A stretch of DNA of 64,000 nucleotides from assembly GCF_003023845.1 (NCBI RefSeq), contig NZ_PYFT01000001.1, positions 992,001 through 1,056,000 of the forward strand. The letters run 5' to 3'. The position numbers were made by a program, and so were the translations under genes. The DNA comes from Adhaeribacter arboris (GTDB lineage Bacteria; Bacteroidota; Bacteroidia; Cytophagales; Hymenobacteraceae). Positions within the stretch are counted from its first letter, which is position 1. Every line of letters starts with the position of its first letter. Below, piece by piece: positions 1-64,000 of the stretch. The notes under the pieces were generated by a model that was not told the DNA's origin, did no database searches, and worked only from the letters and a program-made list of their open reading frames with translations.

Positions 1-2163
1 CCGCAGAATTAAGTTAGAACCTTTTAAATATTCGTATTGAACGCGCTTGGCGCTGGCATTTAATTGCAGCCAAAAACTATTTTCCCGGATAGCGGCCCGG
101 CGGCGGCGTTGGGTCCTCGTTAAAGGCTGATTTGATTTTGGCGCTAAATCCTTTAATTCGGCAATATGTTGCATAAAGGTTTGCAGGTTCAAATAATCGT
201 ATTGCAAATTAACTTTTAAATAAGGAACCTGAATACCCGCCTTGGTTAATTTAAAACCGCCGGAAGCCGTGGCTTTTCCTTCGTCCGGCGTAACAAAATG
301 CATGTTGGTAAGCGTTACCCGCTGCCCCAATTGGTTTACCTGGAATCGCAACTGCCGTAGCGCTTCTTTCCCGGATAAATTTAAGGTACCCACCCGAACG
401 TTTAGCTGCGAGCTGGCAACGTTTAATAAAGATAAAAGTACCCGGTTCACCTGACCTGCGGAGGATGCTGGTTTTACGGGTTTAATTTTTGCACGCAAGC
501 CGGTTAATACATAAGGTTTGGAGGTAGGAGTGAACGATACCTGTTTTTTAATTTCAGAGTTGGTATTCGTAGAATTATTTGCGTATAAATTTCCTTGCAC
601 CCAATCAGAATGTAATTTTTCCGCTCTAAAATCTACCTTGGCTTTTAATTTTCCGGGTTGACCGAACAGATACGGTAAATAGTTTTGGATAGCCGCTTCT
701 ATTTGAAAAGGATGGCCGTCTATAAGGCCGCCAACATTTTGAAGTCGAAGGTCTTTATCCGAAAATTTAAAGTTGCCATTCACGTTGCGCCACATTACGG
801 AGAACCCGGCCGGCTGAAAAACAGCTTTTTGTAATTTAATATCACCCTGGCCAAAAATGGTGGGCGTACTTCTGCGCAGCGAGTCGGGAAATACGCCACT
901 CAATTTTAAATTTCCCGCAATTAAACCTTGTTTAGCTTGGGTTAAAGGCAAAGGAAGCAATTGAGTTAAAGTAGTTAAATCAATCTGGCCGTTTCCCTGG
1001 AAGGTAAAAGCTGGTTGCGTAAAATTTTTAAGGCTGAGTTGCATTTGAATAAAGCCAGTTCCCAGGTGGGCCCGAATGTTGGATAGCGTTAATGCACTGG
1101 TTTCAGGTAAGTGTTTAGGTCCGTTATCGAGCCTGCCCACCAACGATACGCCGGTTAATAAACTTTTATTATCGGGTAAATATATCTGTCCGTTTTTCAA
1201 TTGAAATTGGATCGTACTGCGAGGGCGCAAACGTGGACCACTTATACCATTAAACCTGCAAATTAAATAAACCCGGCTGTTAGATTTCATTTTCGCCAAA
1301 GTTGGTAGCGCAGTGGGGGGCATAATTTGCCGGAAAATAGGCAATACCGGCTGATACCCCGAGACGGTAATATTTAATTGGGCGCCTTCGCCGGAGGGTA
1401 AACGGGTATGCGATCCTTTTATTTGTAAAACACTATTATTTACCAGCGCTTTTGCTTGCTGAAAAGTACCTTGCTTCGTTTTTAAATTAAAAGCATATCC
1501 GGCCTCTAAACGAAAAGTTTGATTCTGAAATAGTCGCCGCCGGTTAGACCCAAAATAGTTGATTTTCCCCAGCAAGTTTCCATTCACTTCCAGTTGTTGT
1601 TCGCCTCTTTTTACCCTTAAATCAGTCTGATCGATTTGCAGAGAAAGCGCCGTTCTTTTAAATAAATTTTCGCTGATAAACCGGCCATTTGTAATGCTTA
1701 GTTTTTTTATTCTGAAAAGTAATTTCCGGCCAGTGGTATCTACGTTTTGAACCTGACGGAAACGCAAGCCAATTTTATTACCATTTTGGTCGATTCGTTG
1801 GTGAAAAACAAAATCTTCTAAGTTTATCCGGGATATGCGGATATTACGCCAACTAAATTGCACCAGAGGTATTACAACTTCGGCCTGTTTTATGGCTAAC
1901 ACTTGTAAAGGAGCCGGGCCGCTGGTATCGACTAAAGCAACGTTTTCAAACGTAAAAGTTAATCCCGGAAAGTGCTTCCAAGCCGAGAAAGAGGTAGTGA
2001 ACGATTGTAAAGCTAAATCGGACTTTTGGCTGAATTGTGTACGGAAAAATTGCTCGGCTTTATTCGAATAAATTCGGGCCAGGATTTCAAAGGCAATACT
2101 TACCAAAACGGCCAGCAGCAGAACAATAAGGAAAGCTTTTCTATAATTTATATGTAGGCGCAT
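1..2163 (-). CDS. AsmA-like envelope protein, 3' part cut by window edge
   Basis: An open frame of 721 codons runs leftward from ATG at 2161-2163 to base 1 with no stop, so the C-terminus lies outside the window. Residues about 8-25 form one hydrophobic segment (RKAFLIVLLLAVLVSIAFEI), followed by a long stretch of alternating beta-type sequence with repeated 'LxxxNGxLxG' and 'GNFKFSDKDLRLQNV' style strands. This pattern of one N-terminal anchor plus a long repetitive beta-rich periplasmic part fits AsmA/TamB-like proteins, which are thought to help lipid or outer-membrane protein traffic between membranes. The family call is by pattern only; no catalytic residues are expected. It is divergent from the GNAT-like gene at 2467. 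Sure that it is a real gene, moderately sure of family. Confidence 0.7.
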   Translation of the reverse strand, partial: MRLHINYRKAFLIVLLLAVLVSIAFEILARIYSNKAEQFFRTQFSQKSDLALQSFTTSFSAWKHFPGLTFTFENVALVDTSGPAPLQVLAIKQAEVVIPLVQFSWRNIRISRINLEDFVFHQRIDQNGNKIGLRFRQVQNVDTTGRKLLFRIKKLSITNGRFISENLFKRTALSLQIDQTDLRVKRGEQQLEVNGNLLGKINYFGSNRRRLFQNQTFRLEAGYAFNLKTKQGTFQQAKALVNNSVLQIKGSHTRLPSGEGAQLNITVSGYQPVLPIFRQIMPPTALPTLAKMKSNSRVYLICRFNGISGPRLRPRSTIQFQLKNGQIYLPDNKSLLTGVSLVGRLDNGPKHLPETSALTLSNIRAHLGTGFIQMQLSLKNFTQPAFTFQGNGQIDLTTLTQLLPLPLTQAKQGLIAGNLKLSGVFPDSLRRSTPTIFGQGDIKLQKAVFQPAGFSVMWRNVNGNFKFSDKDLRLQNVGGLIDGHPFQIEAAIQNYLPYLFGQPGKLKAKVDFRAEKLHSDWVQGNLYANNSTNTNSEIKKQVSFTPTSKPYVLTGLRAKIKPVKPASSAGQVNRVLLSLLNVASSQLNVRVGTLNLSGKEALRQLRFQVNQLGQRVTLTNMHFVTPDEGKATASGGFKLTKAGIQVPYLKVNLQYDYLNLQTFMQHIAELKDLAPKSNQPLTRTQRRRRAAIRENSFWLQLNASAKRVQYEYLKGSNLILR

Positions 2164-2466
2164 GGTGTAAGGGTGCCGCTTTAAGGCGTTAACGGCAAGC
2201 AGTTTCAGTATTTTCTAATTCTTATAAACTTATATAAATAAATAAAGTTGAGTTTTCACCTCAGAACTTCAAAGAAGGGTGAAAACCTTACCGCCAGCGA
2301 GAGGTAAATGCGAATTAAGAACTACGGATGCAGTTTGGTAAAAATATATTTCTATAATTTACCGCCGCTCAGAAAGTAAGTTTTATTAAATTTTTACCCG
2401 TTATTTGTTCCCGAAAGCTTGCGTTAGAATACGCCATTCAATTTCAGATTTATCTATTTACTCGAA
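2164..2466. other. Divergent intergenic region between AsmA-like and GNAT-like genes
   Basis: This AT-rich gap must hold the promoters of both flanking genes, but no full TTTG/TAnnTTTG pair stands out. The one structure seen is an inverted repeat TTTTCACC (2253-2260) / GGTGAAAA (2278-2285) with a 17-base spacer, which could be an operator or a hairpin. No reading frame of note. Confidence 0.4.
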
Positions 2467-3630
2467 ATGCAACTCGTTGAAGTAACTACACCCGCGCTGG
2501 CCCAAAAATTTATTCAGGTAGCCGTTGATTTGTATAAAGATGATCCCAATTTTATTCGGCCCTTAGATAAGGATGTGGAACAAGTATTTGACCCAAAACA
2601 AAATAAATTTTTCCGGCACGGCGAATGTACCCGCTGGCTTTTAGTAAACGATCAAGGAAAAATCATTGGCCGGGTGGCTGCATTCATCGATAAACGAACC
2701 GCCTCCAAATTTGAACAACCCACGGGTGGTATGGGCTTTTTTGAGTGCATTAACGACCAAACTGCGGCAAATTTACTTTTCGAACAATGCCAAACTTGGT
2801 TAACGGCCCGCGGCATGGAAGCCATGGATGGTCCCATTAATTTCGGTGACCGCGATAAGTGGTGGGGTTTGCTCGTGGATGAATTTTCGCCGGCTTCTTA
2901 CGCTACTAATTATAACTTCCCGTATTATCGGCAACTTTTTGAAGCCTACGGCTTTCAGGTGTATTTTAAACAATTTACGTATTACCGCAAGGTGATGGAA
3001 CCGCTTAGCGAACGGTACATCACCAAAGCCAAAGCCATTTACTCCCATCCCGATTATGCCTTTCGGCATTTAGAACGAAATAAACTTACCCAATACGCCG
3101 AAGATTTTCGGAAAGTCTACAATTTAGCCTGGGGCAAGCACCAAGGCGTGAAAGAAATGAGTTCGGCGCAGGCTATGGGAATTATGCAAAAGTTAAAACC
3201 TATTTTAGATGAACGCATCATGTGGTTTGCTTACTATAAAAGCGAACCAGTCGGATTTTTCATTTCTATCCCCGAATTAAATCAATTGTTTAAATACGTA
3301 AACGGTAAGTTGGATGTAGTAGGTAAAATTAAGTTTGTATACCATAAATGGAAAGGGAGTTGCACGCGCATGTGCGGCATTGTTTTCGGTATTTCCCCGG
3401 AACACCAACGCAAAGGAGTAGAAGCCGCCATGATTTACGCCAGCAGCACGTATTACCGCAGCCAATTCAACTTTCCGTACCAAGATATTGTCATGAATTG
3501 GATTGGCGATTTTAATCCTAAAATGATGCGGGTAGCCGAACAAATAGAAGCCCAGATTTTTAAAACGCATTTTACCTATCGCAAACTGTTCGACGAAGCA
3601 AAAGAATTTAAACGGGCTCCTATCATTTAA
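2467..3630 (+). CDS. GNAT-fold acyltransferase-like protein of unknown substrate
   Basis: This 387-residue cytoplasmic protein has no signal peptide or membrane segment. The C-terminal half has a GNAT-like acetyl-CoA binding region near residues 305-325, where GISPEHQRKGVEAAMIY resembles the Q/R-x-x-G-x-G/A pyrophosphate loop. The N-terminal half (YKDDPNFIRPLDKDVEQVFDPKQNKFF) is characteristic of a widespread bacterial family usually annotated only as hypothetical or N-acetyltransferase; such proteins are often double-GNAT. The length of about 380 residues is normal for that family. It stands alone on the plus strand, divergent from the AsmA-like gene and followed by 600 bases without a gene. 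No substrate can be inferred from context. Confidence 0.75.
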   Translation: MQLVEVTTPALAQKFIQVAVDLYKDDPNFIRPLDKDVEQVFDPKQNKFFRHGECTRWLLVNDQGKIIGRVAAFIDKRTASKFEQPTGGMGFFECINDQTAANLLFEQCQTWLTARGMEAMDGPINFGDRDKWWGLLVDEFSPASYATNYNFPYYRQLFEAYGFQVYFKQFTYYRKVMEPLSERYITKAKAIYSHPDYAFRHLERNKLTQYAEDFRKVYNLAWGKHQGVKEMSSAQAMGIMQKLKPILDERIMWFAYYKSEPVGFFISIPELNQLFKYVNGKLDVVGKIKFVYHKWKGSCTRMCGIVFGISPEHQRKGVEAAMIYASSTYYRSQFNFPYQDIVMNWIGDFNPKMMRVAEQIEAQIFKTHFTYRKLFDEAKEFKRAPII

Positions 3631-3636
3631 ATACTT

Positions 3637-3654
3637 AAACTTTAAAGTTTTTTA
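3637..3654 (+). terminator. Weak palindrome with T-run after GNAT-like gene
   Basis: AAACTTTAAAGTTT at 3637-3650 is a perfect 14-base palindrome seven bases after the stop codon and runs into TTTT. It can form only a short AT-rich hairpin, so terminator function is uncertain. Confidence 0.3.
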
Positions 3655-4231
3655 ATTAAACCTCGAGCTAAATATAGCTAATCAACAATTTAGATTAGGA
3701 AGAATGAAGGAAAGAAATATAAACTTAGAAGCAAGTGAGCAGGTTTTAATTATTTTTAGTATTAATTCCGCATTTTTACGTACTAATACGCGTATGCCGC
3801 TACTTATAACCGCCTTAAATTTAGATTCATAATCTAGTATACTTAATTTTCTATCTAAATAATCTAACGTGAAGATTAAAGTAAATAGTTGGCGGTTATT
3901 TAACTAATAAATTCCTCCGTTTTAATATTTGAATGCATTAATTAGACAAATTTATTCAATCAGAATGCATAATTCTCATTTGTAGAAATAGGCCAATAAT
4001 ATCTATGTATTTTATACTTCGAAGAGTATGATTTCAGAATACAGCTATTGGAAGAAAAGTATTTTTGAAATAATTTACTTATAAATTTAATTTTATTAAC
4101 TTTTAACTGGCTCTCCTGGTAATAATTTAGTAAATTACTTCAACTCAATTTACTAATTATTTATTTAGAAACTTTTATATAGACAACGTACCAGCACTTT
4201 TTATTTCTTCTAAAGCCAGAACTTAAGCTAT
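3655..4231. other. AT-rich intergenic region, no gene seen
   Basis: About 580 bases of AT-rich sequence separate the GNAT-like gene from the histidine kinase. No frame with protein-like composition, no repeat and no clear promoter pair was found. It presumably carries the kinase promoter. Confidence 0.4.
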
Positions 4232-5887
4232 ATGGCGGTTATGCAGTCTCTACAAATCGATGGTAAATTCCGGTCTTTAGTAGAAAACACACCTGATACT
4301 ATTGTTATAGCGGACGAGTTTAACAAAATTATTTTCAGTAATAACAAAATATTCTCCACCTTTGGCTATCAACCGGAAGAAGTATTACAACAACCTTTAA
4401 ATATACTTTTGCCGCCTACCTACCGGGATATTTACGAGGTTGAGTTTAGCCGCTTTATCAAAAACTACAAAACGGGCGGCTTTAATCCAATTACGGAAGT
4501 GCCTGGCTATTGCAAAGATGGTACTATTATACCCGCCGAAATTTCGTTATCCGTTTGGCATGAAAACGGTCATACCTTTTCCTCGGTTATAATCCGGGAT
4601 ATATCGGAACGAAAAAAGTGGGAGCACAGCCTGGAAAGTGAACGGGAATTTCTGAAAGGTGTATTGGACAGCGCCGAAGAAGTAATTATTGGCTGTGACG
4701 AAAAGGGTTTTATTAATTTTCATAATCAAGCTGCCCGGCTAAAACATTTAATTCCGCCTAATCAAAACGGACTTTACCATTACCAGGATAGATGGATAGA
4801 AGGATTTCATTATTATCATCCGGATGGAATTACGCCCATGAAATTGGAAGAATTACCTTTGTACCGGGCTCTTCAGGGCGAGATAGTTAAAAATCAGGAA
4901 GTATTTTTTAGAACGGAAGAAGAATCCTACGTATTAGTGGCCAACGGTCGCCAGATTGTGTGTCAGGAAGGTTTAAAAGGAGCCGTGGTGGTCATTCACG
5001 ATATTACCACTCTTCGCGAAAACACGGGTAGTATTCTGCAAAAGAACCAGCAGCTACTGCAAGCTTATAATGATCTAAAAGAAGCCGAGAGAAAATTAAT
5101 TGAAGCCAATAATTTACTCGAAAGCCGGGTGAAATCCCGTACCGAAGAACTTACCGCCAAGAACCAAAAATTAAATTATTACAATAAAGCTTTACAAAAA
5201 GCAAACATCGACCTGGATAATTTTATTCATATTGCTTCCCATGATTTAAAAGTACCCATTGTAAACATGGAAGCATTGCTTAAAATTTTAAACAAAGTTG
5301 TTCCCGGTGAAAATGAAGATGCTTTAAGCTTAATAGACAAGCTGGAAATATCGATGCAGCGCATGAAAAAATCCATTCAGGCCATTTCAGAAGTTGCCAA
5401 GGTTCAAAAACAAATTGAATATCGATTCGAAACCATTGACTTGCCCGAATTACTGGTTGAAATAACCGAAAGTATGGCCGAGCAGATAAAGACAGAAAAT
5501 GTACTCCTGGAGTACGACTTTTCGGAAGTACCCGCCATTCATTTTTCTTACATTAACCTGAAAAGTATTTTGTATAATCTCATCACCAATGCCATTAAAT
5601 ATAAAGCGCCTGACCGAAATCCTCAGATTAAAATTGTTACTCACCGGCAATTAGATGGCGTAGCTTTGCAAGTACAGGATAATGGGTTAGGAATAGATTT
5701 AGAAAAAAACGGCGCTAAACTCTTTACCATGTTCAGCCGGTTGCACGATCACGTAGAAGGTTCCGGAATTGGCTTATACATTATCAAGCGCATTATTGAA
5801 AATGCCGGTGGCACCATTGAAGTAAGCAGCCAATTAGGCCTAGGCTCCACCTTTACCGTGTATTTTAAAAATCAGAGCATTCAATAG
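4232..5887 (+). CDS. PAS-domain sensor histidine kinase (orphan)
   Basis: The 551-residue protein has no membrane segment, so it senses a cytoplasmic or diffusible signal. Residues about 10-130 form a PAS domain ([16 protein letters not shown]) with a PAC tail ([16 protein letters not shown]); residues about 135-258 form a second PAS ([19 protein letters not shown]). A coiled coil spans about 265-325. The phosphoacceptor is His337 in [13 protein letters not shown]; note D-L-K-V-P in place of the usual E-(I/L)-R-(T/S)-P. The ATPase part has an N box ([10 protein letters not shown]), G1 (DNGLGID) and G2 (GSGIGLYI). No response regulator gene is adjacent, so its partner is elsewhere. The ATG at 4232 is used; an in-frame Met four codons later is an alternative. 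Convergent with argH. Confidence 0.88.
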
Positions 5888-6080
5888 TCCCTAGTCGATA
5901 TTCCACGGATGATTGACCATAGATCGATTATTAGATGGTTGAATGCTGAAAGTTGTATTAAAAATAATATGTGAAACTTTGGTTGGTTTTAGAAAGTTTC
6001 TTTTCATTCATTAAAAAACGAACCATCCGATAATTTACTTATAGTCAATCGTCTATGGACTGTGGACTATGGTCTGTCAA
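5888..6080. repeat. Paired inverted low-complexity tracts between convergent genes
   Basis: Both ends of this gap are built from variants of the same words (GACCATAGA, CTATGGTC, GTGGACTAT). The left tract lies at about 5890-5935 and the right at about 6045-6092, and they match best in inverted orientation (for example TTGACCATAG against CTATGGTC). The right tract runs into the 3' end of argH. Similar but differently worded pairs occur at 7431-7585, 12623-13039 and 17442-17564. Confidence 0.5.
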
Positions 6081-7415
6081 CTATGGTCTATAATCAACCA
6101 CTAAGCGTTCAATGGCTGATTGTACCTTTTCGAAGTTAAAAGTTGCCAGCGTTTGGTTCATCATTTCCCGTATTTGATCATTTTGTAAATTCCCCATGCT
6201 GCCTTCGTGGGTGTGATTTACTTGGCGCGGCGGATTAAAATTACCTTCTTCTATGGCTAGACCTACGTTACGGTAGGCTTCCCGGAAAGGCACTCCGTTC
6301 AGCACTTCGTTATTTACCATTTCCACGCTAAACAAGTATTTATATTTTTCCTCGTCCAGAATATTTTCTTTCACAATCAGGTTCTGCAGCATAAAAGTGG
6401 CCATTTGCAAACAAGATTTTAACTCTTGAAAAGCAGGTAAAAAACTTTCTTTTACCAATTGCAGATCGCGGTGGTAACCCGAAGGTAAGTTGGTGATAAT
6501 TAACGCAATTTCGTTCGGTAAACCTTGTAATTTGTTGCACTTGGCCCGCATAATTTCAAATACATCCGGATTTTTTTTGTGCGGCATTATGCTGGAACCG
6601 GTAGTTACATTATCGGGTAAACTTAAAAAACTAAAATTCTGATTCAGGTAGAGGCAAACATCCATCGCCATTTTACCTAAAGTTGCGGCTAAGGAGGCAA
6701 GGGCAGAGGCAACATTGCGCTCGGTTTTACCGCGACCCATTTGGGCATAAACCACGTTGTAGTTTAAAGAGTCAAAGCCTAATAAATCGGTGGTGAGTTG
6801 CCGGTTTAACGGAAAAGAAGAACCATAGCCCGCGGCCGAACCTAAGGGATTTTTATTGCTAATCCGGTAAGCAGCTTGCAGCATGAGTAAGTCATCTACT
6901 AAACTTTCGGCGTAAGCCCCAAACCACAATCCAAACGACGACGGCATAGCCACCTGCAAGTGCGTGTAGCCGGGTAAAAGTTTATCTTTATGTTCCTCGC
7001 TTAAAGCCAATAATTGTTCGAACAGTTCTTGTACCGCTACAACTGTTTTCTGAATCTCGCTCCGGATAAATAATTTTAAGTCGAGTAATACCTGGTCGTT
7101 GCGTGAACGGCCGCTATGAATTTTTTTTCCGGCCTCACCTAAACGTTGAGTGAGCAATAATTCTACTTGGGAGTGAACATCTTCTACGCCCGGTTCTATC
7201 CTAAATTGACCTGCCTTTATTTCACGGTAAATTACTTTTAACTCCTTTTGCAAAAGCTTTAATTCGGAAGTTTGTAGTAAACCGATGCTTTCTAACATTT
7301 GAGTGTGAGCCAAAGAACCTAATACATCAAATTCCGCGAGCAGCACGTCCAATTCACGATCTCGACCTACGGTAAATTTCTCCACTTCTTCTTTCGTAGC
7401 GGTATTTTTTGCCAA
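6081..7415 (-). CDS. argH: Argininosuccinate lyase
   Basis: Splits argininosuccinate into arginine and fumarate, the last step of arginine synthesis, in the cytoplasm. The fumarase/aspartase superfamily signature GSSIMPHKKNPD is intact, as are AGYGSSFPLNR and the GRSRNDQ substrate loop. At 444 residues it matches the short Bacteroidota form. The usual N-terminus MKLWQK is encoded by ATG at 7423-7421, but that frame is one base out of register: the shift falls in a run of six A (complement of 7405-7410), and seven A would restore one continuous protein. As the sequence stands, the in-frame start is TTG at 7415-7413. Either a sequencing slip, a true mutation, or frameshifting during expression. 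It is the last gene of the arg operon, 160 bases after argE. Confidence 0.93.
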   Translation of the reverse strand: MAKNTATKEEVEKFTVGRDRELDVLLAEFDVLGSLAHTQMLESIGLLQTSELKLLQKELKVIYREIKAGQFRIEPGVEDVHSQVELLLTQRLGEAGKKIHSGRSRNDQVLLDLKLFIRSEIQKTVVAVQELFEQLLALSEEHKDKLLPGYTHLQVAMPSSFGLWFGAYAESLVDDLLMLQAAYRISNKNPLGSAAGYGSSFPLNRQLTTDLLGFDSLNYNVVYAQMGRGKTERNVASALASLAATLGKMAMDVCLYLNQNFSFLSLPDNVTTGSSIMPHKKNPDVFEIMRAKCNKLQGLPNEIALIITNLPSGYHRDLQLVKESFLPAFQELKSCLQMATFMLQNLIVKENILDEEKYKYLFSVEMVNNEVLNGVPFREAYRNVGLAIEEGNFNPPRQVNHTHEGSMGNLQNDQIREMMNQTLATFNFEKVQSAIERLVVDYRP

Positions 7416-7430
7416 AGCTTCATAAATTTT

Positions 7431-7585
7431 TGGTATCAGGTATTTAGTATCAAGTATCAGGTAATAAGAACTAGCCAGTAAGATTATACTTAATTTGGTA
7501 AGGATTAATCAAATTTCATCTAAAATTAGTAATTCAGATCTAAGATAATTCCCCTGCCCAAAATCTTGCTACTTGCTACTGATAC
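7431..7585. repeat. Inverted low-complexity tracts flanking the argE-argH gap
   Basis: At 7432-7463 the words GTATCAGGTA, TAGTATCAA and GTATCAGGTAA repeat; at 7566-7585 the sequence CTACTTGCTACTGATAC is their approximate inverted counterpart and includes the end of argE. About 100 bases of AT-rich sequence lie between. Function unknown. Confidence 0.4.
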
Positions 7586-8643
7586 AGTATTTTATTTAAT
7601 ATTTTAATGTATAGTTCAATTCCTTCTTTAATTTCAGCAAGGTAAATAAATTCGTCGGCCGTATGCGAACGGGCAGAATCACCCGGTCCCAGCTTAAGCG
7701 AAGGTATCGAAAGTAAAGCCTGGTCGGAGGTAGTAGGGGAACCGTAGGTGTTCCGGCCAAGGGCAATACCCGCCTGCACAATCGGGGCATCTTTACTCAT
7801 GCGCGACGGTTTTAAACGAACTGACCGAGGCATTACCTCGCAGGATACCTGAGATTTAATAATTTCTACAACTTCTTCGTTGGTGTACGCATCGGTAACC
7901 CGCACATCCACGGTAAATTCGCATTGGTCGGGTACTACGTTGTGCTGGGTACCCGCTTTAATTATAGTTACACTCATTTTTACCGGCCCCAAATATTCCG
8001 ATTCCTTGGGGAACCGGTAATTTTGAAACCATTGAATATCCGGTAAGGCTTTATAAATGGCATTTTCCCCTTCTTCGCGGGCAGCGTGCCCGGACTTTCC
8101 ATGAACTAGGCAATCTAAAACAAGTAAACCTTTTTCGGCAATGGCCAAATGCATTTGCGTAGGTTCTCCCACTATAGCAAACTCTACAGAACCAAATTCC
8201 GGAAAAATTAATTCTAAGCCATTTTTACCGGAAATTTCTTCTTCGGCAGTAGCGGCAAAAAGCAAATTGTAGCTTAAATTTTCCTGCGGATAAAAGTGCA
8301 GAAAAGTAGCCAAAAGTGATACCAGGCTGCCCCCGGCATCGTTGCTACCCAAGCCAAATAGTTTACTATCTTCTTCCAGAGGAGAAAAGGGATCTTTGGT
8401 CCAGCCTTGGTTGGGTTTTACCGTATCGTGGTGCGAATTAAGCAGAATAGTTGGTTTTTCGGGGCTATAGTGCTTGTTAAAAGCCCATACATTATTTAGC
8501 TCGCGGTAAGTTTCAATGCCGTGTTTCTGAAGAAATACATGCATAATTTCGGCCGTATGTTCTTCCTGCCGGCTGAAAGATTCTGTGGCTATTAAAGATT
8601 TTAACAATACTACAGCTTGCTGATATAATTCTTCTACCGGCAT
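7576..8643 (-). CDS. argE: N-acyl-ornithine/N-acyl-citrulline deacylase (M20 family)
   Basis: A 355-residue zinc-dependent M20 deacylase, normal length for the Bacteroidota ArgE. Metal and catalytic motifs are present: NSHHDTVKPN with the first His and following Asp, GSNDAGGS with the bridging Asp, TAEEEISG with the general-base Glu and a metal Glu, and GEPT with the next metal ligand. In operons with an ArgF'-type carbamoyltransferase the real substrate should be N-acylcitrulline, removing the acyl group after carbamoylation rather than from ornithine. It sits between proC and argH on the same strand. The ATG at 8643 is the clear start. Acetyl versus succinyl preference cannot be read from this sequence alone; see argF'. 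Confidence 0.88.
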   Translation of the reverse strand: MPVEELYQQAVVLLKSLIATESFSRQEEHTAEIMHVFLQKHGIETYRELNNVWAFNKHYSPEKPTILLNSHHDTVKPNQGWTKDPFSPLEEDSKLFGLGSNDAGGSLVSLLATFLHFYPQENLSYNLLFAATAEEEISGKNGLELIFPEFGSVEFAIVGEPTQMHLAIAEKGLLVLDCLVHGKSGHAAREEGENAIYKALPDIQWFQNYRFPKESEYLGPVKMSVTIIKAGTQHNVVPDQCEFTVDVRVTDAYTNEEVVEIIKSQVSCEVMPRSVRLKPSRMSKDAPIVQAGIALGRNTYGSPTTSDQALLSIPSLKLGPGDSARSHTADEFIYLAEIKEGIELYIKILNKILYQ

Positions 8644-8756
8644 AGTTTATCTACGAGCTAATTTGAACAGCTTCATCTGCAAGATTTGTAAGTAATCTTA
8701 AACTTTCGGGCATTTTATTCTGACATCAAGAACATCTGGCAACTAACAACTAACAA

Positions 8757-9581
8757 CTAATTAGACTTAGGATATAAATCTCCGGCCTTCTGCGCCGATA
8801 ACCGGATACCTTTAATCATAGCGGAGCTAAAACCCGCGTGTTCCATTTCGTTTAATCCGGCGATGGTGCAGCCCTTGGGAGAAGTTACTTTATCAATTTC
8901 GCCTTCCGGATGGTTACCAGTTGCCAGCAATAAAGCGGCGGCACCTTTGGCGGTTTGGGCCGCCATGTGCAAAGCTTCAGCTGCATGAAAACCTATTTCG
9001 GTACCTCCTTGGGAAGCAGCCCGGATAGAACGCAGAAAAAAAGCAATACCGCAGGCACATAAAGCCGTAGCGGAAGTCATGAGTTCTTCGTGAATTTCAA
9101 TAGTTTCGCCTACCGTATCAAACATGTCCTTAACCAAAGCTAAATTTTCTTTGCTGGCATTAATCGAAGCCAGGCAAGTCATGGATTCCTGAATGGCAAT
9201 TGCCGTATTCGGCATGGCTCGCACTACTTGTACCTGCTTGCCCAAGCGATTGGTTATATCGATTACACTTACTCCCGAAACTACGGAAATTAATAAATGA
9301 TCCTCGGTTTTTACTTCGTCTCTAATAGTATCTAAAAGGCCATCTAGTTGCTGGGGCAACACCGCGATAACGGCAATTTTAGCTTCCCGCACTGCTAACG
9401 AATTGTTATCGGTAACCTGGAAACCTTGCTCAGTTAAATCTTGTAATGCCCGTAAATTTCGGCGGGTAATGGTAATCTGGTTGGTCTGGTATTTTCCGGA
9501 TTTTACCAAACCCTTAGCCAGAGCAACTCCCATGTTGCCGCCACCTAAAATGGCAATAGTATTCTGATTTGTAGTTGTCAT
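8757..9581 (-). CDS. proC: Pyrroline-5-carboxylate reductase
   Basis: The 274-residue protein begins with an NAD(P)H-binding Rossmann motif (AILGGGNMGVALAKGL, residues about 10-25) and keeps the ProC features VVRAMPNTAIAI and a C-terminal TSPKGCTIAGL region, where the Pro/Lys-Gly-Cys-Thr segment binds substrate. It reduces pyrroline-5-carboxylate to proline in the cytoplasm. It lies inside the arg operon between argB and argE, 140 bases after argB and 113 before argE, so proline formation is likely co-transcribed with arginine synthesis. Both routes start at glutamate. No proA or proB is in the window. A few bases downstream (8735-8757) is a TAACAAC repeat of the type seen in other gaps here. 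Confidence 0.88.
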   Translation of the reverse strand: MTTTNQNTIAILGGGNMGVALAKGLVKSGKYQTNQITITRRNLRALQDLTEQGFQVTDNNSLAVREAKIAVIAVLPQQLDGLLDTIRDEVKTEDHLLISVVSGVSVIDITNRLGKQVQVVRAMPNTAIAIQESMTCLASINASKENLALVKDMFDTVGETIEIHEELMTSATALCACGIAFFLRSIRAASQGGTEIGFHAAEALHMAAQTAKGAAALLLATGNHPEGEIDKVTSPKGCTIAGLNEMEHAGFSSAMIKGIRLSAQKAGDLYPKSN

Positions 9582-9721
9582 AATAGTAGAATATTTACGT
9601 AAGCAATAGTTTTTTAGAAAAATACCGAAGGCTTAAAAACTGACTTACCTAGATCTAATGAAGATTATTTAATTTGATTTTTACGCGCTCATTTCAGCGA
9701 ATCCTGTAAAACTATATTAAG

Positions 9722-10516
9722 TTATAAATGTAAAACAGTGCCCGCTGGTTTTTGTTGGTTGGTAATAATTAGCATATCATCAGCGTGAGAAATATAAACA
9801 GCTTTCACGCCCTGTTGTAACGCTTGCAAGGCATTATCCATTTTAGGAATCATACCCTGGGCAATTACTCCATTTTCGCGTAACTCCGGGTAAGTACTGG
9901 GTGATATTTCCGGAATTAAACTTTCTTCATCATTCACATCGCGCAATACGCCTTTTTTCTCAAAACAATAGATTAACCGCACATTATAATAAGGGGCTAA
10001 AGCTACCGCCAAGGTAGAAGCGATGGTATCGGCGTTGGTATTGAGTAAATTTCCGGTAGTATCGTGGGTAATGGGGGCAAATACCGGGGTAAATCCATTT
10101 TGCAGCAGCATTTGCACGTTCTCCACATTTATTTGGGAGGCTTCAATATCGCCAACAAAACCATAATCAATAGCACCAACCTGCCTCTTCTTCGCCGGAA
10201 TACAATTACCATCGGCTCCGGTTAAACCAATCGCATTGCATTGCGCCGCCTGCAACTGCGCCACAATGTTCTTGTTAATCAAGCCGGCATATACCATAAT
10301 AACCACTTTCAAAGAATTCGCATCCGTAATCCGGCGGCCCTCTATTAATTGCGGCTGAATACCTAAAGATTTACTTATTTCCGTCGCAATTTTACCACCG
10401 CCGTGAATGAGGATTTTAGAACCTGGGATTTGGGCAAAATCATTTAAAAATTGCTTTAGTTTACCGGCATCATCAATAATATTCCCCCCAATTTTAACGA
10501 TATACACTGTTTCCAT
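9722..10516 (-). CDS. argB: N-acetylglutamate (or N-succinylglutamate) kinase
   Basis: Phosphorylates the gamma-carboxyl of an N-acylglutamate. The 264-residue amino-acid-kinase fold protein has the KIGGNIID start (phosphate-binding Lys8), the glycine-rich IHGGGKIATE loop, and NTNADTIASTLA near residue 160. This length is typical. It is followed by proC and preceded by argF' with only an 8-base gap, so it is translated from the same message. Annotated as acetylglutamate kinase by family; if the pathway uses succinylated intermediates, as ArgF' suggests, its substrate would be N-succinylglutamate. Confidence 0.92.
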   Translation of the reverse strand: METVYIVKIGGNIIDDAGKLKQFLNDFAQIPGSKILIHGGGKIATEISKSLGIQPQLIEGRRITDANSLKVVIMVYAGLINKNIVAQLQAAQCNAIGLTGADGNCIPAKKRQVGAIDYGFVGDIEASQINVENVQMLLQNGFTPVFAPITHDTTGNLLNTNADTIASTLAVALAPYYNVRLIYCFEKKGVLRDVNDEESLIPEISPSTYPELRENGVIAQGMIPKMDNALQALQQGVKAVYISHADDMLIITNQQKPAGTVLHL

Positions 10517-10524
10517 TAGCCTAA

Positions 10525-11478
10525 TTAAAAATTAGCTTCTAAGATTCTTTTTAAAACTACCTGGGCAGCGTACACCCGGTTGGCAGCTTCCGGAATAACC
10601 AAAGAATTTGGTCCGTCCAGTATTTCGCTGGAAAGCTCCAGGTCCCGGCGTACCGGCAAGCAGTGCATTACTTTCCCTTGATTGGTAATTCTTAAACGTT
10701 CGTTCGTAAGCAACCAACCTGAATCAGTAGTTAAAATTTTTCCGTAATCGTGGTAAGCCGACCAGTTCTTCACATAAATAAAATCGGCATTTTGCAAAGC
10801 CTCATCTTGGTTATAAGTTATGGTAGCGCCTTCGGTAAAGTTTTCGGCCAATTCGTAACCATGAGGGTGCGTAATTACAAAATCCACATCGGCTTGGCAC
10901 ATCCATTCGGCAAAGGAATTAGGTACGGCTTGGGGCAAAGGTTTTACGTGGGGCGCCCAGGTAAGCACTACTTTAGGGCGCGGTTTTGCAGTACTATGTT
11001 CGGTAATGGTAATTAAATCCGCCAGGCTCTGCAATGGGTGCCGGGTTCCCGATTCCAAACTTACCACCGGAATTTGCGCGAATTTGATAAATTTTTGTAA
11101 GATGTCCTCGCTGTAATCTTCGTCGCGGTTTTGTAAACCAGGGAAGGAGCGAATCCCCAATACGTCAAAATATTGTCCCATTACGGCAGCAGCTTCCCGG
11201 ATATGTTCCACGGTAGTACCATTCATTATTACACCATCGCGGGTTTCTAAAGCCCAACCTTCCTTATCCATGTTCATCACAATGACTTCCATCCCCAAAT
11301 TTTGTCCTGCTTTTTGGGAGCTTAACCGGGTGCGGAGGCTGGGATTTAAAAAAATTAATCCTAAAGTTTTGTTTTTACCTAATTGCGAAAAAGCATAAGG
11401 ATTTTTTTTAAGATCCAGCGTTTCGTTTACCAAAGCGGATACATTGGTTACGTCGGCTACCGAAGTGAAATTTCTCAT
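10525..11478 (-). CDS. argF': N-acylornithine carbamoyltransferase (ArgF' type, probably N-succinylornithine)
   Basis: A 317-residue carbamoyltransferase that transfers carbamoyl phosphate to an N-acylated ornithine, not free ornithine. The carbamoyl-phosphate loop is SLRTR (47-51), followed by HPLQSLAD and HCLPVRR. The overall sequence matches Bacteroides N-succinylornithine transcarbamylase closely (TWAPHVKPLPQAVPNSFAEWM). The residue known to decide acyl specificity, Pro90 in the Bacteroides enzyme and Glu92 in the Xanthomonas N-acetyl enzyme, is Val90 here (GTTVEHI). Published mutagenesis of the Xanthomonas enzyme found that replacing that Glu by Pro, Ser, Ala or Val switches it to succinylornithine, so succinyl is favoured. 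Overlaps argD by four bases (ATGA). Confidence 0.9.
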   Translation of the reverse strand: MRNFTSVADVTNVSALVNETLDLKKNPYAFSQLGKNKTLGLIFLNPSLRTRLSSQKAGQNLGMEVIVMNMDKEGWALETRDGVIMNGTTVEHIREAAAVMGQYFDVLGIRSFPGLQNRDEDYSEDILQKFIKFAQIPVVSLESGTRHPLQSLADLITITEHSTAKPRPKVVLTWAPHVKPLPQAVPNSFAEWMCQADVDFVITHPHGYELAENFTEGATITYNQDEALQNADFIYVKNWSAYHDYGKILTTDSGWLLTNERLRITNQGKVMHCLPVRRDLELSSEILDGPNSLVIPEAANRVYAAQVVLKRILEANF

Positions 11479-12617
11479 AGTGCGTAGGTTTTAGCTAGTA
11501 CCGCCTGAAAAGCTTCCAGGAAAATGTCTGCCTCTTGCTTTTGCAGGTTTAAAGCCGGTAATATACGGATGGTATTTTTATTTGAAGAAGAACCCAGGAA
11601 AATATGATATTCTTCGAGCAGTTGCTTGCGGGTAGAGGCGGCATTATCGGGTAATTCTACCCCAATCATTAAGCCCTGGCCTCGAACTTCCGTAATGCCG
11701 TCCATTTTAATTAAATTATCCATCAGGTAATTACCCATCGCGGTAGCGTTAGCGAGTAAATTTTCTTCTTTAATCACATCCAATACCGCAATTGCAGCGG
11801 CGCAGGCCAGGTAATTACCGCCAAAAGTAGTGCCCAGCATACCATGTTTTGCCTGGAATTTCGGGTGTATTAACACGCCGGCCACCGGAAATCCATTCCC
11901 CATACCTTTGGCTACGGTAATGATATCGGCGGCTACGTCGCTATGCTGATGGGCGAAAAATTTACCGGAACGTCCGTAACCCGATTGAATTTCATCTAAT
12001 ATCAGAACTGCATTGTGCTCATCGCAGAAGGAACGTAAGGCCTTTAAAAACACCGGACTTGGAATGTTAACGCCGCCCACTCCTTGAATTCCTTCGATAA
12101 TTACCGCGCAAATTTCTTTTGGATTTATTAAGTTATGCAGGGCATCTACATCATTAAAAGGTAAAAACGTTACCTCATGGTTGGCATTTAGCGGCGATAG
12201 AATAGAAGGGTCGGGAGTAGCGGCTACCGCGGCCGAAGTCCGGCCATGAAAGGCTTTAGTAAAAGCTAGCACTTTTTTACGGCCGTTGTAAAATGATGCC
12301 ACTTTCAAAGCATTTTCATTCGCTTCGGCTCCCGAGTTTATTAAAAATAAATTATAGTCGGGGTAGCCACAAATAGCCCCTAACTTTTCGGCCAATTCCT
12401 CCTGTTGCGGAATTTTAACGGAATTAGAATAAAAACCTATCTGGGCAAGTTGCTCGGTGATTTTCTGCACGTAGTGCGGATGGCTATGGCCAATCGAAAT
12501 AACGGCGTGGCCTCCGTATAAATCTAAATATTTGGTACCCGTTCCATCCCAAAGATAAGAACCTTGAGCTTTCACCGGAGTTATATTAAATAGCGGATAT
12601 ACGTCGAAAAGATTCAT
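11475..12617 (-). CDS. argD: N-acylornithine aminotransferase
   Basis: A PLP-dependent class-III aminotransferase of 380 residues that makes N-acylornithine from the semialdehyde. The PLP lysine is Lys237 in TVAKGMGNGFPVAGV, and the upstream LDEIQSGYGRSGKFF carries the cofactor Asp. NSGAEANENALKVA is the phosphate-binding segment. It is translationally coupled to argF' through a four-base overlap. Upstream it is separated from argC by 425 bases that hold a decayed gene and inverted repeats; the start ATG at 12617 lies just past the left inverted repeat, so its message must be transcribed through that insert. Normal length, no missing residues. Confidence 0.9.
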   Translation of the reverse strand: MNLFDVYPLFNITPVKAQGSYLWDGTGTKYLDLYGGHAVISIGHSHPHYVQKITEQLAQIGFYSNSVKIPQQEELAEKLGAICGYPDYNLFLINSGAEANENALKVASFYNGRKKVLAFTKAFHGRTSAAVAATPDPSILSPLNANHEVTFLPFNDVDALHNLINPKEICAVIIEGIQGVGGVNIPSPVFLKALRSFCDEHNAVLILDEIQSGYGRSGKFFAHQHSDVAADIITVAKGMGNGFPVAGVLIHPKFQAKHGMLGTTFGGNYLACAAAIAVLDVIKEENLLANATAMGNYLMDNLIKMDGITEVRGQGLMIGVELPDNAASTRKQLLEEYHIFLGSSSNKNTIRILPALNLQKQEADIFLEAFQAVLAKTYAL

Positions 12618-12622
12618 AGTTT

Positions 12623-13039
12623 TTAGGTTATAGGTTGTAAGTTATAAGTATAAAAATCAACCTGAATTTCTAACTTTATTAATTAAGTTTATAAACATAG
12701 CTTTCACCTCATTAATATGACGATCGAGTAATAAGTAATGTTCTACTGTTAAGTAGTTTAATTCATTAGCTAAAAAATAAGATAATCTGTTTCATTTGCC
12801 GATCCTAAAGCAATCTGCAAAAATTAGCAAAATCAGCGCTTGTAAATTTACCACAACCTTCCACAATATCGGTTGGATTAGAGGCAGATGATCGACGCAT
12901 TTGACTAGTTAAACCATATAGTTCTTCCCTTGGAAAGTTTTTGGTTGCTTTGTAAATAGTTACCACCAACTCGTGTGAACGCTACCAAACACGTAAATCT
13001 TTATAGTTTTGCATAACTAACTTACAACCTATTACCTAA
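12623..13039. repeat. 20-bp inverted repeats bracketing the four-helix-bundle pseudogene
   Basis: TTAGGTTATAGGTTGTAAGT at 12623-12642 and ACTTACAACCTATTACCTAA at 13020-13039 are reverse complements with 19 of 20 bases matching. They enclose the decayed gene at 12657-13014 almost exactly, and together with it they fill the whole space between argD (start 12617) and argC (end 13043). This looks like the footprint of an inserted unit, although the wording resembles the low-complexity tracts of other gaps. Confidence 0.65.
12657..13014 (-). pseudogene. Decayed four-helix-bundle protein (S23/23S rRNA intervening-sequence family)
   Basis: Leftward translation from ATG at 13014-13012 gives MQNYKDLRVW, then an in-frame TAG at codon 11, then RSHELVVTIYKATKNFPREE and LYGLTSQMRRSSASNPTDIV, the hallmark start of the four-helix-bundle family of about 120 residues (usually YKDLKVWQKAH, FPKEELYGLTSQIRRA). 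The reading then loses frame near 12800, where about ten bases seem deleted between copies of TTTTGCAGATT, resumes as GSANETDY, shifts again in a run of T near 12775, and ends as VKAMFINLINKVRNSG with TGA at 12659-12657. One stop and two frame losses mean it is dead. It lies on the arg operon strand between argC and argD, enclosed by 20-bp inverted repeats. Confidence 0.85.
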
Positions 13040-13042
13040 TAC

Positions 13043-14029
13043 TTAAAACCCAGATGGTTTTAAGAGTAAACCGGTAGTTTCTGGTAACCCAAACAGCAGA
13101 TTCATGTTTTGCACCGCTTGGCCGGAAGCACCCTTCAACAGGTTATCAATCAGGCTAATGATGACTAATTGATCTTCGTGCTTTTCGAGGTAAAGCAGAC
13201 ATTTATTGGTATTTACTACTTGTTTCAAATGCGGATTTTTATCGATTACATGCGTGAAAGCTGCGTTCTGGTAAAAACGTCTGTAATTCTCGTAGGCTTC
13301 TTCCAAGGTCCAATTGCAGGTGAGATAGGTAGTACACAAGATACCACGGGTAAAGTTGCCGCGATAAGGCACAAAATTTATCCGCGGAACAAGGGAATTA
13401 TTTTGTAGAATACCCAAAGTCCGGCGCATTTCTTTTAAGTGCTGATGATTTAGTACCTTGTAAGCCGAAATATTGCTATCACGCCAACTAAAATGGCTGG
13501 TTTCAGAAAAGCTCTGGCCTGCCCCGGTAGAACCGGTAATACCGCTGATATGAATATCTGAACGTAATAAACCGGCTTCCGCTAAAGGCAATAAAGCCAA
13601 TTGCATAGCCGTAGCAAAACAGCCAGGGTTAGCAATGTGCTTGGCTTCCTTTATTTTATCCGACCCTAATTCGGGTAAGCCATAAATAAAAGTACGATCT
13701 TCAAATTCAGGATTTACTCGAAAGTCCTGGCTTAAATCAATAATCTTAATCTGCTCCGGAAAGGAATTCTGAGATAAAAACTTTTGCGAATCTCCGTGCC
13801 CCAAACATAGAAAGAGCACATCCATTTCACCATCCATATCCGTGCTGAAATTTAAATCAGTTTCTCCGGCTAAATCAGTGTGCACTTCGTGAATAGGTTT
13901 ACCGCCACTGCTATTACTATGGGCGAAAGTAATGGAAGTATTTGGATGGTGAAGGAGCAAACGCAGTAATTCACCACCAGTGTAACCAGCCGCGCCTACA
14001 ATACCTACCCGTATTTTCTGATTGTTCAT
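13043..14029 (-). CDS. argC: N-acyl-gamma-glutamyl-phosphate reductase
   Basis: NADPH-dependent reduction of the N-acylglutamyl phosphate made by ArgB. The 328-residue protein starts with a Rossmann motif (VGIVGAAGYTGGELLRLL) and has the catalytic Cys137 in NPGCFATA, a diagnostic ArgC signature. Only one base separates it from argG upstream. Downstream, the decayed four-helix gene separates it from argD. The second His of the catalytic region lies in the segment HSNSSGGKPIHEVH or in the later FVPYRGNFTRGI region typical of the family. A complete gene by length and motifs. Confidence 0.93.
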   Translation of the reverse strand: MNNQKIRVGIVGAAGYTGGELLRLLLHHPNTSITFAHSNSSGGKPIHEVHTDLAGETDLNFSTDMDGEMDVLFLCLGHGDSQKFLSQNSFPEQIKIIDLSQDFRVNPEFEDRTFIYGLPELGSDKIKEAKHIANPGCFATAMQLALLPLAEAGLLRSDIHISGITGSTGAGQSFSETSHFSWRDSNISAYKVLNHQHLKEMRRTLGILQNNSLVPRINFVPYRGNFTRGILCTTYLTCNWTLEEAYENYRRFYQNAAFTHVIDKNPHLKQVVNTNKCLLYLEKHEDQLVIISLIDNLLKGASGQAVQNMNLLFGLPETTGLLLKPSGF

Positions 14030-14030
14030 C

Positions 14031-15218
14031 TTAAAGACTGTTTACTTTATGATGAATCATGGTTTGGTTACCAAATATTTTAGAGAAACCTTTTACATCT
14101 TCACCGGTCCAAGCATTGTTCATTTCGCCGTATGAACCAAATTTAGCCGACATTAAGTCATGCTCCGAAGATATGCCAATTACGTGGTAGCGGTACGGCG
14201 CTAAAAACACGGTTACTTTACCCGTTGCGGTACTTTGGGTATCCGCCAGAAATTTTTCAATATTTCGCATTACTGGGTCCAGGAACTGCCCTTCGTGCAG
14301 TAAATTACCGTACCACACCGCTAGCTGATCTTTCCAGTACAATTGCCATTTGGTAAGCACGTGTTTTTCTAAAGCATGGTGCGCTTTAATGATTAAAATA
14401 GGAGCCGCCGCTTCAAAACCGACCCGGCCTTTAATACCAATGATGGTATCGCCCACGTGAATGTCGCGGCCAATACCAAAAGGAGCCGCTATTTCGGCTA
14501 ATTTCTGAATAGCCAGTACCGAATTTTCAAAAACCTCGTTGTTTATACCTTTTAATTCGCCGTTCACAAAAGTAAGAGTTACCTCTTCCGGATCTTGCTT
14601 GGTTACCTGGGTAGGCCAGGCTTCTTCGGGTAAATAACCGTAAGAAGTTAACGTTTCTGCTCCTCCCACCGAAGTACCCCATAAACCTTTATTAATCGAG
14701 TATTTAGCTTTTTCGAAATTCATCTCTACGCCATTACTTTTCAGATAATCGATTTCTTCCTGACGCGAAAGTTTATTATCCCGGATGGGGGTTAAAATTT
14801 GAACACCCGGAATTAAAATATTAAAAATCATATCGAAACGAACCTGGTCGTTGCCTGCCCCAGTACTGCCGTGCGCCACGTAATCGGCACCTACTTGCTT
14901 GCAATAACCAGCAATAGCCACGGCCTGCGATACCCGCTCCGCACTAACCGATAAAGGATAGGTGTTATTTTTTAATACATTCCCAAAAATCAGGTATTTA
15001 ATGCAAGACTCGTAATAATTATCGGTTTCGTCGAGTACCACAAATGATTCAACGCCTAAGGCATAGGCTCTTCTTTCAATTTCCTTTAATTCTGCTTCGT
15101 TAAAGCCACCCGTATTTACAATGGCGGCGTGTATCTCCAGATTCAGGGTCTCGGCTAAATATTTTACGCAATAGGAGGTATCTAAACCGCCGCTGAAAGC
15201 TAAAACTACTTTTTTCAT
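14031..15218 (-). CDS. argG: Argininosuccinate synthase
   Basis: Joins citrulline and aspartate with ATP. The 395-residue protein has the PP-loop SGGLDTS (residues 9-15), the citrulline/aspartate binding stretch GSTGAGNDQVRFD and the SINKGLWGTSVGG segment typical of the family. It is the second structural gene of the operon, 113 bases after the GNAT gene, and a perfect 10-bp hairpin lies in that gap. Only one base separates its stop from argC. Complete and of normal length for the Bacteroidota form. Confidence 0.94.
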   Translation of the reverse strand: MKKVVLAFSGGLDTSYCVKYLAETLNLEIHAAIVNTGGFNEAELKEIERRAYALGVESFVVLDETDNYYESCIKYLIFGNVLKNNTYPLSVSAERVSQAVAIAGYCKQVGADYVAHGSTGAGNDQVRFDMIFNILIPGVQILTPIRDNKLSRQEEIDYLKSNGVEMNFEKAKYSINKGLWGTSVGGAETLTSYGYLPEEAWPTQVTKQDPEEVTLTFVNGELKGINNEVFENSVLAIQKLAEIAAPFGIGRDIHVGDTIIGIKGRVGFEAAAPILIIKAHHALEKHVLTKWQLYWKDQLAVWYGNLLHEGQFLDPVMRNIEKFLADTQSTATGKVTVFLAPYRYHVIGISSEHDLMSAKFGSYGEMNNAWTGEDVKGFSKIFGNQTMIHHKVNSL

Positions 15219-15292
15219 TCGTGTTATTTTGTTGTTAGTCAGAGTTAGAGGTATAAACTAAAATTATTTAAGTTAAAGAGAGCTAATGCGAC

Positions 15293-15317
15293 GAGAGCAG
15301 CTAAATCAGCTGCTCTC
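15293..15317. other. Perfect 10-bp RNA hairpin between the GNAT gene and argG
   Basis: GAGAGCAGCT (15293-15302), loop of five, AGCTGCTCTC (15308-15317). On the plus strand it is followed by TTGCG and six T, but transcription here runs leftward, where no T-run follows. It could be an mRNA-stabilizing or partial-termination element that sets different levels of the acyltransferase and the downstream arg enzymes. Confidence 0.55.
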
Positions 15318-15331
15318 TTGCGTTTTTTAGA

Positions 15332-15988
15332 TTAAATATCCGTTGAGGAGTCTTCTATATCGCTGAGTAAATTTTTCGGCTTGCGTTCTTTTTCCTGCGC
15401 CGGATCGTAAAGCATAGCGGTGCACAAACAGTTTTTACGCTCCTTCATCGTTAAAATTTCAAAATTTACGCAACTGCGGCAACCTTTCCAGAATTCTTCG
15501 TCATCGGTTAGTTCGGAATAGGTAACCGGCCGGTAACCCAGGTCCGAATTTATTTTCATTACCGCCAAACCGGTTGTCAAGCCAAATATTTTAGCTTCCG
15601 GGTATTTCCGACGGGAAAGGGCAAAAACTTCTTGCTTGATCCTTTTGGCTAAACCTTCTTTCCGAAATTGGGGAGCTACAATTAAACCGGAATTAGCCAC
15701 GTATTCGCCGTGTCCCCAGGTTTCAATATAACAAAAGCCTGCCCACTCCCCATCTTTGCTGAGTGCAACAACGGCTTTTCCTTCCAATATTTTTAGTTTG
15801 ATGTATTCGGGAGATCGTTTGGCAATACCGGTGCCCCGTGATTTAGCCGAAGCCTCCATTTCGTCGCAGATAGTTTGGGCCCAAACGGTATCTTCGGCGG
15901 TGGCTACTTTTATTATAAACTGATCGTCTGGCCCAGAAAGATTATTAACCTGAGGGACATCAGTTTTTTTATCTTCAATCATTATCAT
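15332..15988 (-). CDS. GNAT acyltransferase, probable N-acylglutamate synthase
   Basis: First structural gene of the arg operon. The 218-residue protein has a GNAT core at about 24-160 with the acetyl-CoA loop in IVAPQFRKEGLAKRIKQ (R-K-E-G-L-A). The operon has no argA or argJ, so this protein is the natural candidate for the first step, acylation of glutamate; homologues at this position in other Bacteroidota have been proposed for it. That role is inference. The C-terminal extension is unusual: four cysteines, Cys170, Cys173, Cys187 and Cys189, form a CxxC...CxC pattern that may bind a metal. ATG at 15988 is used; Met at codon 3 is an alternative. It is preceded by a 40-codon leader and an attenuator-like hairpin. 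Confidence 0.8.
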   Translation of the reverse strand: MIMIEDKKTDVPQVNNLSGPDDQFIIKVATAEDTVWAQTICDEMEASAKSRGTGIAKRSPEYIKLKILEGKAVVALSKDGEWAGFCYIETWGHGEYVANSGLIVAPQFRKEGLAKRIKQEVFALSRRKYPEAKIFGLTTGLAVMKINSDLGYRPVTYSELTDDEEFWKGCRSCVNFEILTMKERKNCLCTAMLYDPAQEKERKPKNLLSDIEDSSTDI

Positions 15989-16061
15989 GGTGATTTAAAA
16001 AGAATTAAAAATGAAAAATCCTGCTTAAAGATTTAAAATTTGTACAATAAATTTAGGATTG

Positions 16062-16088
16062 AAAAAGGGCTTACCACGTAAGTTACCC
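16062..16088 (-). terminator. Attenuator-like hairpin in the arg operon leader
   Basis: Read leftward: GGG, bulge TAA, CTTAC, loop GTG, GTAAG, CCC, TTTTT. This resembles an intrinsic terminator and starts eight bases after the stop of the 40-codon leader frame and about 75 bases before the GNAT gene. The segment CGTAAG inside the leader (complement of about 16103-16108) can pair with CTTACG of the terminator and would then block it. Confidence 0.55.
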
Positions 16089-16096
16089 AGAACAGA

Positions 16097-16219
16097 TTAC
16101 GCCCTTACGGGGAAATCCTGTCTACAAGCAGGCCTAAATAATGGAGACGCAACAACCACCGCTACCGGAAGGGTAGGCAGCGTAGAAGTGGCGAGCGTGT
16201 AAGAATAATATTTCTCCAT
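16097..16219 (-). CDS. 40-residue leader peptide with three Arg codons near its end (candidate)
   Basis: The frame opens with ATG at 16219-16217, starting MEKYYSYTLATSTLP and ending PACRQDFPVRA with TAA at 16099-16097. It begins only about ten bases after the expected transcription start of the promoter at 16235-16264, and ends just before an attenuator-like hairpin. Arg29 (AGG), Arg33 (AGA) and Arg39 (AGG) lie in the last twelve codons, where a stalled ribosome could influence the hairpins. The middle is rich in Val and Ala (VAVVVA). No known protein family was recognised. The leader role is inference from layout; it could also be a chance frame in a structured RNA. Confidence 0.55.
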   Translation of the reverse strand: MEKYYSYTLATSTLPTLPVAVVVASPLFRPACRQDFPVRA

Positions 16220-16234
16220 TTTTTTAATTCGATG

Positions 16235-16264
16235 CAAATGTAATTAAAATACTAAAATTGCAAA
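16235..16264 (-). promoter_or_regulatory. Bacteroidota-type promoter of the arg operon
   Basis: On the minus strand TTTG (complement of 16261-16264) is followed after 18 bases by TACATTTG (complement of 16235-16242). This matches the Bacteroidota consensus TTTG-N(17-23)-TAnnTTTG at every defined base. The start of transcription would be near 16228, just upstream of the leader frame. Confidence 0.75.
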
Positions 16265-16589
16265 GTTTTGGTTCGAAATTGTTTGTAAATTTATTATTAA
16301 GTTATCTATAATAACGAAGGCTTTAGTAACAATTTTCTTGCCTGATTTTATGTCTTTTTAGTAAAAGTTAAAACAACATTATTATTCTAATTTTTGTCTG
16401 TAAAAGCCTCATAATAAAATACTTAATTGTAAAACGGTATCTAAGAACTCTTTTTGCATTGTTCGCTTAAATTCCGTGTTTATTCCCCTCTAATAGTTTG
16501 GTTACTTTATTAATTATAATATTAAAAGGTAAAAGCTTTAATTTGGCGGTCAAAAATTTAATGCCGGATCTCTACCGGTTTTATTAAGT
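16265..16589. other. AT-rich divergent region upstream of arg operon and tyrA
   Basis: Beyond the arg promoter no further gene is seen. The region should hold the tyrA promoter; a poor match TTACTTTATT lies near 16503 but no good upstream box accompanies it. Confidence 0.35.
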
Positions 16590-17441
16590 ATGAAACTTTG
16601 TATTATAGGAATTGGCTTACTCGGGGGGTCGTTTGCTTTAGGTTTAAAAGAAATCTTACCTGATTTAACGGTAGTAGGAGTAGATAATAATCCGGAGCAC
16701 GCGCAAAAAGCCATTGAACTTAAAATTGTAGAGCAAATTTTATCAATGGATATAGCCGTGGCGGAATCAAACTTAATTGTTTTAGCCACGCCGGTAAATG
16801 CCATTATATCTTTGCTGCCTCGGGTTTTGGATTTGGTATCCACCTCCGCGGTGGTGATTGATTTGGGTTCGACTAAAGAACTGATTTGCGCGGCGGTGCA
16901 GAACCATCCGAAAAGAAATCAATTTGTGGCAGTACATCCCATTGCGGGTACCGAATATTCAGGACCGGAAGCGGCTTTTACTACTTTGCTTAAAGAAAAA
17001 ACCATGATTATCTGCGAGCAGGAAAAAAGCCATCCTACCGCTGTAACCTTAATAGAAGATTTGTGCCGGAAATTGGAAATGCGTATTAGTTACATGGATG
17101 CTGCTTCGCATGATTTGCACTTAGCGTACGTTTCGCATCTCAGCCACATTAGTTCTTTTGCGCTTGGAATTACGGTATTGGAAAAAGAGAAAAATGAACA
17201 AAATATTTTTGATATGGCAGGCAGTGGTTTTTCCTCCACGGTACGATTGGCAAAAAGTTCGCCGGATATGTGGGCGCCCATTTTTACCCAAAACGGCAAA
17301 AACATTTCCGAAGCTCTGAGTAGTTATATCGAAATACTAAAGCATTTTAAAAATACTATTGACAACCAGGACGAAAAAAGCAGCTATGCGCTCATGCAGG
17401 AAGCTAATGAAATCCGCCGGATTCTGCAGGGGATTAAATAA
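16590..17441 (+). CDS. tyrA: Prephenate dehydrogenase
   Basis: Oxidative decarboxylation of prephenate to 4-hydroxyphenylpyruvate in tyrosine synthesis. The 283-residue protein starts with a dinucleotide-binding motif (IIGIGLLGGSFALGL, Gly7, Gly9, Gly12), and keeps VAVHPIAGTEYSG with the catalytic His, and LAYVSHLSHISSFALG with the prephenate-binding residues. It has no fused chorismate mutase or ACT domain, consistent with its length. It stands alone; no other aromatic-pathway gene is adjacent. It is divergent from the arg operon and convergent with the Rieske gene. The ATG at 16590 is the obvious start because the Rossmann strand begins at once. Confidence 0.9.
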   Translation: MKLCIIGIGLLGGSFALGLKEILPDLTVVGVDNNPEHAQKAIELKIVEQILSMDIAVAESNLIVLATPVNAIISLLPRVLDLVSTSAVVIDLGSTKELICAAVQNHPKRNQFVAVHPIAGTEYSGPEAAFTTLLKEKTMIICEQEKSHPTAVTLIEDLCRKLEMRISYMDAASHDLHLAYVSHLSHISSFALGITVLEKEKNEQNIFDMAGSGFSSTVRLAKSSPDMWAPIFTQNGKNISEALSSYIEILKHFKNTIDNQDEKSSYALMQEANEIRRILQGIK

Positions 17442-17564
17442 GTTTAGAAGTTGTCAGGTTCAAAAATTGGATAGTTTCAAGGGTAAGGATTACTTGTATA
17501 AAGCGGCAAATACTTGTTTACAATCCATAAACTTTTAAATGTTTACATCCTACAACTTCTAAAC
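17442..17564. repeat. 13-bp inverted repeat between convergent tyrA and Rieske genes
   Basis: GTTTAGAAGTTGT (17442-17454) and ACAACTTCTAAAC (17552-17564) are perfect reverse complements about 97 bases apart, starting directly after the tyrA stop codon and ending ten bases before the end of the Rieske gene. Spacing is too wide for an ordinary terminator. It belongs to the set of paired tracts described elsewhere in the window. Confidence 0.6.
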
Positions 17565-17574
17565 AACTTACCAT

Positions 17575-18006
17575 CTACTCAAAAATCCGGAGCATAGTGC
17601 CCGTTAAAGAAGTTTTATACTGCTTGAGTGCGGTTGCGGCTGGCCCGTTTACTACTTTACCATCTAAGGCAAATTTGGAACCGTGTACCGGGCAATAGAA
17701 CTGGTTATTCGGAGATTCAAAGGTTATTTGCCCTCCTTGGTGCGTACAAACGGAAGCAACAGCAATATAATTTCCCGCGCTCGTTTTGGCTACGATTACT
17801 TCGTTGGTAACCAAGTGACCACCATTCGTTTGCAGGGCAGCGTTGGCCGGAGCATTTAAGTCTAAAGTAAAATCTTTTTTGTTGGAGGTGCCCGGGTTAT
17901 TGGGAGAAGGGTCATCTTCTTTTTTAGAACAGCCACCCATGCAAGCCGCAAAAACTACCGAGGCGGCCCCCGAACCTAATAAAGCCAGAAATTCTTTTCT
18001 TTCCAT
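17575..18006 (-). CDS. Rieske [2Fe-2S] protein, exported, probably a lipoprotein
   Basis: The 143-residue protein carries both Rieske cluster-binding motifs: CTHQGG (Cys87, His89) and CPVHGS (Cys105, His108), followed by GKVVNGPA, typical of the small soluble arsenite-oxidase/ubiquinol type fold. The N-terminus MERKEFLALLGSGAASVVFA resembles a Tat-like or lipoprotein signal with candidate lipid cysteines Cys22 and Cys26, then a Ser/Pro/Asn linker to about residue 45. It would act as a periplasmic or membrane-tethered electron carrier. No oxidase partner gene is adjacent, so its redox partner is unknown. Confidence 0.88.
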   Translation of the reverse strand: MERKEFLALLGSGAASVVFAACMGGCSKKEDDPSPNNPGTSNKKDFTLDLNAPANAALQTNGGHLVTNEVIVAKTSAGNYIAVASVCTHQGGQITFESPNNQFYCPVHGSKFALDGKVVNGPAATALKQYKTSLTGTMLRIFE

Positions 18007-18434
18007 AACTGATTCATATATTTAAAAAAAGTAAATAGCGCTTCTGCTGAATATGATCTTTAGCCCGCCTTATTTTATTGGCTATAATGAATTTTGAGTA
18101 TATTGTTTAAACAGGCAATATTTTGGTACCAGCACGGAGAAAACTTAGGGATAGTTGCTTGTAGTTGAAATAATTCTTAGCCAGAATTATATTGGGTATA
18201 ATGCTACTTAGATAAGGTTATAATCCTAAAAATAGAGTAGTAACTGAATTATAAAATCCTCTTATCTGTTTCTATAATAGTGGCTTCTTGTTAAATAAAT
18301 CAGAAAAAATACCGTTACTAGCTTAGGCTTTTTTCCAGATACTTAAGCCAGGAAAGAGATAATCTAAATATTGTTACTTAGTTTTGAGTTATTTTAAAAA
18401 GTCTTTTATTTACCTGTATTCAGATTTAACTACC
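18007..18434. other. AT-rich intergenic region, no gene seen
   Basis: About 430 bases between the divergent Rieske gene and the small lipoprotein gene. No repeat or coding signal was recognised; promoters for both neighbours are expected here. An in-frame upstream start at 18384 would extend the small protein by 17 residues, but this gives no better signal peptide. Confidence 0.35.
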
Positions 18435-18659
18435 ATGTTCTTCCCCAACCGGCTGGGATTATTTCTTGTTGTTTGTTTTTTATTTTTTGGTTGCCGACCG
18501 GCTTGTCATATTGCTTCCTGCGATGTACGCAAAGTACACCACCACGGCGGTAAAATTTATCGGGGTCAGCCCATCTGGAAAAGACAAAACCCGCATATTG
18601 GCCAAGGAATACCCCGGAATATAAAGGAGAATCCCCAACACAAACGGAAGAAGCAATAA
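18435..18659 (+). CDS. Small lipoprotein of unknown function
   Basis: From ATG at 18435 the frame gives 74 residues: a short positive start, the hydrophobic stretch LGLFLVVCFLFFGC with a lipoprotein-type cysteine, then a basic, His/Cys-containing tail (ACHIASCDVRKVHHHGGKIY, later QNPHIGQ). Small Bacteroidota lipoproteins with a similar 'C-x-V-R-x-V-H...YRG...W-x-x-Q-N-P-H' pattern are known to me only as hypothetical proteins. The gene ends 80 bases before gyrA on the same strand. The Cys/His content could bind metal, but nothing proves it. A longer start at 18384 is possible. Confidence 0.6.
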   Translation: MFFPNRLGLFLVVCFLFFGCRPACHIASCDVRKVHHHGGKIYRGQPIWKRQNPHIGQGIPRNIKENPQHKRKKQ

Positions 18660-18739
18660 GAAAACTAGACAAAAACCTTAAATTTTCTGTAACTTGCCGG
18701 CCACGGTTTCTTACTAGAATACTACCATTTTAACGAAAA

Positions 18740-21277
18740 ATGACAGAAGGCGAAAGAATAATACCAATAAATATTGAAGATGAAATGCGGGGAGCCTACA
18801 TCGACTACTCCATGTCGGTAATTGTTTCCCGGGCTTTACCCGATGTACGCGATGGCTTGAAACCGGTACATCGCCGCGTGTTATACGGCATGTCGGAATT
18901 AGGGGTAACGTATAATAAAGCTTATAAAAAATCCGCCAGGATTGTTGGCGAAGTATTAGGTAAATACCACCCGCACGGCGATTCTTCGGTGTACGATACC
19001 ATGGTGCGGATGGCCCAGGATTGGTCCTTACGTTACCCTTTAGTAGATGGCCAAGGTAACTTTGGTTCCATCGACGGCGATTTCCCGGCAGCGATGCGGT
19101 ATACAGAAGCTCGGTTAAAGCGGATTGCGGACGAACTTCTGGGGGACTTAGATAAAAACACCGTAGATTTTATTCCTAATTTTGACGATTCTTTAAAGGA
19201 GCCGAGCGTGATGCCGGCCAAATTACCCAATTTACTGGTAAACGGTACTTCCGGCATTGCGGTGGGTATGGCTACTAACATGGCTCCGCACAATTTAAAC
19301 GAAGTAGTGAATGGCATTATCGCCTATATCGATAATCATGAAATTACTATTGCGGAGTTAATGCAGCACATTACCGCTCCCGATTTTCCTACGGGCGGTA
19401 CAATTTACGGTTATGAAGGTGTTCGGGCCGCTTATGAAACCGGAAGAGGGCGCGTAATAGTACGGGCGAAAGCTACCTTCGAAACCACTCCCTCCGGGAA
19501 AGAACAAATTGTGGTTTCAGAGATTCCTTACATGGTAAATAAAGCGGCTATGATTGAAAAAACGGCCGCTTTAATTAACGAAAAGAAAATAGAAGGTATT
19601 TCGGACTTGCGCGATGAATCGGACCGCGATGGCTTACGCGTGGTTTACGACCTGAAACGCGATGCCATGCCCAATGTAGTTCTGAATAACCTCTATAAAT
19701 ACACGCAATTACAGTCTTCCTTTGGCGTAAATAATGTGGCTCTCGTTAACGGGCGTCCTCTAACGCTTAATCTGAAAGAATTAATTCGCTATTTTGTGGA
19801 ACACCGCCACGAAGTAGTCATTCGCCGGACAGAGTTTGAATTAGGGGAAGCCAGAAAGCGGGCCCATATTCTGGAAGGCTTGCTTATTGCGCTCGACCAT
19901 CTGGATGAGGTAATTAATTTGATTCGTTCGTCGCGCGACCCGGACGTGGCTCGCGTTGGTTTGATGGAACGTTTCCAATTATCTGAAATCCAAGCAAGAG
20001 CTATTCTGGATATGCGGTTGCAGCGATTAACCGGTCTGGAACGAGATAGACTTACGAAAGAGTACGAAGAAATTAAGCAGTTAATTACCCGTTTAGAAGA
20101 AATTCTGGCCAGCGAAGAACTGCGCATGCAAATAATCAAAGACGAATTAACTGAAATTCGGGATCGGTACGGAGATCCGCGCCGCACCAACGTGGAAATG
20201 TCATCGAGCGATTTCTCGATGGAAGATATGATTCCGGATGAGAGCATGGTAATTACCATTTCACACGAAGGTTACATTAAACGGACGGCTTTAACCGAAT
20301 ACCGTAGCCAGAGTCGGGGAGGAGTAGGTTCCCGGGGAGTAGCTGCTTCCAAGCAAGATGATTTTACGGAGCATTTATTTATTGCCAATACCCATAATTA
20401 TATGTTGCTTTTCACCGAATCCGGTAAGGTATTCTGGTTGAAAGTTTATGAAATTCCGGAAGGTAGTAAAACTGCCAAAGGTCGTGCTATTCAAAACCTG
20501 ATTAATATTGAAAAAGAAGATAAGGTACGCGCCGTAATTAACGTGCACGATTTAAAAAATCCGGATTATATACTCAACAATTTCCTGATTTTCTGTACGG
20601 AGCAAGGTACCATTAAAAAAACTCCTTTGGAAGCTTATTCCCGTCCTCGTTTAAACGGAATAAATGCGATTACCATTAACGAAGGCGACCGTTTATTAGA
20701 TGTACGCTTAACCAATGGTTCTAACGATATTGTGCTGGCGCTTAAATCTGGTCGGGCGGTACGCTTTAACGAAGATAAAGTTCGTTCCATGGGCCGGAAT
20801 GCGGCCGGAGTAAGAGGAGTAACCTTAGCCAACGAAGCAGACAAAGTAGTAGGAATGGTTTGTTTGAGCGATCCGAATATGAACTTGCTGGTAGTTTCGG
20901 AGAAAGGCTTTGGCAAACGCTCACCGCTGGAAGAATACCGGATTACCAACCGGGGTGGAAAAGGCGTTAAAACCCTGAATATTACCCCCAAAACCGGCCA
21001 ATTAGTAGCAATTCACGGCGTAACCGACACCGATGATTTAATGATTATTAATCGCTCCGGTATTACCATCCGTTTGCGAGTAAGCGACTTGCGGGTTATT
21101 GGTCGGGCTACGCAAGGAGTTCGTTTAATTAAAATCAACGAAGGCGATGAAATTTCGTCGGTAGCCAAAATTGAATACGAAGATAAAACCGAAATCGTCT
21201 TAAATCAGTCGGAATTACCCGCCGATGAATCTCTCAACCCCGATCTGACGGATCCGGACTTAATCAACGAAAACTAA
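18740..21277 (+). CDS. gyrA: DNA gyrase subunit A
   Basis: Cleaves and rejoins DNA in the A2B2 gyrase that introduces negative supercoils. The 845-residue protein has the winged-helix/tower start ([23 protein letters not shown]), catalytic Tyr121 in AMRYTEARL, and the quinolone-resistance region [15 protein letters not shown] with Ser and Asp at the usual sensitive positions. The C-terminal six-bladed DNA-wrapping domain runs from about residue 500; the GyrA box is present in a variant form, [10 protein letters not shown], rather than QRRGGKG. The end is acidic ([16 protein letters not shown]), as is common. Followed 41 bases later by a TPR protein, a pairing frequent in Cytophagales. Confidence 0.97.
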
Positions 21278-21318
21278 TTAATAAACCCTAACTTAAACTA
21301 AAAGAGTAATTTATTTGT

Positions 21319-22455
21319 ATGAAAAAACTTTTGTTAACTACCGTTGCCCTGGTGAGTATGCAGTTGGCAATGGCCCAAAAATCTGAAGTTACTAATGCGA
21401 TTCTGTCTTTGAAAAACGGGACCTTAGATAAAGCTAAAACTTCGATTGATAAAGCTGTTGTGCACGAGAAAACAGCGAACGACCCCAAAGCCTGGTTTAC
21501 CAAAGGAGAAGTTTACGCCGCTTATATTGATAATCCTATTTTTGGCAAACAAGTACCTAATGCCGTAGAAGAAGCGTATCAGGCTTATGACAAAGCCATT
21601 GCTCTAGATAAAGACGGGGAGTGGGGCAAGCAGGCAGCAGCTAAAAAAGATAATTTATACGCCGGAGCTTTTAACAATGCGGTAAACGCCTATAACGATA
21701 AACGTTACGACGAAGCTATAAAAGCGTATACCATGGCGCAGAATATTCGTCCGCAAGATACCACGGCGTATGTTTATGCAGCCTACGCAGCAGAAGCTAA
21801 GCAAGATTTCCCGTTAGCCAAAGAAAATTACAAGAAGTTACTGGCCATGAACCACAAAACGCCGATGGTTTATAACCGCTTGATTTACTTTGCCAAAGAA
21901 GTAGATAAAAACGAGACGGAAACGGCCGCCTTATTGGCAGATGCGGTAAAGCAATTCCCTAATAATAAAGATTTTATGTTGGAAGAGCTAAATACTTACA
22001 TTAAGGCGGGTAAAGGCAAAGAAGCTATTTCCAAAGTAGAAAATGCGGTTAAAGTAGATCCCACTAATGCTAATTTATATAACGTATTAGGTTCTCTTTA
22101 CGATCAAACCGGTGAAAAAGAAAAAGCCCGCCAGAGTTATGAATCGGCTCTTAAAATTGATCCGGCTAACTTCGACGCTAACTTTAACATGGGCGTTTAC
22201 TATTACAACAAAGGAGCCGATACCAACAACAAATTAAGTAAGTTGAGCGCCGCTAATCAGCAGAAATCCGGAGCTAAATATGCGGCCGATAGCAAGCAAA
22301 GCTTTAATGCGGCTATTCCTTACTTCGAAGCCGCGCATAAAGCGAATCCGAATGACGCCAGCACGATGGAAACCTTAGCGAAAGTGTATATTCAAACTGG
22401 TCGGACGAAAGATGCCGAAGCCATGAATAAGAAAATGGACGCGGCTAAAAAATAA
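21319..22455 (+). CDS. Exported TPR-repeat protein
   Basis: A 378-residue protein with a clear signal peptide (MKKLLLTTVALVSMQLAMAQ, cleavage after AMA). The mature part holds several tetratricopeptide repeats, for example YDEAIKAYTMAQNIRPQDTTAYV, PTNANLYNVLGSLYDQTGEKEKARQSY split over residues about 130-290, and a last pair at about 330-378. Likely a periplasmic scaffold with no enzymatic signature. It is co-directional with gyrA with a gap of 41 bases and no terminator between, and is followed by a strong terminator, so the two are probably one transcript. Confidence 0.85.
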   Translation: MKKLLLTTVALVSMQLAMAQKSEVTNAILSLKNGTLDKAKTSIDKAVVHEKTANDPKAWFTKGEVYAAYIDNPIFGKQVPNAVEEAYQAYDKAIALDKDGEWGKQAAAKKDNLYAGAFNNAVNAYNDKRYDEAIKAYTMAQNIRPQDTTAYVYAAYAAEAKQDFPLAKENYKKLLAMNHKTPMVYNRLIYFAKEVDKNETETAALLADAVKQFPNNKDFMLEELNTYIKAGKGKEAISKVENAVKVDPTNANLYNVLGSLYDQTGEKEKARQSYESALKIDPANFDANFNMGVYYYNKGADTNNKLSKLSAANQQKSGAKYAADSKQSFNAAIPYFEAAHKANPNDASTMETLAKVYIQTGRTKDAEAMNKKMDAAKK

Positions 22456-22474
22456 TTAAGTATTTAAATCTTTA

Positions 22475-22505
22475 AAAAGGGAGGCTATAACAGCTTCCCT
22501 TTTTT
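22475..22505 (+). terminator. Intrinsic terminator after gyrA-TPR
   Basis: GGGAGGCT (22479-22486), loop ATAAC, AGCTTCCC (22492-22499) with one G-T pair, preceded by A and followed by six T. It starts 23 bases after the TPR gene. Confidence 0.85.
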
Positions 22506-22829
22506 ATTTCCTTTCAGCTAAAAATTTTTAAATTATGCTCAAATTATTCTTTCAACTATCTAGATTTTAAAACCTACGAGCGCTAATACCTTGCTTGCAA
22601 TGGTAATAATCCATATCAACTATTTTACTTAAGTGCTTGGTAAAATTACTTATGTTATTAAAGCTTAATAGTACGTTAGTTCTTATACTTTAATTACAAA
22701 CTTCATGTAAGTCCTTGTATGAGTAAAAAAATCTTTCTTGTTTTTACCTTTTACTTCGTTGCAAACAAAGTAACTTTAAACTGGAGCACTTTTAAAATCT
22801 TTAAATAAACAATCAATCTAAGGTAAACT
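22506..22829. other. AT-rich intergenic region upstream of M13 peptidase
   Basis: No gene or repeat seen. TAACTTTA near 22769 is one base from the TAnnTTTG box and could be the peptidase promoter, but no matching upstream TTTG was found at the right distance. Confidence 0.35.
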
Positions 22830-24875
22830 ATGATAAAACGCACCACTAACTATTTCGGGATTGCCATTATAACCCTTGCCACTCTTGTTAATACGAGCTG
22901 TAATAAGTCCGGGAAAAAAGAGCAGCCGTTAAGCTCCGGTATTATCCGGGAAAATATGGATACAACGGTGGCTCCTGGTAATAATTTCACGGCCTATGTA
23001 AATGGGGCTTGGCTGAAGAAAACCATGATTCCGGCAGATAAAGCTTCGTATGGCGTTGGTCAGATGTTAAACGATAAAGCGCAGGAAGATGTAAAAGCCA
23101 TCATTGAAGGCGCCGCCGCGGGTAAATTCGCGGAGGGCACGGAAGAGCAAAAAATTGGTGATTTCTACGAAGCTTATCTAAATTGGAAAACGCGGGATTC
23201 TGTAGGCTTAAAACCTTTAAACGAGGAATTCAAGAAAATTGAGTCGATTAGCAATTACCAAGATTTAGCTAAGTATTTTGCCTACGCGAATAAATATGGT
23301 AATACGGTGCCCTTCAGCATTAACGTTACCGAAGATTTTAAAAACCCAAAGCAATACATGCTTCTTACCTGGCAAAACGGGATAGGCTTGCCGGAACGCG
23401 AATATTACTTTTTAACGGATGCCAAATCAAAAGACATTCGCAATAAATACGTAGCACACATCGAAAAAATGCTACAGCTCGCTGGCATTCCGAACGGTAA
23501 AGAAAAAGCCGCGCAGATAATGGTCCTGGAAACACGGATGGCTGCTCAGCACATGAAGAAAGAAGATACCCGCAACACTCCGGCACTTTACAATAAATTT
23601 GCGGTAGATAAGCTAAACACCTTAATGCCGGATTTTGATTGGAAAACGTTGCTGCAAGAGGCGGGCATTAAGCAAGACAGTATTGTAGTGGCGCAGGTAG
23701 CCTATACGAAAGCTTTAAATGATATTATTAAATCGACCCCACTGGATACCTGGAAAACGTATTTGCAATGGAGTTTGATTAATAGCTCAGCTAGTTACTT
23801 AACTTCTAAACTGGATGCGCAAAATTTTGAATTTTATAATAAAACACTTTATGGTACCGAAAAGCAACGACCGCAATGGCGCCGGGCGGTAGATGTGGTA
23901 AACGGTAGCCTAGGTGAAATGGTAGGTAAAGTGTACGTTAAGAAACATTTCCCGCCGGAAGCCAAAGAACGCATGCTGGCACTCGTGAATAACTTACTAA
24001 AAGCCTACGAATCGAGTATAAAAGAGCTGGATTGGATGAGCGAAGAAACCAAAAAACAAGCCTTAGATAAATTAAGTAAATTTACTCCGAAGATTGGCTA
24101 CCCCGATAAATGGCGGGATTATTCTACCTTAAAAGTAGTGAAACACGATTTGTACGGCAATATGATGCGGGCAACGGAGTTTGAATACAAGCGTAACGTA
24201 AATAAGTTGGGCAAACCAGTAGATCGGGGGGAGTGGGGCATGACCCCGCAAACGGTAAATGCTTATTATAATCCGCCACTAAACGAAATTGTTTTTCCGG
24301 CGGCTATTTTGCAACCACCCTTTTTTGATAGGAACGCGGAAGATGCCGTTAATTACGGCGGAATAGGTGCGGTTATCGGTCATGAAATTGGTCATGGTTT
24401 CGACGATGAAGGCAGTACTTTTGACGGAAACGGCGTTATGCGCAACTGGTGGACCGAAAAAGACCAGCAGGAGTTCAAGAAACGAACCAGCGCTCTGGTA
24501 GCCCAGTACAACGATTTTAAAGTTTTTAAAGATTTAAATGTAAACGGTACCTTTACGCTCGGCGAAAACATTGGCGATTTAGGTGGTTTAAGTATTGCTC
24601 TAAAAGCTTACAACACTAGTTTAAATGGCCAGCCGGCACCGGTATTAGATGGTTATACCGGCAATCAACGCGTATTCATTGGCTGGGCGCAAGGCTGGTT
24701 AAACAAAGCCCGGGAAGAAGCCCTCCGAAATCAAGTAACCACTGATCCGCACTCGCCGGCGAAATTCCGGGTAAATGGGGTAGTCCGGAATATTCCGGAA
24801 TTTTATACCGCTTTTAACGTTAAACCAACCGATTCTTTGTATTTAGCGCCGGATAAAAGAGTAAAAATCTGGTGA
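22830..24875 (+). CDS. M13 (neprilysin-like) zinc metallopeptidase lipoprotein
   Basis: A 681-residue peptidase acting outside the cytoplasm. The signal ends in TLVNTSC, with Cys24 as probable lipid anchor. The catalytic zinc motif HEIGH is at 518-522 followed by GFDDEGSTFDGNG; the third ligand Glu lies in GENIGDLGG, and the M13-specific NAYYNPPLNEIVFPAAILQP stretch precedes the zinc site. The C-terminal RVNGVVRNIPEFYTAF and final residues KIW are typical of the family end. Length is normal. It stands between two terminators and so is likely a single-gene transcript. Substrates are probably short periplasmic or surface peptides. Confidence 0.93.
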   Translation: MIKRTTNYFGIAIITLATLVNTSCNKSGKKEQPLSSGIIRENMDTTVAPGNNFTAYVNGAWLKKTMIPADKASYGVGQMLNDKAQEDVKAIIEGAAAGKFAEGTEEQKIGDFYEAYLNWKTRDSVGLKPLNEEFKKIESISNYQDLAKYFAYANKYGNTVPFSINVTEDFKNPKQYMLLTWQNGIGLPEREYYFLTDAKSKDIRNKYVAHIEKMLQLAGIPNGKEKAAQIMVLETRMAAQHMKKEDTRNTPALYNKFAVDKLNTLMPDFDWKTLLQEAGIKQDSIVVAQVAYTKALNDIIKSTPLDTWKTYLQWSLINSSASYLTSKLDAQNFEFYNKTLYGTEKQRPQWRRAVDVVNGSLGEMVGKVYVKKHFPPEAKERMLALVNNLLKAYESSIKELDWMSEETKKQALDKLSKFTPKIGYPDKWRDYSTLKVVKHDLYGNMMRATEFEYKRNVNKLGKPVDRGEWGMTPQTVNAYYNPPLNEIVFPAAILQPPFFDRNAEDAVNYGGIGAVIGHEIGHGFDDEGSTFDGNGVMRNWWTEKDQQEFKKRTSALVAQYNDFKVFKDLNVNGTFTLGENIGDLGGLSIALKAYNTSLNGQPAPVLDGYTGNQRVFIGWAQGWLNKAREEALRNQVTTDPHSPAKFRVNGVVRNIPEFYTAFNVKPTDSLYLAPDKRVKIW

Positions 24876-24899
24876 TGATCTTATTTTGTCATTAATTAC

Positions 24900-24935
24900 A
24901 AAAAGACCTGTTTATTCGTTTGAACAGGTCTTTTT
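24900..24935 (+). terminator. Intrinsic terminator after M13 peptidase
   Basis: AAAAAGACCTGTT and AACAGGTCTTTTT form a 13-bp stem around a loop of about ten bases, ending in a T-run, 24 bases after the stop codon. The A-run on the other side makes it able to work in both directions. Confidence 0.88.
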
Positions 24936-25124
24936 AATTTTATCAACTTTATTCTTCCTCTATAATAAATCTTCTTTCCTATTCTTCTAACTACTAGTTT
25001 TTAATTAACGGTAAAACTATAAGCTTAGCAGTGTTTATTAATTCTATTAATTTTTTGTAAATTATCCTTTATGTTTTGCTTTTTTTCTAAATTAAAACTG
25101 TAAAATAGCCAATTAGTTAATCCA

Positions 25125-26507
25125 ATGTTAGAAAACCTAGTTCAGTTTCTTGGTCGCTTACACCCTTTAATAGTGCATTTGCCCATTGGCATTCTTATGC
25201 TGGCCATTGCTTTGCAATGGTTAGTTGTTTTTCCTAAGTACGCCCGGTTCCGGGACTTATTGCCTTTGTTATGGTTTGCGGGTTTTATTTCGGCGGTAAT
25301 GGCCTGCCTTGCCGGCTTTTTACTTAAACAAGACGGCGGGTACGACGAAGAAGCAGTAGATTTACACCAATTTCTAGGTATTGCTTTGACGCTAATAACC
25401 GGCTTTGTTTTCTTAATACAGAGTCAGCGTTTTCCGCAAAAATTGCTCTTACCTGGTGTTTTACTGGCTACTTTCTTTCTTATTGGTACCGGCCATTACG
25501 GCGGCAATTTAACGCACGGCGAAGATTACTTATCCCAGCCTTTATCCGCTTTAATGGGCCAAACGCCCGTTAAAAAAGTGCGAAAACCCATCACTAACTT
25601 AAATGAAGCCATTGTTTACGCCGATTTGGTGGAGCCTGTTCTCGAACAAAAATGCTATCAATGTCACAGTTCTAAAAAACAAAAAGGTGATTTAAGGCTC
25701 GACTCGCCGGAATCTTTATTGAAAGGCGGCGAGCACGGTAAAATTATCACGGTCGGTAAAGCCGATGAAAGTGATTTGTACAAACGTCTCATTTTACCCG
25801 CAGAAGACGACGACCGCATGCCCCCGAAAGGAAAACCGCAACTTACCGAATCCGAAATTCAGCTTATTCATTGGTGGTTAGACCAGGGAAGGGGTGATTT
25901 TACCAAAAAAGTGGCCGAGGTTCCCCAAGACGATAAAGTGAAAATACTATTATCCAGTATAACCAAAGGTGCTCCTTCGGAAAATGCATCCACTGAACCT
26001 TCTGAAATTCCTACGGCTAAAGTCAAACTTCCGGATGCTTCGGTTCTTCAAAAGATTAAAGAATTAGGAGTAGTGGTAAGTCCTCTTACCCGGGACAATA
26101 GTTACATAGCCCTTAATATGGTAAATGCTCCTAATTTCTCGGATGCAGATTTATTTTTACTGGCAAAAATCAGCGAAAATATTATCTGGTTAGATATGTC
26201 GGAAACTACCATAACCAATAAAGGTTTAGTGCACTTAAAAAAATTCAATAATCTTACTCGTTTAAGCCTTGATCAAACAGGTGTATCGGATGTTGGTTTG
26301 GCATCTATACAAACTTTACCCAAATTAAAATATTTAAACCTTTATGGCACCAAAGTTTCAGATCAGGGGTTAAAACTATTAGCCAATTGTAAGAGCTTGA
26401 AATCTATTTACTTATGGCAAACTAAGGTAACACCGCAAGGGGTAGCCGCCTTGCAGAAGCAAGTAGGCAAACAAGTTGAAATTAATTTCGGTATTGATAC
26501 TTTATAA
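25125..26507 (+). CDS. Membrane protein with DUF2231, cytochrome-like CxxCH and leucine-rich repeats
   Basis: This 460-residue protein begins with a membrane region of about four helices (FLGRLHPLIVHLPIGILMLA, residues 8-27, then to about 140), which is the DUF2231 type found ahead of planctomycete-style cytochrome domains. A single haem-type motif CYQCH (177-181) with KKQKGDLRLDSPESLLKGG follows, the PSCyt1-like form. Residues about 310-455 contain LRR-like repeats (LVHLKKFNNLTRLSLDQTGV, LPKLKYLNLYGTKVSDQGL). The domain order matches a known but functionally undefined family. It is first of a three-gene rightward set with the next genes 10 and 11 bases apart. Probably linked to the inner membrane with periplasmic domains. 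Confidence 0.82.
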   Translation: MLENLVQFLGRLHPLIVHLPIGILMLAIALQWLVVFPKYARFRDLLPLLWFAGFISAVMACLAGFLLKQDGGYDEEAVDLHQFLGIALTLITGFVFLIQSQRFPQKLLLPGVLLATFFLIGTGHYGGNLTHGEDYLSQPLSALMGQTPVKKVRKPITNLNEAIVYADLVEPVLEQKCYQCHSSKKQKGDLRLDSPESLLKGGEHGKIITVGKADESDLYKRLILPAEDDDRMPPKGKPQLTESEIQLIHWWLDQGRGDFTKKVAEVPQDDKVKILLSSITKGAPSENASTEPSEIPTAKVKLPDASVLQKIKELGVVVSPLTRDNSYIALNMVNAPNFSDADLFLLAKISENIIWLDMSETTITNKGLVHLKKFNNLTRLSLDQTGVSDVGLASIQTLPKLKYLNLYGTKVSDQGLKLLANCKSLKSIYLWQTKVTPQGVAALQKQVGKQVEINFGIDTL

Positions 26508-26517
26508 CCTTCTGACC

Positions 26518-29500
26518 ATGAAAAAAAAGCATTTTTTACTAGGGGTTTCAACCGTTTTGTTGCTGTCATTGGGCAGTTGCAGCGAGCCGGATTTGCCTCC
26601 CGAAGTAGAAAAAGCTATGGCCCAGATTCCCGCCAAAATTGATTATAATCTGCACGTAAAACCTATACTTTCCGATCGCTGTTTTGCTTGCCATGGCCCC
26701 GATAAAAACAAGCAAAAAGGCGGATTACGGCTCGATTTAGTTTCGGCCTACAACAAAGAAAATAAGGATACCGGTCGTAAAGCCTTAGTTCCGGGAAACT
26801 TAGCCAAGAGTGAAGTATTTCACCGGATCATTAGTACCGATCCAGAGTATTTAATGCCTACTCCCGAATCGCATTTACAGTTAAACCCGGAAGAAAAAGC
26901 CATTTTAATAAAATGGATAAAAGACGGGGCTGAATACAAACCGCATTGGTCGTTGGTAATGCCCCGGAAAACGGCTTTGCCGGCAGTGAAGAATAAGAGT
27001 TGGGTTAAAAATTCGATTGACCACTTTGTTTTAAGTAAATTAGAAGAAAAAGGTTTAAAACCTAATCCGGAAGCTTCCAAAGAAACACTTATCCGGCGAG
27101 TATCTTTTGATTTAACGGGTTTGCCACCTACCATTTCTGAAATAGACGCTTTTCTGGCGGATAAATCGCCACAGGCTTACGAACGGGTAGTGAACCGCTT
27201 ATTACAATCGCCGCACTTTGGTGAGCGCCTGGCGGTAGATTGGTTGGATGTGGCCCGCTACGCCGATACCCACGGTTATCAGGACGATGGTTTACGCAAT
27301 GCTTACCCCTGGCGCGATTGGGTAATCTCGGCTTTTAACCGCAACCTACCTTACGATAAATTTATTACCTACCAATTAGCCGGTGATTTACTCCCGCAAC
27401 CTACCCGCGAACAATTAATTGCCACCTGTTTTTTACGGAATCATCCGCAGAGTCAGGAAGGCGGGATTGTGGACGAAGAATACCGGAGCGAATACGTGGC
27501 TGACCGGGTGAATACTTTCGGGAAAGCTTTTTTAGCGCATAGTACAGAATGTGCTCGTTGCCACGACCACAAGTACGATCCCATTTCGCATAAAAATTAT
27601 TACGAACTATCCGCTTTTTTTAACAGCAACAACGAAACCGGAGAAATACCTTATACCGGCGAAGCTAGCCCGAGTTTAATCCTTACCAAACCTGAGGCCG
27701 AAGAGAAGCTACGCTTTATTCGGACGCAGTTAAAACCCCTGGAAAATAAAGAGTTACAAACAAGCAATTACGAGCAGAATTTTCAGAAATGGTTACTTTC
27801 TGCCCAAAAAAATCCGGCTAAAGCCGCAACTTCCCAAGTAGGTCTTTTAGGTTATTTTTCATTTGACGAGAAAGAACCCAAAAACAAAATAAAATCGGAA
27901 CTGAACGCCCATTATACCAGCGGCGACAAAGACCGGAACCCGACGGCGTACCCGGGTAAGTTTGGGCAGGCGGTTAAAGTAGATGGCGACATGGGGGTAG
28001 AGTTTAGTAAAGAACTAACTTTCGACCGGCATGAGCCATTTAGTATTAGTGTGTGGGTGAATGTTTTGAAACCAGGTGAGTCAGGTCCACTATTTAATCG
28101 CACGAACGGCGAACTAGATAATTGGCGGGGCTACCTGTGTGGCTTAAATAAAGACGGTACCTTATCTCTGAAATTTGTTCACGTTTATCCGGCTAATGCC
28201 ATGGAGGTGCAAACTGTTCAAAAACTAACTCCTCAAACCTGGCACCATTTAGCGCTTGTATACGATGGCAGCAGCAAAGCCAAGGGTATAAAATTTTACC
28301 TAGATGGTAAACGTACCGAGGTTAAAGTAATTAATGATGACCTGAAACAAAGTTTGTTGTATGCCAAAGACAAAACTAATTGGGGAATTCAAAATTTTAA
28401 ATTGGGTCAGGCTTCTATTAAATCTATTTCGAATGTTGCTTTTGATGAATTCCGAGCTTATAAACGCCAACTTGCGGCTTTAGAAGTAATGCAATTAGCC
28501 GGAGACAAAGATGCTATTCAGAGTTTATTGAAAAATCCGGTTGCCAACTTGAAAACTAAGCAAAAAGATCAACTGCGGGAATATTACTTACTAAACTTCG
28601 ATCCGCAATATGCCGCGCTGCAAAAAGAATTGAGGCAAACCCGCAGCCAGGAGAATGAGGTTCTTACGAATCAGGAAGAGGTAATGGTATACAAAGAATT
28701 ACCAAAAGCCCGCGCCACTTTCATTTTAGACCGGGGTGCTTACGACGCCCAAAAACAACAAGTACACCCGAACACTCCGGAGAAAATATTGGCTTTTAGT
28801 AAAAAACTACCTCCCAACCGGTTAGGATTAGTGAATTGGTTATTAAGTGAGCAACAACCTTTATTCCCAAGGGTGGTAGTAAACCGTTTCTGGCAACAAT
28901 GCTTTGGCCAGGGGATTGTAAAAACGGCCGAAGATTTTGGTAATCAGGGCGATTTACCTACTCATCCGGAATTGTTGGATTATTTAGCCGTTACTTTCCG
29001 GGAAAGTAACTGGAACGTGAAAGCTTTGTTAAAAACAATAGTACTATCGGCTACTTACCGGCAATCATCGGTACCTACAACAGAAAACAAAACGAAAGAT
29101 CCCGATAACAAATTATACAGCCGGGCGCCTTCTTACCGGATGTCCGCCGAAATGATTCGCGACAATGCTTTAGCGGCGAGTGGTTTGTTAACGCAAAAAG
29201 TAGGGGGAAAGAGTGTATTCCCTTATCAACCTGCCGGAATATGGGAAGCTTTGGCCACTCGAAATGCTACCCATTACGAAACCAGCAAAGGGCCGGATTT
29301 GTACCGGCGGAGCTTATATACCGTTTGGAAACGGAGTTCTCCCCACCCGGCCATGATTAATTTTGACGTACCCGACCGGTACATGTGCAGCGTGCGCCGC
29401 CAGAAAACCAGTACGCCTTTACAAGCTTTGGTGCTGATGAATGACGTACAGTACGTGGAAGCTGCCCGCATTTTAGGGGAGAGAATGATACGGGAAGGAG

Positions 29501-29760
29501 GCTCTAAGCCGGAGCAACGCATTACGTATGCCTTCCGGGCTTTAACTAGCCGCAGGCCTAGGGCGAATGAATTAGCTATTTTAGAGGATTTATATCAGCA
29601 AGAATACGCTGATTTTGCTAAGGATCAGGAGCTTACGGAAAAATTGCTACGGGAAGGAGAGTACCCCCGTGATAAAAAATTACCGGCCGCGGAGGTAGCT
29701 ACCTGCGCTGTGGTGGCTAATACTCTCATGAATTTTGATGAATTTGTAATTAAGCGTTAA
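26518..29760 (+). CDS. Cytochrome-domain lipoprotein with DUF1549, LamG-like and DUF1553 (PSD1) domains
   Basis: From ATG at 26518 the protein has 1080 residues; a TTG 14 codons upstream overlaps the preceding gene and is less likely. The lipobox LSLGSC puts the lipid on Cys21. A haem-type motif CFACH lies at 55-59. DUF1549 follows (WVKNSIDHFVLSKLEEKGLK at about 160, then LAVDWLDVARYADTHGYQDD), with ECARCHDHKYDPI as a second CxxCH motif near residue 347. A concanavalin/LamG-like insertion lies at about 440-660 (PFSISVWVNVLKPGESG). DUF1553 closes the protein (NRFWQQCFGQGIVKTAEDFG). The architecture is a Planctomycetes hallmark also found in Bacteroidota; its role is unproven. Confidence 0.83.
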   Translation: MKKKHFLLGVSTVLLLSLGSCSEPDLPPEVEKAMAQIPAKIDYNLHVKPILSDRCFACHGPDKNKQKGGLRLDLVSAYNKENKDTGRKALVPGNLAKSEVFHRIISTDPEYLMPTPESHLQLNPEEKAILIKWIKDGAEYKPHWSLVMPRKTALPAVKNKSWVKNSIDHFVLSKLEEKGLKPNPEASKETLIRRVSFDLTGLPPTISEIDAFLADKSPQAYERVVNRLLQSPHFGERLAVDWLDVARYADTHGYQDDGLRNAYPWRDWVISAFNRNLPYDKFITYQLAGDLLPQPTREQLIATCFLRNHPQSQEGGIVDEEYRSEYVADRVNTFGKAFLAHSTECARCHDHKYDPISHKNYYELSAFFNSNNETGEIPYTGEASPSLILTKPEAEEKLRFIRTQLKPLENKELQTSNYEQNFQKWLLSAQKNPAKAATSQVGLLGYFSFDEKEPKNKIKSELNAHYTSGDKDRNPTAYPGKFGQAVKVDGDMGVEFSKELTFDRHEPFSISVWVNVLKPGESGPLFNRTNGELDNWRGYLCGLNKDGTLSLKFVHVYPANAMEVQTVQKLTPQTWHHLALVYDGSSKAKGIKFYLDGKRTEVKVINDDLKQSLLYAKDKTNWGIQNFKLGQASIKSISNVAFDEFRAYKRQLAALEVMQLAGDKDAIQSLLKNPVANLKTKQKDQLREYYLLNFDPQYAALQKELRQTRSQENEVLTNQEEVMVYKELPKARATFILDRGAYDAQKQQVHPNTPEKILAFSKKLPPNRLGLVNWLLSEQQPLFPRVVVNRFWQQCFGQGIVKTAEDFGNQGDLPTHPELLDYLAVTFRESNWNVKALLKTIVLSATYRQSSVPTTENKTKDPDNKLYSRAPSYRMSAEMIRDNALAASGLLTQKVGGKSVFPYQPAGIWEALATRNATHYETSKGPDLYRRSLYTVWKRSSPHPAMINFDVPDRYMCSVRRQKTSTPLQALVLMNDVQYVEAARILGERMIREGGSKPEQRITYAFRALTSRRPRANELAILEDLYQQEYADFAKDQELTEKLLREGEYPRDKKLPAAEVATCAVVANTLMNFDEFVIKR

Positions 29761-29771
29761 GTATATCGGCT

Positions 29772-31220
29772 ATGTGTCATTACCACCATCACCAGCAAGT
29801 TGCCAGCCAGATGAACCGGCGGGAATTTTTAACCCGCACTAGTTTGGCCGGAGTAGGACTAGCGGCACTATCCTCGCTGCTGCCGCAGAGCGTTTTTGCT
29901 GATACCAATCCGAAACCGGTTTTGCCGCATTTTGCTCCTAAAGCGAAGCGCATTATTTATTTATTTCAGAGTGGCGGTCCCTCGCAGTTAGAATTATTCG
30001 ATTATAAACCTAAGCTGCAGCAGTTATTTGGGCAAGAATTACCCGCTTCTATTCGGGGTAACCAGCGCTTAACGGGCATGACTTCAAACCAAAAATCATT
30101 TCCCTTAGCCATGGGTAAGTTTGAATTTGCGCAGCACGGTAAAAGCCGCGCCTGGGTTTCGGACTTGTTGCCGCATACGGCTAAAATAGTAGATGAGCTC
30201 TGCTTTATAAAATCCATGCACACCGAAGCCATTAACCACGACCCGGCCGTTACCTTTATTCAAACGGGTAGTCAGCAAGCCGGCCGGCCAAGTTTTGGCT
30301 CGTGGCTGAGTTATGGTTTAGGTAGCGAAAATCAAAATTTACCGGCTTTTGTGGTATTATTATCCCGGGCCAGAGAAGGAGATCAACCGTTGTATGCCAA
30401 ACTTTGGGGCAATGGATTCTTACCTTCGGAACACCAGGGGGTTATATTCCGATCGGGCGATAATCCCGTTTACTATTTGAACAATCCGGGCGGTATGGAT
30501 AAAGTAAGCCGCCGCCGCATGCTCGATCATTTGGCCAAGTTGCACCAAGCGCAAGTCAAACACGTACTCGACGAGGAGATAAATTCCCGGATTTCGCAGT
30601 ACGAAATGGCCTACCGAATGCAAAGTTCGGTACCGGCTACGCTGGATATTAGCAAAGAACCCGAGTACATTTATAGCCTATACGGCGAAGAATCGAAAAA
30701 ACCCGGCACGTTCGCGGCTAATTGTTTGCTAGCCCGTCGGCTCATTGAAAAAGATGTGCGCTTTGTGCAATTATATCACCAAGGCTGGGATCAGCACGGC
30801 AATTTACCGAATGATATAAAATTAATGGCTAAATCCGTGGACCAAGCTTCCGCAGCACTTATTCAAGATTTAAAACAACGCGGCTTACTGGATGAAACTT
30901 TGGTCATCTGGGGCGGCGAGTTCGGGCGAACCAATTACTCCCAAGGGAAATTAACGCCTGAGAATTATGGTCGCGATCATCATCCCCGTTGTTATACCAT
31001 TTTTATGGCCGGTGCCGGAATAAAAAAAGGATTTACTTACGGCGAAACCGATGAATTCGGTTATAATATCGTGAAGAACCCGGTTCATGTGCACGATTTT
31101 CAGGCTACGGTTTTGCATTTATTAGGTATTGATCACGAGCAATTAATTTTCAAAAACCAAGGCCGCCGTTACCGCCTGACGGATGTAGCCGGGAAAGTAG
31201 TAAAAGATGTTCTGGCTTAA
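29772..31220 (+). CDS. DUF1501 protein, Tat-exported, sulfatase-like fold
   Basis: The 482-residue protein carries a Tat signal: NRREFLTRTSLAGVGLAALS with the twin arginines near residues 16-17. The first Met gives a His-rich extension (CHYHHHQQ) that homologues often have; a start at the Met just before NRREFL (29811) is the alternative. DUF1501 proteins have an alkaline-phosphatase/sulfatase-like fold; visible family features are YLFQSGGPSQLELFDYKP, GWDQHGNLP, and VIWGGEFGRTNYSQGK followed by GRDHHPRCYT, candidate metal ligands. It is the last gene of the three-gene set with the two cytochrome-domain proteins, a pairing that is conserved. Substrate unknown. Confidence 0.85.
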   Translation: MCHYHHHQQVASQMNRREFLTRTSLAGVGLAALSSLLPQSVFADTNPKPVLPHFAPKAKRIIYLFQSGGPSQLELFDYKPKLQQLFGQELPASIRGNQRLTGMTSNQKSFPLAMGKFEFAQHGKSRAWVSDLLPHTAKIVDELCFIKSMHTEAINHDPAVTFIQTGSQQAGRPSFGSWLSYGLGSENQNLPAFVVLLSRAREGDQPLYAKLWGNGFLPSEHQGVIFRSGDNPVYYLNNPGGMDKVSRRRMLDHLAKLHQAQVKHVLDEEINSRISQYEMAYRMQSSVPATLDISKEPEYIYSLYGEESKKPGTFAANCLLARRLIEKDVRFVQLYHQGWDQHGNLPNDIKLMAKSVDQASAALIQDLKQRGLLDETLVIWGGEFGRTNYSQGKLTPENYGRDHHPRCYTIFMAGAGIKKGFTYGETDEFGYNIVKNPVHVHDFQATVLHLLGIDHEQLIFKNQGRRYRLTDVAGKVVKDVLA

Positions 31221-31242
31221 GTAAGAAGTTAAGTTTCTAATT

Positions 31243-31288
31243 ATAAACAAAGAAGTAGGAAATAAATAGTACTTACTTCTTTGTTTAT
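31243..31288. terminator. Bidirectional terminator between convergent genes
   Basis: ATAAACAAAGAAGTA (31243-31257) and TACTTCTTTGTTTAT (31274-31288) form a perfect 15-bp stem with a 16-base loop, midway between the ends of the DUF1501 gene and the DUF6702 gene. It is AT-rich and lacks a long T-run. Confidence 0.6.
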
Positions 31289-31337
31289 ATCTACCTTGAA
31301 GATTATTGTTCAGGATTAGTTTAAATTGAATCCATCT

Positions 31338-31823
31338 TTAAAAAGTAAAAGTGTAGCGGCTTTCCGGGTTATCCAGCTTTGTACTCTGCCGCTGTTTGCC
31401 AATGGTTACGTGTACCAAGTTTTGCTGCTCCGGATGTTGGTCAAATAGAATAGCATCTTGAATTTCCAATCGTTTAACCGGTGTCGTTTGAGGTGCTTCC
31501 AGGTAACACCAGGCGGCATCTTCTTCAATTTCATAACCCAAGTACTTCAGCTTTACTAATTTGCCGTCAACCCGCAGTTGCAGTTGTTGTTGGAGGTAAT
31601 CCGCTATTAAATTATTTATTTGTTTTTGGTCGGTTGGTTTTAGAATGTTAATCTGAACTTTGTATTTTTTTTCCAGAGTTTTTTCTAAATCATCAAAAAA
31701 TATCCGGCTGCTGATTTCCAGATTTTTGCTTTTTTCGTTTTGGCGGATCTCGGTTATACTCACGAAAAAAGGATGAAAAACAGAACTTAAATAAAGGAAG
31801 GAAACATAAATATACGATAGCAT
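31338..31823 (-). CDS. DUF6702 family protein
   Basis: A 161-residue protein with a hydrophobic N-terminus (MLSYIYVSFLYLSS) followed by HPFFVSITEIRQNEKSKNLEISSRIFFDDLE, the signature start of the DUF6702 family of Bacteroidota, and ending in LDNPESRYTFTF, also typical. Proteins of this family are exported and have no assigned function. It is divergent from the HupE/UreJ-like gene with a gap of 68 bases, and the pair plus the M1 peptidase occur together in related genomes, so a shared role is possible. Start by the first Met before the hydrophobic segment. Confidence 0.8.
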   Translation of the reverse strand: MLSYIYVSFLYLSSVFHPFFVSITEIRQNEKSKNLEISSRIFFDDLEKTLEKKYKVQINILKPTDQKQINNLIADYLQQQLQLRVDGKLVKLKYLGYEIEEDAAWCYLEAPQTTPVKRLEIQDAILFDQHPEQQNLVHVTIGKQRQSTKLDNPESRYTFTF

Positions 31824-31891
31824 AGCCCAAGCAAATCCGGGAAAATACCGGCATTCTCTTTAATTTAACGCCAAAATACGAAAAGAAATTC

Positions 31892-32479
31892 ATGCAGGAT
31901 TTTTCTTTATACTTCTCGTTAGGCTGGGAGCATATTTTAGATTGGCAAGGCTACGACCATATTTTGTTTGTATGTGCTTTGTGCGGCATTTATGTTTGGC
32001 GCGATGGGCGAAAAGTTTTAGTACTGGTTACTGCTTTTACCCTGGGTCATTCGGTAACATTGGCCTTAAGCGTGTTAAATATCATCCGGATACCAACTGC
32101 TCTTATTGAATTTCTGATTCCGGTTACGATTGTAGCTACTTGTTTGGGTAATATCTTCCGAAAAAAAACGTCGGCTTGGTCCATTCGGTTCAACTACTTT
32201 TTGGCTCTATTTTTCGGTTTCATTCACGGTTTAGGTTTTTCCAACTATTTAAAAAGTTTATTGGGTCGTAATTCCAACATTATCGCGGAATTATTTAGTT
32301 TTAACCTGGGTTTAGAAATGGGTCAACTAATTATTGTATTTACAATTCTCTTTTTATCTTTTATCTTTACCGAAGTCGGGAAAGCACCCCGGCGGGAATG
32401 GAATTTATTTTTATCATCGGCTATTTTGGGGATTGCATTCACCATGGCCCTGGAACGTCTGGCCGTTCTTTTGAATTAA
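31892..32479 (+). CDS. HupE/UreJ-like membrane protein
   Basis: A 195-residue integral membrane protein with five or six helices. GWEHILDWQGYDHILFVCAL near the N-terminus and VTAFTLGHSVTLALS carry the conserved His and Asp residues of the HupE/UreJ_2 family, and FGFIHGLGFSNYL is the second signature. Classical members are thought to move nickel or cobalt, but this subgroup is common in Bacteroidota without hydrogenase or urease genes, and none is present here, so metal specificity is open. Followed 16 bases later by the M1 peptidase gene, suggesting co-transcription. Confidence 0.82.
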   Translation: MQDFSLYFSLGWEHILDWQGYDHILFVCALCGIYVWRDGRKVLVLVTAFTLGHSVTLALSVLNIIRIPTALIEFLIPVTIVATCLGNIFRKKTSAWSIRFNYFLALFFGFIHGLGFSNYLKSLLGRNSNIIAELFSFNLGLEMGQLIIVFTILFLSFIFTEVGKAPRREWNLFLSSAILGIAFTMALERLAVLLN

Positions 32480-32495
32480 CTGCTTATCCAATTAA

Positions 32496-34850
32496 ATGAA
32501 AAATTGCTTTTTAACCTTACTCTTTATCACTGGTCTGAGTGTACCAGTCTGGGCACAAACGCAGAATAATCCGGAATCGAACCACGGGAACAAATTTGAA
32601 CAGCTCGGCACTATTATTCAGGACCCGAATATGTACCGTTCGGCGTCTGGCGCTCCCGGCCCCCGTTATTGGCAGCAACGCGCCGATTACGAAATAGACG
32701 TGGCACTCGACGATGAAAAACAACGGATCACGGGTTCTGAAACCGTAACCTACTACAATAATTCTCCCGACCCGCTTACTTACATCTGGCTGCAGCTCGA
32801 CGAAAACGAGCATAATCCCAAGAGCGACAACCAAAAGTTCGACGAGAGTAGCATGAAAGACAAAATGTCGATTGCGGATGTGCAAGCCATTATGGGCCAT
32901 AATCAGGATTTAGGGGTAAAGATCCAGAAATTAACTGATGGCAGCGGTAAAGCTTTAAAATATACCATCAACCAAACCATGTTGCGCATTGAGCTGCCGA
33001 AAACTTTGAAACCCGGCGAGCGCTTCAAGTTCAAAGTAAACTGGAATTATACTATTTCGGATAGGATGACCATTGGCGGCCGCGGCGGTTACGAGTATTT
33101 TGCCGAAGATGGTAATTATTTGTACACCATTGCCCAGTGGTACCCACGCTTGGCGGTTTATTCCGATTTTCAGGGCTGGCAGAACAAGCAATTTACCGGC
33201 CGGGGAGAGTTTGCTTTAACTTTTGGTAATTTTAAAGTAAATATAACCGTTCCCGCCGATCACGTGGTAGGCGCTACCGGTGAATGTCAAAATTATAGCA
33301 AAATATTAACTCCGGCGCAATACAAACGCTGGAACCAAGCTAAATCTGCTACCTCGCCCATTGAAATAGTTACGTTAGCTGAAGTAAAACAAACCATGAA
33401 AAGCAAATCCCAGAAGCAGAAAACCTGGACTTACGTGGCCAGTAATGTGCGGGATTTTGCCTTTGTGTCGTCGCGGCGGATTGTATGGGATGCTATGGGC
33501 ACTAACGTAGAAGGTAAAAAAGTTATGGCCATGTCTTACTATGGTCCGGAAGCTTACCCGCTTTACAACCGTTATTCCACCAAAGTAGTGGCGCATACCT
33601 TAAAATCCTATTCAAAGCACAGTATTGCTTATCCGTACCCGGTGGCCATTTCGGTAGAAGCGGCCAACGGCATGGAATACCCGATGATTTGCTTTAATTA
33701 CGGCCGGGCCGAAAAAGACGGCACCTATTCCGAAGCAACAAAATACGGAATGATCGGGGTAATTATTCACGAAGTAGGTCATAACTTCTTCCCGATGATT
33801 GTGAACTCCGACGAACGGCAGTGGACCTGGATGGACGAAGGTTTAAACACCTTTTTACAATATTTAGCGGAACAGGAATGGGATAACAACTACCCGTCGC
33901 AACGCGGGCCGGCGCATAAAATTGCCGATTACATGCGCTTACCCAAAGATCAGTTAGAACCCATCATGACAAACTCCGAAAACATTGTGCGTTTCGGACC
34001 AAATGCGTACGCTAAACCCGCAACAGCTTTAAATATTCTGCGTGAAACGGTAATGGGCCGCGAGTTGTTCGATTACGCTTTTAAACAATATGCCCGTCGC
34101 TGGGCCTTTAAACATCCTACCCCCGCCGATTTTTTCCGGACCATGGAAGATGCTTCCGCCGTGGATTTAGATTGGTTCTGGCGGGGCTGGTTTTACGGCA
34201 TTGATCCGGTAGATATAGCTATTTCCAATGTAAAGTATTACCGTCTGGATACTAAAAATCCGGAAGTAGAGAATCTGGAAGCAAAAGTTACCCGCGAAAA
34301 AACCGAATACAACATTGGCCGCGAGCGCAACCGCCAGGAGGGAACCAAGTTTGCCGTAGAGCAAGATACATCGTTACAGGATTTTTATAATAAATGGGAT
34401 AGATTTGCGGTAACGCCAGCATCCCGTTCTGCCTTTAACGAGTTTTATGCCGGCCTTACTCCCGAGGAAAAAGCCTTGTACGACAGCAAAACTAACTTCT
34501 ACGAAGTAGAGTTTACTAACTTAGGTGGTTTAGTAATGCCGTTAATTTTGGAATGGACTTATGCTGATGGCAGCAAAGAAACGGAACGCATTTCAGCGTA
34601 TATCTGGCGCAAAAACGAACAGAAGATTACAAAGGTATTTGCGAAAGCTAAAGAAGTGAAAAGTCTGCGTTTAGATCCTTATCGCGAAACCGGCGACATT
34701 GAAGAAAACAACAATGCCTGGCCCGCCGAGTACACACCTTCTAAATTTGAATTGTTCAAGCAGAAAACAACTCCCCGTGGTTCTTCAACCGGACCAAATC
34801 CTATGCAGCAGAACAGCCAAAAACCTACTCAAAACCAGGTAGGTCAATAA
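32496..34850 (+). CDS. M1 family zinc metallopeptidase, exported
   Basis: A 784-residue protein with a signal peptide (LTLLFITGLSVPVWAQ, cleavage after WAQ region). The N-terminal beta domain of M1 enzymes covers about 55-260. The zinc motif HEVGH starts at His425, followed by NFFPMIVNSDERQWTWMDEGLNTF with the third ligand Glu; the usual GAMEN exopeptidase motif is replaced by NGMEYPM, so strict aminopeptidase activity is not assured. The C-terminal 30 residues are Gln/Asn/Pro-rich and disordered. Probably periplasmic, acting on peptides. The gene follows HupE/UreJ closely and ends at a strong terminator. Confidence 0.9.
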   Translation: MKNCFLTLLFITGLSVPVWAQTQNNPESNHGNKFEQLGTIIQDPNMYRSASGAPGPRYWQQRADYEIDVALDDEKQRITGSETVTYYNNSPDPLTYIWLQLDENEHNPKSDNQKFDESSMKDKMSIADVQAIMGHNQDLGVKIQKLTDGSGKALKYTINQTMLRIELPKTLKPGERFKFKVNWNYTISDRMTIGGRGGYEYFAEDGNYLYTIAQWYPRLAVYSDFQGWQNKQFTGRGEFALTFGNFKVNITVPADHVVGATGECQNYSKILTPAQYKRWNQAKSATSPIEIVTLAEVKQTMKSKSQKQKTWTYVASNVRDFAFVSSRRIVWDAMGTNVEGKKVMAMSYYGPEAYPLYNRYSTKVVAHTLKSYSKHSIAYPYPVAISVEAANGMEYPMICFNYGRAEKDGTYSEATKYGMIGVIIHEVGHNFFPMIVNSDERQWTWMDEGLNTFLQYLAEQEWDNNYPSQRGPAHKIADYMRLPKDQLEPIMTNSENIVRFGPNAYAKPATALNILRETVMGRELFDYAFKQYARRWAFKHPTPADFFRTMEDASAVDLDWFWRGWFYGIDPVDIAISNVKYYRLDTKNPEVENLEAKVTREKTEYNIGRERNRQEGTKFAVEQDTSLQDFYNKWDRFAVTPASRSAFNEFYAGLTPEEKALYDSKTNFYEVEFTNLGGLVMPLILEWTYADGSKETERISAYIWRKNEQKITKVFAKAKEVKSLRLDPYRETGDIEENNNAWPAEYTPSKFELFKQKTTPRGSSTGPNPMQQNSQKPTQNQVGQ

Positions 34851-34875
34851 AGAAAGCCTTTCCATTAGAATAATT

Positions 34876-34923
34876 AAAAAGCTCCCGCTCCGAAATTTTA
34901 AAATCTGGGCGGGAGCTTTTTTT
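34876..34923 (+). terminator. Intrinsic terminator after M1 peptidase
   Basis: AAAAAGCTCCCGC and GCGGGAGCTTTTTTT form a 13-bp GC-rich stem around a 20-base loop, 25 bases after the stop. The A-run lets it also serve the convergent reductase gene. Confidence 0.88.
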
Positions 34924-34963
34924 AAATGGAAGCTTCCTTGAACTGTTAATGGAGTTCTTTTAA

Positions 34964-35491
34964 TTAAGAAGATACTTTTTCTAAATAAAGCATTACTAAC
35001 CCGTTTTCATAAACTTGGTGCTGCGTTAATACTAAATTTTGCTGCTTCCGAACTTCCGGTAATAACTCAATTCCTTCCCCTAAAATTATAGGTATAAAGG
35101 CTATATAATACGAATCTATCAAACCGGCATCGTGCAGTAAAGTATTTATTTCACCGCCACCCACTAACCATATATCTTTACCTTCTTGTTGAAGCAAATC
35201 TTTTACAAATTCTACCGGGTTCTGACTAATTAGTTGTACCGCCGGAATCTGCGGCTTGGTTACGTCGCGGGTAAAAACGTAGGTTGTCTTACCCTCATAG
35301 GGCCATTCTCCTAGCTTTAAGCAAACTTCGTAAGTTTTGTAGCCCATTACCAAGGTATCTATTTCCGCTAAGAAATTCTGATAGCCATAGTCTTCCCCAG
35401 CATTTGGGTCAGGTAACCAATCTACGGAATCATCCTTACGGGCAATTTTACCATCCAGGCTGGTAGCAATATACAATTTCAGTTTTCTCAT
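34964..35491 (-). CDS. RibD C-terminal/dihydrofolate-reductase-fold reductase
   Basis: A 175-residue cytoplasmic protein with the DHFR-like fold of RibD C-terminal domain proteins: KLKLYIATSLDGKIARKDDSVDWL at the start, DTLVMGYKTYEVCLKLGEWPYEGKTTYVFTR split over residues 45-75, and IWLVGGGEINTLLHDAGLID for the NADPH loop. Stand-alone members are often annotated as dihydrofolate reductase family or deaminase-reductase; real folate activity is unlikely because the usual DHFR substrate residues are not evident. Single gene, convergent with the M1 peptidase. Substrate unknown. Confidence 0.85.
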   Translation of the reverse strand: MRKLKLYIATSLDGKIARKDDSVDWLPDPNAGEDYGYQNFLAEIDTLVMGYKTYEVCLKLGEWPYEGKTTYVFTRDVTKPQIPAVQLISQNPVEFVKDLLQQEGKDIWLVGGGEINTLLHDAGLIDSYYIAFIPIILGEGIELLPEVRKQQNLVLTQHQVYENGLVMLYLEKVSS

Positions 35492-35838
35492 AAAAGGGTT
35501 TACGTTTAAGATTATGCAAAATCAAATTGCAAGCTTTTTATAAATAATTGATAGTCAAAATTTAAACAAGAAGTACAAGTGGTTCATTACAGATATTTGT
35601 CTTAACAATTTTAAAATTTTATTATATTGAGGCTTAATAATTTATTTTTTATTGACGGCTACCCCAACTTTAGAAAGCTATAGCTGTTAAAATGCAGGAG
35701 TGAGTATTTGTTGATACAATCTATTCTTGTGATTTGGGAGCTATTCGTACTATTTACTTATTCTTGGTTGAAAATATAGGTGCTCTTACACTAATAAATG
35801 CACAGCTAGTTCTCCCAGCTAAGCTGTTACCCTAAAAA
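35492..35838. other. AT-rich region upstream of glycosylation operon
   Basis: No gene seen. TTGATACAAT at 35711-35720 is the same ten-base word as half of the inverted repeat upstream of the fructan locus (47709-47718); this may be chance. Promoters for both divergent neighbours should lie here. Confidence 0.35.
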
Positions 35839-36891
35839 ATGAAAGAACCGCAGCGTATTTTAATAACCGGAAGTGCTGGTTTTATCGGTCATCACCTTTT
35901 GCTCGCTCTCTCTGATTTGCCGGTATCAATTATTGGCCTAGATTCTCTTAATGATTACTACGATCCGCAACTTAAAGCCGGGCGCTTGCGCCGGCAAGGT
36001 TTTGAACCTGATTCTATTGAATATAATATTTTAATTAAAAGTCAGGAGAGAGTTAATGTTTCCTTTATTAAACTGGATATAACCGATGAGCCTGCTTTAA
36101 CTACACTCTTTCAGGAAAATTCTTTTGATGTAGTTATTCATTTGGCGGCTCAGGCCGGAGTACGACATAGCCTGAAAGATCCGCAGTCGTACGTAGCCAG
36201 CAACTTAGTAGGTTTCGCCAATATACTCGAAGGTTGCCGTAATTTTAAAATTAAACATTTACTGTTTGCTTCATCTAGTTCGGTTTACGGCAACAATCAA
36301 AAAATACCATTTGCCGTGAATGACCGCACGGATGCACCGGTTTCGTTTTACGCGGCTACTAAAAAGGCCAACGAGGTAATGGCGCACAGTTACGCGCATT
36401 TGTACCAAATCCCAATTACGGGCATGCGTTTTTTTACGGTTTATGGTCCGTGGGGCCGACCCGATATGGCTTATTTTTCCTTTGCCAAAGCAATTGAAGA
36501 ACAAACGCCCATAAAAATTTACAATCACGGCAATATGCTGCGCGATTTTACTTACGTGGAGGATGTTATTCAAAGTATTATCCGACTAACAGGTTTGCCG
36601 CCTAAAATTCAAGAAAGCCAAAGAGCACCTTATAAACTGTATAATATTGGTAACAGCCAACCCGAGCATTTAATGGAATTGGTTACTATTTTAGAACGCT
36701 TACTGCACAAAAAAGCCATCTTAGATTTGCAGCCCATGCCGCCCGGCGATGTACCCGCTACTTATGCCGACGTGCAGGATTTAATGGAAGCCACCGATTT
36801 TCGACCTCTTACTTCCCTCGAAACCGGTTTGACTCATTTTATCAATTGGTATACCAGTTACTACCAAAAGCAATTCCTGCCGGTGAGCTAA
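35839..36891 (+). CDS. NAD-dependent nucleotide-sugar epimerase (UDP-glucuronate 4-epimerase-like)
   Basis: An extended short-chain dehydrogenase of 350 residues. The NAD motif ITGSAGFIGHHLL is at about 8-20; the catalytic Ser/Tyr/Lys set appears as SSSSVYGNN and SFYAATKKANE (Tyr-x-x-x-Lys). The stretch VIHLAAQAGVRHSLKDPQSYVAS spans residues about 100-122, and MRFFTVYGPWGRPDMAYFSF is characteristic of UDP-glucuronate 4-epimerases (capsule type, Cap1J/WbnF). It likely makes a galacturonate-type nucleotide sugar for the glycosyltransferases downstream. It is the first gene of a four-gene rightward operon. Confidence 0.87.
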   Translation: MKEPQRILITGSAGFIGHHLLLALSDLPVSIIGLDSLNDYYDPQLKAGRLRRQGFEPDSIEYNILIKSQERVNVSFIKLDITDEPALTTLFQENSFDVVIHLAAQAGVRHSLKDPQSYVASNLVGFANILEGCRNFKIKHLLFASSSSVYGNNQKIPFAVNDRTDAPVSFYAATKKANEVMAHSYAHLYQIPITGMRFFTVYGPWGRPDMAYFSFAKAIEEQTPIKIYNHGNMLRDFTYVEDVIQSIIRLTGLPPKIQESQRAPYKLYNIGNSQPEHLMELVTILERLLHKKAILDLQPMPPGDVPATYADVQDLMEATDFRPLTSLETGLTHFINWYTSYYQKQFLPVS

Positions 36892-36950
36892 GTAATATTG
36901 CTTACCTTTACAGGAAAAATAAATTGCCATCCGATTACCCAAGTACTATT

Positions 36951-37718
36951 ATGAACCTAGCCTCACATCTACGGGCCAAACCATCTTTAACCATTATTGT
37001 TCCGGTATTTAACGAGGAAGAATGCCTGCAACCGTTTAGCGAAGCCATGGACCCCTTCTTAGAAAAATCGCCCATGCCCACTCAGGTGCTTTTTGTGAAC
37101 GATGGTTCGCGCGATGCCAGCTTAGCGAAGATTAAACATATTTGTGCCAATAAAACGGGTTACACGTATATTTCGCTGGATAAAAATTATGGACTAAGTA
37201 CGGCTTTTAAAGCCGGAATTGATTACGCTACTACTACCTACATTGGCTATATCGACGCTGATTTGCAAACCTCACCGATGGATTTTTTGCTTTTCTTTCC
37301 TTTTTTACCCGAATACCAAATGGTGAACGGCATCCGGCAGAAGCGCAAAGATACCTTTGTAAAGAAAATTTCTTCTAAAATAGCGAATAGTTTCCGGCGT
37401 CGCATGATTCAGGATGGCATAGCCGATACCGGTTGTCCTTTAAAAATAATGGATGCAGCTTACGCGAAAAGAGTGCCTTTTTTTACGGGAATGCACCGGT
37501 TTTTACCGGCTTTGTTTCAATTACAAGGCGGTAAGGTAAAGCAAATTCCGGTGCAGCATTTCGAGCGGTTAGCGGGTTATTCTAAATACCACTTGTTTAA
37601 TCGGCTTTGGGGACCGTTGCAGGACACTTTTGCTTTCCGGTGGATGCGTAAGCGTTATATCCGGTATCAGATTACCGAACAGTTACCAAAAGAAATCCTG
37701 CATTCGTACCATGACTAA
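36951..37718 (+). CDS. GT2 glycosyltransferase acting on a lipid carrier (DPM1/ArnC-like)
   Basis: Using ATG at 36951, the protein has 255 residues and starts just before the GT-A fold (LTIIVPVFNEEECLQPF). The donor-binding motifs are VLFVNDGSRDAS and YIDADLQTS (D-x-D). An earlier in-frame start at 36846 would overlap the epimerase gene by 46 bases and adds no recognised domain. The family adds a sugar to polyprenyl phosphate on the inner face of the inner membrane; there are no clear membrane helices at the C-terminus. Its end overlaps the LAB_N gene by eight bases (ATGACTAA), so the two are translationally coupled. Confidence 0.85.
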   Translation: MNLASHLRAKPSLTIIVPVFNEEECLQPFSEAMDPFLEKSPMPTQVLFVNDGSRDASLAKIKHICANKTGYTYISLDKNYGLSTAFKAGIDYATTTYIGYIDADLQTSPMDFLLFFPFLPEYQMVNGIRQKRKDTFVKKISSKIANSFRRRMIQDGIADTGCPLKIMDAAYAKRVPFFTGMHRFLPALFQLQGGKVKQIPVQHFERLAGYSKYHLFNRLWGPLQDTFAFRWMRKRYIRYQITEQLPKEILHSYHD

Positions 37719-38409
37719 AACTGAATATTTCATCTATGGTATTGGTTTATTAGCCCAATTATTATTTTCTGCCCGGCTTTTACTGCAATGGGTTCAATCA
37801 GAAAAAGCGGGTAAGGTTTTATCGCCGGCCTCTTTCTGGACTACCAGTATTCTAGCTTCTATTCTGTTAATGGTTTACGGGGCTTTACGGGAAGATGTGG
37901 TAGTAATTGGCGGACAGGTTATTTCTTATTTTATCTACCTGCGTAATTTAAAGCTGAAAAATATTTGGCAGGAGGTGCCTTTTGTTATTCGTTGGCTGGC
38001 TATTCTCTTTCCTTTCTTTACGTTTGCCTGGTTGCTTTTTTATGATAATGCTACCTGGACTTCTTTGCTGGAACACAATAAAATTTCGGGCGCTTTAATT
38101 GCCTGGGGCGGGCTGGGGCAGGTAGTTTTTACCTTGCGTTTTGTGTATCAGTGGTATTTTTCGGAGCGGTTGCAACAATCAATTATCCCAAATGGCTTTT
38201 GGTTAATTAGTTTAGTGGGTAGTCTCATGATTATGTCGTACGCAGTTATTCGGTTAGACCCGGTTCTTTTCCTCGGACAGATTTTTGGGGTAGTCGTGTA
38301 CGTGCGAAACTTTATTCTGGGTACCCGGGAAAAAGCGCGTTCGCAAGTTAAGCCAAAGCAAAAAATGGTTCCGGAACCAACCGAGTCAGCTAAAAAAATT
38401 ATTACGTAG
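37711..38409 (+). CDS. Membrane protein with two tandem LAB_N domains
   Basis: The 232-residue protein from ATG at 37711 consists of two copies of the lipid-A-disaccharide-synthase N-terminal (LAB_N) membrane module. Copy one is at about 5-80 (GLLAQLLFSARLLLQWVQSE ... GQVISYFIYLRNLKL) and copy two at about 130-205 (GLGQVVFTLRFVYQWYFSER ... GQIFGVVVYVRNFIL). Each has three membrane helices and the R-x-x-x-Q-W and Y-x-R-N-x-x-L signatures. No LpxB catalytic part follows. Such proteins usually sit beside GT2 and ArnT-like genes, as here, and may be flippase-like or anchor proteins for lipid-linked sugars; that role is inference. Confidence 0.83.
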   Translation: MTKTEYFIYGIGLLAQLLFSARLLLQWVQSEKAGKVLSPASFWTTSILASILLMVYGALREDVVVIGGQVISYFIYLRNLKLKNIWQEVPFVIRWLAILFPFFTFAWLLFYDNATWTSLLEHNKISGALIAWGGLGQVVFTLRFVYQWYFSERLQQSIIPNGFWLISLVGSLMIMSYAVIRLDPVLFLGQIFGVVVYVRNFILGTREKARSQVKPKQKMVPEPTESAKKIIT

Positions 38410-38479
38410 GTTTAAATAAGAACCAGGTTAGAGAAAGCCCGCCCGTTAATTTTTTAAATTTTGGTTTATTTCTTATCAA

Positions 38480-40126
38480 ATGCCGCAAACGCTAAACCAA
38501 ACGCCTAGTTTGTTACAAAAGACTTCCGTTCAGGTAGTACTGCTTTTTATTCTTATATACGCTACTTTTTTTCAAAATCTGCAAGCCATAGAGCCTTCTT
38601 TAATGGAGGCGCGAAATTTTATTACCGTCCGGGAAATGACTCAACACGGAAATTGGCTAATTCCTACTTTAAACGGAGAGCCCCGCTTGGCAAAACCTCC
38701 TTTGCCCACCTGGTTAACCGCTATTTCGGTGTTAGCCACCGGCGATTTGTACAATTTAGGTGCTTTGCGATTTCCAGCCGTTCTAATTTCGGGTTTAGCG
38801 GTTTATTTTCTTTATCTGCTCACCCGCCAACTTACTACTGACCGGCTTTTGCCTTTTTTAGCCGGCGCCGTTCTGGCTACTTCTTTTTCTTTCTTTAACA
38901 TTGGGCGGCAAGGCACCTGGGATATTTATTGCCATGCTTTCATGATGGGCAGTATTTGGTTGCTGGTAAAAGGTATGCAAGCAAATAGTAAAGCCTTTGG
39001 TTGCTTTGTAGGGAGCGGTATTTTGCTCGGTTGCTCTTTTCTAAGTAAAGGGCCCGTGGCTTTCTATGCTTTGCTATTGCCTTTTTTGCTGAGTTACGGC
39101 TATGGCTATGGCGCAACTGCCTTCAAAAAACATTGGTTTGGCATTTTACTCGCCTTCTTTATTTGTATGGTAATTAGTCTGGCCTGGCCCATGTACGTGT
39201 ATTTACAGGAACCGGCCAAACTGGCGACGAATATCACCAATGAGAGTACCGCCTGGGTAAACCGGCACGTTAAACCTTTTTGGTTTTATTTAAGCTTTCC
39301 GTGGCAAGCCGGTATTTGGGCCATTTTTGTGGTAGCCGCCCTTATTAGTCCTTATGCCCGGCAACGGATTGCGCCTTACGGGAATTACCGTTTTTTTAGT
39401 AGCTGGATTTTTATCGGCTTGTTTTTATTATCGGTCATTCCGGAGAAAAAAGAAAGGTATTTATTACCCTTACTTCTTCCAATGGCTTTGATCACCGCTT
39501 ATTATATTCGCTTTTTATTAGATGCTTTTAACCGGCGAAATACCACCAGAGCGGATCGTTTTGTTTTTAGGGTGAATGGCATTTTATTCATTCTTATTGC
39601 TCTGGGATTACCCATTTTACTCTATCAAAAAGCTTTTGCTAAGCACAGTATTAATTTGAATGTATTTGTTGTTAGTAGTATTTTTTATTTGGTATTAGGT
39701 ATTTGCTTTTTAATAGCTGTAAAGAAGAGAAATTTCGGCCTGTTTCTAATTGGGGCTATTGGCGTCCATATTCTAACTATATTTATTCTTCTGCCCAATT
39801 ACCAAAACATGCTTTATCCGGTAAATAACTACGTGGGATTAGATAAAGTAAGAGCGCAAAAGAATTTAGATAAATTGCCTTTTTACGCCTTACACGAAAT
39901 ATCGCCGGAACATATTTGGGAAATAGGAAAAAAAGTGGATACCATTACAGTAGTGAATCAGAAATTAAAACTACCTACTACTTTTCCTCTAGCTCTTTTT
40001 TCGCGCGATTCGCTTTCTGCTGCTATGTTACCTGAATATAACTTGCGACTAAAACCGTTAGCTCAATATCAATACGACCGCCGTCATCCGGAAAGGGTTT
40101 ATTATTTATACCTTATTTCACGATGA
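38480..40126 (+). CDS. ArnT/PMT-type membrane glycosyltransferase
   Basis: A 548-residue membrane protein with about a dozen helices. The first periplasmic loop carries EPSLMEARNFITVREMTQHGNW and LNGEPRLAKPPLPTWL, the E-x-R-x-x-x-x-A/V-R-E-M and K-P-P-L motifs of ArnT-like (GT83) lipid A glycosyltransferases. The middle PEKKERYLLPLLLPMAL is the second family signature. It should use a polyprenyl-phosphate sugar, made by the GT2 upstream, to modify a lipid or glycan on the periplasmic side. It is the last gene of the operon, 70 bases after the LAB_N gene, and convergent with an AraC regulator ten bases away. Confidence 0.87.
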   Translation: MPQTLNQTPSLLQKTSVQVVLLFILIYATFFQNLQAIEPSLMEARNFITVREMTQHGNWLIPTLNGEPRLAKPPLPTWLTAISVLATGDLYNLGALRFPAVLISGLAVYFLYLLTRQLTTDRLLPFLAGAVLATSFSFFNIGRQGTWDIYCHAFMMGSIWLLVKGMQANSKAFGCFVGSGILLGCSFLSKGPVAFYALLLPFLLSYGYGYGATAFKKHWFGILLAFFICMVISLAWPMYVYLQEPAKLATNITNESTAWVNRHVKPFWFYLSFPWQAGIWAIFVVAALISPYARQRIAPYGNYRFFSSWIFIGLFLLSVIPEKKERYLLPLLLPMALITAYYIRFLLDAFNRRNTTRADRFVFRVNGILFILIALGLPILLYQKAFAKHSINLNVFVVSSIFYLVLGICFLIAVKKRNFGLFLIGAIGVHILTIFILLPNYQNMLYPVNNYVGLDKVRAQKNLDKLPFYALHEISPEHIWEIGKKVDTITVVNQKLKLPTTFPLALFSRDSLSAAMLPEYNLRLKPLAQYQYDRRHPERVYYLYLISR

Positions 40127-40136
40127 TTTTTCCGGA

Positions 40137-40994
40137 TTAAACCTTTTCTAAAAACTTACTGCGAAACTCTCCGGGGGTTAGGCCATAATACTTTTTGAAT
40201 AATTTGTTTAAATGGCTGCCATCCGTAAAACCGTATTCGTAGGTAATCTGGGCAATGCTCCGGTCGCTGAACTGCAAGCGATTACGAATCATTTGTAATT
40301 TGTATTTTAAAATATATTGCTGCAGCGACTCCCCGGTTTGCCGTTTAAAAAATATGCTCAAGTAAGTAGGTGAGTAATGGAACTTCTCTACTAATTGCTC
40401 CATGCGTAATTGGTCCGGCTTCTGAATATTCTGGCTGATATACGATAAAATTTCCTCGATGAGTAAGCTGCTTTTCGGATCTTTCACTTCAATTCCTTTT
40501 TCATGAACTACGTTACGGGCCAGAATTCCCAGAATAGCCTTCATAATGCCGTTCATAATTAATTCGTACGAACTTTCGGTCCGTTGCTCGTATTCGTGCA
40601 ACAATACCAGCAATAAGTATTCGAGTAAATCTTTTTCTTTGGCTTCCTTAACAATCGAACCACTAGACTGATACGGTGAATTCAGAAGCATTTTTATTGT
40701 GCGAAGCCAAACGGGCGATTGAGATAAAGCGGGATCTTTTACAAAAGCTTCCGTAAACCGCAGATAACAAAAAGTAGTTTTTTCCTCAATTTGAAAATAA
40801 TGGTAATCTTCCGGTCCCAATAAAAATACATCGCCGGCAGAATAAGTGAACGTGTTGCCATTAATAAAATGTTTTCCTTGGCCTTTTCGGATAAATATAA
40901 CTTCAAAATAGCTATGCTTATGAACCGGATGCTGCCATTCACTGGCCGAAAATAAATAAATATTAAATGGTTCGTATTGAATGTACCGCTTCAT
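40137..40994 (-). CDS. AraC-family transcription regulator
   Basis: A 285-residue regulator with an N-terminal cupin sensor (HKHSYFEVIFIRKGQGKHFING, residues about 23-44, then SAGDVFLLGPEDYH) and a C-terminal double helix-turn-helix at about 185-283 (MEQLVEKFHYSPTYLSIFFK, then IAQITYEYGFTDGSHLNKLF and the closing KYYGLTPGEFR). Residues match sugar-responsive AraC proteins of Bacteroidota. No target is adjacent on the same strand; the neighbours are the convergent ArnT-like gene and an upstream gap of 414 bases. Effector unknown. Confidence 0.88.
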   Translation of the reverse strand: MKRYIQYEPFNIYLFSASEWQHPVHKHSYFEVIFIRKGQGKHFINGNTFTYSAGDVFLLGPEDYHYFQIEEKTTFCYLRFTEAFVKDPALSQSPVWLRTIKMLLNSPYQSSGSIVKEAKEKDLLEYLLLVLLHEYEQRTESSYELIMNGIMKAILGILARNVVHEKGIEVKDPKSSLLIEEILSYISQNIQKPDQLRMEQLVEKFHYSPTYLSIFFKRQTGESLQQYILKYKLQMIRNRLQFSDRSIAQITYEYGFTDGSHLNKLFKKYYGLTPGEFRSKFLEKV

Positions 40995-41408
40995 AAGCTA
41001 AAGCTACCTTTTTGTCGTAATTTATTGCCCTAACTAATTTGGGAATTTATTTCTATTTTATACAAAAGCCATCCTTTATTTAAAAAGCGCCATTAAGTTT
41101 AACCCGTATCTTTCTAAGTAATTAAATTTTAGAGGTTGTTTAGAAAGCAAGCCAGTCCGGTGAATATTGAATCATTTAAATTTAACTGGGTTCAGTACCG
41201 GCTGTTCTACCCTTTTTTAGAAGATTTAAGAAGAAAGGATTAATAATACAGTATACTAAAGAATTAAATTTAAGTAGATAAGAGAATATATTTATTTAAT
41301 TACATCTCTAAAAAGCAGGTAAATATTGGCAGGTTTTGGAAAGTAAATTTATTGCTAATAGAAGTTAGATTAAAATAACTGATAATTTTTGGGGTAAAAC
41401 TTGTCTAT
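40995..41408. other. AT-rich intergenic region, no gene seen
   Basis: About 410 bases upstream of the AraC gene. No repeat, RNA or coding signal recognised. Confidence 0.35.
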
Positions 41409-41717
41409 TCAGTGCGTTAGGTTCCTTTTCTTTAAATAATCAAGCAGATTATCAATGTCGTTAAGAGCTTGTTGTTGAGCTAATACAAAGTTATCTGGTA
41501 AAAGCGCTTCGTGCTTAATGGCCGCTTCCGATAAATATTTATCAACGTTGCGCGACAAATTAATAAAAGGACTATTCCCTTCTAGTTCCTCTTCCAGAGG
41601 GTCAAATAATTGAAGGGCGTCCTCAATTAAACTCCGCAAAACTACAATATTGCCCCGGCTGTAACGTAAAAAATTTATTTGATATTTTATTCTTTCTATT
41701 TCAGCGTCCTTTTCCAT
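41409..41717 (-). CDS. Small alpha-helical protein of unknown function
   Basis: From ATG at 41717 the frame encodes 102 residues starting MEKDAEIERIKYQINFLRYS; a TTG ten codons earlier is possible but less likely. The protein is charged and predicted helical throughout (IEDALQLFDPLEEELEG, later ALNDIDNLLDYLKKRN), without signal peptide or cysteines. Composition is protein-like and codon use resembles neighbours, which supports a real gene. I recognise no family. It stands alone between the AraC gene and the GDPD-like gene, all on the minus strand. Confidence 0.5.
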   Translation of the reverse strand: MEKDAEIERIKYQINFLRYSRGNIVVLRSLIEDALQLFDPLEEELEGNSPFINLSRNVDKYLSEAAIKHEALLPDNFVLAQQQALNDIDNLLDYLKKRNLTH

Positions 41718-41903
41718 AAATACCGCATTTTTACTCAATATAAACAATCTACTGTTAAAAGGAGAGAAAATTTAAAACTTAAAATTAAAAAATACTATTT
41801 TGTATGTATTTTCCTTCCGGAAAACATGTATTCTCCACTGATTTCCGGAAATAATTTTAGGTTACCTATGTGATTTGCGGGAGGTTCTTTACCGGAAGTT
41901 ATT

Positions 41904-42707
41904 TTAATTTTTGCGGGGAGAGTTATTTTTATTAGTTGGTAATTTATTTAGATAAGAAGTAAGGCCAGTTACATCGTCGGTGCCAATGAAATCTACTTTG
42001 AACTGCATTAAAGTTTGCCAGGTGTTTGCGTTATCGGGAGTGGCCCAAAATCGCCATTTTTTATTTAACTGATGGGCACTGTCAATCGCTTGCCGAATTT
42101 TTGCTTCTGCAGCAGCCTCTAAGCTACCTTCACCGTTCCATTGACTGTAACTCCGGAAACTGGCGCTAAATAGTCTTATTTTTTTAAGTTGTTCAGCGGT
42201 ATAATTTACGCCGGGGGTTGCATCGAAATAAATGTAGCTTGGATACTTGCTCCAGGTTTCGGGATTGGGTCGCTCCCCACTAATTACCAGTTGAATTGTT
42301 GGGTTATTCCTTATTTCGGGGTAATTAGCTAGTTTTCGCATTAAAACCGGTAGGGTAGTAGTACCATTTGTTTTTAAATCTATTAAAATTTGCAGGATGG
42401 CGGTGGAGTGGGGGTAAGCCGAACCCTTATTCTTTTTAATTTGAGCTTGTAAAGGTTGTAAATACAGAACGTCCAAAGTGCGCTCGGGAGAAATTTCTTT
42501 GGCTTCGTGCGCCACATAAAGCTCGTTATCCTGCAAAAACAAATCCGCTTCGATGGAGCCCACCTGGTGGGTATAAGCGTTAAAAAAAGGAAGAGATTGC
42601 TGGTAATCGTTGTGGGCGTGTACATTAGCTGCGGTATATACCCTTTGCGCCCGCAAATGCTGATCAATAAAAAGTAGAAAAAATAAAATAATAGTGGATT
42701 GCCTCAT
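41904..42707 (-). CDS. Exported GDPD/PI-PLC-like phosphodiesterase
   Basis: A 267-residue protein with a signal peptide (STIILFFLLFIDQHLRAQ). The catalytic pattern of glycerophosphodiester phosphodiesterases is visible: AHNDYQQ with His32 and Asn33, GSIEADLFL with Glu53 and Asp55 as metal ligands, and YVAHEAKE with His67 as second catalytic His. The spacing fits the TIM-barrel family often labelled PI-PLC-like or Alr-like in Bacteroidota. FIGTDDVTGLTSYL closes the barrel. It would hydrolyse phosphodiesters of glycerol or inositol in the periplasm. Single gene; start at the first Met ahead of the signal peptide. Confidence 0.82.
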   Translation of the reverse strand: MRQSTIILFFLLFIDQHLRAQRVYTAANVHAHNDYQQSLPFFNAYTHQVGSIEADLFLQDNELYVAHEAKEISPERTLDVLYLQPLQAQIKKNKGSAYPHSTAILQILIDLKTNGTTTLPVLMRKLANYPEIRNNPTIQLVISGERPNPETWSKYPSYIYFDATPGVNYTAEQLKKIRLFSASFRSYSQWNGEGSLEAAAEAKIRQAIDSAHQLNKKWRFWATPDNANTWQTLMQFKVDFIGTDDVTGLTSYLNKLPTNKNNSPRKN

Positions 42708-43147
42708 ATAAATTGTTGCGAACGAGTGAGAATACTTTTTAATTCTTCATCTGCAAACTCCGGATTAAGTACAAAGTAGTGTTACGCAAGTAAAGGAAGC
42801 TACCCGCATTGTACTAACGGCTACCGGTTAATTGCCAGCTAATTAGTTACCGCTAAGCAAATGGAAGCAGTTTAAATTTTGTAAATAAATATTTGCTCAT
42901 AGGCTGGTTTCTCCTTGCACCTGACGAAAGAAGTTTAAGACTAAAGAACGATAAAATCGAAAAAACTGGTTTATTGTTTTCATAAATGGCTGTTTATACT
43001 AATATGTCTATAATGCTACTCACGGATACTCTCCTCACCTTGGTATGCTAAGGTAATAGTCACCCGCCCCATCCGCTACTCCACAACTGAAAAACAAAAA
43101 CAGACTACTTGTAAAATCTGTATCTTTGAATAAAGATAGTACTTGCC
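42708..43147. other. Intergenic region with a possible promoter for the Rpn-like gene
   Basis: No gene seen. TATCTTTG at 43121-43128 fits the TAnnTTTG box and lies 20 bases before the Rpn-like start, but no matching upstream TTTG was found. A small hairpin ACCTT/AAGGT lies near 43037-43055. Confidence 0.4.
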
Positions 43148-43996
43148 ATGGCCGAATTTACAGAAAAATACATAAATCCTTTCACTGATTACGGCTTTAA
43201 GAAAATGTTCGGAGAAGAACCGAACAAAGACTTGTTGCTCGACTTTTTAAATGTGCTTCTAAAAGAAGAGCAAGGCGAAATTAAAGATTTGGTTTACTTA
43301 AAGAATGAGCATTTAGGAACGGGCGAACTGGATAGAAAAGCCATTTTCGACCTTTATTGCGAAAATGATAAAGGCGAAAAGTTTATTGTAGAACTGCAAA
43401 AAACCAAACAGAACTTCTTCAAAGACCGAACGGTTTATTATTCCACTTTCCCGATAAGAGAACAAGCTAAACGGGCCGACTGGAACTATGAATTAAAAGC
43501 GGTTTATACGGTAGCTATCCTGGATTTTGTGTTTGACGAAGATAAGAATGACCAAAGTAAATTTCGTTACGATATTAAGTTAACGGATACCGAAACTAAG
43601 GAAGTGTTTTACGATAAGCTCACTTTTATTTACCTGGAAATGCCTAAGTTCAACAAAACCGTAGAAGAACTGGACACCCGGTTTGACAAGTGGCTGTATG
43701 TGATCCGGAACTTGAACCGACTAGATAAGGTACCGGATAAATTACGCGAGCGGGTGTTTGAAAAACTTTTCGAGACGGCCGAGATAGCCCGGTTCACGCC
43801 GGAACAAGTGCGTTCTTACGAAGACAGTTTGAAGTATTACCGCGACATGAAGAACTCTCTGGATACAGCTAAAGAAGAAGGCAGAGAAGAAAGAGAGCTA
43901 GAAATTGTCAAAGAAATATTACGGGCCCATGAGCCTATTGAAAAGATAATTCGATTTACAGGTTTATCACTTAAACAAATAGAAAGATTGCAATAA
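43148..43996 (+). CDS. Rpn/PD-(D/E)XK nuclease-family transposase-like protein
   Basis: The 282-residue protein starts NPFTDYGFKKMFGEEPNKDLLLDFLN split at residues 10-35, the hallmark of the Rpn family (recombination-promoting nucleases, PF12784-like). The PD-(D/E)XK core is visible: Asp68 (AIFDLYC), Glu82 and Gln84 (FIVELQ), followed by KQNFFKDRTVYYSTF. The C-terminal tail has a Glu-rich helix and a short HTH-like end (IIRFTGLSLKQIERLQ), typical. Members promote RecA-independent recombination or act as DNA endonucleases; the true role here is unknown. Not flanked by terminal repeats. Single gene, apparently intact. Confidence 0.88.
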   Translation: MAEFTEKYINPFTDYGFKKMFGEEPNKDLLLDFLNVLLKEEQGEIKDLVYLKNEHLGTGELDRKAIFDLYCENDKGEKFIVELQKTKQNFFKDRTVYYSTFPIREQAKRADWNYELKAVYTVAILDFVFDEDKNDQSKFRYDIKLTDTETKEVFYDKLTFIYLEMPKFNKTVEELDTRFDKWLYVIRNLNRLDKVPDKLRERVFEKLFETAEIARFTPEQVRSYEDSLKYYRDMKNSLDTAKEEGREERELEIVKEILRAHEPIEKIIRFTGLSLKQIERLQ

Positions 43997-44296
43997 CTTG
44001 TCTTAGGCAATATCCCGTACTATTCAGGGTAAGCCGGATTATACATTTTACTTGCGAGGTGGTACGTGCTACAATCGGCCCACAGCCTAAATTCCTTATT
44101 TTTTATTTTCAAATGTACAATAGGCTTACTAAAATCTTGTCCGAAGTTTTACTTGCTGTTTGCTAAATTCAAGGATAATGAATAGCGGTAGTATAATTCT
44201 GAATTTTTAAAAAAATAACGAAATGTTACTGCTTTAATTTTTTATCTTAGTTAGTTCTTTGGGTTAAGAGAGTTGCTTCGCTTATCATTTTAAACC
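43997..44296. other. Intergenic region upstream of the fructan regulator
   Basis: About 300 bases with no gene. TATCTTAG near 44243 is one base from the TAnnTTTG box and may be the regulator promoter. Confidence 0.35.
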
Positions 44297-47068
44297 ATGT
44301 CTTCACGAAACCAGTATGTTCTTCTATTGCTGTTATTTTGCCTCCTGACGGGTTGTAAAGAGCAAGAAGAACCTAAATTCACCATTGGTTTTTCGCAGTG
44401 CACCGGCGACGATGCCTGGCGGCGGGATATGCTGCGTGGCATGCAGCGCGAATTGGCTTTTCACCCGGAAGTAACCTTTTTGTACCGCGATGCCAAAGGA
44501 AATAGTTCGAAACAAGTAGATCAGATAAAAGAATTAATTAGTACCGGCATTGATCTTTTAATTGTGTCGCCTAACGAGGCGGAACCGATCACGCCAGTGG
44601 TAGAACAAGCCTACCAACAAGGATTACCCGTAGTGGTAGTTGACCGGAAAACAGCTTCTTCTTTTTATACCGCTTACGTGGGAGGAAACAATTATGAGGT
44701 AGGTAAAACGGCCGGTCAGTATATCGGGGCTTTACTAAAAGGGAAGGGGAAAGTAGTCGAAGTTACGGGTTTGCCTACCTCTTCGCCGGCCCGAGACCGG
44801 CACAATGGGTTTTTAGAAGCCATCCATAAATATCCGGGCATTCACCTTATACAAACAATTTCCGGCGACTGGGAAAAAAAGATTGCCAAACAAAAATTGA
44901 CTGCTCTTTTTGATTCCATTAAAGGTGCGGATCTGGTTTTTGCTCAAAACGAAGTAATGGCTTTGGGCACGTACGAAGTCTGGAAAGAAAAAGATCTTAC
45001 GCCGCGCGTAAAAATTGTGGGGGTCGATGGCCTAGCCGGACCATTTGGCGACATTCAAATGGTGAATGATCAGTTAATTGATGCCACTCTATTATATCCT
45101 ACCGGCGGCGAAGAAGCTATTCGGGTAGCCATGCAAATCTTGCAGAATAAACCTTTTACGAAAGAAAACATTTTAAATACGGCCGTAATTGATTCTTCTA
45201 ATGCCCGCATGATTAAAATGCAAACCGATAAAATCTTAAGTCAGCAAGAAGATATTGAACGCCAGCAACAACGCAACGATGACCAACTAAAGGTTTATAA
45301 AAATCAACAAATAATATTATACGTTCTTTCGGGTTTATTTATTATTTCTATTGGTTTAGGTTCCTTGGCGCTGTATTCCCTAAAAGAAAACCAAAGCATC
45401 AACAAAGAATTAAAAGCTAAAAACGAAGAAATTGTCGGGCAGCGCAATAAAATTCAGGAAATGGCGGAAGAGGCTCAAGCGGCTACCGAATCTAAGTTCC
45501 GGTTTTTTACCAATATTTCGCATGAGTTTCGCACGCCCCTCACTCTTATTTTAGGCCCCATTGACGGACTATTGCACGGGAAAAGCGACCACTTGTTTGT
45601 GAAACAAAACTTAAAGCTTATTCAGAAGAATGCCCGCCGTTTACTCTGGCTGGTTAATCAGTTAATGGATTTTCGAAAGCTGGAAGGCGGCAGAATGCAC
45701 GTTCAAGCATCGGAAAACGACCTGATTGCTTTTATGAAAGAACTGATGTTATCGTTTGAGCCCATGGCGAAAAAGCGGAACATGGAATTTAAGCTTATTA
45801 CTCCACTTCCCCATTTACCTGTTTGGTTTGATGCCAATATGCTCGATAAAGTCTTCTTCAATCTATTATCCAATGCTTTTAAATTCACGAACGATTTCGG
45901 GCGCATTCACATTCTGATTACGGCGGATCTGGAAAATAATAAAGTACAAATTAAAGTAAAAGATAGCGGCATTGGCATGTCGGAGGTAGAAGCGGACCGG
46001 GCTTTCGAAATGTTTTACCAGGCAAATACCACTAGCGCCAAAGGTACGGGTTTAGGATTGCCCTTATCGAAAGAATTTATTGACTTACATCACGGGGAGA
46101 TGGAAGTAAGCAGCGAACCACAACAAGGTACAACTTTCACGGTTAGTTTACTGCTGGGCCATAAACACCTGACCGATGCCGAAAAAGTACCCGATAAAAT
46201 TAAAGTCAATGAACTGGCCAATAAAGCCCAGTTAGAAGACGCTAGCCCTGTTTGGGCGCTAAAAGAAAGTCCGGAAAGTAAAAGCAAACGTATTCTGCTC
46301 ATCGAAGACCATCCGGATTTACGCCATTTCTTGCAATATACCTTACAGGATACCTACCAGATCTTACCCGCCTCAGCCGGTCAGCCCGGACTAGAAACTG
46401 CCTACGAAAATATTCCGGATTTAATTATTTGCGACCGCATGCTGCCGGACTTAGACGGATTAAAAGTGGTAACCGCTTTAAAATCCGATATTCGGACCTC
46501 GCATATTCCGGTAATTATTCTTACGGCGCAAAGTGAACTAGAGCAGCAAATTGAAGGCATGCAAGTAGGAGCCGAGTTATATTTAACCAAGCCCTTTAGC
46601 ACGCAGGTTTTAAAAGAAAGTATTAGGAGCATACTGACCAACCGGCAATTAGTGAAAGATTATTTTACCCATAACGAAGCATCTATCGTCCCGCTTCTTT
46701 CCAATCCCGCTATTTCTAAGCTAGACCAAAAATTTCTGGCAGATTTTAAGAAAATTATCGACGCCAAACTTTCGGATACTAATTTAAGTGTGGATTATTT
46801 GAGTCGGGAAATAGGCTTATCGCGGGTGCAATTGTACCGGAAAATCAAAGCTTTGCTGGGTGGTAACGTAAATGATTATATTCAAACCGTGCGGTTAAAT
46901 AAATCCTGCGAGTTGTTGCAAGTTTCCACTGCTTCCATTGCCGATGTAGCTTGCCAGGTGGGTTTTTCTTCGGCTACCTATTTTTCTACCGCCTTTAAAG
47001 CCAAGTTTGGTATTTCCCCCACCGATTACAAGAATCATAAAGGTTCTCTGAAAACCGAAGTGGTTTAA
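44297..47068 (+). CDS. Hybrid two-component regulator with sugar-binding sensor (fructan locus HTCS)
   Basis: One 923-residue protein holds sensor, kinase, receiver and DNA-binding parts. The signal ends LLTGC with Cys20 as a possible lipid site. Residues about 28-315 are a LacI/ribose-binding-protein-like periplasmic sensor (IGFSQCTGDDAWRRDMLRGM, GNNYEVGKTAGQYI). One membrane helix lies at about 336-365. The kinase has His409 (NISHEFRTPLTLI), NLLSNAFKFT, DSGIGM and GTGLGLPLS. The receiver (from about 670) has Asp713 in ICDRMLPD and LTKPF. An AraC-type HTH ends the protein (IADVACQVGFSSATYFSTAF). This resembles the Bacteroides thetaiotaomicron fructose-sensing regulator of its levan locus. 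It should activate the downstream fructan genes. Confidence 0.92.
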   Translation: MSSRNQYVLLLLLFCLLTGCKEQEEPKFTIGFSQCTGDDAWRRDMLRGMQRELAFHPEVTFLYRDAKGNSSKQVDQIKELISTGIDLLIVSPNEAEPITPVVEQAYQQGLPVVVVDRKTASSFYTAYVGGNNYEVGKTAGQYIGALLKGKGKVVEVTGLPTSSPARDRHNGFLEAIHKYPGIHLIQTISGDWEKKIAKQKLTALFDSIKGADLVFAQNEVMALGTYEVWKEKDLTPRVKIVGVDGLAGPFGDIQMVNDQLIDATLLYPTGGEEAIRVAMQILQNKPFTKENILNTAVIDSSNARMIKMQTDKILSQQEDIERQQQRNDDQLKVYKNQQIILYVLSGLFIISIGLGSLALYSLKENQSINKELKAKNEEIVGQRNKIQEMAEEAQAATESKFRFFTNISHEFRTPLTLILGPIDGLLHGKSDHLFVKQNLKLIQKNARRLLWLVNQLMDFRKLEGGRMHVQASENDLIAFMKELMLSFEPMAKKRNMEFKLITPLPHLPVWFDANMLDKVFFNLLSNAFKFTNDFGRIHILITADLENNKVQIKVKDSGIGMSEVEADRAFEMFYQANTTSAKGTGLGLPLSKEFIDLHHGEMEVSSEPQQGTTFTVSLLLGHKHLTDAEKVPDKIKVNELANKAQLEDASPVWALKESPESKSKRILLIEDHPDLRHFLQYTLQDTYQILPASAGQPGLETAYENIPDLIICDRMLPDLDGLKVVTALKSDIRTSHIPVIILTAQSELEQQIEGMQVGAELYLTKPFSTQVLKESIRSILTNRQLVKDYFTHNEASIVPLLSNPAISKLDQKFLADFKKIIDAKLSDTNLSVDYLSREIGLSRVQLYRKIKALLGGNVNDYIQTVRLNKSCELLQVSTASIADVACQVGFSSATYFSTAFKAKFGISPTDYKNHKGSLKTEVV

Positions 47069-47774
47069 TTTTTAAAGGGCGGTACCTAAACTTTAACTCA
47101 AAGCAAAGGCTAAGCGAGCTAACCTCAAAATCTTTTCTTCGTCCTCCTGCAAGGATCTAACCGGAAGAAAAGAAGAACCTGTGAAAAGTGTATGGGGTAA
47201 TTATCTACTTAAACCATTAAAGAACTTTATAGGAATTGCACTAGCAGTCGCTTTGAACTGGTTAGATCCTTTCAAAAGACCGTAAGGGTAGGTACGCTTG
47301 AAAAGGGGTTAATGATTCTAAACCTACGTTTAGAATGAGAACACTGATTATTGAAAACATACCCAAATGTTCCACTTCATTTGGAAGCTAGTAAAGGATC
47401 AATAATATAAACTGATTAACAAGAACAGGTTAGTCGGCATGGAATTCTGGTTCGGAGTAATTTAGCTTTTCATCGCTCCCTAAGGTGAGCTAAGATCCTG
47501 CCGCGCTGTTTTACGCGAATCCGTATTATTTCTCGCCTTTATTCCAGCTTCTTTAAAATTCAACTTAGAAACACCCTATAAAACCATTGTATCATTATTT
47601 AAAATCACGTTTCAAATTTTAAAATTAAGTAAATTTAATATAAAGTTAAGCCATTGATTTTCAATTAATTAACAGTTAATTCTGCCTTGTATCAAAGTTT
47701 AATATTTATTGATACAATCCTTAACTCCTTTTTTGGTGTTAGCGCCTACTTTAGACAAAAAATAACTCTAAGCA
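47069..47774. promoter_or_regulatory. Regulatory region upstream of the fructan transport/SusCD operon
   Basis: This 706-base gap holds no gene but several inverted repeats. TCTTTTCTTC (47131-47140) pairs with GAAGAAAAGA (47164-47173); AAGGATCTAACC (47151-47162) pairs perfectly with GGTTAGATCCTT (47260-47271); ATTCTAAAC/GTTTAGAAT forms a tight hairpin at 47315-47336. Closer to the porter gene lies the TTGTATCAA repeat listed separately. TACTTTAG at 47747-47754 may be the -7 box. Confidence 0.5.
47687..47717. promoter_or_regulatory. Candidate operator for the fructan regulator
   Basis: TTGTATCAA (47687-47695) and TTGATACAA (47709-47717) are a perfect 9-bp inverted repeat with a 13-base spacer, centred about 70 bases before the porter start. 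A further TTGTATCA lies exactly 100 bases upstream of the first (47587-47594). The position fits binding by the AraC domain of the hybrid regulator; this is inference. Confidence 0.5.
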
Positions 47775-49109
47775 ATGGCAAACACAAAAGTCTTTTTCTG
47801 GTCAATTGTAGTAGCGCTCGGCGGCTTTCTATTTGGCTTTGATACCGCGGTGATATCGGGAGCCGAAAAATCCATTCAACAACTATGGCAGTTAACTACC
47901 TTCGAACATGGTTTTACGGTGGCTATTGCTTTAATAGGTACGGTATTAGGGGCTTTGTTTGGCGGCATTCCTTCTGACCGTTTTGGGCGCAAAACGACTC
48001 TCTTCCTGATTGCCGTTTTATACCTGTTGTCTTCTTTAGGTACGGCATTGGCGCCATCCTGGGTTATTTTTCTTATTTTTCGTTTTTTAGGTGGCATCGG
48101 GGTAGGGGTATCATCGGTAACGGCGCCGCTGTATATTTCCGAAATTGCTCCGGCCAAATCGCGGGGTAAGCTGGTCGCCATGTTCCAGTTTAATGTGGTG
48201 TTTGGGATTCTGGTCTCTTATTTATCTAATTATTTATTTGCTGGTAGCGGGGAGCAAGATTGGCGCTGGATGTTAGGTATTCAGGCAGTGCCTTCGTTTA
48301 TATTTTTGGTCACGGTATTGTTGGTGCCGGAAAGCCCCCGGTGGCTCATTATTAAAAAAGGTCGGCTGGAAGAAGCCGAAAGAACTTTAAAAGTTGCCAA
48401 TCCGGAGGCGAATACCAAACAAATGGTGGCGGATATTTTATCTTCCTCGCAGGATGCCCAAGGCAAACAGATTAAATCGTCGCTTTTTTCCAAAAAATAT
48501 TCTACGCCCATTACCCTAGCTATATTGTTTGCTTTTTTTAACCAGGTGTCGGGGATTAATGCCATTATTTACTACGCCCCCCGCATTTTTGAAATGGTGG
48601 GTTTGGGCAAAAGTTCGGCTTTACTTTCTTCGGCCGGTATCGGCTTAGTAAATTTTCTTTTTACGTTGCTGGCTCTCAATTTTATCGACCGTTTCGGCCG
48701 GCGCACCCTCATGCTGATTGGATCATTTGGCCTGATTGCTACACTCGGGTTAGTCGCGAAAGCCTTTTACTTTAAAGAATTTAGCGGTATTGCGGTACCT
48801 ATTTACCTGTTCGTGTACATTGCCTTTTTTGCCTTTTCCCAGGGAGCCGTTATCTGGGTATTTATTTCCGAAATATTTCCGAACCAGGTCCGGGCTTCCG
48901 GACAAGCGCTGGGTAGCTTCACCCACTGGATTATGGCGGCTATTATTGCGTTTTCTTTTCCTTACATCGCCGAAACTTTAGGTGGAGGTAACACTTTTCT
49001 CATTTTCACCGGCATGATGGTGCTGCAGTTGCTATTTGTGTGGCGCGTAATGCCCGAAACCAAAGGCACTTCGCTGGAGCAGATTGAACATAATATGGTT
49101 TTACATTAG
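47775..49109 (+). CDS. MFS sugar porter (probable fructose importer)
   Basis: A 444-residue transporter with twelve membrane helices of the sugar porter family. Visible signatures: FGFDTAVISGAEKSI in helix 1, SDRFGRKTTL between helices 2 and 3, PESPRWLI before the central loop, QVSGINAIIYYAPRIFE in helix 7, DRFGRRTLML and the closing PETKGTSLEQIE. Proton-driven import of a monosaccharide across the inner membrane is expected. The neighbours (fructokinase, GH32 enzymes) point to fructose. It is the first gene after the regulatory region, and is followed by fructokinase after a 133-base gap containing a low-complexity tract. Confidence 0.92.
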   Translation: MANTKVFFWSIVVALGGFLFGFDTAVISGAEKSIQQLWQLTTFEHGFTVAIALIGTVLGALFGGIPSDRFGRKTTLFLIAVLYLLSSLGTALAPSWVIFLIFRFLGGIGVGVSSVTAPLYISEIAPAKSRGKLVAMFQFNVVFGILVSYLSNYLFAGSGEQDWRWMLGIQAVPSFIFLVTVLLVPESPRWLIIKKGRLEEAERTLKVANPEANTKQMVADILSSSQDAQGKQIKSSLFSKKYSTPITLAILFAFFNQVSGINAIIYYAPRIFEMVGLGKSSALLSSAGIGLVNFLFTLLALNFIDRFGRRTLMLIGSFGLIATLGLVAKAFYFKEFSGIAVPIYLFVYIAFFAFSQGAVIWVFISEIFPNQVRASGQALGSFTHWIMAAIIAFSFPYIAETLGGGNTFLIFTGMMVLQLLFVWRVMPETKGTSLEQIEHNMVLH

Positions 49110-49225
49110 TCCATAGACGATAGTCCACAGTCGACAGTTGTAATTTTTATTTATCCACTCGCTTAAGTTAAAATTTTTCTTCGTGTATAGTTGACGGAAT
49201 AGTAGCCTTTTTAGATTTTTTACTT
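49110..49225. repeat. Low-complexity tract of the CCATAGAC/ATAGTCCAC type
   Basis: Directly after the porter gene, at 49111-49141, occur the words CCATAGACGATAGTCC and ACAGTCGACAGTTG; a related segment GTATAGTTGACGG lies at about 49183-49196. The wording closely matches the inverse of the tract at 6045-6092 (CTATGGACTGTGGACTAT), 43 kb away, so it belongs to the same dispersed type. Confidence 0.5.
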
Positions 49226-49242
49226 TCTAAATAAATACTTTT

Positions 49243-50121
49243 ATGACGCATAGAATTATCTGTTTCGGGGAAACTTTATGGGATATGCTGCCCAGCGGCC
49301 ACATGCCCGGCGGAGCGCCCATGAATGTAGCCATTCATTTAAAGTACAATAATTATGACCCCATTGTCGTCAGCCGCGTAGGTACCGACGATTTAGGCGA
49401 GGCCTTGTTAGACTTCTTAAAAAAGAAAACTGTCTCTACGGAGCACATCCAGGTGGGCAAAACGCATTTAACCGGGGTGGTAAAAGTGAATGTAGATGAT
49501 AAAAATGAAATCACCTATAAAATAGTAGAACCGGTTGCCTGGGATTACATTCAATTCGACGAGGATACTGCTTCTTTAGTAGCGCAAAGCGATGTTTTTG
49601 TTTATGGCAGCCTGGCTGCCCGCGGTCAAACTACCCGGGATACACTACTCCAATATTTACCTTTAGCCAAGCAGAAAGTTTTTGACGTAAATCTGCGCCC
49701 CCCGCATTACACGCCGGAGCGAATAGAACAGTTGCTGCAGTTCGCGGACGTTGTAAAAATGAACCACCAGGAATTAGAATTGATTTCGGGCTGGTTGGAG
49801 GTGGCCGGAAACGAACCACAGCAATTAGAACAAATCCGGCAAAAACTCAATCTGCAAATGGTCATCTTAACGCGCGGCGAAAACGGCGCCGCGGTATTAA
49901 CCGACCAAGGCTATCTGCAACATCCGGGGTATAAAGTAGAAGTAGAAGATACCATTGGCAGCGGCGATTCCTTTTTAGCTACTTTTCTCAGTAATTACCT
50001 GCAGCAGCAACCCCTCGCCGATTGTTTAAGAAAAGCCTGCCTGGTGGGGGCTTACGTGGCTTCCTGTAAGGGCGCCACCCCAACTTATGACCCCCAACTC
50101 CTGGAAGCCGATTTTGCCTAA
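49243..50121 (+). CDS. Fructokinase (PfkB family)
   Basis: A 292-residue cytoplasmic sugar kinase. The start IICFGETLWDMLPSGHMPGGAPMN is split at residues 4-28 and carries the substrate-binding Asp and the GGAPxN motif of fructokinases. The C-terminal PfkB signature DTIGSGDSF (236-244) has the catalytic Asp242. Length is normal. Placed between the sugar porter and SusC, it would trap imported fructose as fructose 6-phosphate. The gap to susC is 59 bases without a terminator, so co-transcription is likely. Confidence 0.9.
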   Translation: MTHRIICFGETLWDMLPSGHMPGGAPMNVAIHLKYNNYDPIVVSRVGTDDLGEALLDFLKKKTVSTEHIQVGKTHLTGVVKVNVDDKNEITYKIVEPVAWDYIQFDEDTASLVAQSDVFVYGSLAARGQTTRDTLLQYLPLAKQKVFDVNLRPPHYTPERIEQLLQFADVVKMNHQELELISGWLEVAGNEPQQLEQIRQKLNLQMVILTRGENGAAVLTDQGYLQHPGYKVEVEDTIGSGDSFLATFLSNYLQQQPLADCLRKACLVGAYVASCKGATPTYDPQLLEADFA

Positions 50122-50180
50122 ACCCAGGCCCATTCATCCGAAATACCTACTTTTTATTTCTCACAATAAATCTAAAACGA

Positions 50181-53100
50181 ATGAAAAGAATTTTGTACTT
50201 AAGTTTGTTGCTGTTTTGGGCTGCGCCTATTCTGTACGCCCAAACCAACATTAATGTAACCGGGAAAGTCTCATCTGAAACGGGAGAGGCTATGCCGGGT
50301 GTAAGCATCGCAGTAAAAGGAACGAACAATGGCACTACTACCAATACCGATGGTTCTTTTTCGGTATCGGTACCTAATGCAGAGGCGGTGTTGGTAATTT
50401 CCTTTGTGGGTTACCTGGCCCAGGAAGTAGCCGTTCGTAACCAGACCACCCTAAATGTTACCCTACAACCCGACGTGAAAGCGTTGGAAGAAATAGTAGT
50501 AACAGGTTATCAGACCCAGAAAAAAGCCGATTTAACCGGGGCCGTAGCCGTAGTAAACCTCAAAGAAGTAAAGGATATACCGGTTGGTAATCCCATGCGG
50601 GCTTTGCAGGGGCGGGTTCCCGGGCTTTACGTAGAAGCAACGGGTCAGCCCAATGGGGGCAATAACCGGGTGTTAATCCGGGGCTTAAATACCCTCGGAG
50701 ACCCCAATCCCTTGTATGTTATTGATGGCGTGCCAACCAAAGATGCGCAGGCATTTGCCAGTTTAAACCCCAGTGCCATTGCTTCCGTGCAGGTTTTAAA
50801 AGATGCGTCCGCCGCGTCCATTTACGGGGCCAGGGCCTCTAACGGCGTTATTATTGTAACTACTAAAGAAGGTAGAGTAAAAACCGGGCAGGAAAAAGTT
50901 AGTGTCCAATTCAACTCCAATGTATCTATCCAAACCGAAAAGCCTTGGCGGGAAAAAGTTTTAAATGCCGAAGACCGGGGCCGAGCCTTGTGGCAGGGAG
51001 CCGTGAACGACCGGACCGATCCGGCGGTGCATAAAGCCCTTTATACCTACGACTGGAATGGCGATTACAACAATCCGGTATTGAACAAAGTAAACATAGT
51101 CCCTTTTGTAGGCGGCGATCCGCTGCAGCCGGTGGGCAACACCGATTGGCAAGCGGAAACGTACGAAAGAGCGATTGTTACCCAACAAGATCTGACTTTA
51201 ACGGCCGGAACCAATAGAAGCAGTTTGCTCATTAATCTGGGTTATTTTAAAAATACCGGCATGTTAAAGTATACCAACTTCGACCGGTATAGTACCCGCA
51301 TTAATGCCTACACTACTTTTTTAAACGGTAAAATTAAGATTGGCGAAAATCTACAGCTCGCCCGTACCTCCGAAACTCTACAGGCCAATGATTTAGGTGG
51401 CGCCGCCACTACCGACCTGTCCATCACGCTGGCGCCTACTTTACCTGTTTTCCGGACCGATGGCACCTACGCCGGCCCGATAGGGGCTGGTTACTCCGAC
51501 CGGAACAATCCCGTGCACATGCAATACCTGAACCGCTGGGATAAAAACAACCGGATAAATGCCTTAGGTAATGTTTACGCCGAAGTAACTCCGCTGAAAG
51601 GTTTCGTGTTGCGCACCAGCCTGGGAGCCGATTATTCGAATGCGCTTTCTAAAAACATTGAACCTGCTTTTCAGGAAGGCTTTTTGGGTAGAAACATTAA
51701 CAGTTTAGCCCTGCAGCAAGGCAACGAGCTTACCTTAACCTGGACCAATACGGCTAATTATCAGTTCGAAATCGGCAGTCATAGAATTAGTGCTTTGGCG
51801 GGTACCGAAGCTATCCGCAACGATTTTCAGGGTTTCGGCGCGTTCCGGGAAGGCTTTGCCGAGGAAGATGAAGATTATTACGTACTAAATGCCGGCACTG
51901 GCCGCAGCACGAATAATGGTTTGGTTACCGGTTACCGCTTGTTCTCTACCTTTGGAAAAATTAACTACGCCTTTGCCGATAAATACCTGGCTTCCGCCAC
52001 CCTGCGGCGGGATGGTTCTTCGCGGTTTGGTTCTCAAAACCAATATGGCTTGTTCCCGGCCTTTACCTTAGGATGGAGAATTAACGATGAAAACTTTTTC
52101 AAAGGAATCAAAGCCGTTTCCGATTTAAAATTACGGGCCGGTGTGGGTCGGGTAGGCAACCAGGAAATTGGCAACATTGCCCGGTTTGGCTTGTTTCAGC
52201 CTAATTACGGCACCTTGTTTAATAATGGCATTGGCTTTCCGGGCCAGTGGCTAAACGTAGGTACGGCTTACGATTTAAGTGGCGCGAACCAGGGAACCTT
52301 ACCCTCCGGCTACGTGCAAATTCAGGGCGAAAACCAAAATCTGAAGTGGGAGTCAACGGATGAGTTAAACGTCGGGGTTGATTTTGGATTTCTGAACGAT
52401 AAAATAGTGGGTTCCTTTGATTATTTTACCCGGAAAACCAAAGATATCTTAATTCAGCCACCAGTAGCCAGCGCCATTGGCGAGGGTAGAGTAAAGTGGC
52501 TGAACGGCGCTACCAAAAGTAACAAAGGCTGGGAAGTACTGTTAACCTATCAAAATTCAACTGCTAGTGGTTTCAATTACAGCATCAGTGGCAATGCTTC
52601 GCATTTCAAAGATAAAATAACCGAGTTACCGCCCGAAGTACGCACGGCTTACCCCGGCAACGTCGAAAAAACCATTATCGGACAATCGCAATTAGCGGTA
52701 TTTGGCTATAAAACCAATGGCATTTTCCAGAACCAGGCCGAAGTAGATGCCCACGCCGCCCAAACCGGCAAAGGTGTAGGCCGCATCCGCTACGTAGACT
52801 TGAACAACGATGGAACCATTAATGCCCTGGACCAGGATTGGTTAGGCACCTTTTTACCAACCCTGGAATATGGTTTACGCATCGACGCTAGTTATAAAAA
52901 CTTTGATATTTCCATTTTTGGATCGGGGGTAGCCGGCAAAACGGGTTTGGACCCGGCCCGCCAGTTTAATTCTTTCCTTTTTGTTAACCAAAACAACGGA
53001 CCGGGCGTGCTGGATGCCTGGACACCCCAGAATTCTGGCTCCAATACGCCGATGCTTTCTCTGGTAAACAGAAATGATGAGTTCCGGAATTCCGATTTCT

Positions 53101-53333
53101 TTTTGGTGAATGGCTCCTATGCCCGCATGCGGAATGTACAACTAGGTTATGCTTTACCCACCGATATAGTTTCCAAATTAAGAATGGAAAGCCTGCGTTT
53201 TTACCTGATTGGTCAAAATTTGTTTGCGATAAAGAGCAAGGATTATTTAAGTAAAGACCCGGAAAGAATCGGTGGCTTTGGCAATTGGCCGCAGCCTACC
53301 ACTTATACCTTTGGCGTAAACGTAAACTTTTAA
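50181..53333 (+). CDS. susC: SusC-type TonB-dependent outer-membrane transporter
   Basis: A 1050-residue protein with a signal peptide (LYLSLLLFWAAPILYAQ), a carboxypeptidase-regulatory-like domain at about 25-105 (VTGKVSSETGEAMPGVSIAV), a TonB box region with VVTGYQTQKKADLTGAVAVV, and the plug with the SusC signature RGLNTLGDPNPLYVIDGVP. The rest is a 22-strand beta-barrel ending in Phe (TTYTFGVNVNF), the usual outer-membrane signal. It forms the channel for oligosaccharide uptake with SusD encoded 21 bases downstream. The locus suggests fructo-oligosaccharides. No domain is missing. Confidence 0.94.
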   Translation: MKRILYLSLLLFWAAPILYAQTNINVTGKVSSETGEAMPGVSIAVKGTNNGTTTNTDGSFSVSVPNAEAVLVISFVGYLAQEVAVRNQTTLNVTLQPDVKALEEIVVTGYQTQKKADLTGAVAVVNLKEVKDIPVGNPMRALQGRVPGLYVEATGQPNGGNNRVLIRGLNTLGDPNPLYVIDGVPTKDAQAFASLNPSAIASVQVLKDASAASIYGARASNGVIIVTTKEGRVKTGQEKVSVQFNSNVSIQTEKPWREKVLNAEDRGRALWQGAVNDRTDPAVHKALYTYDWNGDYNNPVLNKVNIVPFVGGDPLQPVGNTDWQAETYERAIVTQQDLTLTAGTNRSSLLINLGYFKNTGMLKYTNFDRYSTRINAYTTFLNGKIKIGENLQLARTSETLQANDLGGAATTDLSITLAPTLPVFRTDGTYAGPIGAGYSDRNNPVHMQYLNRWDKNNRINALGNVYAEVTPLKGFVLRTSLGADYSNALSKNIEPAFQEGFLGRNINSLALQQGNELTLTWTNTANYQFEIGSHRISALAGTEAIRNDFQGFGAFREGFAEEDEDYYVLNAGTGRSTNNGLVTGYRLFSTFGKINYAFADKYLASATLRRDGSSRFGSQNQYGLFPAFTLGWRINDENFFKGIKAVSDLKLRAGVGRVGNQEIGNIARFGLFQPNYGTLFNNGIGFPGQWLNVGTAYDLSGANQGTLPSGYVQIQGENQNLKWESTDELNVGVDFGFLNDKIVGSFDYFTRKTKDILIQPPVASAIGEGRVKWLNGATKSNKGWEVLLTYQNSTASGFNYSISGNASHFKDKITELPPEVRTAYPGNVEKTIIGQSQLAVFGYKTNGIFQNQAEVDAHAAQTGKGVGRIRYVDLNNDGTINALDQDWLGTFLPTLEYGLRIDASYKNFDISIFGSGVAGKTGLDPARQFNSFLFVNQNNGPGVLDAWTPQNSGSNTPMLSLVNRNDEFRNSDFFLVNGSYARMRNVQLGYALPTDIVSKLRMESLRFYLIGQNLFAIKSKDYLSKDPERIGGFGNWPQPTTYTFGVNVNF

Positions 53334-53354
53334 CCAAAAGCAAAATTAATAATC

Positions 53355-55085
53355 ATGAAACGAAATATAGGTAAAGTATTTATCGTCGCGGCCTTCATCT
53401 TGGCTAGTGGCTGCAAAGATTATCTGGATTATGAGCCCCGGGGAACTCTCACCGCCGATCAGCTTACTACCCCCGATAAAGTAGATCAATTAGTTACTGC
53501 CGCCTACGCCGCTATTGGCAATGATTTCTGGGATGGTTCCATTACCAGTATGTGGACCTACGGCAGTGTCCGCTCCGATGATGCGTATAAAGGTGGCGGT
53601 AGCGTGGGGGATGTGGGCGAATACAATAATTACGAACAATATAACCTGGTTACGCCTACTACCGTGGGCAATGCCAACAACACCTGGGCCCGGGCTTACG
53701 GGGCTATTTCCCGAGCCAACTTTGCTTTACAAGCACTTAATAATTTAACCGATGCCCAATTTGCGAATAAAAAAGTACGCCAGGGTGAATTACGATTTTT
53801 GCGGGGCCACCTGCACTTTGTGCTGAAGGTAATATTCAAAAACGTGCCGTACATTGACGAAACTCTTTCGGAAGCCGATATATTAAAAGTATCTAACCGG
53901 CAGTACACCAATGATGAGTTGTGGAACAAAATTGCCGAGGATTTTCAAGCGGCCATTGATAACTTACCGGATACCCAACCGGAAGTAGGACGGGCCAATA
54001 AATTGGCGGCTAAGGCCTATTTAGCCAAAGTGCGGCTTTACCAGGCTTATCAGCAAGATGAAACCCATAAAGTTACCAGCATTGATCCGCAAAGATTAAA
54101 CGAAGTAGTCGCTTTAACCACCGATGTCATCAACTCGGGTAAATACAGCTTACAACCCGATTTTGCCGAAAACTTTTTGTATGGGTATGATAATGCCCCC
54201 GAATCCGTGTTTGCCGTACAGTTTTCGATCAACGATGGCACGGCTATTGGCCGCTTGAGCATGGCGACGAGTTTAAATTATAGTTTGGCGCCGCAATATG
54301 GTTGCTGCTGGTTTCATCTCCCCTCGCAAAACATGGTGAATGCCTTTACCACTACTAATAATGGCCTACCCCAATTCGATACTTTTAACGATAAAGTAAT
54401 AACCGACGCTGACCTGACACCGACCGGTGTGCCGGTGGACCCTCGCATTGACCATACCATCGGTATTTTGGGGCATCCCTTTAAATATAATCCCAGCATT
54501 TTGTATGACCATAGTTGGGAACGCGTATCGGCATTGTACGGTGGTTTTGGTAACATGAAAGAGCAGCAAGAGGCAACCAGCCCCAGTTTCAAAAAAGTCG
54601 GTCCTTTTTACGGCAGCGCTAAAAACATTGATATTATCCGGTACGCCGATGTGCTGCTATGGCAAGCCGAAGCGTTGATAGAACTAGGTCGGCAAAATGA
54701 GGCTTTACCGCTCATTAACCAAATCAGGGCCAGAGCCAAAAACAGTACCGGCAGAACCCAATTAGCCAACGGCAAGTCTCCTTCTAATTACAATATCAGC
54801 GAATACGCAAATGGGACCAATATCACCTGGACCCAGGAAAATGCTCGTAAAGCCTTGCAATGGGAGAGAAGACTGGAATTTGCTATGGAAAGCCCCCGGT
54901 TTTTCGATTTGGTGCGGTGGGGCATTGCGGCCGAGACTTTAAACAAATATTTAGAGGTAGAGAAAACCAGACGAACCTTTCTTTCGGCCGCGGTATTTAC
55001 CAAAGGCCGCGACGAGTATTTCCCCATTCCGCAACGAGAAATTGATTTTACCAAGGGCCTGTACGTCCAGAATCCTGGTTATTAA
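53355..55085 (+). CDS. susD: SusD/RagB-family surface glycan-binding lipoprotein
   Basis: A 576-residue lipoprotein with the lipobox ILASGC, lipid on Cys20, followed by the usual KDYLDYEPRGTLT start. The TPR-type helices of SusD cover the N-terminal half (AYAAIGNDFW, WARAYGAISRANFALQAL), and the C-terminal part holds RYADVLLWQAEALIELGR, NQIRARA, ALQWERRLEFAMESPRFFDLVRW split over the last 130 residues, and the closing YFPIPQREID. It caps the SusC channel and binds oligosaccharides at the cell surface. It is the last gene of the transporter block; a REP-like element follows. Confidence 0.94.
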   Translation: MKRNIGKVFIVAAFILASGCKDYLDYEPRGTLTADQLTTPDKVDQLVTAAYAAIGNDFWDGSITSMWTYGSVRSDDAYKGGGSVGDVGEYNNYEQYNLVTPTTVGNANNTWARAYGAISRANFALQALNNLTDAQFANKKVRQGELRFLRGHLHFVLKVIFKNVPYIDETLSEADILKVSNRQYTNDELWNKIAEDFQAAIDNLPDTQPEVGRANKLAAKAYLAKVRLYQAYQQDETHKVTSIDPQRLNEVVALTTDVINSGKYSLQPDFAENFLYGYDNAPESVFAVQFSINDGTAIGRLSMATSLNYSLAPQYGCCWFHLPSQNMVNAFTTTNNGLPQFDTFNDKVITDADLTPTGVPVDPRIDHTIGILGHPFKYNPSILYDHSWERVSALYGGFGNMKEQQEATSPSFKKVGPFYGSAKNIDIIRYADVLLWQAEALIELGRQNEALPLINQIRARAKNSTGRTQLANGKSPSNYNISEYANGTNITWTQENARKALQWERRLEFAMESPRFFDLVRWGIAAETLNKYLEVEKTRRTFLSAAVFTKGRDEYFPIPQREIDFTKGLYVQNPGY

Positions 55086-55212
55086 CTACACACTAGTAAT
55101 TAGAAGTTAGATGCTAGATAGTAGTTATTGGATTTATAGTTTAAGGTTTAGTAAGTCTATAGCAACAAACTACTAAGATCATTTTAAAGCTACCCGTTAA
55201 GTAGAGACAATT

Positions 55213-55354
55213 CTGGCGCGAGGCTCCGGCTTCGCGGCTATTATCTGGTAGGCCTCTGGCCGGTTTACGGATAAACTTTTATTCGAAGGAAACACCGGTT
55301 CTCTACTGGCTAGAGGCCAGATAATACGGCTCACGAGCGGGACGCTCGCGATAG
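55213..55354 (+). repeat. REP-like palindromic element, copy A
   Basis: The element contains four short hairpins: CGCGAGGC/GCTTCGCG (55217-55236, one G-T pair), GGCC-TCT-GGCC (55251-55261), TGGC/GCCA (55307-55319) and CGAGCG-GGA-CGCTCG (55334-55348). Its ends are rough inverted repeats of each other (GCGCGAGGCTC, GACGCTCGCG). A related copy in inverse orientation lies at 57322-57468, so the two bracket the first GH32 gene. The rest of the 475-base gap (from 55086) holds low-complexity tracts: CTAGTAATTAGAAGTTAG near 55093 and GTTAGTAGGTTGGTTTAG near 55455. Confidence 0.7.
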
Positions 55355-55560
55355 ATACTAAGAACTAAACGGCTTATAATTGGCGAGATCTAAATTTACA
55401 GGGGATTTTCCTCCAGCTAGATAAAAACTAGAAAAGGCAGGAGAAAAGAGTGTTTGTTAGTAGGTTGGTTTAGTAGGTAGTTAGAAAAGAATGAAACCAG
55501 CTCCAAATTACAGTCTTCGACGGACCATTAATTAAGTGCAAGGAATAAAATCAACGTAAA

Positions 55561-57264
55561 ATGAATAAACGAATAAATTTTATCTTGACTTTCATTATTC
55601 TGATCGGTTACCAAAAATCGTTAGCCCAGGCAGATAAGCCCCCTTACGTTTCGGCGGTTCCTAAATTTACTTACGCAAAAACGCTTCCGGAGCAAGAACA
55701 ACAACTTAAAACCAACCCCTTGCTATTGCGGTTTATAGAATCCCGTAAAAAGATGGCCAGCGACAAGTTCCGGCCTATTTACCATTTTATCAGCCCGGAG
55801 AGTACCATGAACGACCCCAATGGGCTATGTTTTTGGCAAGGCAATTGGCACCTTTTTTACCAGGCTTATCCCCCCGAAGATTCGCGGCAGCACTGGGGAC
55901 ATGCCATCAGTAAAGATTTAATTCATTGGCGGGATCTTCCTTATGCCATTTATCCCAGTCCGGAACGAGCCGTGTTCTCCGGCTCTACGCTGGTGGAAGA
56001 TAACCGGGTTATTGCCATGTACCACGGCACGGCTGTCGGTAATATGGTAGCCTTATCCAGTGATCCTTTGCTATTAAACTGGGAGAAAGTTACCGGAAAA
56101 GCCGTTATTCCTGCCAAAAGCACGACCGGTTCCAGTTTGCCTTATAGTGTCTTCGATCCGTCTATCTGGAAGAAAGATAATATGTACTATGCCCTTTCGG
56201 CCGGAAGAACTTCCACCGGACCGGGAGGTAGGCCCATTAGAGCCGATTATCTTTTCCGGTCCAAAGATTTGGCGCATTGGGACTATTTGCACGAATTTGT
56301 GCAAGACGACCGGTTTACTTTAATTGGGGATGATGGCGCTTGTCCTTACTTCTGGCCCATTGGTGACCGGTATATCATGAATTTTTTCAGCCACATGAGC
56401 GGAGGGCAATATTTACTGGGCGATTATGACAAGCAGAAAGATAAATTTATAGCTACTTCCGCAGGAAAATACAATCAGGGAGCGGTAAGTCCATCCGGCG
56501 TACATGCCCCTTCTGCTGCTCCCGATGGCAAAGGTGGGGTAGTCGTAATCTTTAACATGAACCCAGGCCGACCAACCGAAGGGTGGAACCAAATAATGAC
56601 CTTACCTCGCCGTTTGACCTTGCTTTCAAAAGAGGAACTAGGCCAGGAACCCGCGGGAGATATTACTTCTTTGCGCTATAATAACCAGCATATCGGAACT
56701 AGGATTCTTCCGGCCAATAAGGAAATAGTTTTGGAGAACATAAAGGGAAACGCCCTAGAAATCTCGACGGAAATCGATCCGAAGAATGCCCAATTGATTG
56801 AACTAAATGTTTTACGCTCCCCTAACAAAGAAGAATATACCCGGATTATTTTCTTTAAAGAAAAAGGATTTAACAAAGGATTAGAATACCGGTCCGGATC
56901 TGGAACCGCAGCTATGCCCGCCGACCTGGTACGCTTATTTACCGGCGAGCCGCCGGCCCCGAGAACGCCAACCGTGCCCGCCAGTTTAATAACTATTGAA
57001 TCTTCTTATTCCTCCACGCTGCCGGACGCTAAAATACGCGCACCGGAAACAGCTCCGGTTTTTTTAAGCCCCGGAGAAACAATAAACTTGCGGGTTTTTA
57101 TCGACAAAAGCGTAGTAGAAGTATTCGTGAACGGCAAACAATGCGTGGCCATGCGCGTCTACCCGGGCCGCGACGACAGCACGGGATTTTCCATTAGAGC
57201 GCAAGGGCAGGAAGCCGAACTGAAATCCTTAGATGCCTGGCAGATGAAAAACATTTATGAATAG
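55561..57264 (+). CDS. GH32-fold protein with non-standard catalytic residues
   Basis: A 567-residue exported protein (signal FILTFIILIGYQKSLAQ). The five-bladed propeller nucleophile motif is intact: STMNDPNGL with Asp85. The RDP motif reads FDP (Phe198-Asp199-Pro200). The acid/base motif, EC in normal GH32 enzymes, reads DDGACPYFW: Ala260 stands at the place of the catalytic Glu, with Asp257 and Asp258 just before. The C-terminal beta-sandwich is present (NLRVFIDKSVVEVFVNG). It may use a neighbouring acid, work weakly, or act as a binding protein. It lies between susD and the normal GH32 and is bracketed by inverted REP-like elements, hinting that it may have been inserted. Confidence 0.85.
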   Translation: MNKRINFILTFIILIGYQKSLAQADKPPYVSAVPKFTYAKTLPEQEQQLKTNPLLLRFIESRKKMASDKFRPIYHFISPESTMNDPNGLCFWQGNWHLFYQAYPPEDSRQHWGHAISKDLIHWRDLPYAIYPSPERAVFSGSTLVEDNRVIAMYHGTAVGNMVALSSDPLLLNWEKVTGKAVIPAKSTTGSSLPYSVFDPSIWKKDNMYYALSAGRTSTGPGGRPIRADYLFRSKDLAHWDYLHEFVQDDRFTLIGDDGACPYFWPIGDRYIMNFFSHMSGGQYLLGDYDKQKDKFIATSAGKYNQGAVSPSGVHAPSAAPDGKGGVVVIFNMNPGRPTEGWNQIMTLPRRLTLLSKEELGQEPAGDITSLRYNNQHIGTRILPANKEIVLENIKGNALEISTEIDPKNAQLIELNVLRSPNKEEYTRIIFFKEKGFNKGLEYRSGSGTAAMPADLVRLFTGEPPAPRTPTVPASLITIESSYSSTLPDAKIRAPETAPVFLSPGETINLRVFIDKSVVEVFVNGKQCVAMRVYPGRDDSTGFSIRAQGQEAELKSLDAWQMKNIYE

Positions 57265-57321
57265 TCAAGATTTTCAGAATTAAACTACTTTATTTATTAA
57301 AGGTAAGGCATTATGTTCTAT

Positions 57322-57468
57322 TTCTAGCGCGAGCGTCCTGCTCGTGAGCAGTATCGTCCGGCCTCTTGCCGATAGGAATTTTACCTGAATACTTTTAGGA
57401 GAAGTAAATTGGTTAGCCCGGCCAAAGGCCTACCAAATAGTAGACACGAGGCAGAGCCTCGCGCCAGC
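57322..57468 (-). repeat. REP-like palindromic element, copy B (inverse of copy A)
   Basis: Reverse-complementing this segment aligns it along its whole length with 55213-55354, sharing CTGGCGCGAGGCTC, GGTAGGCCT-TGGCCGG, GGCTCACGAGC and GACGCTCGCG-TAG blocks; the central 60 bases differ most. Its own hairpins are CGAGC/GCTCG (57330-57344), GGCC-AAA-GGCC (57420-57430) and CGAGGC-AGA-GCCTCG (57447-57461). The remainder of the 375-base gap between the two GH32 genes shows no gene. Confidence 0.7.
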
Positions 57469-57639
57469 TATCATTTTTAATTTAATATGGGAGACCTTAA
57501 AAGCTCTTACCTTCGGAGCAGTAGGCCGCAAGGTTTTACAAGTTTTATAGAAAAAGTACTGATTAGTAATCGAAATTTATTACTGGGAATTTTAAAGTGA
57601 GTAAAAAAGCGTTCCTGTTTACCTAACTCCATTTTCTAT

Positions 57640-59244
57640 ATGAAAAAATTATTGTTTAGTATTGTTTTAGGCGCCTTCCTGTACAGCTGCAACTCCAAAC
57701 CATCGGCCACCGAAAACACCCGTGTCTCTACTGAAAAAACTGGTGAAACTGCCGATAGCGCCAATGTGAATGACAAGTATACCGCGGAACAGCACCGGCC
57801 CCAGTTCCATTTTTCGCCGCCTCAAATGTGGATGAACGACCCGAATGGAATGGTGTATTACGCCGGCGAGTACCATCTTTTTTACCAGCATTATCCCGAT
57901 AGTACCATTTGGGGACCCATGCATTGGGGCCATGCGGTAAGTAAAGATATGGTGCATTGGCAAAATTTACCCATTGCTTTATATCCGGATAGTTTGGGCT
58001 ATATCTTTTCGGGAAGCGCCGTGGTAGACGAAAATAATACGGCCGGTTTTCAGAAAGGAAATGAAAAAACCTTAGTGGCCATTTTCACGCACCATAATCC
58101 CAAAACTCAAAAACAAGTGCAAAGCTTAGCCTATAGCAATGATAAAGGCCGAACCTGGACCAAATACGCTAATAATCCTGTTTTACCTAATCCAGGTATT
58201 TCTGATTTCCGCGACCCGAAAGTTTCGTGGTATGCGCCGGAGAAGAAATGGGTTATGACCTTGGCCGTTAAAGACCGGGTGCATTTCTATGGCTCGCCGG
58301 ATTTAAAAAAATGGCAACTTTTAAGTGAATTCGGAAAGGGCAATGTGGGAGCGCACGGTGGGGTTTGGGAATGCCCGGACTTATTTCCGCTTACGGTAAA
58401 CGGCCAGCAAAAGTGGGTTCTATTTGTAAGCATTAACCCGGGCGGGCCCAATGGCGGCTCCGCGACGCAATATTTTATTGGGGATTGGAACGGGAAAGAA
58501 TTTAAAAACAGCAACCCGCCGCAAACCACGCTTTGGGTAGATCAGGGTTCGGATAATTACGCCGGCGTAACCTGGTCGAATATTCCGGCTTCGGATGGCC
58601 GTCGGTTATTTATGGGTTGGATGAGTAATTGGTTTTATGCCAATCAGGTTCCTACTCAAAATTGGCGTAGTGCCACAACGGTAGCCCGGGAATTAACCTT
58701 GCAAAATACGCCGGCCGGTATCCGGTTAGCCAGTACTCCGGTCAAAGAATTACAACAACTTTGGCAAGAAACCAAAACGATTAAAGCCCAGGAAATAAGT
58801 TCTACCTTGGATTTAAGCAAAGAATATAACTTAACTTCCCCGTTAATTGAACTTAATTTAAATTTTGATGTCGCAAAAAGCAGCGAGTTGTTGCTGACCT
58901 TCTCGAACACCAAAGGCGAGTATGTAAACATAGGTTACTCAGTTCCGGCAAAGCAACTGTTTATCGACCGGACGCACGCTGGCAAAACGAACTTCGAACC
59001 CCGTTTTGCTAAAAAACACGTGGCTCCGCTAATTCTCCAAAATGGTAAATTAAACCTGCATTTATTTCTGGATGTAGCTTCGGTAGAGGTTTTTGCTAAC
59101 AACGGTCAATTAGTAATGACGGACATCTTCTTCCCGAACGAGGATTTCACGCAGGTGAAAGTTTCAACAAAAGGTGCCGCACAGTTACTGGAGAGCCAAG
59201 CCTATCCCTTAAAGTCTATCTGGAAAGAAGCCTTAAAAGAGTAA
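57640..59244 (+). CDS. GH32 beta-fructosidase/levanase, lipoprotein
   Basis: A 534-residue exported enzyme with lipobox FLYSC, lipid on Cys17. All GH32 catalytic motifs are standard: WMNDPNG with nucleophile Asp67, FRDPKV with Asp192 stabilising the transition state, and WECPDLF with acid/base Glu244. HWGHAVSKDMVHWQNLPIAL split over residues 95-114 and FSGSAV are also conserved. The C-terminal sandwich (LNLHLFLDVASVEVFANNG) is present. It should release fructose from levan, inulin or sucrose at the outer membrane or in the periplasm. It ends the fructan locus. Confidence 0.93.
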   Translation: MKKLLFSIVLGAFLYSCNSKPSATENTRVSTEKTGETADSANVNDKYTAEQHRPQFHFSPPQMWMNDPNGMVYYAGEYHLFYQHYPDSTIWGPMHWGHAVSKDMVHWQNLPIALYPDSLGYIFSGSAVVDENNTAGFQKGNEKTLVAIFTHHNPKTQKQVQSLAYSNDKGRTWTKYANNPVLPNPGISDFRDPKVSWYAPEKKWVMTLAVKDRVHFYGSPDLKKWQLLSEFGKGNVGAHGGVWECPDLFPLTVNGQQKWVLFVSINPGGPNGGSATQYFIGDWNGKEFKNSNPPQTTLWVDQGSDNYAGVTWSNIPASDGRRLFMGWMSNWFYANQVPTQNWRSATTVARELTLQNTPAGIRLASTPVKELQQLWQETKTIKAQEISSTLDLSKEYNLTSPLIELNLNFDVAKSSELLLTFSNTKGEYVNIGYSVPAKQLFIDRTHAGKTNFEPRFAKKHVAPLILQNGKLNLHLFLDVASVEVFANNGQLVMTDIFFPNEDFTQVKVSTKGAAQLLESQAYPLKSIWKEALKE

Positions 59245-59387
59245 GCCTTTAAATCACTATCTTATTTTGCCTGGTGCTAACAGCGAAATAAATATTGTCA
59301 TACTTAAATAATTCCGGCTTTTAAATTATAGTAAAATTTTGAAGAAATTTTGGTTAGAATAGCCTGTGGAGTGTACCATTAAAAAAA

Positions 59388-59466
59388 CCATAACTAGAAC
59401 TTGTTCCGGTTATCGGTTATTTTTGGTGGATATAGGAAATAACTCCGTATATCTAATAGTTGGTGG
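59388..59466. repeat. Weak imperfect palindrome ahead of the AT-rich tail
   Basis: CGGTTAT and ATAACTCCG-type arms around 59406-59446, with outer ACTA/TAGT matches and the end AGTTGGTGG at 59458-59466, resemble a degraded version of the attC-like palindromes at 60458 and 61633. It sits 23 bases before the first AT-rich gene. Weak support. Confidence 0.25.
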
Positions 59467-59488
59467 AAATTATAATGGACATCCTACA

Positions 59489-60448
59489 ATGACAATACAA
59501 CAAGTAATAACTATAGTTTTGACTGTTTCAATTTTGACCAGTTGTAGACATGGTTACAAAGTTGAAGGCGACAAAGTTTATTATGAATATTGGAATGAAG
59601 GAAGTGGACAAAACAAGCGATTAATTGAACAAGCAGACGCAAAGACTTTTCAAAACTTGACTTTTGACTGTGATTGCGATTTTGAGTTTGGTAAAGATAA
59701 AAATCACTTGTTTATTGACGGAGAACTTATAAAAAATATAGACCCAAACACGTTTAAGTTTATTGGAAACTACATTTTCCGTGACAAAGACTCAGCTTAT
59801 TTTTTTGGATTTTATAACAACATAAACGATTGTGTAATTAAAGGAATTAATCCAGACGAAATAAAATTAATTAAGTACCCTTGGGCAAAAGTAGATAATT
59901 TTTTAATTCACGGTAGAGACACAGTCAGCATTACCGATATTAATGCATTTGTTCCTATTAACGATGATTGGGGAAAGACAAAGCACTACATCATAAATAA
60001 GAACCAAATTCTATACGGAGCAGACGTAGAAACTTTTAAAGTTACAAGTTCTTTTCAAGGAAATGACAAAAATTACAATTACGAATTTGGGGCTATTAGT
60101 GAAGATGATTTTAAAAAAACAAGTTATAAAACCTTTGATTTTTATAAGAAAGATATTTGTGTAACTGAGCCTATTGTACTTGTTGATTTTTACGACAGTT
60201 TAGTTTCATATATGGACGATAAAAATAAGCCCATTGAGATTGTAGAAAAACTGAAAGGAAAGAATTTTGCAATAAGTAATATCAGATATTTAAATTGGGT
60301 AGGAGAATCAAAAATTATCAGGGTTTCTATGACAAATACTAAATGTAATTGTATTGTTGAGAAACTTTACCGTTACGATTATTCAAGACCTTCTGAAACA
60401 AAAAACATATTTAAAGTAACAGAAAGAATACACTGTGAATCGAAATAA
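59489..60448 (+). CDS. DKNYY-like repeat lipoprotein of unknown function
   Basis: From ATG at 59489 the protein has 319 residues with the lipoprotein signal TIVLTVSILTSC. An earlier GTG at 59366 would put 41 residues in front of the signal and is unlikely. The body has repeats of the DKNYY type (DKNHLFIDGELIKNIDPNTF, RDKDSAYFFG), a family of short beta-units of unknown role. The DNA is visibly richer in A and T than the fructan locus and codon choice differs (many AAA, TTT, ATT), which suggests horizontal acquisition. It is followed nine bases later by an attC-like palindrome, as expected for a mobile gene cassette. Confidence 0.75.
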   Translation: MTIQQVITIVLTVSILTSCRHGYKVEGDKVYYEYWNEGSGQNKRLIEQADAKTFQNLTFDCDCDFEFGKDKNHLFIDGELIKNIDPNTFKFIGNYIFRDKDSAYFFGFYNNINDCVIKGINPDEIKLIKYPWAKVDNFLIHGRDTVSITDINAFVPINDDWGKTKHYIINKNQILYGADVETFKVTSSFQGNDKNYNYEFGAISEDDFKKTSYKTFDFYKKDICVTEPIVLVDFYDSLVSYMDDKNKPIEIVEKLKGKNFAISNIRYLNWVGESKIIRVSMTNTKCNCIVEKLYRYDYSRPSETKNIFKVTERIHCESK

Positions 60449-60457
60449 TAAATAACT

Positions 60458-60594
60458 GCCACCAACATTGTATTGGCAATAGTGGGGCAGACAGTTGTAA
60501 ACTCAACATTTGTACTTCTATTAGGCATTTGTAAAAATGTTGGGCTGACGTTTTTACAAATTCCCCACTATCGTCAATGCGTGAACCGTTGGGC
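60458..60594 (+). repeat. attC-like imperfect palindrome 1
   Basis: A 137-base element with arms ATAGTGGGG (60479-60487) and CCCCACTAT (60563-60571), further matching bases outside (CCAAC...ATTG against CAAT...GTTGGG), and the 3' end GTTGGGC (60588-60594), which fits the integron core GTTRRRY. The 5' box is GCCACCAAC, an imperfect partner. Length is within the range of known attC sites. It lies between two unrelated genes. Confidence 0.55.
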
Positions 60595-60651
60595 TTAATT
60601 TGGAATAATGTTTAAGGCAATAGTACAAAAATATTTATGTATTATTAGGTA

Positions 60652-61632
60652 ATGAAAAAAACCATTCTTCTGATTTTAATTGCCCTTGTTGGCTTTTTAG
60701 AATATAGTAGTGCCCACCCCCTTGGAAAAACGAAAGCCATAGATACCACTGAAATTGTAAGTATTTCTAATAGTAATCAAGTCATCCGGATAAAGGGCCA
60801 TAGTTTAGAAAACCCCTTACTACTTTATCTAAATGGGGGACCAGGCGATTCGGTACTCGACCAAATGGACAAAATGTTTAGCGAGCTTCAAAATGAATTC
60901 ACCGTTATTCTTTGGGACCAGAGAAATACGGGCAAAACGGCGGCGTTAAATAAGGTTAAGGAACCCCTTACGCAAGAGCTTTTGAAGAAGGATACTTACC
61001 AGTTGGTGCAGTACCTTCTGCAAAAATTTGATAAAAAGAAAATTGTTCTGGTAGCTCATTCCTATGGCACCACGCTCGGTTTTGATCTGGCAAAAAACCA
61101 CCCGGAACTCTTACACGCCTATGTGGCTACTAATCCCTTAATCAACCAAGTGGAAAGCGAGCAGCTAACTTTAGCCATGCTGAAAGCCCAGGCGGAGAAA
61201 AATAAAAATGCTAAATCTTTAGAGGAACTTGCCCAAGTTACCATCCCATTTAAAACGGGAGAAGAATTATATTACGCACGAAAATGGCTCTTTGACTTGG
61301 AAGGTAAAAGTTTTGCCAGGCAAAAAGCATTTAAAACAACAGTCCTGTCTTGGTCTGAAACGTGGTTGGAACTTTTTAATGAGTCTATTCAGGAAAACTT
61401 GTTTGAGTCAACAAAAGAAATACATTGTCCGGTTTTTTTTATCATAGGGCAAAGAGATTATCAGACCAATTCTGTACTGACCGAAAAATATTATAATTTG
61501 TTACAAGCTCCGCAAAAAGAGATATATTCTATTGAAAAGGCGGGGCATCTTATTCCGTATGAGAATGGAAGGGAATTTCAAAAGGTCATTACCCATTACC
61601 TCCTTTCAACCATAAAAAGCAATACCAACTAA
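60652..61632 (+). CDS. Exported alpha/beta hydrolase (prolyl-aminopeptidase-like)
   Basis: A 326-residue protein with a signal peptide (ILLILIALVGFLEYSSAH). The oxyanion region NGGPGDS and ILWDQRNTGKT are typical of prolyl iminopeptidases; the nucleophile is Ser137 in AHSYGTTLG, and the other triad members are the Asp of GQRDYQTN and the His of KAGHLIPYE. All three residues are present, so it should be active; substrate unknown. It lies between two attC-like palindromes, 58 bases after the first, with the second starting directly after its stop codon, and so has the shape of a single-gene cassette. Confidence 0.85.
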   Translation: MKKTILLILIALVGFLEYSSAHPLGKTKAIDTTEIVSISNSNQVIRIKGHSLENPLLLYLNGGPGDSVLDQMDKMFSELQNEFTVILWDQRNTGKTAALNKVKEPLTQELLKKDTYQLVQYLLQKFDKKKIVLVAHSYGTTLGFDLAKNHPELLHAYVATNPLINQVESEQLTLAMLKAQAEKNKNAKSLEELAQVTIPFKTGEELYYARKWLFDLEGKSFARQKAFKTTVLSWSETWLELFNESIQENLFESTKEIHCPVFFIIGQRDYQTNSVLTEKYYNLLQAPQKEIYSIEKAGHLIPYENGREFQKVITHYLLSTIKSNTN

Positions 61633-61753
61633 GCACAACGTTTGGTATAGTCCATGCGGGTTTTAATAATTTTCAAAGGTAAAAATAGGCCAGCGTAAAC
61701 GGATAAGAAATCGCTGCGTAATCCATCACAACATCCTACTATACACGTTAGGC
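61633..61753 (+). repeat. attC-like imperfect palindrome 2
   Basis: A 121-base element: GCACAAC (61633-61639) at the 5' end, AACGT then GTATAGT (61645-61651), an unpaired middle, ACTATAC (61738-61744), ACGTT and the 3' end GTTAGGC (61747-61753), which fits the integron core GTTRRRY. The arrangement of two paired boxes on each side matches the R''/L'' and L'/R' layout of attC sites. Confidence 0.6.
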
Positions 61754-61765
61754 ATAAGCTGAAAA

Positions 61766-62503
61766 ATGAAAATTAAATATTTGTTTTCTATATTTTTAGT
61801 AATAACCATGACTACTCAGATTAGCTGTAAGTCTAAAAAACAAAAGAAAACAAAAGAGAAGATAGTAAGCCAGCAAGGAATAAAACCGGAATCGTCCAAC
61901 AACTCCATACAAGAAGTTGGCTCCAAAGAAGTGAGTTTATCTAATGGATTAAGGATTAAAGCAAGCGAGGAAGAGGACTTTGGTGACTTCAAGACTTATA
62001 CTCAGATTGATATCCTCCATAATAACCAAGTAATTTACTCCGACTCAACCCAAGAATATGAATTTGGAAACAAACTGTTTCCTATTTTAAACCAGATCAA
62101 CCCAACCGCATTTGAAATTTTACTTGAAGTTAACGATAGACCCAGTAAGAATAAATTAAAGTACCTTCAAATTCAAGGAAATAAAGTGACCAAAGAAATG
62201 GAAATGCCCACTTTTATTGCTGAGGCAGCTAATTTAGATGAGGATAATATTCTGGAATCTGCTGGCTTTTGGGATTACCCGCAAATGGAAGAAAGCGGTA
62301 AAAGTGTTACTACGGCGTATAATCCTATTCTTTATTATGAATGGACCAAGAATGGCTTACGCTTGGATTCAACTTTAACGATTAAAAAGAATACTCAAAT
62401 ATATGGTACATTCCATGGATTTAACTTTAGGGAAGAGGTACAGATTCCGGTAAAACAAGCAGAATTACTAACGAAGGAAATAGAAAAAATAGAAAGAAAA
62501 TAA
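61766..62503 (+). CDS. Lipoprotein of unknown function
   Basis: A 245-residue protein with the lipobox TTQISC, lipid on Cys21, then a Lys-rich linker (KSKKQKKTKEK) and a mixed beta domain (LSNGLRIKASEEEDFGDFKT, NKLKYLQIQGNKVTKEMEMP). I recognise no family. It starts 13 bases after attC-like palindrome 2. AT-rich, like the other genes in this tail. No partner gene is evident. Confidence 0.65.
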   Translation: MKIKYLFSIFLVITMTTQISCKSKKQKKTKEKIVSQQGIKPESSNNSIQEVGSKEVSLSNGLRIKASEEEDFGDFKTYTQIDILHNNQVIYSDSTQEYEFGNKLFPILNQINPTAFEILLEVNDRPSKNKLKYLQIQGNKVTKEMEMPTFIAEAANLDEDNILESAGFWDYPQMEESGKSVTTAYNPILYYEWTKNGLRLDSTLTIKKNTQIYGTFHGFNFREEVQIPVKQAELLTKEIEKIERK

Positions 62504-62601
62504 TATGCTAGTGCTTAACAGTTAGTACATTTATAAAGTAAAGCCGTTTTTCAGTTATTTTTCATACTTAAAAGCAAAAACAAAGCAAGAAGAACTCTTA
62601 A

Positions 62602-62790
62602 AATAGGATAAGGATAGATTTATACATTTTCCATGGTAAATCTACTATTCGGGGATTACAGTATGCAATGGACAATATGCTTGAACTTTTAGCTTCTGGT
62701 ACTACAGTAGAAGAACTTCTGAAAGATTACCCAGATTCAGAAAAAGAAGCTTTTCTGGCTTACCTTCCATATATTGGGCATTGCCCGTCG
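62602..62790 (+). pseudogene. DUF433 antitoxin-type remnant, fused in frame to the next gene
   Basis: Continuous frame from 62602 reads NRIRIDLYIFHGKSTIRGLQ, then YAMDNMLELLASGTTVEELL, then KDYPDSEKEAFLAYLPY. This is nearly a full DUF433 domain (normally HPGKPTIRG, then LELLASGMTIEEIL and DYPDLE), a small antitoxin family paired with PIN-like toxins. There is no start codon before the domain because a stop (62599-62601) precedes it, so the first Met is inside the domain at 62668. No toxin gene follows. It is a remnant whose tail runs into the lipoprotein reading frame. Confidence 0.7.
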
Positions 62791-63477
62791 TTTATACCAG
62801 TCCTTACAGGGTGTCTGAAGAAAATAAGGAAACAGTTAGTATACATATTGGCCTTGGTTTTAGGTTTATGGAGCTGCAATAGTCCTATAACCGAAAAAAA
62901 GAAAGATAAAGTTACAGCCAGTAAGACTCAAACCCTTTCAGCTGAAAAAGAGCAAGAAAAGATGCCTAAAGTAGATAACCCTACGTACGACCAAATCTTT
63001 CTTAACGGCTTTTCGGATTATAATGAACCCTATACGCTTAGGAACAATTTCATAATTACTGGCCAGGACACAACATTATTTCCGGAAGATCTTCCGATAA
63101 ACCGGAAAACGACTTTTAAGGGAGTAGAGGATAGTAAAAGTTTCCTGCTGACCGTTACCCGTACTAACCTTACAAATTTGGCTTACACCTTTGAACTAGC
63201 AGATAAGAGCAAGAAAACGCTGGAAACCAAATCAGGCAAGGCAGTATTAAGTTCCATGTTCTTCCTAGCCTCAGAAACGGACGAAGATTCTGAAACAGGC
63301 GACAGCTATGGAAGTTCAGAGTATTGGGATAAAACAAATGACTGTTGGCTCTCTATAAGAATTGGAGTTGGTTTAGATGATAACGGGAAACAAAGGGCGA
63401 TGCTGACTTACGGTTGTGAAGATAAAAACAAGCAGACCCTAAGTTTAGATGAATGCCCTACTCTTCGAACTGAATAA
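62668..63477 (+). CDS. Unknown lipoprotein, 5' end replaced by DUF433 remnant
   Basis: The frame from ATG at 62668 encodes 269 residues, but the first 40 or so are DUF433 remnant. The natural protein seems to start near KKIRKQLVYILALVLGLWSC (residues about 50-70), which is a good lipoprotein signal, yet the codon before KKIR is CTG, not ATG. The rest has a charged linker (SPITEKKKDKVTASK) and a domain containing Cys in WDKTNDCWLSIRI and YGCEDKNKQ, unrecognised. Either the lipoprotein uses a rare start or it is expressed as the fusion, where the signal would be internal. Possibly broken. Confidence 0.5.
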   Translation: MDNMLELLASGTTVEELLKDYPDSEKEAFLAYLPYIGHCPSFIPVLTGCLKKIRKQLVYILALVLGLWSCNSPITEKKKDKVTASKTQTLSAEKEQEKMPKVDNPTYDQIFLNGFSDYNEPYTLRNNFIITGQDTTLFPEDLPINRKTTFKGVEDSKSFLLTVTRTNLTNLAYTFELADKSKKTLETKSGKAVLSSMFFLASETDEDSETGDSYGSSEYWDKTNDCWLSIRIGVGLDDNGKQRAMLTYGCEDKNKQTLSLDECPTLRTE

Positions 63478-63568
63478 AATCTTCCTATAAATAAGATATA
63501 AACCTCCTGCTACGGCGGACGTCCTTACCTGTTATTTATATTCAAACCGGTAGCCAAAAATCAAAGAA

Positions 63569-64000
63569 ATGAAAATCACAAAATTTATCTTCCAGATTCT
63601 AACTGTTTTGCTTTTTTCATCTTTTAGCCTGTATCAAGAACCTAGTTTTATTGATTTTACTAATAAGATTCAATCGTACGACTTAGGGATAGTATTCGTT
63701 ACCGACAGCATTCATGTAGGCGACGAGCGAATAAAAGTGAACAAGCAAGAACCCTTAGGTTATATCGGCGATAACTACCAACGATTTTACATTCATTTCA
63801 CCTCGGTCAAAAAGAACCCAGAAAATCCATTACAATACTTTTTATCTGGCAAAACAAGAGTAAAAAACAATATTTGCGACTTTAAGGGAACCATTACAAT
63901 CGTGAGCGCCAAACTTAGAAAAGGAAATAGCCAGCTCGCAAACAGGCAAGGTTTTGCAATTGGTAAATACAAGTTTTATGAGAACTCCCAATTACCAGCT
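63569..64000 (+). CDS. Exported protein of unknown function, cut by window edge
   Basis: An open frame of 144 codons from ATG at 63569 to the window end, without stop. The N-terminus is a signal peptide (KFIFQILTVLLFSSFS), followed by FIDFTNKIQSYDLGIVFVTD and PLGYIGDNYQRFYIHFTSV, a pattern I know only from hypothetical Bacteroidota proteins. Start chosen for the signal peptide. It continues the accessory tail; no attC-like element precedes it, although a 9-bp inverted repeat TATAAATAA/TTATTTATA lies at 63486-63540. Confidence 0.7.
   Translation, partial: MKITKFIFQILTVLLFSSFSLYQEPSFIDFTNKIQSYDLGIVFVTDSIHVGDERIKVNKQEPLGYIGDNYQRFYIHFTSVKKNPENPLQYFLSGKTRVKNNICDFKGTITIVSAKLRKGNSQLANRQGFAIGKYKFYENSQLPA

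Follow-up and report, generated by a model that had tools for sequence, protein, structure and literature searches.

A putative arginine-sensing leader peptide ahead of the GNAT-argG operon in Adhaeribacter arboris and other Bacteroidota

In Adhaeribacter arboris, an operon for arginine synthesis is preceded by a promoter, a short open reading frame that ends in Arg codons, and a hairpin, which raises the question of whether this short frame senses arginine on behalf of the genes behind it. The window analyzed here is a stretch of 64,000 nucleotides (contig NZ_PYFT01000001.1, positions 992,001 to 1,056,000), and all positions refer to it. The operon is read on the minus strand, and its genes were named mainly by profile matches, as follows.

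15332..15988, minus strand: GNAT-family acetyltransferase, the first structural gene of the arg operon (Pfam PF00583, over cut-off)
14031..15218, minus strand: argG, argininosuccinate synthase (NCBIfam TIGR00032, 255 bits; cut-off 268)
13043..14029, minus strand: argC (NCBIfam TIGR01850, over cut-off)
11475..12617, minus strand: argD-type aminotransferase (NCBIfam TIGR00707, 355 bits; cut-off 410)
10525..11478, minus strand: N-acetylornithine carbamoyltransferase-like, argF' (NCBIfam NF003384, 265 bits; cut-off 288)
9722..10516, minus strand: argB, acetylglutamate kinase (NCBIfam TIGR00761, over cut-off)
8757..9581, minus strand: proC (NCBIfam TIGR00112, over cut-off)
7576..8643, minus strand: ArgE/DapE-type deacylase (NCBIfam TIGR01910, 157 bits; cut-off 218)
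6081..7415, minus strand: open reading frame at the end of the codirectional arg run, which we take from its sequence to be argH-like

Between argC and argD, the minus strand also carries a 54-codon frame (12805-12969) for a protein of the 23S rRNA-intervening-sequence type (PF05635).

The region between the promoter and the GNAT gene contains the following elements.

16261..16264, minus strand: -33 element TTTG of a Bacteroidota-type promoter (TTT(G/T), with an identical 18-base spacing in all seven loci of the genus)
16235..16242, minus strand: -7 element TACATTTG, of the form TAnnTTTG (TAC(A/T)TTTG in all seven loci of the genus)
16097..16219, minus strand: leader peptide gene of 40 codons plus TAA, product MEKYYSYTLATSTLPTLPVAVVVASPLFRPACRQDFPVRA (46 to 95% identity in six of the seven other genomes of the genus)
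16133..16135, minus strand: Arg codon 29, AGG, 12 codons before the stop (Arg in 4/7 genus sequences)
16121..16123, minus strand: Arg codon 33, AGA, 8 codons before the stop (Arg in 6/7 genus sequences; at the second Arg peak among leaders)
16103..16105, minus strand: Arg codon 39, AGG, penultimate (Arg in 7/7 genus sequences and in 84 of 109 leaders)
16097..16102, minus strand: GCGTAA, the last codon plus stop, a candidate antiterminator strand suggested by the genus alignment, with its partner TTACGT at 16081-16076
16067..16088, minus strand: hairpin GGGTAACTTACGTGGTAAGCCC with the loop C[UUACGUG]G, a candidate terminator (the loop fits a conserved motif; three of five flanking positions pair)
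16062..16066, minus strand: T5 tract directly after the hairpin

The elements that an earlier note had described from this DNA were all present. The spacer between TTTG (16264-16261) and TACATTTG (16242-16235) is 18 bases long, and the promoter is followed by the 40-codon frame, with its ATG at 16219 and its TAA at 16099-16097. Three Arg codons (AGG, AGA, and AGG at codons 29, 33, and 39) lie among the last twelve, the hairpin and its T5 tract (16088-16062) begin after eight further bases (16096-16089), and CGTAAG (16109-16104) is complementary to CTTACG (16082-16077). TAnnTTTG is the -7 box of sigma-A according to the accessible part of a Bacteroidota transcriptome paper (PMC9723704), and transcription would be expected to start near 16229-16228. 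The leader and the GNAT gene are 108 nt apart.

Taken alone, the window is barely above chance, and the comparison across relatives decides. The fold of the leader had a z score of -1.38 against shuffles and that of the leader end one of -0.29; the hairpin alone (-6.1 kcal/mol) had a z score of -0.65 and was absent from a simple terminator scan of positions 8000 to 20000. A search of the 64-kb window with Rfam, T-box included, gave nothing at the gathering threshold, and the leader peptide had no Pfam match at an E value of 0.1. The possibility that this genome carries the leader twice was considered and rejected: three other places resembled it (E values of 0.8 to 3.1), each had an internal stop, and one looked by eye like a repeat-rich gene. 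Such ordinary folding scores in a single window are compatible with a chance frame that merely happens to lie ahead of the operon and has no function.

A GNAT match was found in 148 of 150 genomes of the family (A. arboris included) and, with a GNAT profile, in 310 of 390 genomes of the order and in 133 of 395 genomes of the GTDB class, presumably Bacteroidia; the remaining 262 class genomes lay outside the leader comparison. Upstream regions were read from 90 of the 148 family genomes, from 60 of the 310 order genomes (none of the same family), from 40 of the 133 class genomes (none of the same order), and from 79 of 80 loci of named species, one (L293) being dropped because upstream sequence was lacking. 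These four sets overlap in a few genomes, and after removal of near-duplicates, 159 of the 269 regions were kept for statistics.

Within the genus, the promoter TTT(G/T)-N18-TAC(A/T)TTTG, the frame (37 to 40 codons), and the penultimate Arg were kept in all seven loci, that of the window among them; an eighth genome (78% complete) had no GNAT match. The other two Arg codons were less constant (six of seven sequences at position -8 and four of seven at position -12): one locus (L007) has Lys at codon 33, and three (L009 to L011) are without the first Arg codon. Within the genus, the conservation that the earlier note had proposed as a check was complete for the frame and the penultimate Arg and partial for the other two Arg codons.

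Farther out, a frame with at least three Arg codons among its last 12 was found in 71/90 family, 40/60 order, 30/40 class, and 65/79 named regions, by a rule slightly different from that of the pooled count given below. All 90 family regions had at least two, which is a weak criterion, and some of the named loci likewise had only two. No leader was recognized (fewer than two Arg codons in the best frame) in 6/60 order, 8/40 class, and 2/79 named regions. Named species with a leader include Adhaeribacter rhizoryzae, Pontibacter ramchanderi, Mucilaginibacter roseus, Chitinophaga filiformis, Pedobacter yulinensis, Cyclobacterium salsum, Belliella aquatica, and Sphingobacterium alimentarium. In the NCBI taxonomy, Adhaeribacter belongs to the Cytophagales and Chitinophaga and Mucilaginibacter to other classes of Bacteroidota, so that the operon has such a leader in genera of three NCBI classes (Adhaeribacter, Pontibacter, and Cyclobacterium; Chitinophaga; Mucilaginibacter and Pedobacter).

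The pooled rule asked for an upstream frame of 15 to 60 codons with at least three Arg codons among the last 12. It was satisfied by 114 of the 159 regions, compared to a mean of 18.6 (maximum, 31) in 20 dinucleotide shuffles. Selection for Arg codons also lets false frames through, as in region L234, which passes only by a short frame (-408 to -357) that lies where argR is. The reverse strand satisfied the pooled rule in 38 regions, above the shuffles, which indicates that real DNA is not quite shuffle-like. With at least four Arg codons, the count was 53 regions versus 3.5 (maximum, 9) in shuffles. No other amino acid showed a comparable excess among the 159 regions; Pro was mildly raised (36 versus 17.8; maximum, 24), as was Lys (28 versus 19.3; maximum, 25), the latter with 42 on the reverse strand.

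By the Arg rule, leaders could be picked in 109 regions. Their median length was 38 codons, and the median distance from leader end to GNAT match was 136 nt. Arg occupied the penultimate codon in 84 of them, compared to 25, 25, and 35 at codons -1, -3, and -4, a peak helped somewhat by the frame picker, which rewards Arg in the last four codons; a second peak lay at codons -8 (53 leaders) and -9 (37 leaders). The Arg codons were also of a particular kind. AGG and CGA made up 60% of those in leader ends versus 19% in the long open frames downstream, as counted in the same 65 named loci without de-duplication. In the window, AGG accounts for only 4 of 226 Arg codons in 13 coding sequences, yet for two of the three in the leader end. 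Within seven clades, 37 to 67% of single-base codon differences were synonymous, a share that was computed without a neutral baseline and includes four wrongly picked frames (L031, L061, L072, and L076); frames free of coding selection should show roughly a quarter, and the observed share was taken as a sign that the leader is under such selection. The excess over shuffles and the reverse strand, the synonymous share, the position of Arg, and the bias to rare codons together make a functionless chance frame practically negligible as an explanation. By sequence comparison, then, the frame, its Arg codons, and their position and rarity are established.

A different possibility is sensing by way of the peptide. 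The fungal arginine attenuator peptide, as a nascent chain, stalls the ribosome in the presence of free arginine, and a similar arrest here would fit the conservation of the leader peptide within genera, the penultimate Arg, and a last residue that is often Pro, Ala, Ile, or Val. In the other genera of the family, however, the peptides are of similar or shorter length and apparently unrelated, with ends such as TRSRR, VRYRP, FRLRP, NIRR, and LRRP, and between families they share, by eye, little except Arg, so that the peptide conservation across families looked for as a mark of fungal-type arrest was not seen. In addition, the preference for rare Arg codons suggests that the speed of decoding matters and not the chemistry of the peptide. 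We consider peptide sensing quite improbable.

A second type of leader, with 22 codons and the product MIRLSSIALLRRPxLVVRxMPA or variants of it, was observed in part of one family genus, g5 (L073, L074, L077 to L079, L081 to L083, L086, L087, L090, L093, and L094). Its stop lies inside a GCCAGCTTAAGAGCTGGC-like hairpin, its end is ~300 nt before GNAT, and the motif ACGAGTGTA recurs in part of these loci.

The usual repressor of arg genes is ArgR, a protein that binds arginine. Not one of the 390 order genomes had an ArgR (PF01316) match over the cut-off, a single match lying below it, and a search of the A. arboris genome gave no match, while the same search did find ArgR in Bacteroides ihuae and others, which served as a positive control. 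Among the 395 class genomes, 16 had ArgR over the cut-off, and 12 of these also had a GNAT match. In 11 of the 12, the ArgR domain shares contig and strand with the GNAT match, its end lying 299 to 377 nt before that match; the twelfth (G620) has a marginal ArgR match on another contig. Of the three argR-bearing regions that were read, L206 and L207 had no Arg leader by the rule (they account for two of the eight class regions without a recognized leader), and L234 was the false positive named above. In the sampled loci, the site before GNAT holds either argR or the leader. This exchange describes the GNAT operons that were sampled and is not a complete census, as most class genomes have neither ArgR over the cut-off nor a GNAT match.

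Because of the excess of frames with Arg codons, the penultimate Arg, the rare codons, and the lack of ArgR over the cut-off in the order, the sensing of arginine by a translated leader is well supported at the level of sequence, and in the Cytophagales the leader seems to take over the role that ArgR has in other lineages. The arginine attenuator proposed in the earlier note holds up in this respect, i.e., as sensing through Arg codons; the specific switch that it had proposed, pairing of CGTAAG with CTTACG, was not supported.

The structures after the stop bear on this switch. RNA spanning 25 nt upstream and 75 nt downstream of the leader stop folded better than shuffles, with a mean z score of -1.34 (n = 109), and the comparison shows a structured RNA after the stop. 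A strict hairpin-plus-U terminator was found in 23 of the 109 leaders (shuffle mean, 6.5; maximum, 13), i.e., 3.5 times the shuffle mean. The genus of A. arboris carries a hairpin and a T-rich tract, and in its seven sequences the hairpin had 93.9% of cells paired and two co-varying pairs, a level reached in 51 of 500 shuffles. For CGTAAG/CTTACG, a pairing that the earlier note had suggested checking for covariation, 83.3% of cells were paired in the same seven sequences, without a single double change and with 199 of 500 shuffles as high; three sequences break two of the six pairs, and a fourth breaks one. The alternative pairing GCGTAA/TTACGT reached 95.2% of cells with one co-varying pair, which is within the shuffle range (124/500; seven sequences). 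A further hairpin over the last leader codons was 98% paired but invariant and hence uninformative.

As read from alignments, other clades have the stop codon within a hairpin or next to one. In Chitinophaga, it lies in or beside a hairpin TGATAGCG...CGCTATC, and in genera of the A. arboris family it lies in or beside a nearly invariant hairpin, GGC-GCTAG-GCC or GGCC-CTA-GGCC. By eye, leaders of Chitinophagaceae (L275, L290, L299, L301, L310, L313, L253, L273, and others) have their stop codon inside a hairpin TGAYAGG...CCTRTCA that encloses a conserved GGACGA and in part CTGGCACTTGCC. The g6 and g3 loci have a hairpin flanked by T runs within the leader gene, e.g., CTGTTCTTCCCAGAACAG followed by TTTTTT. 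This hairpin precedes the last Arg codons and may act as a pause site or as a terminator that the translating ribosome keeps open.

As a strict U-run terminator is present in only 23 of 109 leaders, the output is perhaps not classical intrinsic termination everywhere, and it may differ between clades (intrinsic termination, Rho action, or other). It is possible, though not what we would expect, that the position of the ribosome on an Arg-sensing leader governs Rho access or RNA stability instead. The strong stop-codon hairpins of Chitinophagaceae, which by eye have no T run right behind them, would fit such an output, and there is a precedent in the speF leader of Salmonella, where orf34, with two consecutive Arg codons, is described in the accessible part of the paper as acting via Rho and RNase G (PMC6386406). 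The T-rich tract of the window and its genus argues against it, as do some Chitinophaga loci in which, by eye, the hairpin is followed by T-rich RNA, and the terminator-like structures in excess over shuffles.

The 6- and 7-mers enriched after the stop (CCTACG, TACGTGG, and TATGCGG) proved to be the loop of a hairpin. Defined by the loop C[YUAYGYR]G on a stem of five or more pairs in which one mismatch was tolerated, this hairpin was present in 40 of the 159 regions (66 of all 269) versus 0.2 (maximum, 1) in shuffles; in the same 159 regions, it occurred neither on the reverse strand nor in the 260 nt further upstream. It is found in several families (L144 to L146, L150 to L153, L155, L171, L174 to L176, L179, L180, L304, L308, and others) and, where a leader had been picked (28 cases), starts 1 to 18 nt after the stop in all but one. 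The median of 14.5 nt implies that a ribosome at the stop probably does not cover it in several clades. A search free of the stem, with a loop motif defined from the same regions, gave 44 occurrences, of which 40 had four or all five of the flanking positions paired; 20 rounds of shuffling gave 46 occurrences, and 3 of these reached four pairs or more. In an alignment of 39 of the 40 hairpins (that of L211, 99 nt after the stop, was left out), the stem changes freely while the loop is constant; the 74 cells with double changes, versus 21 in shuffles, are partly circular, as the rows were selected for loop and stem. The window has the loop and fails the stem rule with its three of five flanking pairs, while two relatives in the genus (L009 and L011) pass it. 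In a cmsearch of the window, the arg hairpin (13.1 bits; E value, 0.39) ranked third of four matches, below two chance ones.

Two explanations of the constant loop were rejected, the first of them as a general explanation. Pairing of the loop back to the leader scored 12.41 on average versus 12.19 (standard deviation, 0.30) in shuffles and was matched by 9 of 50 shuffle rounds, which is chance level. Mimicry of a tRNA-Arg anticodon was dropped on general tRNA rules, the middle base being U in 13 of 39 rows. An element dispersed over the genome was likewise rejected: in the window, the match at 50045-50065 (19.9 bits, above the arg hairpin) is inside a frame that by eye is sugar-kinase-like, and the genome of A. 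arboris gave three weak matches (E values, 0.45 to 2.6), two in open frames and one (E value, 2.0) between frames. In 24 genomes, picked partly for carrying the hairpin, there were 46 matches, 20 of them at the arg locus, with four genomes lacking one there; of the 26 elsewhere, 12 were examined, and 11 of these overlap open frames of at least 90 codons, the exception being one in L323.

A loop that is constant on a freely changing stem, far in excess of shuffles, mostly flanked by pairs even when no stem is asked for, and without excess complementarity to the leader speaks for a recognition site. The hairpin might be bound by a protein or by RNA polymerase in pausing or termination, with the leader adding ribosome control. 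That 119 of the 159 regions, the window included, have no such hairpin by the rule weighs against this, as do the matches away from the arg locus, which are not regular and lie mostly in open frames, those of A. arboris itself included. We regard a recognition site of this kind as rather unlikely.

We return to the reading that we prefer, a ribosome-mediated attenuator that senses arginyl-tRNA, to which we would assign, on the sequence comparisons above, a probability of roughly 0.8. Transcription would begin about ten bases before the leader gene, and a ribosome would translate the leader behind the polymerase. With arginine plentiful, the ribosome would pass the Arg codons and reach the stop, and the downstream hairpin would form and cut back expression of GNAT-argG-argCDF'B-proC-argE(-argH); in the window, the output would most likely be termination at the T5 tract near 16062. 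With arginine scarce, the ribosome would be held up at the rare Arg codons that precede the stop and leave the RNA around the stop codon uncovered, so that an alternative structure, in the window perhaps GCGTAA/TTACGT, could form, disrupt the hairpin, and let the operon be read. The start of transcription, the stalling, the antiterminator, the termination, and the direction of control are parts of this scheme that we infer. Several observations weigh against it: the ordinary folding scores of the window, the small share of leaders with a strict U-run terminator, the two candidate antiterminators (one without covariation, the other within its shuffle range), the distance of the conserved-loop hairpin from the stop, the regions in which no leader was recognized, and the false frame of L234. 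A wider version, in which an arginine attenuator stands at the place of argR across several orders of Bacteroidota and a partner (polymerase, ribosome, or protein) reads its constant loop, C[YUAYGYR]G, is more speculative, and we hold it to be doubtful.

In principle, this would be ribosome-mediated attenuation in a variant for arginine. As in the trp, his, thr, ilv, leu, and phe attenuators, a short leader has several codons for the amino acid of the operon near its stop, RNA hairpins follow just downstream, and the operon for that amino acid lies behind. It differs in that the amino acid is arginine and the leader stands before GNAT-argG in Bacteroidota. The loops of the trp and his attenuators are arbitrary; here, in part of the clades, the hairpin has a conserved loop. 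A survey by Vitreschak in 2004 reportedly covered branched-chain, his, thr, trp, and phe operons, some of them in Bacteroidetes. In the literature searched, which did not extend to the comparative surveys of Vitreschak (2004) and Lopatovskaya (2010), we found no arginine leader-peptide attenuator in Bacteroidota and no description of the C[YUAYGYR]G hairpin as an RNA element. The accessible part of a 2005 paper has arginine regulated at the RNA level by T-boxes and his, thr, and phe by attenuators (PMC1262725). That of the Bacteroidota transcriptome paper mentions strong clues that amino-acid operons are preceded by leader-peptide attenuators and suggests such attenuation for Flavobacterium psychrophilum, speaking of amino acids without naming them (PMC9723704).

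Leaders that sense arginine are known for other purposes. In Salmonella orf34, Arg codons pause ribosomes at low arginine, and the downstream RNA structure changes (PMC6386406), as is predicted here for a translated leader with Arg codons. According to the same accessible sections, orf34 differs in that it controls ornithine decarboxylase, responds also to ornithine, and has its two decisive Arg codons early (12 and 13). In Staphylococcus aureus, rare AGA and AGG codons of the rbfL upstream open reading frame sense arginine limitation (PMC13009471, accessible part); this frame has 8 codons, overlaps the ribosome site of the next gene, and reduces translation of that gene under arginine shortage, whereas the leader of the window ends well before its gene and belongs to arginine synthesis. 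As far as these partial sources go, neither the speF nor the rbfL leader serves arginine synthesis. ArgR control shares operon and position with the leader, in that argR lies just before GNAT in the 11 class genomes described above, and differs in being exerted by a protein repressor.

The leader offers a testable answer to the question of how arginine synthesis is controlled in bacteria in which ArgR was not found, such as the Cytophagales, and the sampled loci present a case of one type of regulator standing in for another, argR or a leader, at the site before GNAT. The hairpin with the conserved loop is a strongly supported RNA element. If the wider version is true, these operons would have an attenuator with a recognized loop rather than a passive terminator.
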